Shown here: in pieces, positions 1-36,114 of the stretch
Layout: each line of letters starts with the position of its first letter
Position numbering within the stretch: the stretch's first letter is position 1
Source: a virus
DNA: 36,114 nucleotides
Virus record (IMG/VR): IMGVR_UViG_3300034284_001122
Location: 1 to 36,114 of that record
Strand: one strand, 5' to 3'
The notes under the pieces: model-generated
Databases searched by the model: none
What the model saw: the letters and a program-made list of their open reading frames with translations, nothing else
What the model was told of the DNA's origin: nothing
Made by a program: the position numbers and the translations under genes

Positions 1-1103
1 CAAAATATATTACTATTAAAAACGAAGTTTTAGACGCGGAAAATTCGTATCAAAAGCTAAAATATATAGAACAAACATTGAATGAAAAGATTTTACATTT
101 AGAAGAACATAAATATGACCCTAATTGTGAATTTTGTTGTGATAATGTGTTTGTAAAAGATGCAATGAATGCAAAGGATGAGTTAATAATTTTAAAAAAT
201 AAATTAAATAACTCTAAAAATAATGTTGATTCTATTCAATTTAAATTAAATACATTAGATGGTGTAGATACACAATATAGTGAGTATAATGAATTAAAAA
301 ACACATATTCTAAAAGTAAAATTGTTTTAGAAAAAACAGAAGTTGAACTAGATGCTTTAAAAACTAAAGAACAATTATTAGAAAACCAATTAAATACTAT
401 TAATGAAAATATAAATAAGTATTATGAAAATGAAGATACAATTTCTAAAAATAAACAAATAGAAACTGAAATTTCTGAATTAAATAAAACAAAAAATAAT
501 ATTGGAAATGAAATTAGTAAATTAAATAAAGATATAACACATTTAAATGGTTCTATTTCATCCATATCTTCGTTTATAGAGGACATAAAACAAAAGATGA
601 ATGATGTTAAGGTATTGGAAGAAAAGAACCGCCTGTACACCTATTATTTGGACGCAGTGAAGAGAGACGGAATACCTTATGAATTAATTTCAAAGGCGTT
701 ACCTGTAATTGAAAATGAAGTAAACAATATCCTTGCTCAAGTAGTTGATTTTGGAATTACAATGGAGATGGATGGTAAATCAATTAATGCTAAAATTGTT
801 TATGATGACCAGGAGTGGGGGTTAGAAATGTGTAGTGGTATGGAAAAATTTGTAAGTGGATTGGCTATTAGAGTAGCACTTATTAATGTATGTAACTTAC
901 CTCGTCCAAACTTTTTAGTAATAGATGAAGGATTTGGTACATTGGATTCGGATAACTTATCATCCCTATTTATGATGATGCAGTATCTTAAAACTCAATT
1001 TGATTTTATATGGATAATTTCACATTTAGAACAAATGAGAGATATAGTAGATGGATTAATAGAAATTAAAAAAGTAGATGGGTTTAGTAAGATTGACTTT
1101 TAA
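1..1103 (+). CDS. SbcC/Rad50-like recombination nuclease subunit (T4 gp46-like), 3' part
   Basis: The frame is open from base 3 with no stop, so the gene starts before the window. A TTG at 78 is only an internal codon. The visible part begins in a coiled coil and reaches a CxxC zinc hook (Cys-Glu-Phe-Cys, about bases 126-137). A long Lys/Glu/Asn-rich coiled coil follows, then the C-terminal ATPase lobe. That lobe has an ABC signature variant (CSGMEKF, about 831-851) and a Walker B/D-loop (FLVIDEGFGTLD, about 909-944), followed by an ISH switch-histidine motif. In this family the ATPase pairs with an Mre11/SbcD (gp47) nuclease to process DNA ends for recombination and replication. The gp47 partner is not in the window. 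The last 20 bases overlap a convergent small gene on the - strand. The family assignment is strong; gp46 rather than bacterial SbcC is inferred from the phage context. Confidence 0.88.
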   Translation, partial: KYITIKNEVLDAENSYQKLKYIEQTLNEKILHLEEHKYDPNCEFCCDNVFVKDAMNAKDELIILKNKLNNSKNNVDSIQFKLNTLDGVDTQYSEYNELKNTYSKSKIVLEKTEVELDALKTKEQLLENQLNTINENINKYYENEDTISKNKQIETEISELNKTKNNIGNEISKLNKDITHLNGSISSISSFIEDIKQKMNDVKVLEEKNRLYTYYLDAVKRDGIPYELISKALPVIENEVNNILAQVVDFGITMEMDGKSINAKIVYDDQEWGLEMCSGMEKFVSGLAIRVALINVCNLPRPNFLVIDEGFGTLDSDNLSSLFMMMQYLKTQFDFIWIISHLEQMRDIVDGLIEIKKVDGFSKIDF

Positions 1104-1263
1104 TTTTATCGGCTTTCAACACACCGTTTTGAACTTTGGGAACACCAATATGTTTCTTAATTAAGTTTTCAACCAAACTACCCATCTTAAACCCATGTTC
1201 TTCACAATAATTTTTGAGAAGTTCGTGGGTTTCTTTTTTTATTTGTAACATTGCGTATTTCAT
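1084..1263 (-). CDS. Small ribbon-helix-helix DNA-binding protein (59 aa)
   Basis: This 59-codon frame runs from an ATG at 1263-1261 to a TAA at 1086-1084. The layout is typical of Arc/MetJ-type ribbon-helix-helix proteins: a short beta strand (YAMLQIKKE), helix A (THELLKNYCEEHG) and helix B (GSLVENLIKKHI), then a basic tail. Such proteins dimerise and insert the paired strands into the DNA major groove, usually as repressors. The ATG overlaps the TGA of the upstream SGNH gene as ATGA, so the two are probably translationally coupled. Its 3' end overlaps the convergent gp46-like gene by 20 bases. The target is unknown; the divergent promoter region at 1875-1978 is a plausible operator (inference). 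Confidence 0.72.
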   Translation of the reverse strand: MKYAMLQIKKETHELLKNYCEEHGFKMGSLVENLIKKHIGVPKVQNGVLKADKIKSQSY

Positions 1264-1874
1264 AACTTATTTTTTATTTTTTCGTAAATAATATCTGCTA
1301 TTTTTCTATAACCATTTATATTTGGATGGTATTCACCCAATCGTAATTTATCGTTTTCAAAATCATTAATGTTTATATTATAGTTCCATGGATTGATACC
1401 TGTTTCGTTTTGGTATTTTAACAATTCGTCTAGCATTGTATTTTCTGGTTCTATAAAATTTGTTAAATCCAAATCAACATTTTCTTCATCTTTAAACATT
1501 GGATAAAATGAATTAAAATAAAAATGTTTATAGTTTTTTAACATATCTTCATATCCTTTATAATCTTCAATTGGACTTGTGGCATTTCTATATGGATAAG
1601 AAAACATAACTATTATAATATCATCCGATGCCAAATAATCACCATTAAAAACAACATCTTTTAATGGATTTTTTAGTATGTAATTATTACCCACACCACA
1701 TACACCCATATTAATATATTCAACACCCAATTTATCAGCTACCCATCTTGGCCAAGAATTTTGTGAACGCCAAAAATCTACAACGTAATCTCCACCTGCA
1801 ATTCTTTGGTATTTGGAATTAGTTTCAACACCATGTCCGGCAGTCCAACTATCACCAACACATATTAATTTCAT
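1260..1874 (-). CDS. SGNH/GDSL-type hydrolase (204 aa)
   Basis: The N-terminus carries the block I nucleophile motif (CVGDSWTAGHG, Ser at residue 9). A GVCGVGNNY segment fits the Gly/Asn oxyanion-hole blocks, and the C-terminal GEYHPNINGY supplies the block V histidine. Its length suits a single-domain SGNH esterase. Members of the family hydrolyse ester bonds on lipids or sugars, often as O-acetyl esterases. No signal peptide is evident, so it probably acts in the cytoplasm or is carried on the virion. It is the first gene of a two-gene - strand unit with the ribbon-helix-helix protein. The substrate cannot be read from sequence; removing or managing acetyl groups on glycans would suit the glycan-rich neighbourhood (inference). 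Confidence 0.75.
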   Translation of the reverse strand: MKLICVGDSWTAGHGVETNSKYQRIAGGDYVVDFWRSQNSWPRWVADKLGVEYINMGVCGVGNNYILKNPLKDVVFNGDYLASDDIIIVMFSYPYRNATSPIEDYKGYEDMLKNYKHFYFNSFYPMFKDEENVDLDLTNFIEPENTMLDELLKYQNETGINPWNYNININDFENDKLRLGEYHPNINGYRKIADIIYEKIKNKL

Positions 1875-1924
1875 AACTTATTTAGTTTTCTTTAGTTTTT
1901 TAAAGACTTTATTAGTTTTCTTTA

Positions 1925-1932
1925 TATAAATA
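1925..1932 (+). promoter_or_regulatory. Candidate T4-like late promoter (TATAAATA)
   Basis: An exact TATAAATA box lies about 47 bases before the tail-fibre ATG, in the only gap longer than 40 bases. In T4 this sequence is the -10 element recognised by the late sigma factor gp55. At this AT content the 8-mer is expected several times in the window by chance, so the support comes from its intergenic position before a virion gene. Confidence 0.4.
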
Positions 1933-1954
1933 TGTTAGATTTATTTTTTAAGAA

Positions 1955-1962
1955 TATTTATA
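1955..1962 (-). promoter_or_regulatory. Candidate divergent T4-like late promoter (TATAAATA on - strand)
   Basis: The + strand reads TATTTATA, which is TATAAATA on the - strand, about 80 bases upstream of the - strand SGNH gene. Together with the + strand box at 1925-1932 it would form interleaved divergent promoters whose transcripts overlap slightly. The same chance-occurrence caveat applies. Confidence 0.3.
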
Positions 1963-1978
1963 GTAAAGATATTGTATA

Positions 1979-4900
1979 ATGGCCGTAATAAAGAAAACTC
2001 TTTTTGCTGAAAATTTAGATAAGTATAATACATTTGTAGTAGATACTGCTCCAAATAGTACTTACTTCAATGTAACAGAAATACCAGATGCATTTACTGG
2101 TGGTAAGAACGCATTCTTAATAGCAGGTTCAAAGGAATTGGTAGCTGATACTTTAGTTAAAATTGAAATTAAAGATGCAGCTGGAAACACCATATATCAC
2201 GAACCTGGTGAAGGCATAGTATCATCATCTATAAACGGAGAATCTTTTATTAGTGAATACTATGAGGGGGTATCAAAAGTTGTAGCGGTATATGTTTATC
2301 CAGATACAACCGCGTATGGTCCTTGTACAATTACAATATTAGGTGAATTAAGTTCATACTACGATGGTAATGGTTTATTAACACCAATACCAATTGATTG
2401 GCAAGGTACTTACAATGTAAAGTGGCAGAGAAGTGTTAATGTAAATCCTACATTGGCAAACACTACTAAAATTCGTTTTTATCGTAGACCTACTGCGAGT
2501 ATTACAGAAGTATTATCACCGATATACAGAATAGAAAGTGGTTCAAAAGTTGATTCTGGAATAAATCAATCATTTGCAGAAATTAAACTTTCACAATTAG
2601 AAACATTTGCAGGTGATGTAAAACGAGTAAAAGTATTTAGAACTTCTGAAGGAGATATTTCGGATTTTAATTTAATACAAGATATATTAGTAGAATCAAA
2701 AGAATTATTAACAACAACCCAATTAACAGGAAGTGTTATAGGTAATACTGGAACATTTACATCCGAAGTATTACCTTTATTTTGGAATACTGGCTCATTA
2801 ACTACGGAACTAGCATCTAGTAGAGTTGAAAGTGGATTAAAATTAAACGGAAGTGGGTTATTAACTTATTCACAATCGTTGGATATAAAAGCATCAAACA
2901 CGTATGAGTTAAATTTAGATGCGTTTTATTCATCATCTACCGCAAGTAATTTAGGAATATACATAAGCGGTTCCGATGGTGGTGATGTTTTAATTGGTAC
3001 ATTAAATGGAATAACTCCAACAAAAAATCTATCAGATACGGTTATTCCGTTTAAATTAGATTCCGATTTTCAAAGTGGTTCTTTATATTTTTCACAATCG
3101 CAAGGTGAATGGCATGTTGGAAATATAAGTTTAAGACTTTCCGAAGATACGGCATTTTCACCTGATGAAATCTCCTTTATTACTACAATGCCTACGGTAA
3201 TTGGTAATGAAACTTATAATTTTAAATTTGAATTTTATGATGTAAATAATAATTTTGTTCCAGTTGCAGTAACACAAAGTGCAAATTTTACAGGTGGAAC
3301 CGCAGGACAAGCCACTAAATTATTAACATTTGATTCAGATAGAACTGCGTTTAGATTTTCTACTGGTTCATTTGGTAATCCTGCATTTCAACAACTTCGA
3401 TTTAAGGTTTCCAAATCAAATTTATCGGGTTCAGTTACATACGCATCATCTGCATTTGATGTTGGTGGTAATTATATAGTACCCGCCTCCTATGCAGGAA
3501 CTTATCCTGGAACATTAACAAATACAAGTGATGCAGGTGCAACATTAACTATTGCAAATTTTAGTGGTAGTGTAGCATCTGTATTAGTTGGTTCAATTAT
3601 TTATACTGCATCTTGCGATGGGTTGGACCAATTTGAAACCGTATATAGGTTTGAAGATGGTGATAACGCACCTGGTGTTTTTGTAACATCTAATACAAAT
3701 CAATTTATTTATAAAGCAACAGATTTATCAATAAACCCATCGGGTCAAACAATAACAATCGAAGCTAAACGTAAGAATTTAGCATCGGCAACAACTCCAT
3801 TAACTGTAAATTCAGGAAGTGGTAAACCACCATTGACATTGGTATCTACTAACTCAACAAACGGTGTAGATACCTATACAATAGCTGGAACTGATTATTC
3901 CTTTGGAACGGGAGAGACTACATACTTCATTTCAGGTTCAGACCAATTTGGTAATCAATTTTCAGATGCAGTAACAATAACTCCTGTAAAAATATTAGAT
4001 GGATTATCCGCAACTCTCACAAATGATAATGCATCACTTCCAGCACTTTCAAACGGATTTGTAGCTAGTGGTTCATTCATATTGACAAGTGGTTCGGTGA
4101 CTGTTAAAGTGGGTAATGAGAGTATTTCATTTGATGATGATAACGATAGTGTTAGAGCAAATAATACGTTTGCCTTAACAAATTTAAGTGGAATTGGATG
4201 TACTCCAAATGGTGGAAATAATAGTAATCCAACAACAAACTCATACAGTATTACAAATCTTACTCAAGATTCGGGTTCATTGGATATAACAATTAGTTAT
4301 AAGGATGGAGCAGGTGATACAACTTCTATTATAAAAAACGTAACTTATACTAAAAATAAAAAAGCAGCACCTGTTTTAGCTATATCATCAACACCAAAAG
4401 ACCAAAGTGTAACTGCTAAATCAACAGGTGCACAAATTGATTCATTTTTAAATTCAACGATAGTTGTAAAGGAAACTTACAATGGCTCTACCATCACTTT
4501 ACCAGCAACATTAACTGCAACTAGAGTAGATACTGGTGGGAGTTTAACAGTAAATAATACAACTGGAGTAGTAACTTTGAGTAATCAAACTTTAGCGGAT
4601 GGAATAAATTCTACAACTGTAAATATAAGTGCAATTGTAACTGATTCTGAAGGAACAAGTAGAACTGTAACCGATACATTAAGTTTATCAAAAGTTAAAA
4701 AAGCAGTTCCATTGGTATTAATTTCTGCTTCACCTCAAGCGCAATCTGTATTGGCTAATGCAGCAGGAACGCAAACTGGAACTTTATCAAATGTAACTAT
4801 AAGTGCATTAGAAGGAACAACTAGTAGATTTACTTCTATGACCATTGCATCTACTTCAGGATTCTCAACTCCACCAACTGTTAGTAGTGCAACATTAACA

Positions 4901-6856
4901 ATGACATCTGCGGTAATGAATGCAGCAGAAGCATCGGTAACACTAACAGTAACACATACTGATAGTGAAGGTACGACTGGACAAACTCAAACGATAATTG
5001 TTAGAGCAACAAAAGTTCCTACTGGAGCAGCAGGGGCTAATGGTACAAATGGAACGAATGGTGCGACTGGGGGAGACGGGCCAGGTGTAGTGTTTAGAGG
5101 TCCTTGGAGTGCTGCAACAACTTACAATAGTATTAGCCAAGATGCAACACGTAAAGATGTAGTATTATATAGTGGAACTTATTACGCAACAAAAGCAAAT
5201 GCAACTGCTAACTTAAATAAACAGCCCAATACTCAAACTGCTTTTTGGGAATCTTTAGGTACTGATTCATTTTTTGTAGCTGCTGAAATGATAATATCTA
5301 AAGAATCGTATGTACAAAATACAATAAATGTTGGTACGAATACTTCTGGTAATGCTAATATTACTATTGCAGGTGGAAGTACATCTCCATATATTTCAAT
5401 TGGACAATCCACCCAAGGGTTTAATAATAATGGTATATTTATTGGAACTTCTTCAGGAGCTCAAAAATTATCTTTAAAATCTGCATCAAATTCATTAACT
5501 TGGGATGGAACAACTCTAAATATAGTTGGTAATTTAAGTGTGGGTAGTTCAGTTCCAAATTCGGTAGTAACAGGATTAGGAGGACTTGCAACTCAAAACA
5601 CCGTATCAACTGGACAAGTTACAGGATTGGGTGCTTTGGCAACATTAAGTACCGTAACAAATGCACAATTAGCAGCTAATGCAGTAGAAGCAGGAAATAT
5701 TGCAGCAAATGCAGTCACATCTGGTAAAATATCAGCAAACGCAGTAACGGCAGGTACAATTGCAGCAGGTGCAGTAACGGCAGGTACAATTGCAGCAAAT
5801 GCAGTAACTGCAGGTACAATTGCAGCTGGTTCTGTAACGGCAGATAAAATAACAGTAAGTGAATTATCCGCGTTAGGTGCTACGATTGGAGGTTGGTCAA
5901 TAAATTCAACAGTTATATCAAAAAGTACCGGTGCCGGTACTATTACTTTGGATTCTAGTAATAACAAAATTTTATTAAATGATGCATCAGCTACTAGGTT
6001 TGAAGTATCTACTGGAACATCAACAGACCCTGCATCGAATCCCCGCAGAACAACAATTAATAATGGTGGATTTATTGTAAGTACAGATTCAGAAAGGTAC
6101 TTTAGGCATAATACTGCAGGTGGATTACCTTTTTCTGGAAAATCTCTTGTATTTAATGATTCAAAAGGTGGATTACGAGTAGATGGCTTGTTTTTCAATT
6201 CACCATTAACATCTACGGATTTCTTTAAAACTTCAGCAGCTGCTGATGAAAATGATTCATTAAATACCACATATTGGTTGCCTAGAACCCAAGAGGCTAT
6301 GATTTATGATAGACCAGGTTCGACATATTCAGAAGGTTCTTTTCCAAATACAAGTCCATTAGTTCAAGGAGGTGGTGTATCAATTGGAACTTCAACATTT
6401 AGAGTTCATACTGGAACAGTTGGAGCAGATTCGGTACAACCATTAAGATTTAAAATTGATGATAGTGGGGATGTTCAAGTTATAAGAAATATACAATGTT
6501 ATCAGAACGTAATTGCGTATTATTCAGATAAAAGATTAAAAAATATTATTGGAAAAATTGAAAATCCATTAGATAAAATTCAAAAATTAAATGGAGTTTA
6601 TTATACTCAAAATGAAGTTGCAGAAAATCTTGGTTACGAAAAGAATGATACTAAACAAGTTGGTTTAATTGCTCAAGAAGTACAAGAAGTCCTACCCGAA
6701 ATTGTAAGTATAGCACCAATTGATAAAGATGGAAATGGTGGTTCAAGAACTGGTGAAGATTATTTAACTATTGATTATAGTAAAGTAGTTCCACTTTTAG
6801 TAGAGTGTATAAAAGAATTGAAAAGAGAAATTGAAGAATTAAAAAAGAATAAATAA
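1979..6856 (+). CDS. Tail fibre/receptor-binding protein with C-terminal S74 intramolecular chaperone (1625 aa)
   Basis: The N-terminal half is a Ser/Thr/Gly-rich series of beta-sandwich-like domains, including two tandem Ig-like units about 112 residues apart (start near residues 794 and 906; each opens with Lys-Lys-Ala then SxxP). A collagen-like Gly-X-Y stretch lies at 1016-1036. It is followed by a Trp/Tyr-rich module (FRGPWSAATTY) resembling small carbohydrate-binding domains. Residues 1225-1294 are seven 10-residue repeats of the AVTAGTIAAN type. The last about 110 residues are a peptidase S74 domain: YSDKRLKN at 1515-1522 has Ser1516 and Lys1521 five apart, the spacing of the Ser-Lys dyad in endosialidase chaperones, and a C-terminal coiled coil follows. 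In that family the chaperone drives trimer folding and cuts itself off just before the Ser. The stop overlaps the next start by one base (TAATG). Confidence 0.88.
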   Translation: MAVIKKTLFAENLDKYNTFVVDTAPNSTYFNVTEIPDAFTGGKNAFLIAGSKELVADTLVKIEIKDAAGNTIYHEPGEGIVSSSINGESFISEYYEGVSKVVAVYVYPDTTAYGPCTITILGELSSYYDGNGLLTPIPIDWQGTYNVKWQRSVNVNPTLANTTKIRFYRRPTASITEVLSPIYRIESGSKVDSGINQSFAEIKLSQLETFAGDVKRVKVFRTSEGDISDFNLIQDILVESKELLTTTQLTGSVIGNTGTFTSEVLPLFWNTGSLTTELASSRVESGLKLNGSGLLTYSQSLDIKASNTYELNLDAFYSSSTASNLGIYISGSDGGDVLIGTLNGITPTKNLSDTVIPFKLDSDFQSGSLYFSQSQGEWHVGNISLRLSEDTAFSPDEISFITTMPTVIGNETYNFKFEFYDVNNNFVPVAVTQSANFTGGTAGQATKLLTFDSDRTAFRFSTGSFGNPAFQQLRFKVSKSNLSGSVTYASSAFDVGGNYIVPASYAGTYPGTLTNTSDAGATLTIANFSGSVASVLVGSIIYTASCDGLDQFETVYRFEDGDNAPGVFVTSNTNQFIYKATDLSINPSGQTITIEAKRKNLASATTPLTVNSGSGKPPLTLVSTNSTNGVDTYTIAGTDYSFGTGETTYFISGSDQFGNQFSDAVTITPVKILDGLSATLTNDNASLPALSNGFVASGSFILTSGSVTVKVGNESISFDDDNDSVRANNTFALTNLSGIGCTPNGGNNSNPTTNSYSITNLTQDSGSLDITISYKDGAGDTTSIIKNVTYTKNKKAAPVLAISSTPKDQSVTAKSTGAQIDSFLNSTIVVKETYNGSTITLPATLTATRVDTGGSLTVNNTTGVVTLSNQTLADGINSTTVNISAIVTDSEGTSRTVTDTLSLSKVKKAVPLVLISASPQAQSVLANAAGTQTGTLSNVTISALEGTTSRFTSMTIASTSGFSTPPTVSSATLTMTSAVMNAAEASVTLTVTHTDSEGTTGQTQTIIVRATKVPTGAAGANGTNGTNGATGGDGPGVVFRGPWSAATTYNSISQDATRKDVVLYSGTYYATKANATANLNKQPNTQTAFWESLGTDSFFVAAEMIISKESYVQNTINVGTNTSGNANITIAGGSTSPYISIGQSTQGFNNNGIFIGTSSGAQKLSLKSASNSLTWDGTTLNIVGNLSVGSSVPNSVVTGLGGLATQNTVSTGQVTGLGALATLSTVTNAQLAANAVEAGNIAANAVTSGKISANAVTAGTIAAGAVTAGTIAANAVTAGTIAAGSVTADKITVSELSALGATIGGWSINSTVISKSTGAGTITLDSSNNKILLNDASATRFEVSTGTSTDPASNPRRTTINNGGFIVSTDSERYFRHNTAGGLPFSGKSLVFNDSKGGLRVDGLFFNSPLTSTDFFKTSAAADENDSLNTTYWLPRTQEAMIYDRPGSTYSEGSFPNTSPLVQGGGVSIGTSTFRVHTGTVGADSVQPLRFKIDDSGDVQVIRNIQCYQNVIAYYSDKRLKNIIGKIENPLDKIQKLNGVYYTQNEVAENLGYEKNDTKQVGLIAQEVQEVLPEIVSIAPIDKDGNGGSRTGEDYLTIDYSKVVPLLVECIKELKREIEELKKNK
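5651..5860 (+). repeat. Seven tandem 30-base in-frame repeats in the tail fibre gene
   Basis: Seven contiguous 30-base units start at 5651, 5681, 5711, 5741, 5771, 5801 and 5831. The central three are nearly identical (they begin gcagtaac and contain caggtacaat); the outer ones are diverged. Each unit encodes ten residues of the AVTAGTIAAN type, a pattern common in the shafts of phage tail proteins. In-frame copy-number change by recombination or slippage would alter shaft length without breaking the frame. Confidence 0.85.
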
Positions 6857-7380
6857 TGGCATTACCAGCATCAGGACAAATTACAATGAATGATATGAAT
6901 ACCGATAGGGGAATCTCATCTGGTACTCAAATTGATTTGGCTTCAGCCGGTATTGCATATTCAGTTTCGTATAATACATCTGGTACTGACCAGCTGGGGA
7001 TGGATGAGTTTTATGGTAGGAGTATAACTACAACAACCACAACTACAACAACCACAACTACAACTACAACAACCACAACTACAACTGAAGCTCCAACTAC
7101 AACAACTGCAGCTCCAACTACAACAACTGAAGCACCATGTTTCTTATTGACAGGAGTTGGGTCAGGTACAACATCAACTCAAGTATGTAACACTCCAAGA
7201 ACATTAAATGGATATTTTAGTACAACAAGTATCAATACTTCCACTTTATATTATGGTCCGAGTACATCCGTTAGTAATTGTAATAGTGGACTATGGCCTA
7301 ATTCTATATATTTACAAGGTGATGGTGGATATTATTTATGGAATGGTAGTTCTATGAGTGGTCCATTTACTTGTCTTTAA
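6856..7380 (+). CDS. Thr-rich, mucin-like putative virion protein (174 aa)
   Basis: Three parts are visible. Residues 1-57 begin MALPASGQITMNDMNTDRG and end in DEFYGRS, a short module often seen at the start of phage tail-fibre or adhesin-like proteins. Residues 58-94 are a linker with 20 consecutive Thr (58-77) followed by EAP and AAP blocks separated by TTTT. Residues 95-174 are a Ser/Thr/Tyr-rich C-terminal domain with four Cys (first at 95, last next to the end), suggesting a disulphide-stabilised displayed domain. It starts on the last base of the tail-fibre stop, so it is probably co-translated and structural. The Thr run resembles a mucin stalk and would be a natural O-glycosylation acceptor for the enzymes encoded just downstream (inference). 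The exact role is unknown. Confidence 0.7.
   Translation: MALPASGQITMNDMNTDRGISSGTQIDLASAGIAYSVSYNTSGTDQLGMDEFYGRSITTTTTTTTTTTTTTTTTTTTEAPTTTTAAPTTTTEAPCFLLTGVGSGTTSTQVCNTPRTLNGYFSTTSINTSTLYYGPSTSVSNCNSGLWPNSIYLQGDGGYYLWNGSSMSGPFTCL
7027..7137 (+). repeat. ACN-codon microsatellite encoding the poly-Thr linker
   Basis: Twenty consecutive Thr codons (7027-7086) use ACT, ACA and ACC in a quasi-periodic pattern. Two further blocks of four Thr codons are separated by Glu/Ala-Ala-Pro. Mixed codon use suggests selection for Thr rather than a purely slipped triplet run, although the repeated sub-blocks show that duplication has occurred. Confidence 0.85.
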
Positions 7381-7395
7381 TAAAAATAATATGTT

Positions 7396-8331
7396 ATGAA
7401 AAATTTAAGATTTGTCTGTGCCCAACCAGCTATCACATACTATACTTGGCAGGTTGAAGTTTTAATTAACAACTTCATAAAAATGGGAATAAACCCAAAC
7501 TATATTGATATAGTTTGTGGTATAGAAAACGGAATTATTCCTGAAAGTTGGCAAAAATTAATGGAACATTATAATAGTGTTAGATTCTTTTTTTATAATG
7601 ATACTAGGGAAGATAAATCATATATACCATCTGTTTATTTTCATTTGATGAAAAAACATATTATTGCTAGACCCGAAATACAAAATGATGTTTTATTTTT
7701 ACATGATTCCGATATTGTGTTCACTAAACCAGTAAATTTTAATTCAATGATAGATGGGAATGCTTGGCATTTAAGTGATACTAAATTTTATATAAATTAT
7801 GATTATATTCAACAAAAAGGAAATCATATATATGAAAAAATGTGCGATATTGTTGGTATAGATAAATTAATACCAAAGTTATTGAATAATAATTCTGGTG
7901 GCGCTCAATATATAGTTAAGAATACAACTTATGAGTTTTGGGATAAGGTAGAAACTGATAGTGTAAAACTTTATAAATATTTTTGTGATGAAGAACCTAA
8001 TTATGTAAAAAAACACGATAGTGATTATCCTATTCAAAAATGGACTGCTGGTATGTGGAGTTTATTATGGAATGCTTGGTACTTTGGTCACGAAACCATC
8101 GTAGATGATAGAATGGGGTTCGGTTGGGTAACGAATTCGTATTCTGATGTTGATAAATACGGGATACTACATAATGCAGGTGTATTGAATGGTAATGATG
8201 GATTATTTTACAAAGGAAATTATATAGATAAACTACCATATAATGAAAATTTAGAAATAGATGAAAAACGGGCAACATTTTTTTATTGGAAAGAGATACA
8301 AGAAACTGCTAAAAAATCAGTATTGATATGA
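7396..8331 (+). CDS. Putative GT-A-fold glycosyltransferase with DxD motif (311 aa)
   Basis: A DSD metal/nucleotide-sugar motif sits at residues 104-106 after a hydrophobic strand (VLFLHDSDIVF). An SGGAQYIV segment follows at 167-174, and a Trp-rich QKWTAGMWSLLWNAW stretch at 214-228. This order is reminiscent of GT-A enzymes such as the peptidyl-serine/hydroxyproline glycosyltransferases, but the similarity is only by eye. There is no signal peptide or membrane segment, so it is probably cytoplasmic. It is the first gene of the long glycan cluster, 15 bases after the Thr-rich protein. Its stop overlaps the next ATG by four bases (ATGA). Donor and acceptor are unknown. Confidence 0.62.
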   Translation: MKNLRFVCAQPAITYYTWQVEVLINNFIKMGINPNYIDIVCGIENGIIPESWQKLMEHYNSVRFFFYNDTREDKSYIPSVYFHLMKKHIIARPEIQNDVLFLHDSDIVFTKPVNFNSMIDGNAWHLSDTKFYINYDYIQQKGNHIYEKMCDIVGIDKLIPKLLNNNSGGAQYIVKNTTYEFWDKVETDSVKLYKYFCDEEPNYVKKHDSDYPIQKWTAGMWSLLWNAWYFGHETIVDDRMGFGWVTNSYSDVDKYGILHNAGVLNGNDGLFYKGNYIDKLPYNENLEIDEKRATFFYWKEIQETAKKSVLI

Positions 8332-9332
8332 TAGTGTTTATTACAACAGGTTACGGAAAAAATATAGTAGGAGGTTCGGATATATGGTGTAACAACTTTG
8401 TAGAGAACATCTTACCATTAGTTACAGAAGATTACAAAATTGTAGTTGATGGTAGACCTCTATTTCCAGAAAAAGATACAATTTACACTTTTGAAAACGA
8501 TACAGAAATAGATAGGATATTAGATGAGTGTGATAAGATAGTTTTTCTGCACCATTCTTACAAACCGAATCCTATAATCAAAAAATATCTTCACAAAACT
8601 CACACAACCTTTGTTCATGCATTTATTCCTGATATGTTGGGATTAAACGATGAGTATGAAAACCTAATGACTAAAATAGATTGGGAATGGCAAAAAGAAA
8701 TATTAGATAATTCCCATAGTATAGTTTGGGTAGGATATGAAAACGATACTATACATAAAATGTATCCAAAAACTATAACAATTACAAATTACTATGAATG
8801 GAAAAATAAAAAACCATTTACAGGTATTATATCTGATAAAGTTGGATATGCAGCTAGATGTGAAACCCGAAAAAACGCACATTATTTAGATAACATACCA
8901 TCTATAATATTTTCTAACAAATACGATTATAAAAGAATGTTAGAAGCTTCTAACATAAATTCAAATTCTCATAGATTTATTGAATTTAATTATAGATTTC
9001 ATAAAAAGTTTTTTCAAAGTAATTTTCAAATATTTCATGGATGCTACACTAAAGAACCATTTGGATATGCAATTTTTGATGCAGTTAATAATGGAAAAAT
9101 TCCAATTATTCATACCGATTGGATGCCACACATCGATTACAAATATAGAGCAAGTAGTAAGGAAGAATTTAATGAAAAATATTTAGAAATTTTAAAAAAT
9201 ATTAACCAAAATCCATTTCAATATCCAATGAATATAGTTAGTTCTGAATTTTACAAATTATTAAAAGAATTAAATTTATATACTGACAAAAATAAATGGA
9301 TTGACTCTATTGTAAATTTGAATTTTTTTTAG
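8328..9332 (+). CDS. GT4-like (GT-B fold) glycosyltransferase (334 aa)
   Basis: The C-terminal half has the hallmarks of retaining GT4 enzymes: VGYAARCETRKN at 172-183, matching the usual Gly-Arg...Arg-Lys-Asn loop, and EPFGYAIFDAVNNGKIP at 243-259, the nucleotide-sugar binding motif. The second acid of the usual EX7E pair is Asp251 rather than Glu. The N-terminus has a Gly-rich VGGSDIW loop typical of the acceptor domain. Length is normal for the family. It overlaps the preceding glycosyltransferase by ATGA and is followed by a 37-base gap. Specificity cannot be inferred. Confidence 0.75.
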   Translation: MIVFITTGYGKNIVGGSDIWCNNFVENILPLVTEDYKIVVDGRPLFPEKDTIYTFENDTEIDRILDECDKIVFLHHSYKPNPIIKKYLHKTHTTFVHAFIPDMLGLNDEYENLMTKIDWEWQKEILDNSHSIVWVGYENDTIHKMYPKTITITNYYEWKNKKPFTGIISDKVGYAARCETRKNAHYLDNIPSIIFSNKYDYKRMLEASNINSNSHRFIEFNYRFHKKFFQSNFQIFHGCYTKEPFGYAIFDAVNNGKIPIIHTDWMPHIDYKYRASSKEEFNEKYLEILKNINQNPFQYPMNIVSSEFYKLLKELNLYTDKNKWIDSIVNLNFF

Positions 9333-9369
9333 TATATTAGATGTAATTTAAAACTTACTGATTAATCTC

Positions 9370-10128
9370 ATGCTACAAGATTTACAATACATAAAAAATA
9401 CTTTAACAAATAATATAGAATTCAATGAATATCAGGAACAGGAAGATGCTCCAGTTCCTTATAGATGGTCTCATGGTGCAACTGATTTACATTTAGGTGA
9501 TGGTTTAATTGTGTATTCTCTCATTCAGTATATGAGAGCAAAAACTTGTGTATGTTTGGGTAGTGGTGGTGGATTTATTCCAAGATTAATGACACAGGCT
9601 AGATATGATTTGTATAATCAGAAAATATTTGAAGGAAATCCTGATTTAAATTGGGGAGATATTGGAGTTACTTATGTAGTCGATGCAATGAATGGAATTG
9701 GTGGTAATGTAAACTGGTTCAGAGAAGAATCTTTTTTTAGAAGAACATTTCATCCAAGAATTATTAATAAAACAACAGAAGAAGCATTTCATAATTATTT
9801 TGTTCTTAATGATATTCAGATAGATTATTTACATATAGATGCAGGGCATAGTTATGAGAATGTAAAAGAAGATTTTGAATTGTATTCTCAATTATTATCA
9901 CCAAATGGAATTATATCAATTCACGATACCGACCCTAATTATGCAGATAGTTACATCGTTACAAACGAAGTAAAAGACAGAGGTGATTTTGATGATTGGC
10001 ATGGACCAATTGTATTTGCAAAAGAATTAAAGGATAATCCAAATTGGGAAGTATTTGACCTTTTTAATTTTGGTATTCAAAAAAATAAACCAGCATCAAC
10101 AGGATTAACATTAGTTAAAAGAAAATGA
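9370..10128 (+). CDS. Class I SAM-dependent methyltransferase (252 aa)
   Basis: A Rossmann SAM-binding loop is present (VCLGSGGGF at 61-69). A later HIDAGHSYENVKEDF segment and ISIHD (183-187) match the pattern of the Methyltransf_24 group of small-molecule and sugar methyltransferases, in which the Asp and His near the end of strand 4 help bind metal or substrate. In a glycan cluster it most likely O-methylates a sugar, either as nucleotide sugar or as the terminal residue (inference). Its stop overlaps the next start as ATGA, so the two are coupled. Confidence 0.75.
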   Translation: MLQDLQYIKNTLTNNIEFNEYQEQEDAPVPYRWSHGATDLHLGDGLIVYSLIQYMRAKTCVCLGSGGGFIPRLMTQARYDLYNQKIFEGNPDLNWGDIGVTYVVDAMNGIGGNVNWFREESFFRRTFHPRIINKTTEEAFHNYFVLNDIQIDYLHIDAGHSYENVKEDFELYSQLLSPNGIISIHDTDPNYADSYIVTNEVKDRGDFDDWHGPIVFAKELKDNPNWEVFDLFNFGIQKNKPASTGLTLVKRK

Positions 10129-10967
10129 TTAGATTAGTTACAGTAACAGGCAGTAGAACAAACACTTTATATCACATGTTAAACCATTATTCTCATTTAG
10201 TAGATGAGATGTGTGTGGTTGTATATGAATGGGAAGGTGTTAGTACATACAATGATGTATCAGATATTGTTTCACAATTTTCAAATGCGAAAATAGTAAT
10301 AAGAGTAATTGGAGAAAAATACAATTGGGAAAAGGTAACCGAATTATACAATAAAGCTAAATCAGAACATCCAAATGATTGGTGGGTAATATCAGACGAT
10401 GACGAATTTCATTTATATTCAAAACCATTATCAGAAATAGTAGCAGATTGTAATACAAACGGATGGGAATTAGTAAGAGGTGGATTCATAGATAGAATCG
10501 GAGAAGATGGTGAATTTAGTAAAATAAATCAAACTGATAATATATTTGAGCAATTTCCGTATGCTGGATTTTTCAGATATCCAATGAGTGAAGCGTGTCC
10601 AAACAAAATTTGTATAGTAAAAGGAAATATTGAATTAACATCAGGACAACATTATGCTAAAATTGATGGACAAACAACTTGGAAATGGATGGGATGGAAT
10701 CACCCATTAATTGCACCCGTTGATGAGTATAATGTTCAGGTTCATCATTTTAAATGGGATTCTACTTGTATAGATAGAATTAAATCAGTAGCAGATATTA
10801 GAAAAGATTATGCATTTTCAGATGAATATTTAAAAATGTATCAATCATTAAGAAGTAACAATTTTGAAATTGATATTACAAATTGGAATATGGAATATTG
10901 CCCAACTGCAAATTACGAAAATTATAAAAATTGGGATAAATTATTTAAAAAAATTATATCTATATAA
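10125..10967 (+). CDS. GT2/GT92-like glycosyltransferase (280 aa)
   Basis: It opens with a GT-A-like strand (LVTVTGSRTNTLYHML), then has a strong acidic cluster after a hydrophobic strand (WWVISDDDEF, Asp91-Glu94) as the metal-binding DxD-type motif, and HHFKW at 207-211. An HxxKW-type motif near the end followed by an arginine-rich helix is common in GT2/GT92-like proteins from phage and bacterial polysaccharide clusters. It is coupled to the methyltransferase by ATGA. Sugar specificity is unknown. Confidence 0.65.
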   Translation: MIRLVTVTGSRTNTLYHMLNHYSHLVDEMCVVVYEWEGVSTYNDVSDIVSQFSNAKIVIRVIGEKYNWEKVTELYNKAKSEHPNDWWVISDDDEFHLYSKPLSEIVADCNTNGWELVRGGFIDRIGEDGEFSKINQTDNIFEQFPYAGFFRYPMSEACPNKICIVKGNIELTSGQHYAKIDGQTTWKWMGWNHPLIAPVDEYNVQVHHFKWDSTCIDRIKSVADIRKDYAFSDEYLKMYQSLRSNNFEIDITNWNMEYCPTANYENYKNWDKLFKKIISI

Positions 10968-10981
10968 AATAGGTTATTAAA

Positions 10982-12439
10982 ATGGTGAATAATAAAAAGT
11001 TATCGATTATAGTACCGTACTCCAATCGTTTGCAAGACCTATATACTTTTGTGGGTCACATGGAATACTTTTTAAAAGATAAAACGGATTACGAAATTCA
11101 TTTCATAGAACAAATTGATGCAGATGTTTATTTCAATTATGGAAAGTTATGTAATATTGGTGCATCCATAACACAAAATCGTTCAGATTATTATGTATTC
11201 CATGATATAGATATTTTACCTAAACAAGAATCGTGCAATTACAATTTTGAATACTATCCAACTCACCTTTGTCCAAATTTAAAACCATATCCACATTGGA
11301 TAGGTGGTGCTTTTAAAATTACAAAAGAAAATTTCTTCGAAGTAAATGGATTTAGTAATGATTATTGGGGAGGTTCTTTTCATTGGATAGATTTTTTGTA
11401 TAGATTAAAAAAACACAAATTATTATCTGCAAAAAGATTTTTTACTAAAAATATCTATAAACCGCATGTTTTAACAAATGTAAAGGAGGTAAATAAGTAT
11501 ATTAAAAAAACAATATACCCCTTTGATTCAAATGAAAATAATTGTGTATTTGTAAGAGCAAACAAAACAACCGATTATATTTTTGAAGATTCATTTACAA
11601 TATCAATGAATGTTTTTATTAATGATAATCAATCAAATGATGCTTGTATTATTGGAAAACAAGGATATGATATGGGAATTTTTATTATGAATAATGAAGG
11701 AATTGTAGTTCAATTGTGGGATGATAATAAGAATTTATATCAAATGTGGTATCCACATAAATCCCATACCAATCAATGGATAAACCTATCATTAAAGATT
11801 GATATGGATAAGAAAAAAGCAGGTTTATATATCGATGGTAAAATTGTGCAAACATTGGATAAATTACCAAAACATTTAATGGATTTTAAAGGAAAAGATT
11901 TATGGATTGGTAGTTTGGCATTTAATAATTCATTTAGTGGTAAAATATGTAACTTATTACTATTTGATTACCCGTTGGCAGAATCTGAAATAATAAAATT
12001 ATATACAGATGGATATACAACGATAAATGGTACAATAACTACAAATTTTGAAGCAGTTATAAATGTACCATTTGATAAAAAATTTGGAGATTTTTATGTA
12101 GATGATTCTAAAACATTTTCAAATCCAAGAATAGTATCAACTGGAATACATCAGGAAATATATTCCGAAGAATTGAATCTATCTTATGAATTTGATATGC
12201 CAGAACAATCAAATGGACGGTTTGAAATCTTGGAAAATTCAAAAAAATTTACTAAATTAGAGAACTATTATTGGACAAAAACAGATGAAATATTTGAAGA
12301 AAATAAAAATATTTTCTTTTATGAAATTGCGACTGGTATATTAGATACTGATAAATTTGGTTTAAATACATTATCATACGATTTAATATCAACCGAAGAA
12401 ATTAAAACAGGAGTTTATAAACATCAAATTAAAATATAA
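10982..12439 (+). CDS. GT7 (beta-1,4-galactosyltransferase-like) with nested LamG domain, degenerate active site (485 aa)
   Basis: Residues 1-145 follow the GT7 core: VPYSNR (11-16), FNYGKLCNIG (51-60), HDIDILP (74-80), a Gly-Gly loop (108-109) and NGFSNDYWG (122-130). Where the two paralogues have WGWGFEDDD or WDWGMEDDD, this protein reads GGSFHWIDFLYR (130-141), so the acidic catalytic/acceptor-binding cluster is gone. A LamG/concanavalin-like lectin domain spans about 185-345. The C-terminus still holds a GT7-tail-like KFGLNTLSY (458-466), but with Phe in place of Asp. The His that binds metal in beta4GalT enzymes appears replaced (ENSKK region). It is likely a non-catalytic or altered paralogue, perhaps a binding subunit (inference). 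Confidence 0.7.
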   Translation: MVNNKKLSIIVPYSNRLQDLYTFVGHMEYFLKDKTDYEIHFIEQIDADVYFNYGKLCNIGASITQNRSDYYVFHDIDILPKQESCNYNFEYYPTHLCPNLKPYPHWIGGAFKITKENFFEVNGFSNDYWGGSFHWIDFLYRLKKHKLLSAKRFFTKNIYKPHVLTNVKEVNKYIKKTIYPFDSNENNCVFVRANKTTDYIFEDSFTISMNVFINDNQSNDACIIGKQGYDMGIFIMNNEGIVVQLWDDNKNLYQMWYPHKSHTNQWINLSLKIDMDKKKAGLYIDGKIVQTLDKLPKHLMDFKGKDLWIGSLAFNNSFSGKICNLLLFDYPLAESEIIKLYTDGYTTINGTITTNFEAVINVPFDKKFGDFYVDDSKTFSNPRIVSTGIHQEIYSEELNLSYEFDMPEQSNGRFEILENSKKFTKLENYYWTKTDEIFEENKNIFFYEIATGILDTDKFGLNTLSYDLISTEEIKTGVYKHQIKI

Positions 12440-12445
12440 AAATAA

Positions 12446-12787
12446 ATGGCAAAAATTAAGTTACAGTCGGATACAACATCTTCTACAGACGAAAATTTAG
12501 AATCGTTTGTATTAGAAACAAGAAAAGTAAAAGCATTGGAAAAAATTGCAAACTCATTAGATGCACTTACTATTTGGTTTGAAGAAATTAACAAATCAGA
12601 GTGGAGTGATAGAGTTGCGTATTATCTGTATGAATTCTATAATATTGCAAAAGAAAATGGACAATCATTAAATTCAGGAAAACCTTTTGCAGGAAATGTT
12701 CCAACAGAACCCGCTCAAACCGAAGAAGGGGCCGAATTGCCACCACCTCGTAAAGTAAGACCTAAAAAAGATATTGAAAAAGTGTAA
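12446..12787 (+). CDS. Hypothetical protein (113 aa)
   Basis: No family was recognised. Residues 20-75 are predicted mainly helical (a Lys/Glu/Leu-rich helix, then a Trp/Tyr-rich segment WSDRVAYYLYEFYNIA). The C-terminal third is a disordered Pro/Glu stretch with a basic end (PPPRKVRPKK). It sits 6 bases after one GT7-LamG gene and 5 bases before the next, with no overlap in other frames, so it is a real gene of the operon. It could be an accessory or scaffolding protein for the neighbouring glycosyltransferases, but nothing in the sequence proves that. Confidence 0.6.
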   Translation: MAKIKLQSDTTSSTDENLESFVLETRKVKALEKIANSLDALTIWFEEINKSEWSDRVAYYLYEFYNIAKENGQSLNSGKPFAGNVPTEPAQTEEGAELPPPRKVRPKKDIEKV

Positions 12788-12792
12788 TCTAA

Positions 12793-14223
12793 ATGAAATT
12801 AGGAATAATTGTACCATATAGAGATAGAGAATCACATTTAACCAGATTTGGTGAAATAATATCTTCATATTTAAAATCCAAAAAAATTAAACACGAAATT
12901 ATTATAGTTGAACAAACTGATGATAAGCCGTTTAATAGGGGAAAGTTATTAAATATTGGGTATATTAAAGCAAAAGAATTAGGATGTGGGTATATTGTAT
13001 TTCATGATGTAGATATGTTACCAATTGAGGTTGATTATTCTTATTCTGAATTACCTATGCATCTTGCAACTAATTTTGAATTAGAATATGATAAATCAAA
13101 AAACTTGTCATTTGATGAATATTTTGGTGGTGTAACTATGTTTAGTTCTGATACATTTGAACGAATAAATGGATATTCCAATTTATATTGGGGATGGGGG
13201 TTTGAAGATGATGACCTTTTATTTAGAGTTAGTCAAAAAAACATTCCATTGGATTCAAAAATTATTGGTAAAAATGAAACCAAAAAATTATATGGATTAT
13301 CTTTTAGCGGAAACGATTCTTATATTAAAATACCAAAAAAGGAATTATTAGATTTTGAAAAAGATACATCGATATTAATAACATTTAAACCAGATGAAAT
13401 AATATCAAATCCAAATAACGATTACGATGAATATACGGTATTTTCAATACCTGGATACGATACTAATATAAGTTATAATTCTTTTAAAAGATATAAAGTA
13501 GATTTTTGGGATGATAGTGATACCTGCACTTCTATTAATTCAGAAATATTAACTAATCATTTTACTCAAATTTGTTTAACATTTGATTATAAAAAAAACC
13601 AAATTTTTTTTTATAAAGATGGTGAATTGGTAGGTACGGAAAAACTAAATCATGCTCCAAAAGATTATTCAGATGAAGAATATTTTTATTTAGGAGTTGG
13701 TTCACCTGAAAGAGATTTTAACCAAAACTTTTTTTATGGAATGATTTCTGAATTCGCAATATATGATTGTAAACTGAAAGATAAAGAAATTTCAGTATTA
13801 GCAGATAATGTTTTAGAAAATTCTTTATTAGAAAATTTTAGAGCGTATAAATCCGCAGAGTATTTAACATTATATTATGATTTTAAATTTTATAAAGAAA
13901 ATATATTATTAGATTTGTCTTTTAATAATAATCATGGTGAAATTAATAATTGTCATTTCATAAAATCACATGAATCATTGGGTAGAGAAATGGCAGTTCC
14001 ATATAGAAGAAAATCTTTATTTAAATTATTATCTCATAAAACAAATAGTTGGAATGAGAAAAATTGGGTTCATAGAGAAACTCGTATAAACCAATTAAGA
14101 TTTTTAAATCAAGTTAAAACTAAATTATATAACACAGATAACGATGGTTTAAATAGTTGTTTATATCAAGTATTAAATGATGTATCAATGAATAACTATC
14201 ATCATCTATCAGTATTATTGTAG
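12793..14223 (+). CDS. GT7 beta-1,4-galactosyltransferase-like enzyme with nested LamG domain (476 aa)
   Basis: All GT7 motifs are intact: VPYRDR (7-12), FNRGKLLNIG (47-56), HDVDMLP (71-77, the metal DxD), FGG (111-113), NGYSNLYWGWGFEDDD (126-141). A LamG/concanavalin-like domain follows at about 165-395 (paired beta strands with YIKIPKKEL, FYKDGELVGT and a closing YYDF). The GT7 fold then resumes: SHK at 414-416, where His415 matches the third metal ligand of beta4GalT, and DGLNSCLYQVL at 451-461, matching the conserved C-terminal DGLNSLTYQV-type motif of animal enzymes. The lectin is therefore inserted within the catalytic domain. It probably transfers a hexose from a UDP-sugar; the acceptor is unknown. 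The next gene starts one base after the stop. Confidence 0.82.
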   Translation: MKLGIIVPYRDRESHLTRFGEIISSYLKSKKIKHEIIIVEQTDDKPFNRGKLLNIGYIKAKELGCGYIVFHDVDMLPIEVDYSYSELPMHLATNFELEYDKSKNLSFDEYFGGVTMFSSDTFERINGYSNLYWGWGFEDDDLLFRVSQKNIPLDSKIIGKNETKKLYGLSFSGNDSYIKIPKKELLDFEKDTSILITFKPDEIISNPNNDYDEYTVFSIPGYDTNISYNSFKRYKVDFWDDSDTCTSINSEILTNHFTQICLTFDYKKNQIFFYKDGELVGTEKLNHAPKDYSDEEYFYLGVGSPERDFNQNFFYGMISEFAIYDCKLKDKEISVLADNVLENSLLENFRAYKSAEYLTLYYDFKFYKENILLDLSFNNNHGEINNCHFIKSHESLGREMAVPYRRKSLFKLLSHKTNSWNEKNWVHRETRINQLRFLNQVKTKLYNTDNDGLNSCLYQVLNDVSMNNYHHLSVLL

Positions 14224-14224
14224 A

Positions 14225-15691
14225 ATGGGACATAAGTTAGGAGTTTGCGTACCATATAGAAACAGAGAGGAACACATGAATCAATTTGTTCCATGGGTTA
14301 CTAATTTCTTAACAAAGAAAGGAATTGACCATACCATTTATATTGCACATCAATGCGATGAATATTTATTCAACAGAGGATTGATGAAAAACATTGCTGC
14401 AAAGCACGCAATTGATGATGGGTGTGATTACATCGTTTGGCATGATATTGATATGGTGCCGGAAGATGCTAGTTGTGATTATTCATATCCAGAAGAAACC
14501 CCTCAACATATAGCAGTTCGTATTTCACAATCCGAATATCAATTAAAATATCAGGAATACTTTGGTGGTGCGGTTGTTTTTACAAAAGAACAAGTTTTAG
14601 CAACTAATGGGTATTCAAATGATTATTGGGATTGGGGTATGGAGGATGATGACCTTTTTTGGAGATGTGTTATGGAAGGGTATGTGGATAAACAAACGAT
14701 TGATTTTGCTAAAGTAAAAAATGTGGCAGTATTCGATGGTAAAAGTTCATATATTAAAATACCATCTTCTGAAAAAAATAGAATAGCAATATCAAATTCA
14801 CATACATTATCAGTTTTAGTAAAAGCAGACCAGCAGTTAGAAAAAGTTCCTATTTGGTTAATTGGTGATTCAAATAGAAAATTTGTAGAATACCCAATAT
14901 TTAGAAAACCAGGATATGATTGGGGGATATCATTTAATAATAGTAGAGCATATACTGGTATGATGTGGAACGCACATAGAGAACACATATATCAATGGTT
15001 CAAGCGTTATGAAGGTGAGTGGACTTGGGTAACAATGGTAGTTGATGATTTAGAAAAGAAAATGCATTTTTATTTAAATGGAAATGAGAGTGATGCTAGA
15101 AACGGAACTGGTACACAATCGCCAGTTGAATACAGCTATAATTTAAAAAGATATGGTACAGAGCCATTTTACATAGGACACACATCTACCGTAGAACCAT
15201 TTGAACCACATGCCTTTTTTAAAGGCGAAATTGCCGATATTAAATTATGGAATAGAGCATTATCAAGCGAAGATGTTTCAAAATTACATAAAGAATATTC
15301 AACAGATGGTTTAATATTACATTATAATTTTGATGAAATAACTGATGGTAAATTTGTAATAGACCAGGCTGAAGTAAATGATGGTGTAATGTATAATGTT
15401 AGTATTGAAGAAAGAGAAATACAAATACCGCATGTAGTATTACCTCATAGAAGAGATGGTAAATTTTTCTGTCTACCACACGAAACTGAAGGTTTAATTA
15501 AGGAAGGTGGCATTGAAAAGTGGGCTAAAGGAGAAACAACTGCCAGAAATGAAAGACGATATGTATTAGAAATGCAACAGGGTAAAATCGATTATAAAAA
15601 AGATGGTATAAATAATATGAAATATAAACATATTAGTACTAAAACTATTTTTGATAAACACAAATTAATAAATGTTTATTGTTTAAAATAA
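14225..15691 (+). CDS. GT7 beta-1,4-galactosyltransferase-like enzyme with nested LamG domain (488 aa)
   Basis: This is a second intact paralogue. It has VPYRNR (9-14), FNRGLMKNIA (49-58), HDIDMVP (73-79), FGG (113-115) and NGYSNDYWDWGMEDDD (128-143). A LamG domain lies at about 162-400, with FDGKSSYIKIP at its start, a HFYLNGNE hairpin, a KLWNRALSSED strand-turn and the closing LHYNFDE. The GT7 tail returns with FFCLPHE (His419 as probable metal ligand) and DGINNMKY (460-467). Compared with its neighbour, WGWG is WDWG. The three GT7-LamG genes are diverged paralogues from tandem duplication. The differing lectin surfaces may bind different acceptor glycans (inference). Confidence 0.82.
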   Translation: MGHKLGVCVPYRNREEHMNQFVPWVTNFLTKKGIDHTIYIAHQCDEYLFNRGLMKNIAAKHAIDDGCDYIVWHDIDMVPEDASCDYSYPEETPQHIAVRISQSEYQLKYQEYFGGAVVFTKEQVLATNGYSNDYWDWGMEDDDLFWRCVMEGYVDKQTIDFAKVKNVAVFDGKSSYIKIPSSEKNRIAISNSHTLSVLVKADQQLEKVPIWLIGDSNRKFVEYPIFRKPGYDWGISFNNSRAYTGMMWNAHREHIYQWFKRYEGEWTWVTMVVDDLEKKMHFYLNGNESDARNGTGTQSPVEYSYNLKRYGTEPFYIGHTSTVEPFEPHAFFKGEIADIKLWNRALSSEDVSKLHKEYSTDGLILHYNFDEITDGKFVIDQAEVNDGVMYNVSIEEREIQIPHVVLPHRRDGKFFCLPHETEGLIKEGGIEKWAKGETTARNERRYVLEMQQGKIDYKKDGINNMKYKHISTKTIFDKHKLINVYCLK

Positions 15692-15695
15692 AAAT

Positions 15696-17111
15696 ATGGC
15701 AGAAGATAAAACTTATAGCGAAAATCCAATCTATTTAAAAGTAAAGGATGAACTTAACGCAGTTGGTCCAGGTATGTGTGCTGCAAAATGGACACAAGTA
15801 ACATTGCAATTACAAAGTGGACATAATCACTCATGCCACCACCCACAGACACATAAAATTTCAGAAACAGAAATTGCACGAAACCCATCTGCACTTCACA
15901 ATACGAGATACAAAAAACTCCGTAGAAAAGAAATGTTGCAAGGAGCAAGACCAACTGAATGTGATTATTGTTGGAAAGTGGAAGATAATTCAGACCGTTT
16001 TTCGGATAGAATTTTTAAATCAGGTGAAAGTTGGTCTTATCCATTCATTAACGATATCATTAAATCTGATTGGAGAGAAGATTTTAATCCAAAATATGTA
16101 GAGGTTGCATTTTCAAATGCATGTAATTTTAAATGTTCATATTGTGGGCCAGCATATAGTTCAACTTGGATGGAAGAAATTGAAAAACATGGAGCATATC
16201 CAACATTGGATAATTTCAATTCTGTTGATTGGATGAAAAATGAAGATAAATTACCTATTCCTCATAAAGAACATAATCCATACGTTGATGCGTTTTGGAA
16301 ATGGTGGCCTGATTTGTATAAAGATTTACATACTTTTAGAATTACTGGTGGTGAACCGTTGTTGTCGAAGGATACATGGGGTGTATTGGATTACATTATA
16401 AATCACCCAAATCCAAATACTGAATTAAAATTAGCAATTAATTCAAATTTAGGAGTTCCTGATAAATTAATAGATAAACTTATTGAAAAAATAAAAAGAA
16501 TAGAGGATGAGGGTAGAGCAAAAGAAATTGTAATATTTACATCTACAGATACATGGGGTGAGCAAGCAGAATATATTCGTACTGGATTAGAATTCAATAA
16601 ATTTTGGGATAACGTAAATAAAATTCTTACACAATGTCCAAGAACTATTGTAACATTTATGTCTACATATAATGCGTTAAGTGTTTTTAATTATGAACAA
16701 TTAATTCATAATATTTACACATTAAAAGATGTATACGCATCTACTGATAGATACTGGAATTCTGCAGTGTTTTTAGATTCATCATATTTACGATATCCGT
16801 TACATCAGACGGTTCAAGTACTTCCATTTGATTACGCCAAATATATTACGGACCAAGCCAAATTAATTACATATTATGCGGCACCATCATTTGACCCAAA
16901 ACATATTGGATATTCTGATGTTGAGGTTCAAAAAGTAAAAAGAATTTATGATTGGATGGTTTCTCCCCAGGATGCGGGACAACAAATGAAAAATAGATAT
17001 AGTTTTTATCAATATTTTTCAAATCACGATAAGAGAAGAGGGACTGATTTTTGTAAAACATTTCCAGAATTAGAAGAATTTTATCACTTTTGTTCAACAA
17101 TAAAAATATGA
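15696..17111 (+). CDS. Radical SAM protein, twitch-domain type (471 aa)
   Basis: The radical SAM 4Fe-4S motif CNFKCSYC (C143, C147, C150) and the glycine motif ITGGEPLL (216-223) are present. About 50 residues upstream lie more cysteines, including CxxC in ECDYCWKVED (C89, C92) plus C28 and C47 (HSCHHP). This N-terminal Cys/His set with a following radical SAM core resembles proteins annotated as twitch-domain-containing radical SAM, which occur in large marine phages. They generate a 5'-deoxyadenosyl radical; the substrate is unknown for this group. Four bases separate it from the GT7 gene, and its TGA overlaps the next ATG. Sugar or peptide modification is plausible from the context only. 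Confidence 0.82.
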   Translation: MAEDKTYSENPIYLKVKDELNAVGPGMCAAKWTQVTLQLQSGHNHSCHHPQTHKISETEIARNPSALHNTRYKKLRRKEMLQGARPTECDYCWKVEDNSDRFSDRIFKSGESWSYPFINDIIKSDWREDFNPKYVEVAFSNACNFKCSYCGPAYSSTWMEEIEKHGAYPTLDNFNSVDWMKNEDKLPIPHKEHNPYVDAFWKWWPDLYKDLHTFRITGGEPLLSKDTWGVLDYIINHPNPNTELKLAINSNLGVPDKLIDKLIEKIKRIEDEGRAKEIVIFTSTDTWGEQAEYIRTGLEFNKFWDNVNKILTQCPRTIVTFMSTYNALSVFNYEQLIHNIYTLKDVYASTDRYWNSAVFLDSSYLRYPLHQTVQVLPFDYAKYITDQAKLITYYAAPSFDPKHIGYSDVEVQKVKRIYDWMVSPQDAGQQMKNRYSFYQYFSNHDKRRGTDFCKTFPELEEFYHFCSTIKI

Positions 17112-17869
17112 GTTTAAGAGTAAACAAAGATAATATATTTTTCGTTTTACCGGAAAGTAGATATTCGGTATCACGTAGAATAGACAAATATATGGATGAA
17201 GATTTTTCTTTATTTATTAAATTTAAAGTATACCCAGATTGTGTACTTAAAGATATACAAACTTTTGCTATTGCTAGAAATGGTATGCATTCTGGTATTT
17301 CAACATATAAAGATGAATTAGATAATATATCAATTTGCTTTACATATTGGCTTACAAAAGAAGTAAATGGTAAAAAAGAAGTGTATCCAAAACACATTTT
17401 TACTGGATTACTACCACATGAAGTTAATGAGTTTAACGAATATACTATGATTTGTGACCATTTTGTAGAACGAAACATTAAATGTTATAAAAATGGAGAA
17501 TTAGTGGGGGTTATTAATTTTGAAGAAGGAGAAAAAGTTAGTTATGAGCACGCATTTTATTGGTTTGGATGTGGTAGTATGATTGGACCAGAAGAGCATC
17601 AGGCTATCGGAGACTTTGAATTTGAATTAGCATTTGTGTTAAATATTAAATTAAAAATTGACGAAATTCAAGATTTTGTTGATAATTTTAAAACCGATTA
17701 CTCGCATGTTGTATATAATGGGTTGAGAAAACTAAATTATAACTACCCATTTAGAGATAATTTCGCATTCCTATGTGATTTTGATAATCACAATCGATAT
17801 AAAGTATGGGATGTTAGTTTTAGCGGAAACTATCCACAATTTTATATAGAAAAAAACATTTATTTCTAA
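17108..17869 (+). CDS. Stand-alone LamG/concanavalin-like lectin domain protein (253 aa)
   Basis: The start chosen is the ATG at 17108, which forms ATGA with the radical SAM stop; an upstream in-frame TTG at 17090 would sit inside that gene. The protein shows the LamG strand pattern of its GT7 neighbours: FSLFIKFKVYP, an IKCYKNGELVGVINF hairpin, FYWFGCGS, and the helix-turn IKLKIDEIQDFV, then a closing FLCDFDNHNRYKVWD. There is no glycosyltransferase core and no secretion signal. It may be a freed lectin module that acts in trans with the enzymes of the cluster (inference). Its stop TAA shares its last base with the next ATG. Confidence 0.65.
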   Translation: MSLRVNKDNIFFVLPESRYSVSRRIDKYMDEDFSLFIKFKVYPDCVLKDIQTFAIARNGMHSGISTYKDELDNISICFTYWLTKEVNGKKEVYPKHIFTGLLPHEVNEFNEYTMICDHFVERNIKCYKNGELVGVINFEEGEKVSYEHAFYWFGCGSMIGPEEHQAIGDFEFELAFVLNIKLKIDEIQDFVDNFKTDYSHVVYNGLRKLNYNYPFRDNFAFLCDFDNHNRYKVWDVSFSGNYPQFYIEKNIYF

Positions 17870-18834
17870 TGAAAATATTAATTACAGGAGGAGCAGGTTA
17901 TTTAGGTTCGGTAATTGTAGACAAAATGTTGAAAGCTGGACATGAAGTTGTAGTTTTGGATAAATTATTATTCAATCAAACTTCTTTATTACAATATACA
18001 TCCAATCCAAACTTTAAATTTATTTATGGAGATGTTCGGAATATAACTGAATTAGAGATATTGTGTAAAAATGCAGATGTTATTATCCCATTGGCGGCAA
18101 TTGTAGGATTTCCTGCGTGTGCAGCTGACCCTAAATTGGCAAAAGAAATTAATTTTGACCAAATTGTTAATATTGTAAGATTTGCCAAAGATAAAAAGAT
18201 TTTATATCCAAATACAAATAGTGGATATGGAGTTGGAGTTGGGCAAACGGAATGTACCGAAAAATCCCCACTTACTCCTATTTCAGTTTATGGGCAAACA
18301 AAGTGTGATGCTGAAAACTTTTTGAGAGAAAATACATCGGCGATTGCATTCCGTTTAGCAACTGTATTTGGAGTATCACCGAGAATGCGAACCGATTTAT
18401 TAGTTAATGACTTTACTTATAAAGCAATTACAGATAAATACATTGTTGTATTTGAAAAGAATTTTAAACGAAACTTTATTCATGTTGAAGATGTGGCATC
18501 CTCATTCCTTTTTATGTTAGAAAATTACGATACATACAAAGGTGAAGTTTTCAATGTAGGGTTAAGTTCGGCAAATCTTTCAAAGCAAGAACTATTAGAA
18601 AAGATACAATCTCACGTGAGGGATTTTGCAATAGCATACAACGATTATTATGAAGACCCCGATAAGAGAGATTACATAGTTTCTAACTCAAAGCTAGAGG
18701 GAACTGGATGGGTGCCAGAATGGGATTTAGATAGAGGTATAAAACAATTAATTCAGGGATACCAAATGATTGTTCCCAAAATGGGAGCTGAATTTAGAAA
18801 TGGGTTTCCATTAGGGTACGCAAATCAAACATAA
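17869..18834 (+). CDS. NAD-dependent epimerase/dehydratase, extended SDR (321 aa)
   Basis: The N-terminal TGGAGYLGS (6-14) is the NAD(P)-binding motif of extended short-chain dehydrogenases. Asp31 after the second strand favours NAD. The catalytic pair is canonical: Y141-x3-K145 in VYGQTK, with Ser118 in NTNSGYG as the probable third residue. RNFIHVEDVA at 206-215 is the conserved substrate-domain motif. Length is typical. It probably epimerises, dehydrates or reduces a nucleotide sugar in the cytoplasm. It directly precedes an RmlC-like epimerase, a pairing common in deoxysugar pathways. The exact product cannot be assigned. Confidence 0.85.
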   Translation: MKILITGGAGYLGSVIVDKMLKAGHEVVVLDKLLFNQTSLLQYTSNPNFKFIYGDVRNITELEILCKNADVIIPLAAIVGFPACAADPKLAKEINFDQIVNIVRFAKDKKILYPNTNSGYGVGVGQTECTEKSPLTPISVYGQTKCDAENFLRENTSAIAFRLATVFGVSPRMRTDLLVNDFTYKAITDKYIVVFEKNFKRNFIHVEDVASSFLFMLENYDTYKGEVFNVGLSSANLSKQELLEKIQSHVRDFAIAYNDYYEDPDKRDYIVSNSKLEGTGWVPEWDLDRGIKQLIQGYQMIVPKMGAEFRNGFPLGYANQT

Positions 18835-18835
18835 T

Positions 18836-19372
18836 ATGAGTAATAAATGGGATGAGTTTCAAGTTACTCCATCAAAAACTTTCGGATTAGAAGTTCCACA
18901 ATTTCAACCATCGGTATTCAGAGAATATAGAGGTGAAATATTTACAACATTTCATTCAAAGGAGCATCCTGTTATGAGATATGTGGGTGATGGATGTGAG
19001 ATACATGGTAGATTTTCTCGTTCGTATAAAGGTGTATTAAGAGGGTTACATTGGGATAATAAAACTTGGAAGTTAGTTCAGACAGCTGTAGGTGATATCT
19101 ATTTGGTTGTATTGGATATGAGAAAAGATTCTCCCACTTATGGAGATTGGGAATCCTACATAATTTCAGAAAGATTAAGAAATCAGGTATTAGTTCCACC
19201 TGGATTTGCGAATGGACATTACGCATTAACGGATTGTATGTTTCATTATAATTTATTTTATGCAGATGGATATGTTGATGCGGGAGAGCAAGGTGTGGTA
19301 AAATGGAATGACCCGGAATACCAAATGGAATGGCCAACAAATAATCCAATATTACAAAAAAGAGATAGATAA
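18836..19372 (+). CDS. dTDP-4-dehydrorhamnose 3,5-epimerase-like (RmlC family) cupin (178 aa)
   Basis: The family signature is clear: GVLRGLHWDNKTWKLVQ with catalytic-type His72, then GDIYLVVLDMRKDSPTYG, VPPGFANGHYAL, and a terminal KWNDPEYQMEWP. Length matches RmlC. The enzyme family epimerises C3 and/or C5 of 4-keto-6-deoxy nucleotide sugars. No RmlA, RmlB or clear RmlD partner was seen, so the 4-keto substrate presumably comes from the host, or the protein acts on a different keto sugar. Only one base separates it from both neighbours. Confidence 0.85.
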   Translation: MSNKWDEFQVTPSKTFGLEVPQFQPSVFREYRGEIFTTFHSKEHPVMRYVGDGCEIHGRFSRSYKGVLRGLHWDNKTWKLVQTAVGDIYLVVLDMRKDSPTYGDWESYIISERLRNQVLVPPGFANGHYALTDCMFHYNLFYADGYVDAGEQGVVKWNDPEYQMEWPTNNPILQKRDR

Positions 19373-19373
19373 T

Positions 19374-20153
19374 ATGACAATACATTTTTTTGGTTGTAGT
19401 TTTACCGAAGGTGGAGGATTGGATAATTTTGATTATTACAATTTTATTACAGGTAAAAATTATAATATAAGTGATAATATTTCAGAGCAAGCTGAAGAAA
19501 TTAGGATGTATAAAGAATCCAATAGATACTCTGCAATAGTTGGTAATATTTTAAATGTAGAAACTAAAAATTATGCAATTGGGGCCAATTCAAATGAAGC
19601 AATTTTAAAAAAATTGTTTGAAGTAGTAAACGAATCAACAACTAAATCTGATGATATTTTTATAGTACAACCATCATTTTATGCTAGAAAATTTTATTGG
19701 TATGAACCATTTCAACAATTTTTTAGTGTAAACGCTTCTGAAGTAGGAGATTGGCCATATAGAAATAAGGATGAATGGATGCCATTACATCAACTCCATA
19801 ATTTAAATTTAAAATATTGTCATAATGAAGAATATGAATTTAATAAATTCTTAAATAATATGGAATTATATAATTCTTATTTTAAAGAAAAAAATATAAA
19901 ATTGTTTTGGGCTCCTTGGGTTGATTTATCATTTAACACTATTCCTGAAAAATTAGATATTGATAATATTACTTACTTAAAAAAATATAAAAATATAATA
20001 TTATATGAAAATAAATCTATGGGTAGATATATTTGTGATAATAAATTATTAATAAGAGATGTATTTAAAAAATCAAATGATACACATAAATCACTAGAGG
20101 GACATAGATTAATTGGAAATAAAATAGCAGAATACTTAAAAGACAAATTATGA
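19374..20153 (+). CDS. SGNH-like hydrolase or transferase (259 aa)
   Basis: The ATG at 19374 was chosen, one base after the RmlC-like stop; an earlier in-frame start at 19308 would lie within that gene. The N-terminus has a block I-like GCSFTEGGG (7-15, Ser at 9). The C-terminus has NDTHKSLEGHRLIGNKIAEYL, the block V Asp-x-His followed by the usual amphipathic helix. A GANSNE segment may be the oxyanion block. Related proteins hydrolyse or transfer acyl groups on sugars. The stop overlaps the next gene as ATGA. It belongs with two other GCSFT proteins in the window. Confidence 0.7.
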   Translation: MTIHFFGCSFTEGGGLDNFDYYNFITGKNYNISDNISEQAEEIRMYKESNRYSAIVGNILNVETKNYAIGANSNEAILKKLFEVVNESTTKSDDIFIVQPSFYARKFYWYEPFQQFFSVNASEVGDWPYRNKDEWMPLHQLHNLNLKYCHNEEYEFNKFLNNMELYNSYFKEKNIKLFWAPWVDLSFNTIPEKLDIDNITYLKKYKNIILYENKSMGRYICDNKLLIRDVFKKSNDTHKSLEGHRLIGNKIAEYLKDKL

Positions 20154-20785
20154 TACAGAATTTAGAAAAATATAAAAGTTTAAATGAGGTAGACACCACA
20201 TTTACACCTCAAGATTTGATTGATTTTGAAAATTTAATTGTATCTCATTGGGAAGAGGGTAAAATTAGAGGACCGATTCATCTATCAAATGGAAATGAAG
20301 AACAACTCATAGAGATATTCAAAAAAATATCAGCAAATGATTGGGTGTTTTCAACTTGGAGGTCTCATTATCATGCACTTTTACATGGTATTTCTCCAAA
20401 ATGGATTGAAGATGAAATTCTCAATGGTAAATCAATTACCCTATGTAATATAGATGAAAAATTTTATGCATCTGCTATTGTAGGTGGAACTCTATCTATC
20501 GCATTGGGTGTAGCAATGGGAATTAAAGCCAAAGGTAGTGATGAAAAAGTTTGGTGTTTTATTGGTGATATGAGTTTTGAAAGTGGGTTATTTTATGAAG
20601 TTCATAAATATGCTAGAAATTTTGATTTACCGATTGTATTTGTTGTAGAAGATAATGGAGTATCTACTTACACCCCAACCGAAGCAACTTGGAATGTTAA
20701 AAGAAATATACCATCCGATGTAATACATTATACATACGAATCAAAATATCCTCACTATGGAACTGGAAAATGGATAGTATTTTAA
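20150..20785 (+). CDS. Minimal thiamine-diphosphate E1-alpha-like (PP-domain) subunit (211 aa)
   Basis: Motifs follow E1 alpha subunits of 2-oxoacid dehydrogenases: STWRSHYHALLHG (68-80), AIVGGTLSIALGVAMGIKAKG (109-129), and the cofactor motif from GDM (139-141) to EDN (167-169), the GDG-x(n)-NN type that binds Mg2+ and the diphosphate. Usual E1 alpha proteins are well over 300 residues; this one ends soon after the cofactor site. A matching PYR-domain subunit is encoded at 27903-28433. Together they would make a stripped-down ThDP enzyme, perhaps transferring a two-carbon unit to a sugar in the manner of transketolase-like or YerE-like enzymes (inference). Confidence 0.8.
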   Translation: MIQNLEKYKSLNEVDTTFTPQDLIDFENLIVSHWEEGKIRGPIHLSNGNEEQLIEIFKKISANDWVFSTWRSHYHALLHGISPKWIEDEILNGKSITLCNIDEKFYASAIVGGTLSIALGVAMGIKAKGSDEKVWCFIGDMSFESGLFYEVHKYARNFDLPIVFVVEDNGVSTYTPTEATWNVKRNIPSDVIHYTYESKYPHYGTGKWIVF

Positions 20786-20789
20786 TAAT

Positions 20790-21989
20790 ATGAAATACAA
20801 CCCAAATCTACACAACTTTAATAAATTCATATCTGAATGGGATATTGAAAAAGAATATGTACTATTTGGTGCCAGTAAAGAGTGTGTCCAATTTATTAGG
20901 AGTGTAGATTATCTATTGGGTAATGATGTTCTAAAGATTAAATGTATAGTTGACCACGATGTTAAAGATGAATCAAATGTATTGAATGTAAATGAAATTA
21001 GTTCATTTTATCACCAATCTAAAAATTTAACTAATACACGAGAAAATTTAAAGTTAATTCATATTGATAATTTTGAATCTAATGGAGATAATGTTATCAT
21101 TACATCAGATGAATATAAACAATACTATAAAGATTATCTTGATAAGAGAGGTATAAAATATACTTGGTATAAAAATATAGCATCTATTTGGCCATTCGTT
21201 TTAAAACAAAAAGTTCATATATTTCAAACCGATGTTTTGGTAACTGAAAAATGTAATTTAGCATGTTCGTTTTGTAATATGTTTATACCTCATTACGAAC
21301 TACCAAAACATAGAGATATTCAAATCATTTTAAGTGATATTGATTCATATTTTAATCTTGTTGATTATGTAAGTATTTTCCATTTAGTTGGGGGTGAACC
21401 ATTTCTACATCCAAACATTAAAGATATTATTGAATATATTTTAGAAAAGTATTCAGATAAAATTGATAAGTTTATAATAACAACTAATGGCACCGTTCTA
21501 CCTAAAGAAGAAATACTAGAAATATTAAAAAACAACAATGTTATTTTAAGTGTAAGTAATTACTCAAACAAATTAGAAAAACTAAAAAGTAAAGTTGATA
21601 GAGTTTTAGGAACTTACCAAGAGAATAATATCAATCACTATGTTAGAAATAATATTGAGTGGTATGATTTTGGAGATTTAAGAATCAAAAATAATATGAG
21701 TGAAGAGGAACTCATTGACCATTTTGATTCATGTACTGCTCCATTTAGAGGATTAAACGATGGTAAGTTTTACTATTGTCATTTAAATACATCTGCAGTA
21801 CTTACAAAATTATTTCCATTAAACGATAATGACTATGTAAATCTATCCGATGTTTCATCCGAAGATTTGATTAAGTTTGATTTGGGCTTTACCGAACTTG
21901 GATACATTACATTTTGTGATAATTGTAATGGGTGTAATACAGGAATCAAAGTACCTGTAAGTTATAAAGAACAAGGTTTACGAAAATGA
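20790..21989 (+). CDS. Radical SAM protein with N-terminal Rossmann-like and C-terminal SPASM-like Cys region (399 aa)
   Basis: Residues 1-130 look like a Rossmann-like module (VLFGASKECVQFI, then NVIITSD), similar to N-terminal domains seen in some sugar-modifying proteins. The radical SAM motif is CNLACSFC (C155, C159, C162), with LVGGEPFLHP at 199-208. A C-terminal Cys set (C315, C330, C376, C379, C382) resembles a SPASM auxiliary Fe-S cluster site. SPASM enzymes often modify peptides or sugars. The neighbours (ThDP subunit, HAD phosphatase) do not fix the substrate. Its stop overlaps the HAD start as ATGA. Confidence 0.83.
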   Translation: MKYNPNLHNFNKFISEWDIEKEYVLFGASKECVQFIRSVDYLLGNDVLKIKCIVDHDVKDESNVLNVNEISSFYHQSKNLTNTRENLKLIHIDNFESNGDNVIITSDEYKQYYKDYLDKRGIKYTWYKNIASIWPFVLKQKVHIFQTDVLVTEKCNLACSFCNMFIPHYELPKHRDIQIILSDIDSYFNLVDYVSIFHLVGGEPFLHPNIKDIIEYILEKYSDKIDKFIITTNGTVLPKEEILEILKNNNVILSVSNYSNKLEKLKSKVDRVLGTYQENNINHYVRNNIEWYDFGDLRIKNNMSEEELIDHFDSCTAPFRGLNDGKFYYCHLNTSAVLTKLFPLNDNDYVNLSDVSSEDLIKFDLGFTELGYITFCDNCNGCNTGIKVPVSYKEQGLRK

Positions 21990-22417
21990 TTGTAATAGTT
22001 GATATAGATAATACTCTTGCAATAAATAAAAAGAGATATCAACTTGCAACTAAACTTGATGATAGTGTAGATTGGGATATTTTATATGATTATAAAAATG
22101 TAATGTCAGATGAACCAAACTATCCAATGATTGATATTGTAAATCGTTTGTTTGATAAATATGAAATCGTATTACTAACTAGTAGACCAGACTCAATAGA
22201 AGAATCTACTAAAGATTGGTTAGAGAATTATACTATTTTCTACGATAGATTACACATGCGAAGTGAAGAAAATCATTACATTAAGGATGTGGAATTAAAA
22301 AGAAATATGTATGTTGATTTTATTGATGATGAAGTATTTTGTGCTTTTGATGATAAACAAGAAATAATTGATTTGTGGATTTCACTTGGCATACCTTCAT
22401 TTAAAGTTTACTTATAA
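21986..22417 (+). CDS. HAD-superfamily phosphatase, polynucleotide-kinase-phosphatase-like (143 aa)
   Basis: All four HAD motifs are visible: DIDNT (6-10, with nucleophile Asp6 and acid Asp8), LTSRP (64-68), Lys100 or Lys105 as motif III, and FDDKQEIIDLW (121-131) as motif IV. The motif IV end (Asp-Asp then a helix ending in Trp) is close to the phosphatase half of T4 polynucleotide kinase. No kinase domain is attached. In this cluster it could instead dephosphorylate a sugar phosphate. It overlaps both neighbours (ATGA in, TAATG out). Confidence 0.78.
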   Translation: MIVIVDIDNTLAINKKRYQLATKLDDSVDWDILYDYKNVMSDEPNYPMIDIVNRLFDKYEIVLLTSRPDSIEESTKDWLENYTIFYDRLHMRSEENHYIKDVELKRNMYVDFIDDEVFCAFDDKQEIIDLWISLGIPSFKVYL

Positions 22418-23415
22418 TGAGAACAATAAGAGATATTTCAAATTATTTATTGAAGGATAAAGATTTTGGAAATCCAAAATCATTGGAAGAACTTGGATAT
22501 ATTTTCTTCGGCCCACTTGTCTTTAATTACCTTTTTTGGTTAAAAGATGAAGTAAAGGATGGTGATTTAATCCTATTTAATTCACGAGAAGGATATTTTC
22601 TTAATGAAATATATCAATTATTTAAAGAGAAATATCATCTACCAAATTCAGTATATTTTAAAACATCAAGAAAGTTAGCATCATTATCTTCGTATGTTTC
22701 CGAAGAAGATGTATACGAATCATTCAATCTTCACCGATATGAAGGTACTCTTTCTGAATTGCTTAAACACAGATTTGGCTTAAATAATTTTATAGAAAAT
22801 CATATTAAAATTGATACATTACAAAGATTACCAAACTTAAATCAATGTATTTCCGATATATTAGGAAAATCGCAGGTATTAAGAAATGAATATAAAAAAT
22901 ATATTGATGCTACAATTGGAAATTGTAAAAATCTATATATGATTGATAGTGGATATCAAGGAAGTACTCAATATTATTTACAAAAAACATTTAATTTAGA
23001 TTTAAAAGGTAGGTATATGACCTACAAAGGAAACATTGATTTAAAAAATACAAAAGGGTTTTATGATTTTGAAAAATGTTATTTTAAAAATAATATTATT
23101 TTTTTTGAATCAGTATTCACCGATAAAGTTGGAACTTATATAGATATAATTGATGGTCAATTTATAAATGAAGATAATAGTGAAAACCAAGAACATTTCA
23201 ATGATAAAGTAAAAATAGTAAATGGTATAAAACAATTTGTAATTGATATGTTATCATTTGAAATTGAAGAATCCGAAATACTGCAACATTTTTCAGATAA
23301 TCTTTTTGATTTAATGTGTATGAAAAGTGGTATACAAAATGAAGGATTGTTTAATAGTTTTTATCATGATAACTATTATGTACGAAATAATATTAAAAAA
23401 ATATATAGAAATTAA
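22417..23415 (+). CDS. COG5610-like predicted hydrolase of polysaccharide clusters (332 aa)
   Basis: The segment GDLILFNSREGYFLNEIY (residues 49-66) and a later YMIDSGYQGSTQYYL (174-188) resemble the predicted HAD-like hydrolases of COG5610, which usually read F-x-x-R-[DE]-G-y and D-x-G-x-x-G-[ST]-x-Q. Those proteins occur beside or fused to glycosyltransferases in O-antigen and rhamnan loci. The usual Asp nucleophile motif DxDxT is not evident, so the activity is unproven. The gene begins on the last base of the HAD stop and is followed by a 15-base gap. Confidence 0.55.
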   Translation: MRTIRDISNYLLKDKDFGNPKSLEELGYIFFGPLVFNYLFWLKDEVKDGDLILFNSREGYFLNEIYQLFKEKYHLPNSVYFKTSRKLASLSSYVSEEDVYESFNLHRYEGTLSELLKHRFGLNNFIENHIKIDTLQRLPNLNQCISDILGKSQVLRNEYKKYIDATIGNCKNLYMIDSGYQGSTQYYLQKTFNLDLKGRYMTYKGNIDLKNTKGFYDFEKCYFKNNIIFFESVFTDKVGTYIDIIDGQFINEDNSENQEHFNDKVKIVNGIKQFVIDMLSFEIEESEILQHFSDNLFDLMCMKSGIQNEGLFNSFYHDNYYVRNNIKKIYRN

Positions 23416-23430
23416 ATATTACAATAATAT

Positions 23431-24780
23431 ATGATAACATTGGCATACGATAGGTATGATTTTAAAAGAAAAATGGTGTATCCAAATGCATGGAACACTA
23501 AATTGTATGATTATGCCGATACTATAGATTCTCAAGATTTCTTTTCTATTGTTAGAAGCAAATTTAATTTTGCATCAAGCCATTCCGAATTAAGAGGAAA
23601 TATATTAAATAAATTAGGTGGAAAATATGTAATATTAGATAAGTTAGATACTAAAAATTATAATGGAGATATTTTGTTTTATCCAATAGAAATATATGGT
23701 AATCATAACTTTTTGGCAGATGATACGGTCTACGATTCAGATGGTCTTAAATATCGGGTTAATTTTAAAAATGTTGTATCGAAATATGCAATAGAATTGG
23801 CGAAAATAAATAAATTAGTTTTTGTTATCAATATATCACATGAACCCTTTTCTGATTTTAATTTTTTAAAAAAATTATCCGAAGAAATAAAATATATAGG
23901 GTTAAATGAATCAAATTTTATATTTTTTGGAGGAACCTCTAATTTATTTGAATTACATCCTGATATTAAAAATATGGGGTTTACTTTTTATTTCGAAAAT
24001 AATTTGTTAATATCAAGTTGTAAAAAATTGGATGATTTAAAAGCTCAACCAAATCATACATTAGGATATAAAACCGAATGGTTAACTCTATCCGATGTTA
24101 GTGTTAAAAGAAATAAATATTTTGTTTGTCCAAATAGAAATTCTAACAAACCACACAGATTTACATTAGGATGTTTTTTTGAAGCAGAAAATTTATGGGA
24201 TAAAACATACGCATCTTTTCTTTTAAAACATGATGATAGAATTCAATTAATTGATGGATTGCAGTATGATTTAAGAAATAAATTAAGAACTTCAATTTCT
24301 TCTTTTATAAATAAATTACCAATTGAAATGGATACAATGTGTTTGAGTGAATCTGAAAAAGAGTCATTTGAAGTGCTTCGTGCATACAAAAAAGAAATAT
24401 ATACAGATTCATATATACACATAGTAACCGAAACTAATTTTAAAAATGATATTTTCCCAACAGAAAAAATAATAAATCCAATGGTAGTTTTACAACCATT
24501 TATTTTAGTAGGTGCACCTGAATATTTAAAATATATAAAAGAGTTGGGTTTCAAAACCTTTGATGGGTTTATAGATGAAAGTTATGATAATGAATATGAT
24601 GATGCAAAACGATTTGAGTTGATTTGTAAAGAAATAAAAAGATTATCAGAAATACCGTTGGAAGAAATACATAATTGGTATATATCAATATTAACGCCAA
24701 TTTTGGAATATAATAGAAACTTCGCATTAAAATTTGCACAAAAACCAATGTTTATAGAAAATTTAAAAAAACACATATAA
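23431..24780 (+). CDS. Putative GT-B/GT10-like glycosyltransferase, paralogue 1 (449 aa)
   Basis: The N-terminal half is unrecognised. The C-terminal half has YFVCPNRNSNKPHR (230-243), HIVTET (330-335), FPTEKIINP (342-350), QPFILVGAP (355-363) and FIDESYD (380-386). The order (Asn-Arg...His-Arg, then a Thr-Glu, then S/T-E-K-I, then PFILxG, then F-I-D) matches the donor-binding half of GT10-like and exostosin-like GT-B enzymes. Two further proteins in the window (29337-30509 and 31613-33058) share these motifs. Its TAA shares its last base with the next ATG. Donor, probably a nucleotide-deoxyhexose, is inferred only from the neighbouring epimerases. Confidence 0.55.
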   Translation: MITLAYDRYDFKRKMVYPNAWNTKLYDYADTIDSQDFFSIVRSKFNFASSHSELRGNILNKLGGKYVILDKLDTKNYNGDILFYPIEIYGNHNFLADDTVYDSDGLKYRVNFKNVVSKYAIELAKINKLVFVINISHEPFSDFNFLKKLSEEIKYIGLNESNFIFFGGTSNLFELHPDIKNMGFTFYFENNLLISSCKKLDDLKAQPNHTLGYKTEWLTLSDVSVKRNKYFVCPNRNSNKPHRFTLGCFFEAENLWDKTYASFLLKHDDRIQLIDGLQYDLRNKLRTSISSFINKLPIEMDTMCLSESEKESFEVLRAYKKEIYTDSYIHIVTETNFKNDIFPTEKIINPMVVLQPFILVGAPEYLKYIKELGFKTFDGFIDESYDNEYDDAKRFELICKEIKRLSEIPLEEIHNWYISILTPILEYNRNFALKFAQKPMFIENLKKHI

Positions 24781-25778
24781 TGAAATTTACAGGAAAAAAA
24801 GTTATTGTAACTGGAGCTAACGGGTTAGTAGGGTTACCAACAGTTAGAAAATGTTTAGAAGAAGGTGCTGCAAAAGTATATGCAGTTGATTTAAAATTTA
24901 GTGAAAATCTAAATTTTTTAAAAGGACAATATGGTGATAAATTAGAATTGGTTAAAACTGACCTAACGTATCTTTCACATTGTGAGAATTTATTTAAGTT
25001 AGATAATATTAATATTGTATTACATATTGCGGGAGTAAAGGGTTCACCAGCAAGGTCATCAACTTGTCCTGCCGATTATCTATTCCCAATGTTGATGTTT
25101 AATACCAATATGATTAAAGCATCATTTGATGCAAAGGTTGATTGGTTTGTATACCTTTCATCGGTTGGGGTTTATAAACCAGCAGATGTAATGAATGAAG
25201 AAGATACTTGGAACCAGGAAGAAACTTGGGCATCAACTCCATCTCGTTTAGATTGGCATCCGGGTTGGACAAAGAGAATGGGAGAACTTACATTGGATTC
25301 ATTAAGAGTTCAGTATGGTTGGAATAATTGGACAGTAATTAGACCTTCTAACATCTATGGAACAAACGATAACTTTGCACAAGATGCAACTGTAATCTCT
25401 TCTAACATTTGGAAGTTATTCAATGTAGAGGGAGATGATATGGTTTGTTGGGGTGATGGTTCATCCAAAAGAGATTTTGTATTTGGGGATGATGTAGCAC
25501 AGGCATCGATTGATGTGGTTAAAAAAGAAGTTAGAGATATTATCAACTTTGGATGTGCAGAAGCAGTATCGATTAAAGATACAATTGAAACCATTGTCGA
25601 ATGTTATACTGAAATTACAGGTAAAACTAAAAACATAGTTTGGGATTCTACAAAAACAAACGGAGACCCTATTAGATGTTTAGGTTCTAAAAAACAAAAA
25701 CAATACGGAATCTTACCACAAACTACATTGAAAGAGGGATTAAAAAAATCAATTTTAGAATACAAAAGTAGATTGTAA
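24780..25778 (+). CDS. NAD-dependent epimerase/reductase, GDP-fucose-synthase-like, Tyr-less (332 aa)
   Basis: TGANGLVG (11-18) is the dinucleotide-binding loop. YLSSVGVY (125-132) holds the SDR Ser. VIRPSNIYGTNDNF (about 186-199) and a KRDFVFGDDVA segment are typical of GDP-fucose synthase-like extended SDRs. The catalytic YxxxK is altered: the segment reads HPGWTKRMGE (160-169), with Lys165 present but Pro161 where Tyr is expected. It may use another acid or not carry out redox catalysis. The gene is followed by a 35-base gap, one of the few in the cluster. Confidence 0.78.
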   Translation: MKFTGKKVIVTGANGLVGLPTVRKCLEEGAAKVYAVDLKFSENLNFLKGQYGDKLELVKTDLTYLSHCENLFKLDNINIVLHIAGVKGSPARSSTCPADYLFPMLMFNTNMIKASFDAKVDWFVYLSSVGVYKPADVMNEEDTWNQEETWASTPSRLDWHPGWTKRMGELTLDSLRVQYGWNNWTVIRPSNIYGTNDNFAQDATVISSNIWKLFNVEGDDMVCWGDGSSKRDFVFGDDVAQASIDVVKKEVRDIINFGCAEAVSIKDTIETIVECYTEITGKTKNIVWDSTKTNGDPIRCLGSKKQKQYGILPQTTLKEGLKKSILEYKSRL

Positions 25779-25810
25779 TTTGTTTTTTTTAAAAATTATT
25801 CGTATATTTC
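25779..25810 (+). promoter_or_regulatory. Possible Bacteroidota-type promoter
   Basis: TTTG at 25779-25782 is followed 20 bases later by TATATTTC at 25803-25810. This compares with the Bacteroidota consensus of TTTG near -33 and TAnnTTTG near -7, with one mismatch in the last base. It fills a 35-base gap ahead of the ATG at 25814. The start site would fall at or next to the ATG. In DNA this AT-rich such matches occur by chance. Confidence 0.2.
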
Positions 25811-25813
25811 ATT

Positions 25814-26899
25814 ATGGAAAATAAAATTCATATAGTAGGTAGTGGGTGTTCATTTACCTCCAATTTTAGACCAAATATCGACCCGTATAATAAATCGGAA
25901 GATAGATGGAAAGAGGATGATAAAGACCATTATACATGGTTTCATTGGTTGTGGAGAATTTTACCTAAAAATGATTATGAATTTCATAATTATGGTGCAA
26001 TTACAAATGATAACAAAACTATTTGCAGGTCTATATTTTATAAAGTAAACGATTTAATTTTTAATAAAGGAGTAAAGCCTGAAAATATTATTGTAATACC
26101 ACAATGGACATCTTTAACCCGTACATCTTGGTTTATTTCTCCTAAAATTTATGATAAAAATAATAATTGTTTAAAAAATTTCATAGAAAAAAACGACTCA
26201 CCTCCACATACTAATGATTTTATTCAATGGGATTCTAAAAAAAATGCATACCAACATGGATATTTTTATTTAACAGGTGGATATTATAATGAAACTTTTA
26301 ATCCTGATAAAATGGATGAGTTTGCATTAACTTATGCGAGTAAAGTATTATCAAAAGAAGAACGATATATCGACTGGTTTGATTCTATAATTGGATTATT
26401 TTCGTATTTAGAATCAGTAGGTGTAACTAAAATAAAATCATTTCAAATGAATAATAATTTTTCAAAAAGTTATTTAGATGAAAGTAAAACACCACCATCT
26501 TACAATGAAGAACGGAAGCGTATAAATTCAGATACATACGATTGTATTATAAAAGAAAAAATTATATGTAACACTTGGAATGATACATCATTGGCAGATG
26601 AAAATCCATACGTTAAAATATATGCTGATAGATTGGATTTTGATAAATATTTTTGGTTCTTTGAAGAAGAAAATAAACATAAAAAGGGAGGTATAATTGA
26701 ATGGTCAATTAGAAATTTTAATGAAGATTTATCCGATGGAAATTATAATTTACCCAAAGTATTATGGAGGGAATTAAATGGATTGGATGAAGCGGACCAA
26801 CGAAAATACTTAAACAGAAGCTGGTATGGGCATACATCATCCATTTTAGCTAGAAAATTCGTAAATGATGTAGTTTTGAAATGGGATATATTTAAATAA
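25814..26899 (+). CDS. SGNH-like protein, GCSFT type (361 aa)
   Basis: Block I is SGCSFTSNF (10-18, Ser13). A conserved YGAITNDNKTI (60-70) fits the Gly/Asn block of SGNH enzymes. QWTSLTR follows, and near the C-terminus YGHTSSILARKFV gives a His in the block V position. It is clearly paralogous to the protein at 30511-31608, which has the same GCSFT, TNDN, QWSAWSR and terminal His/Phe-Val pattern. It is longer than simple esterases, with an insertion of unknown role. Acyl hydrolysis or transfer on glycans is the likely activity, inferred from family and context. Confidence 0.62.
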   Translation: MENKIHIVGSGCSFTSNFRPNIDPYNKSEDRWKEDDKDHYTWFHWLWRILPKNDYEFHNYGAITNDNKTICRSIFYKVNDLIFNKGVKPENIIVIPQWTSLTRTSWFISPKIYDKNNNCLKNFIEKNDSPPHTNDFIQWDSKKNAYQHGYFYLTGGYYNETFNPDKMDEFALTYASKVLSKEERYIDWFDSIIGLFSYLESVGVTKIKSFQMNNNFSKSYLDESKTPPSYNEERKRINSDTYDCIIKEKIICNTWNDTSLADENPYVKIYADRLDFDKYFWFFEEENKHKKGGIIEWSIRNFNEDLSDGNYNLPKVLWRELNGLDEADQRKYLNRSWYGHTSSILARKFVNDVVLKWDIFK

Positions 26900-26908
26900 A
26901 AATAAGTT

Positions 26909-27901
26909 ATGAAAAAAACAGACAAAATTTTAGTTACAGGAGCAAGTGGATTTATAGGTTCACATTTATTAAGGTTATTACATGCAAAGGGTTATAGAAA
27001 CCTTCGGTCAACATCATTTAGCAGAGATTTGAGAAATGATTTTGAAGGAACATCAGAAGTAGAACACATTAAAGGAGATTTGCAAAATGCAGAGTTTTGT
27101 GAATTGATTAGTAAAGATGTGGATGTGGTATTTCATTGTGCAGCAAATACTTCAAATGCATTAGATACTAAATTCAATCCACTATTGCACGTTACTCCAA
27201 ATGTAGAGATGAATGTGAATTTAATGGAACAAAGTTGGAAAAACAAAGTTCGTAAATTCTTATTTATATCATCAAATACAACTTATCCAGATATGGGTAC
27301 TGAATTTTGTACTGAAGATATTAATGTTCATGCAACACCAATGTTACCTGTTTATAAAGCAGTTGGTGGTATGAAAAGATATGGTGAAATGTTATGTGAT
27401 TTCTTTTCAAATCAGATTCATGAACCAATGCAATGTTTGATTGTTAGACCTTCAAACGCATTTGGACCTAATGATAAGTTTGATTTTGAAAAGTGCCACG
27501 TTACTCCTGCAAACATCCGTAAGGTAGCAGATGGATTGAATCCTATTCCAGTTTGGGGTGATGGTACTGAAGTAAGAGATTTACTACACGTTGAAGATAT
27601 GGCAGATGGTTTTATATTTGTAGCAGAAAACAATGATACATACGATATCTTTAATGTATGTTATGGTGAGGGATTTACAGTAAACGAAACACTTGCAACG
27701 ATTAAAGAATTGGATAACAATACAAATCCAATTGAATATGTCAATAATAAAGCACCAATGATTCCTATCAGATTATTGTCTTCTAAAAAGATTAATGATT
27801 TAGGGTGGAAACCAAAAAGAAATTTAACAGAAGCCCTAAAAGAAACTATTGAGTGGTATAAAGCTAACAAACATCAATATAACCCAGATTCAAGACCATA
27901 A
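26909..27901 (+). CDS. NAD-dependent epimerase/reductase, GDP-fucose-synthase-like (330 aa)
   Basis: VTGASGFIGSH (9-19) is the cofactor loop. FISSNTTYP (119-127) and VRPSNAFGPNDKFDFEK follow GDP-fucose synthase-like SDRs. RDLLHVEDMADGF is the conserved substrate-domain stretch. As in the SDR at 24780-25778, the YxxxK motif is not standard: the sequence is VYKAVGGMKRYGE (148-160), with Lys156 and a Val four residues before it; the nearest Tyr is 149, seven residues away. These two SDRs differ in this respect from the canonical one at 17869-18834. One base separates it from the ThDP PYR subunit gene. Confidence 0.78.
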   Translation: MKKTDKILVTGASGFIGSHLLRLLHAKGYRNLRSTSFSRDLRNDFEGTSEVEHIKGDLQNAEFCELISKDVDVVFHCAANTSNALDTKFNPLLHVTPNVEMNVNLMEQSWKNKVRKFLFISSNTTYPDMGTEFCTEDINVHATPMLPVYKAVGGMKRYGEMLCDFFSNQIHEPMQCLIVRPSNAFGPNDKFDFEKCHVTPANIRKVADGLNPIPVWGDGTEVRDLLHVEDMADGFIFVAENNDTYDIFNVCYGEGFTVNETLATIKELDNNTNPIEYVNNKAPMIPIRLLSSKKINDLGWKPKRNLTEALKETIEWYKANKHQYNPDSRP

Positions 27902-27902
27902 T

Positions 27903-28433
27903 ATGGAAATAACTGAATATAAAAAAGCAATATCATCTGCTATGACTGAATTAGGTAAAGCAGATGATGTAGTTTTTATAGGACAACAAATAGTTTATCC
28001 TGGTAATCCTATGAGTACCACATTAACGGATGTTCCAAAAGAAAAAATGATTGAAGTTCCAGTTATGGAAGAAACTCAAATGGGTATGAGTTTAGGAATG
28101 GCAATGACTGGGAAAACGGTTGTATCATTTTATCCAAGATGGGATTTTATAATATCCGCTACAAATCAATTAGTAAATCATTTAGATAAATATCAATTGA
28201 TGACGGGAAAAAATGTAGATATACTTATTAGAGTGGGTAAGGGTTCGGATGAACCATTGGATCCTGGTCATCAACACAAAGCAAATTATTTTGAAGAATT
28301 TAAATCTATTTGTAAAAATATTACATTCTTTGATTTGAAAACAGCTGAAGAAGTTGAAACTGCATATAATTATTTTAATACAAACGGAGGTATAGTTATA
28401 TTAGTGGAATATCCTCAATTATATAATAAATAA
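27903..28433 (+). CDS. Minimal thiamine-diphosphate E1-beta-like (PYR-domain) subunit (176 aa)
   Basis: The ATG at 27903 is taken as start (two bases after the SDR stop); an upstream in-frame start at 27849 lies inside the SDR gene. EVPVMEETQMGMSLGMAMTG (51-70) contains the catalytic Glu that activates the thiamine ring. YPRWDFIISATNQLVNH and ILIRVGKG match transketolase PYR domains and E1 beta subunits. The usual C-terminal transketolase-C domain, about 130 residues, is absent. Its natural partner is the PP-domain subunit at 20150-20785. Eight genes and part of the cluster lie between the two halves, which is unusual because these subunits are normally adjacent. Confidence 0.8.
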   Translation: MEITEYKKAISSAMTELGKADDVVFIGQQIVYPGNPMSTTLTDVPKEKMIEVPVMEETQMGMSLGMAMTGKTVVSFYPRWDFIISATNQLVNHLDKYQLMTGKNVDILIRVGKGSDEPLDPGHQHKANYFEEFKSICKNITFFDLKTAEEVETAYNYFNTNGGIVILVEYPQLYNK

Positions 28434-29212
28434 TGGTACATATATATTATCATATTTATTCTTTTAAAACCACTTTTGATATAGTTAAACAACAAATTAA
28501 CTATATTCAGAATAGTTTTAAATGTAGACCAAAAGTAAATATAATAATAACAACTCCTGGTAGACAAGATAGAATATCTAAAGCTGATTGTAGTAGTCAA
28601 ATTTATGATTGGTTATCAAAAGAAATTCTACCAATAGAAAACGATTATATAATAAGAAACTTTATAATAAGTGAACACACATTACCAAACGAATGGTCTA
28701 CTTTGGATTTTATTATAAAAGATAAAGACACATTTGAAGATGATGACTGTATTTTATATTTACATACTAAAGGAGCATCGCACGAATTGGTAAATAAAGA
28801 TGAATCGTATAAACCAACGGATGAATATATGAAACATAGATTAATTTATGAAAAAAATTCACTTTATTGGAAACGTGCGATGGAGTACTATTTAATAGAA
28901 AAAAATCAAGAATGTATAGATATATTAAAAAATACAGAGTATAATACTGTTGGTATATTTTTAAATGAACCAATGTGGAATTGTGAAGTTTACGCTGGTA
29001 ACTTTTTTTGGATAAAAGGTGATTATGCAAAAACATTACTTACAAATCCAACGGAGGAACAGATAGATAAAAACACTAGAAGTACTGCAGAATTTAATTT
29101 CATAAATACTGGCATAAATTGGAAACCATATTCAGTATTTAATGTACCTTGGAAACATTTTGGAACTAAAAAATTTGATAATCTACTTAAAACACTAGAA
29201 AATGAAAATTAA
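28433..29212 (+). CDS. Putative GT-A-like glycan enzyme with YLHTKG motif (259 aa)
   Basis: Residues 105-116 read DCILYLHTKGAS and 187-198 read YAGNFFWIKGDY, with a PMWNCEVYAGN lead-in. A hydrophobic strand ending in Y-x-H-x-K-G, then a G-N-F-F-W strand, is a pattern seen in glycosyltransferase-like proteins of polysaccharide and rhamnan clusters, where the His-Thr-Lys stands near the usual DxD position. No clear DxD is present apart from an EDDD (102-105) just before the strand. Family membership is tentative. The start overlaps the previous stop (TAATG), and a 43-residue frame overlaps its end. Confidence 0.45.
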   Translation: MVHIYYHIYSFKTTFDIVKQQINYIQNSFKCRPKVNIIITTPGRQDRISKADCSSQIYDWLSKEILPIENDYIIRNFIISEHTLPNEWSTLDFIIKDKDTFEDDDCILYLHTKGASHELVNKDESYKPTDEYMKHRLIYEKNSLYWKRAMEYYLIEKNQECIDILKNTEYNTVGIFLNEPMWNCEVYAGNFFWIKGDYAKTLLTNPTEEQIDKNTRSTAEFNFINTGINWKPYSVFNVPWKHFGTKKFDNLLKTLENEN

Positions 29213-29333
29213 AGAACTACCCGTTATTTCATATTTTGTTAAAAAATATGAAAATTATAAATTGAAAAAACGTCTTAAAAAGAAATTAGAAGAACTCAAA
29301 AAAAGAGACCCTTTTGTGTACAAATCATTTTAA
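29202..29333 (+). CDS. Small basic hypothetical protein (43 aa)
   Basis: An ATG at 29202 opens a 43-codon frame ending in TAA at 29331-29333. It overlaps the preceding gene by 11 bases and leaves 3 bases before the next ATG, so it fills the only 124-base hole in this part of the cluster exactly. The product is Lys-rich, with a central amphipathic basic helix (KLKKRLKKKLEELKKRD) and an aromatic C-terminus. No family was recognised. The tight fit favours a real gene; such a short AT-rich frame could also be fortuitous. Confidence 0.45.
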   Translation: MKIKELPVISYFVKKYENYKLKKRLKKKLEELKKRDPFVYKSF

Positions 29334-29336
29334 GAT

Positions 29337-30509
29337 ATGAAAAAATGTACGTTTATTAGTGTAATAAGAAAAAATAATTCTTATAATATAATACATGATA
29401 TAAAGCCACTTGACCCATTTTCTGAATTAGTTCATTCGTTACATTCGTATGAAAAGATTGATATAATCAATTTTACAGATTTAACCTCTGATGTTAATTT
29501 ATTTATAACATTTGATGTTGTAGATGTAAATGAAAGTTTTACAGAATTCTTATATCAATTTTTAAAATCAGTAAATTGTAAAAATGTATTTATTGATTTT
29601 TCAACCTATGACAATCAAGAAATATCAGAAGAAGACTTGGATACAATAGAATCTTTAACTGATAAACCTATATATTTTCTAACGAAGAATTTAATTCAAA
29701 ATAGACAAAATCATTTATATTTTGAAGAATTGGCGTATCATCATATAAAAGAAGACAAGGCCATTCCTAGTCAATACGAAGCATATAAAAAATTAAAATC
29801 AACTCATTTTAATTTTTGGCCTAAATTTAAAGGATTTTATTATGTAGGACATACTCGTATTCATAAAATAAAATATTTAGAATTTTTATATCAAAATAAC
29901 CATTTAAATGAATTTATATGGTCTTGCACTGGATTAGATTTTGATATTGATATTTTTAAAGATTTGGTTCCGGAAGAATATGAAAAAGAATTCAATTCTT
30001 TTGAAGTTTTAAAATTATTGCCAAGAGCACTTGACCACGATATTTTTAATAGGCGACAATATGAACTAATTCAAGGTAATCCTAATTTAATTACATATTT
30101 AGATACTTGTTTTGAAATAGTTGCAGAAACTCGTTTTTACGATGCTGCTGGAAATAATGGTTCTAAAAAAACTTATAAAACTTGGAACAACATTTCAGAA
30201 AAAATAATGAAACCAACTTTGTTAGGTCATCCATTTATTTTAATATCAAAGCCAAATACTATTAAAATGTTGGAAGAAAGAGGAGTTAAATATTCTTACG
30301 ATTTTTGGAATTTTGAGTACGATAATATAGAAAATAACGATGATAGGATGATGGAGGTACAAAATTTTACAACAAAAGTTATGCAAATGAGTATGAAAGA
30401 ATTATCCGAATTTAATAAAGATTATTATCATTTTTCAAAATCAAATTACAAAAACTTTATAGAAGGTGTATACAAAACACCTATACACAATATTTGGAAT
30501 AAATTATAA
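29337..30509 (+). CDS. Putative GT-B/GT10-like glycosyltransferase, paralogue 2 (390 aa)
   Basis: The C-terminal half repeats the motif order of the proteins at 23431 and 31613: FYYVGHTRIHKIKYLEFL (167-184) in place of the Asn-Arg...His-Arg strand, EIVAET (260-265), NISEKIMKP (285-293) and HPFILISKP (298-306). The final F-I-D-E-S motif of the paralogues is replaced by YDFWNFEYD, so it is the most diverged of the three. The N-terminal half is unrecognised. It is one base upstream of an SGNH gene. Transferase activity is inferred from paralogy and context. Confidence 0.5.
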   Translation: MKKCTFISVIRKNNSYNIIHDIKPLDPFSELVHSLHSYEKIDIINFTDLTSDVNLFITFDVVDVNESFTEFLYQFLKSVNCKNVFIDFSTYDNQEISEEDLDTIESLTDKPIYFLTKNLIQNRQNHLYFEELAYHHIKEDKAIPSQYEAYKKLKSTHFNFWPKFKGFYYVGHTRIHKIKYLEFLYQNNHLNEFIWSCTGLDFDIDIFKDLVPEEYEKEFNSFEVLKLLPRALDHDIFNRRQYELIQGNPNLITYLDTCFEIVAETRFYDAAGNNGSKKTYKTWNNISEKIMKPTLLGHPFILISKPNTIKMLEERGVKYSYDFWNFEYDNIENNDDRMMEVQNFTTKVMQMSMKELSEFNKDYYHFSKSNYKNFIEGVYKTPIHNIWNKL

Positions 30510-30510
30510 T

Positions 30511-31608
30511 ATGAAACATATAATTACAAATGGGTGTTCGTTTACACGTCAATTTAGAAGATTAGGAATAACAGGAACTGCTGATGACTTTATGGATGAC
30601 CATATTTCACAATGGAAGTGGCCCCATTTTATACAAGAAGAAAACCCTGATTTAAAAGTATTAAACTACGGATGTCCCACAAACGATAACAATGTTATAA
30701 CTCAATCTACGATATATGGGATTGATAAACTTTTAAAAGAGGGAATAGCTGCTTCGGATATATCAGTTATAGTACAATGGTCTGCATGGTCTAGAAATTC
30801 TGCATTTATATCAAATGTAAAACAAACTGAAAAAGGTTATGAGTTAAACAGAACCTTTGTAAAAGAGAGAGATAAGAATTTACCAATTGTAGAAGATTTT
30901 GCTCACATAAATGATTTTATTGATGTTCCTAAAAAATATGCAGGAGAGCATGGATATTTCATATTAGCGGGTGGGTATCACTCATCTCATGTTAATGTTC
31001 GTTCTATTGATTATTTTGATGATTATGTAGACCATGTTTTTTCGGTGGATGAAAGATTAATTGAATATTTTAAAAATATATTATTATTACAATACTTTTG
31101 TAAAACACATGGTATAGATTATAAATGTTTTACAATGCATAATAATTTTTCGATAGAGTATACAACTGATGATAGATTTCCATTATTTTCACCAAGTGGT
31201 AGTAAAAAAGACCAAGCTTGGCATGTTTTAATGGAAAAATATATACCCCATACATGGGAAAGTGATATAAACCCACAATATAATAATAAACCGTATGTTA
31301 AATATCTCTACGATTTAATAGATTTAGATAAATTTTGGTTTTATGAAAAAGAAAATGTTACAAAATTTGGAGGACAAGTTGAATGGTGTATACAAAATTA
31401 TAACTTTGATGAAGTATCAGATAGAGATGAGGTTCCTAATCTAATTTGGCAAGAATATAGAACTCTATGGGATAATGGAAAACGAAACATTGATGATATT
31501 TTGGATTATTTTAAAACTAATAATTACTGGCAGCATGCTTCACCATATTCAAATAGGAAATTTGTTAAAACTGAATTGAAAAGTTTTTTAGAAAAAATAA
31601 AAATGTAA
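30511..31608 (+). CDS. SGNH-like protein, GCSFT type (365 aa)
   Basis: The ATG at 30511 follows the previous stop by one base; an upstream in-frame start at 30466 lies within that gene. NGCSFTRQF (7-15) is the block I motif, NYGCPTNDNNVI (52-63) the Gly/Asn block, QWSAWSR a conserved aromatic stretch, and the C-terminal YWQHASPYSNRKFVK supplies a His. It aligns by motif along its length with the protein at 25814-26899, so the two are paralogues. It sits between two GT-B-like paralogues, suggesting an enzyme-pair unit duplicated in the cluster. Confidence 0.62.
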   Translation: MKHIITNGCSFTRQFRRLGITGTADDFMDDHISQWKWPHFIQEENPDLKVLNYGCPTNDNNVITQSTIYGIDKLLKEGIAASDISVIVQWSAWSRNSAFISNVKQTEKGYELNRTFVKERDKNLPIVEDFAHINDFIDVPKKYAGEHGYFILAGGYHSSHVNVRSIDYFDDYVDHVFSVDERLIEYFKNILLLQYFCKTHGIDYKCFTMHNNFSIEYTTDDRFPLFSPSGSKKDQAWHVLMEKYIPHTWESDINPQYNNKPYVKYLYDLIDLDKFWFYEKENVTKFGGQVEWCIQNYNFDEVSDRDEVPNLIWQEYRTLWDNGKRNIDDILDYFKTNNYWQHASPYSNRKFVKTELKSFLEKIKM

Positions 31609-31612
31609 TTTA

Positions 31613-33058
31613 ATGTTGAATAACAAATTAATATTTGGATATGATGTAATGACATACAATGGTGAATTACCAAATTGTATGAATCCAAAATATATAAATA
31701 CAATATATAACGCATCTGATTTTGATTTTTCAAATTCAGGTGCATTTTTTTCTAAAAGATGGAATTGTGATTGGGCAGTTTATAATAGTAATTTTTATGA
31801 AAGATATGCCGAAAAGAAATCAATTTACCAAATAAAAGAAGATAGAAAACGAGGTATAAATTACAATTGGTTTTACATTGTAGAGCCATTTGGCAATCTA
31901 AACCAATTTTTTGGAAATCACTCAATACACGAATTTGGTTTAAATTTTATGTCTAAAATTGCAATTGATGAAATAAAAAACGGAAATGGTAATTTATTTT
32001 TTAATTATATAATAGATGGTGGTGAAGGATTTGAAATAGAAAATTTTGAAAGATTGATTAAAAATATACGAGATAAAGAAATACCTGAAGAAAAAGTTTA
32101 TTTTTTATTCGCAGATTTTAAATTAAAAAAGAATTTTGAAAAATTAGGAGTAAAATACAATGTAGCCGATTATTCATTAAATATGGTTGCTAAATCTCAA
32201 GAATTTAATAATGTATTAACTAATCCAGGTTATCGTTATTGGGGTGAAGGTTCATACGAATCTCAAGTTGGTAATATTAAATCAGGAGTATCCACAATTG
32301 CAACATCCAAAGAATTTGAACAGAGTATCGGGAGAGATAAAAAAGATTTTCTACTATTATCACGACATTGGAAATTACATAGATTATTACTATTGAGCCA
32401 TTTACATAAAATAGGATTAGAAAAAAATTTAGTATCATGGGATAACAAATTCTATACACAAAATATTGTAGAAGAAATGTATATTCACGATAAAAATGAA
32501 GAATTTGGAAAATTAATAAAAGAAACATCATCTTTATTGGATATACCTGATTTAACTAAAATAGCCGGATTTGGGTTTGAAGATAAAAACATCTACCTAA
32601 ATTCATATATTAGTATTGTGACCGAGTCTGCATTTTTTCAATCCAAAGGACCTGATGATATATTTGTGAAATTTCCAACTGGATATTTATCTGAAAAAAT
32701 ATTTAAACCACTGGGGCATTGTCAACCATTTATATTGGCAGGACCTGCAAAATCATTGGAATATTTAAGAAACAGATTTGGATTTAAAACTTTTAATCCG
32801 TATATTGATGAGAGTTATGATACGGAATGTGATGATTTCGCTAGATTGAGATTAATTCAAGATGAAATTACTAAATTTTCTAGTAAGAGTAAAGAAGAAA
32901 AGGATGAATTTCTAAACAATGTAAAAGAAATATGTATTTATAACCAGAATTTGTTTCTAAAATATGGTAAAGATTCATTTGGACATATAGAAAATAATAC
33001 CGAAATGCAATTAATATTAAAATTTTTAGGAGTATCTTTTGATAAGACTCTTATTTAG
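31613..33058 (+). CDS. Putative GT-B/GT10-like glycosyltransferase, paralogue 3 (481 aa)
   Basis: Motifs are close to those of the protein at 23431: FLLLSRHWKLHRLLLLSHL (246-264), SIVTES (334-339), GYLSEKIFKPLGH (357-369), QPFILAGP (371-378), GFKTFNPYIDESYD (390-403). The S-E-K-I-F-K-P then PFILAG and Y-I-D-E-S series fits the nucleotide-sugar site of GT10-like or exostosin-like GT-B enzymes. The N-terminal half has aromatic clusters but no recognised motif. It is the last gene of the glycan cluster, 14 bases before the giant terminal gene. Confidence 0.58.
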   Translation: MLNNKLIFGYDVMTYNGELPNCMNPKYINTIYNASDFDFSNSGAFFSKRWNCDWAVYNSNFYERYAEKKSIYQIKEDRKRGINYNWFYIVEPFGNLNQFFGNHSIHEFGLNFMSKIAIDEIKNGNGNLFFNYIIDGGEGFEIENFERLIKNIRDKEIPEEKVYFLFADFKLKKNFEKLGVKYNVADYSLNMVAKSQEFNNVLTNPGYRYWGEGSYESQVGNIKSGVSTIATSKEFEQSIGRDKKDFLLLSRHWKLHRLLLLSHLHKIGLEKNLVSWDNKFYTQNIVEEMYIHDKNEEFGKLIKETSSLLDIPDLTKIAGFGFEDKNIYLNSYISIVTESAFFQSKGPDDIFVKFPTGYLSEKIFKPLGHCQPFILAGPAKSLEYLRNRFGFKTFNPYIDESYDTECDDFARLRLIQDEITKFSSKSKEEKDEFLNNVKEICIYNQNLFLKYGKDSFGHIENNTEMQLILKFLGVSFDKTLI

Positions 33059-33072
33059 TTATATTTATATGT

Positions 33073-36000
33073 ATGAATTTGAACGAAAAAGATAAACCAG
33101 TAGTAAAAAAGACCGTAGTAGTATATTCAGGTCGTTTCCAACCATTCCATAAAGGGCATTATGTTTCTTATTTAAAACTTGCTCAAAAATTTGGAAAATC
33201 AAATGTATATATTGGAACCTCCAATGATACATCGGGTCCTAAATCTCCTTTTAATTTTGATGAGAAGGTAACAATAATTACTACAATGTTTGGAATACCG
33301 AAAGATAAGATAGTTCAAGTTCGGAATCCGTATGCTCCAAAAGAAATATTATCTCAATTTGATGGTAAAACTACTGCGTATGTAGCAGCAGTTGGAGAAA
33401 AGGATGCAGATAGATTAGCTGGTAAATATTTTAAACCATATAAAGAAAAAGCTGGATACGGATACAATGAAATTGGATATGTGTATGCCGTTCCTGCTGA
33501 ATCAAATCCAATTAGTGGAACAGATGTTCGTAATTGGTTGGGTAGTGGAGATGATGAATCTAAAAAGAAAGGATTCTTAAAAGCATATCCAAAATTTAAT
33601 AAAGATGTATTCGGTATGATAACAGGTAAATTGAATGAAAATGGTTTTCCAGGTGGTATAGGAACTGGATTAAATCTTCCAGGAGGATACATTAATGGGG
33701 CACCAACGGGTTCAACGGATGAGAGTAATAATACAAAGCCATCGTATGAGATGAGACCAGAACCACATCCTACACGGCATGAAACCGAACATCCAACAAA
33801 TGAGTTATATAACCCAATTGCAGAAATACTTGGTAGAGTTGCAATGGAAGAAATGTTTGAAGAATTTACCAGAACATATTTTAACGAAGAGAGTGAAGCT
33901 GAAAAAATGGGATTAGTCCATTTAGGTGGTGGATACTATGGTAAAGAAGGACAACCTGCTAGTCATAAATCAGAAGATGGTAAAATTAGAACCCTAACTC
34001 CCGCTGAAGTAGCTGCAGTTCAGAAAAAACAAAGTGGTGGAATACCAAAACCACCTCCACCTCCACCACCTCCACCACCACAACCAGGGCAACCTGTAAA
34101 TAAGGGGGCAACTGCACAAGGTAAGGTGGATGCAACGAAACCAAAACAAGGTGTACCAAAACCACCACCACCACCACCACCGCCACCACCATCTCAAAAA
34201 TTAAGTGGAGGTGAGTTAAAATCGTCTGCCGAAAAATCTGATAAAGAAAAGAAAGACGCGAAAACAACAGAAAAATTAACTACTGCTAGAAAAGGATTAT
34301 CAAAAGAAGATAATGAAACAATAGATAAAGTAAACAACCCACAATCCGAAGAAAGAAAGGGAATGTTGGGTAATATTAAATCTGGCTTACAGAAATTCGG
34401 AAAAGGATTAGCACATTGGGCACATCATAAAAAAGAAATGATTGGTGGGACGATGGATGCGGCTAAAGCTGTAATGAATCGTAAAAAAATTGGTTCTACT
34501 AAAAATAAAGAAACTGGCGAATGGGAATACTCCGATGAAAAACGAAAAGAACAAATAAAACATATCAAACATACTGCGTTGGATGTTGGATTGATATTCG
34601 GTTCTATGGCATTGGGTGGAGCAGGTGTAGCGGTTGCTAAAGCAGTTATGGCAGGAGCTGCTACTGGCGGTGCAATTGGAGGAGCCGCTCTATCCGGAGC
34701 AACTGGTGCATTTACACATGGTGCGGTTGGATTTGGTGTCCATTTAGGCAAGGATATTGCAAAACACGCTACATTGGAAGCAATGGGATTGGGTGGAGTA
34801 AGTGCTGCAGGAACAGGTGCCGCTTTATCAACAGCCACATTGGGTATATTGGAAGGTATTGATGCATCATCTGATACTCAAAAGTTTTCTGCAAATTTGT
34901 TAAAAACCGTTGCAGAAAAAATGGAAACATATAAAATGAGTGATGAACAATTATTGGCTTCAATTGAATCATATAAAAAGCAAAAACCACAACAGGCGGT
35001 ATCTAAATTAGTAGGTAATTTAAATGAAACTCTTTCAGAAACAAAACAACAATCTATTCAGAACTTTGTAGAGTTTGCAACTAAAAGATTGAAGTTAAAA
35101 GAATCTCCAAATGTAACATTAGTTGGTGGTAGAGAATTTGCTGAAGTAAAAACATCTTTGGGTGGGTATAATCCAGATGATAAATCAATATATGTTGCAA
35201 CAGAGGGTAGATTGACGGCAGATATACTTCGTACAGTTGCGCATGAAATGGTTCATAGAAAGCAAGATGAGTTGGGATTAGTTAGAAATTCAGAAAAAGA
35301 TGGGGCAGATGGTTCTCCTATAGAAAACCAAGCACACGCAGTAGCTGGAATCCTAATGAGAGAGTATGGTAGAATAAACAAACAAATATATAATGAGGTT
35401 AGTAATGTGGGAACTGCAAATACGGCAGATGTTCCTGATGGTTCTTTCATAAAAAAAGGAAAAAAAAGAAAATTAGATTCGGATAAAGGTGAAGCTTGGT
35501 ACACAGGTGGAGGATACACTCAAACCGATTTCCCAGAAGCAGATGCTATATTTGGAGATGATGATGCGGAAGAAAGAACTGTAAAATACACTATAAAAAA
35601 TTTACCAAATATTGATTATGTTGAAACTGATTTTTTTAAAGAAGACATTAATTTGGATGTTGATAAAGGTGATGAAGTTTTAATGGGTAAGTTTAAAAAT
35701 AAAAAAGTTACCGTTAAAGATATTGGAACTGATGACCACGGAATGCCGACAATTAATGGTAAAAAAGCGGCAACATTTAGAATACCAAAAGGAGAATCCA
35801 TAGGTGCAGCAACTCATTCAAAACACGCAAAAAGTGGTGCTCAAAGAGATTTTCTACATCACCATAAAACTGGGAATTACACTCCTGATTTGGGATATCC
35901 TGCTGAATTAGATACAGTTGATTTTGATGATACCACTAAACAGGTAGGACATCAATTAAATAAAAAAGATACCGAAGATAGAGGATATGAACTTGCAAAA

Positions 36001-36114
36001 TCTTTAAAAGAAGCACAGGCAGTTAGTGGTGGAAAAGTTCATAAGTTTATTACGGGTAAGAATTTAGGATTTAAGGGTAAAAAGTATTCCGAAATTGAAT
36101 TTGAAACTTTAGGT
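33073..36114 (+). CDS. Giant multidomain protein: nucleotidyltransferase + Pro-rich linkers + zincin metallopeptidase (partial, >1014 aa)
   Basis: The frame opens at the ATG at 33073 and runs to the window edge without a stop. Residues 15-160 are a HxGH nucleotidyltransferase domain (NMNAT/FAD-synthase type): GRFQPFHKGHY (20-30) and ISGTDVR (147-153). Residues 160-320 contain GLVHLGGGYYGK. Two runs of ten Pro (327-336 and 364-373) flank a Lys-rich spacer. A Gly/Ala-rich hydrophobic region lies at about 503-590 and may be membrane-active. HEMVH (724-728) is a zincin HExxH site, with Glu751 in ENQAHA a candidate third ligand. Residues about 850-900 hold a small basic domain (VLMGKFKNKKVTVKDIG). 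This layout resembles polyvalent phage proteins thought to be packaged and injected, but that is inference. Confidence 0.8.
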   Translation, partial: MNLNEKDKPVVKKTVVVYSGRFQPFHKGHYVSYLKLAQKFGKSNVYIGTSNDTSGPKSPFNFDEKVTIITTMFGIPKDKIVQVRNPYAPKEILSQFDGKTTAYVAAVGEKDADRLAGKYFKPYKEKAGYGYNEIGYVYAVPAESNPISGTDVRNWLGSGDDESKKKGFLKAYPKFNKDVFGMITGKLNENGFPGGIGTGLNLPGGYINGAPTGSTDESNNTKPSYEMRPEPHPTRHETEHPTNELYNPIAEILGRVAMEEMFEEFTRTYFNEESEAEKMGLVHLGGGYYGKEGQPASHKSEDGKIRTLTPAEVAAVQKKQSGGIPKPPPPPPPPPPQPGQPVNKGATAQGKVDATKPKQGVPKPPPPPPPPPPSQKLSGGELKSSAEKSDKEKKDAKTTEKLTTARKGLSKEDNETIDKVNNPQSEERKGMLGNIKSGLQKFGKGLAHWAHHKKEMIGGTMDAAKAVMNRKKIGSTKNKETGEWEYSDEKRKEQIKHIKHTALDVGLIFGSMALGGAGVAVAKAVMAGAATGGAIGGAALSGATGAFTHGAVGFGVHLGKDIAKHATLEAMGLGGVSAAGTGAALSTATLGILEGIDASSDTQKFSANLLKTVAEKMETYKMSDEQLLASIESYKKQKPQQAVSKLVGNLNETLSETKQQSIQNFVEFATKRLKLKESPNVTLVGGREFAEVKTSLGGYNPDDKSIYVATEGRLTADILRTVAHEMVHRKQDELGLVRNSEKDGADGSPIENQAHAVAGILMREYGRINKQIYNEVSNVGTANTADVPDGSFIKKGKKRKLDSDKGEAWYTGGGYTQTDFPEADAIFGDDDAEERTVKYTIKNLPNIDYVETDFFKEDINLDVDKGDEVLMGKFKNKKVTVKDIGTDDHGMPTINGKKAATFRIPKGESIGAATHSKHAKSGAQRDFLHHHKTGNYTPDLGYPAELDTVDFDDTTKQVGHQLNKKDTEDRGYELAKSLKEAQAVSGGKVHKFITGKNLGFKGKKYSEIEFETLG
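34042..34194 (+). repeat. Paired decaproline tracts
   Basis: Two runs of ten Pro codons (34051-34080 and 34162-34191) are each preceded by a Lys-Pro-type lead (IPK and VPK). The mixed CCT/CCA/CCG codons suggest selection for proline rather than simple slippage. They separate the nucleotidyltransferase part from the hydrophobic and peptidase parts. Such runs stall ribosomes and usually need elongation factor P for translation. Confidence 0.85.

Follow-up and report, generated by a model that had tools for sequence, protein, structure and literature searches.

The window analysed here is an IMG/VR virus record of 36,114 bases (IMGVR_UViG_3300034284_001122), which is a fragment. Between positions 10982 and 15691 it encodes three tandem paralogues, present as an earlier sequence-only reading had described them, all on the plus strand: ORF1 (10982..12439, 485 residues), ORF2 (12793..14223, 476 residues) and ORF3 (14225..15691, 488 residues). 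ORF2 and ORF3 are GT7 proteins with a nested LamG domain, while ORF1 is a degenerate version with the same nested domain and is a probable pseudoenzyme. In all three, Pfam finds Glyco_transf_7N, Glyco_transf_7C and Laminin_G_3, in that order and above the curated cut-offs. The LamG match covers residues 202-337 in ORF1 and 173-334 in ORF2; in ORF3 the three matches lie at residues 3-86 (E 1.5e-17), 95-152 (E 3.5e-18) and 171-352 (E 3.7e-14). The NCBIfam search assigned no family to ORF2 or ORF3. The motifs VPYRxR, FNRG and HDxD, which had been ascribed to every protein, are found in ORF2 and ORF3 but not in ORF1, which has VPYSNR, FNYG and HDID, and SFHWID at the site of the EDDD of the other two. 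The late motifs are where they had been placed, with DGLNSCLYQ at residue 451, DGINNMKY at 460 (in ORF3) and FGLNTLSY at 459.

ORF3 can be divided into three parts. The GT7 N-part (14231..14683, plus strand, residues 3-153) contains the DxD motif at 74-76 and EDDD at 140-143, and is related to B4GALT1 and B4GALT7 by phmmer and Foldseek. The insert (14693..15430, plus strand, about residues 157-402) is a LamG/ConA-like jelly roll recognized by Pfam, whose borders were set from insert-less relatives. The GT7 C-part (15431..15688, plus strand, residues 403-488) holds RRxGxFxxLxH, NERRY and DGINNMKY; its His419 (15479..15481, plus strand) is by alignment the GT7 metal-ligand histidine, the C-His, and is invariant in 131/131 ORF2/ORF3-class proteins. 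The corresponding parts of ORF2, also on the plus strand, are the insert at 13255..13998 (about residues 155-402) and the C-part at 13999..14220 (residues 403-476).

The three genes are part of a cassette, which is preceded by a tail-fibre gene (1979-6856) that includes an S74 chaperone. A GT2-like gene (10125..10967, plus strand), with a weak Pfam match to Glyco_tranf_2_4, has relatives in 148 of 160 loci. A twitch-domain radical SAM gene (15696..17111, plus strand; NF033640, 349.5 bits) is a direct neighbour in 76 of 80 loci, and a stand-alone LamG-like protein without a Pfam match (17108..17869, plus strand) has relatives in 60 of 160. The cassette is followed by nucleotide-sugar genes: epimerases, a dTDP-sugar 3,5-epimerase and the halves of a TPP enzyme. 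Neither the GT2-like nor the radical SAM neighbour occurs near any of the 34 insert-less phage GT7 genes examined. Pelagimyophages carry glycosyltransferase and radical SAM genes in a hypervariable region beside the tail fibres, and the glycosyltransferases have been interpreted as modifiers of the host O-chain (PMC7029224). The cassette of the window would build a phage-specified glycan, whose carrier would be the host surface or else the fibres of the phage itself.

Position of the LamG domain

Judged from sequence, a complete lectin-like domain interrupts the GT7 catalytic fold between the predicted catalytic acid and the metal-binding His. In ORF3 the GT7 part resumes at P407-x-R-R-x-G-x-F-x-x-L-x-H419, about 50 residues ahead of the DGLNS-like motif; the LamG therefore separates the xED base (EDDD) from the C-His. 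The metal-ligand His thus follows the LamG, and the earlier assumption that it lies upstream was wrong.

The empty site can be located within a few residues from insert-less GT7 relatives, both bacterial (L170-L220 except L177, retrieved via N-part patterns only) and carried by phages (L301, L306, L308 and others). In one bacterial example, L179, the segment reads EDTDIVKRCLVEGVPMARRKGTFQSLPH...RN...DGLSTLEY, and its ORF3 counterpart reads EDDDLFWRCVMEGYVDKQ, then about 245 residues, then PHRRDGKFFCLPH...RNERRY...DGINNMKY. Where the return pattern is found, the spacing between EDxD and this pattern takes one of two forms, 13-18 residues or an entire insert of at least 150, with nothing intermediate; the insert is 225-260 residues long in 75 aligned sequences. 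The order of GT7 N-part, LamG and GT7 C-part is identical in all 153 non-redundant full-length relatives, far above chance.

Both halves are related to GT7. The N-parts of ORF2 and ORF3 match B4GALT1 and B4GALT7 in the PDB with E 1e-30 (phmmer). For the C-part, a profile was built from the post-LamG segment alone (A4, 52 sequences). Compared with the alignment of insert-less GT7 (A5) by hhalign, it aligns over 76 collinear columns with a probability of 98.3% and E 1.3e-14, which answers the question raised earlier of whether the DGLNS-like segment is unrelated to GT7. In a six-frame search of the bacterial loci (3,008 ORFs) the profile has 45 matches, the best with E 3.6e-9, all of them GT7 genes and none a decoy; since these loci were chosen by N-part patterns only, the C-part is tested independently. 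P407, H419, N442 and G461 are invariant in 103 ORF2/ORF3-class sequences, as are the key N-part residues. The C-terminal segment is thus homologous to that of other GT7 members, and the LamG, lying between xED and C-His, is not outside the catalytic domain in the manner of GALNT or GnT-IVa. Matches of the profile to arenavirus glycoproteins in the PDB are due to chance.

The proposal that the LamG is inserted in the fold and not appended to it is borne out by these comparisons together with the empty site. The alternative, an appended LamG and a late motif that resembles GT7 by chance, has in its favour the search against the PDB alone, where B4GALT1 is found collinear but not significant (E 0.17); the hhalign result, the decoy-free matches, the four invariant residues and the empty site in relatives refute this explanation, which is now very improbable. 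An assembly chimera or chance fusion in a single contig is less probable still. Nothing was found in its favour, and it is refuted by the recurrence of the architecture, which all three paralogues share with hundreds of relatives on independent contigs, with the insert in every one of the 153 homologues.

Predicted structure and catalytic residues

The AlphaFold2 model of ORF3, based on the alignment of 103 sequences, has a pLDDT of 94.3 and a pTM of 0.87, with all five models at 93-94; that of ORF1 has a pLDDT of 88.1 and a pTM of 0.82. In the ORF3 model, two long strands (154-171 and 393-407) run into and out of the LamG. They are followed by strand 413-416, helix 437-450 and a further pair of strands (467-475 and 479-486), which we take to be the order expected for a GT7 C-part. 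With Foldseek, the N-part of this model finds B4GALT7 and B4GALT1 with E values around 1e-13 to 1e-11 and, in most cases, an rmsd of 1.2-2.4 Å, and its LamG finds pentraxins, PAPP-A and the Bacteroides carbohydrate-binding protein BACOVA_03559; the results for ORF1 are similar. Membership of the LamG/ConA-like superfamily is therefore indicated by sequence (Pfam Laminin_G_3) as well as by fold, although the matches to pentraxins and to a neurotoxin-binding domain reflect the shared jelly-roll fold only. No target combining both domains is found among the best 50 from the PDB and viral predicted models. From the homology and the confidence of the model, the GT7 tail is expected to pack on the core.

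D74 and D76 of the DxD motif, E140, D141 and H419 are kept in 131/131 ORF2/ORF3-class proteins, and D142 in 124. These two classes thus have DxD, xED and C-His, and are most likely inverting GT-A transferases that depend on a metal and belong to the GT7 (beta-1,4-galactosyltransferase) kind, an activity predicted from these residues. GT7 enzymes form beta-1,4 linkages with Gal, GalNAc or Xyl taken from UDP-sugars. Tyr112, invariant in the same 131 proteins, is aligned with Tyr289 of B4GALT1, which we take to govern the choice of donor, Gal over GalNAc; the donor would be UDP-galactose-like. ORF1 retains DxD, but relative to ORF3 it has the changes E140H, D141W and H419N, so that both xED and C-His are missing. 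Members of its class have Tyr in place of Arg51 (25/25) and retain xED and H419 only in part, with the C-His gone in half of them. Because of the loss of EDD and His, ORF1 itself is probably a pseudoenzyme. A rival reading, in which the GT7-LamG proteins have ceased to be transferases and bind glycans or nucleotide sugars, draws on the ORF1 class, where xED is lost and half of the members also lack the C-His. This is improbable in view of the complete retention of DxD, the Glu-Asp of xED and the C-His in the ORF2 and ORF3 classes.

Distribution and evolution

Scans of IMG/VR with single proteins find 171 and 178 relatives, and a scan with the alignment at least 556, a number that may include insert-less GT7. 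A protein search of 50,697 deposited phage records finds no relatives of ORF2 or ORF3. A search of 84,980 species genomes finds the LamG form on seven MAG contigs of 3-66 kb only (L164-L169 and L177), which we read as phage contigs binned with bacteria. T4 Gp23, the major capsid protein, is encoded on all ten large related contigs checked (109-287 kb; E 1e-63 to 1e-78), the 36-kb window itself being a fragment, and each large related contig has two or three GT7 genes. The carriers are a widespread group of T4-like water phages.

The tree of the cores and that of the LamG domains largely agree in how they group the sequences into ORF1, ORF2 and ORF3 classes; in the LamG tree the inserted LamGs are separated from the stand-alone LamG of the cassette (99/99). 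Based on this agreement and this separation, the insertion most likely predates the split of the paralogues. The LamG-bearing cores fall on one side of a branch with weak support (35/15), and an alternative tree that draws the ORF2 class closer to insert-less GT7 survives the AU test (p-AU 0.388); one insertion rather than two is favoured.

Possible role and relation to known systems

In the proposed mechanism, the LamG jelly roll would be nested after the helix bearing the catalytic EDDD and before the strand of the metal-ligand His, so that the active site would be complete only once the chain returns from the LamG. The two connecting strands would tie the lectin-like domain to the root of the substrate-closing lid. 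Beside the active site, the LamG may grip or choose the acceptor, which would be a glycan under extension or a glycoprotein, with ORF1 possibly as a non-catalytic partner. Carbohydrate-binding domains that steer GT-A enzymes have precedents (PMC9296478, PMC11254600, PMC4432651), and the sugar-gene surroundings provide supporting context. It is plausible that the LamG, through putative sugar binding, holds or selects the acceptor glycan, a role argued by analogy because no known GT7 has this arrangement. Mean identity within classes is lower for the LamG than for the core (47 vs 67, 36 vs 53 and 33 vs 48%), and so it is in almost all within-class pairs, as expected of a part that determines specificity; the faster change could alternatively reflect relaxed constraint. 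The best reading, for and against which the balance is about even, is that ORF2 and ORF3 are beta-GalT-like transferases with a built-in acceptor-holding LamG domain.

LamG domains often bind proteins, and the main rival to acceptor holding is that the domain is a protein-protein adaptor or oligomerisation module without sugar binding, which docks the transferase on a target such as the tail fibre or baseplate or links the paralogues in one complex. An adaptor would suit the constant side-by-side arrangement of two or three paralogues, the retention of the degenerate one, as in the CHSY-CHPF pairs with their structural inactive chain, and the stand-alone LamG in the cassette. The sugar-biosynthesis surroundings and the place beside the active site, however, suit acceptor handling at least equally, and the adaptor is the less probable of the two, though a serious candidate. 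A more speculative picture, which we regard as rather doubtful, is a polymerising complex of the paralogues, in which ORF1 would be a dead scaffold, ORF2 and ORF3 the transferases, and the LamGs would clasp the chain as it grows and follow the movement of the GT7 lid; synthesis would be processive, and the grip within the fold would diversify faster than the core.

If the LamG selects the acceptor in ORF2 and ORF3, it would be a specificity module that nature has built into the best-studied galactosyltransferase fold. Hundreds of variants, with insert-less relatives as controls and a probably dead paralogue, form a natural comparison set. For uncultivated T4-like phages, the cassette provides a concrete set of enzymes for the study of surface-glycan rewriting.

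A literature search with partial journal coverage found no description of a GT7 with a LamG, or with any globular domain that separates xED from C-His, and the nested layout seems undescribed. The closest relatives of known activity, animal B4GALT1 and B4GALT7 (CAZy GT7), share a collinear N-part with DxD and xED and a C-part with the metal His and a DGLNS-like motif. They differ in having no insert between xED and C-His and in being held by a Golgi membrane anchor, whereas the phage proteins are soluble and their activity is predicted from sequence. Insert-less bacterial and phage GT7 proteins have the same order of motifs, with RRxGxFxxLxH directly after the EDxD helix, but bridge the site with only about 13-18 residues, against 225-260 in the LamG form.

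Other GT-A enzymes are known to have lectin-type domains, but these are appended. GALNT (GT27; PMC4432651) and GnT-IVa (GT54; PMC9296478) combine a GT-A enzyme with an acceptor-guiding lectin, which is attached at the C-terminus and has a beta-trefoil or CBM32 fold, respectively. Within GT7, B4GALNT3 (PMC11254600) has a putative carbohydrate-binding beta domain that is required for activity and has been modelled near the donor site; it is a PA14 and not a LamG domain and, by our reading, is attached externally and not nested between xED and C-His. PGAP4 (GT109; PMC5785973), from a different family, has its GT-A fold interrupted from within by an insertion, but the insert consists of two membrane helices and not of a globular lectin-like domain. 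The CHSY-CHPF complex (PMC12748766) pairs an active GT7 chain with a GT7 scaffold partner that has lost its donor-binding residues and C-His, and ORF1 is likewise a paralogue without catalytic residues. However, CHSY and CHPF are GT31-GT7 fusions without LamG, ORF1 keeps DxD, and a complex of the phage proteins is hypothetical. Three variable regions have been described as the source of acceptor specificity in GT-A enzymes: beta3-alphaC, beta6-beta7 and the tail that follows beta8 (PMC7185993). In our mapping the LamG insert sits elsewhere, as a whole domain placed between the catalytic helix and the strand of the metal His.

The inserted LamG domain

The end of the LamG domain inserted in the GT7 fold (13795-13998 in ORF2, YYDFKFYKENILLDLSFNNNHGEINN; 15281-15430 in ORF3) resembles, by eye, the starting strand of many bacterial LamG modules. 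The insert may thus be a circular permutation of the domain found in such modules.

Neighbouring genes

The gene that comes after the LamG-GT7 genes in 76 of the 80 loci encodes, in the window, a twitch-domain radical SAM protein (15696-17111; NF033640, 349.5 bits), which may act on a sugar or on a fibre peptide. No twitch radical SAM gene was found in the neighbourhoods of the insert-less phage GT7 genes examined. Directly after the radical SAM gene of the window lies a stand-alone LamG-like protein (17108-17869), which has relatives at 60 of 160 loci and groups separately from the inserted LamGs in the LamG tree. Between ORF1 and ORF2, a small ORF of 113 aa (12446-12787) is conserved at 39 of 160 loci. 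A TPP-dependent enzyme is present as an E1-alpha-like half and a transketolase-pyrimidine-like half (20150-20785 and 27849-28433), which are separated by 7 kb and located among sugar epimerases; together they possibly constitute one unusual-sugar enzyme. A GDSL-like hydrolase ORF (1260-1874, minus strand; PF13472, E 2.5e-6, below its cut-off) is oriented opposite to the cassette.

GT7 proteins on contigs assigned to bacteria

The LamG-GT7 form is also present on six MAG contigs (L164-L169) binned as Pelagibacterales, Gammaproteobacteria, Flavobacteriales, Fibrobacter and others, which are probably phage contigs, either mis-binned or derived from infected cells. Pelagibacteraceae have their own insert-less GT7 (L207-L217), a possible host counterpart, in which FNRG is replaced by FNYG or FNLG. 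The FNYG form carries the same motif as the ORF1 class, the degenerate paralogue group of the LamG-GT7 proteins.
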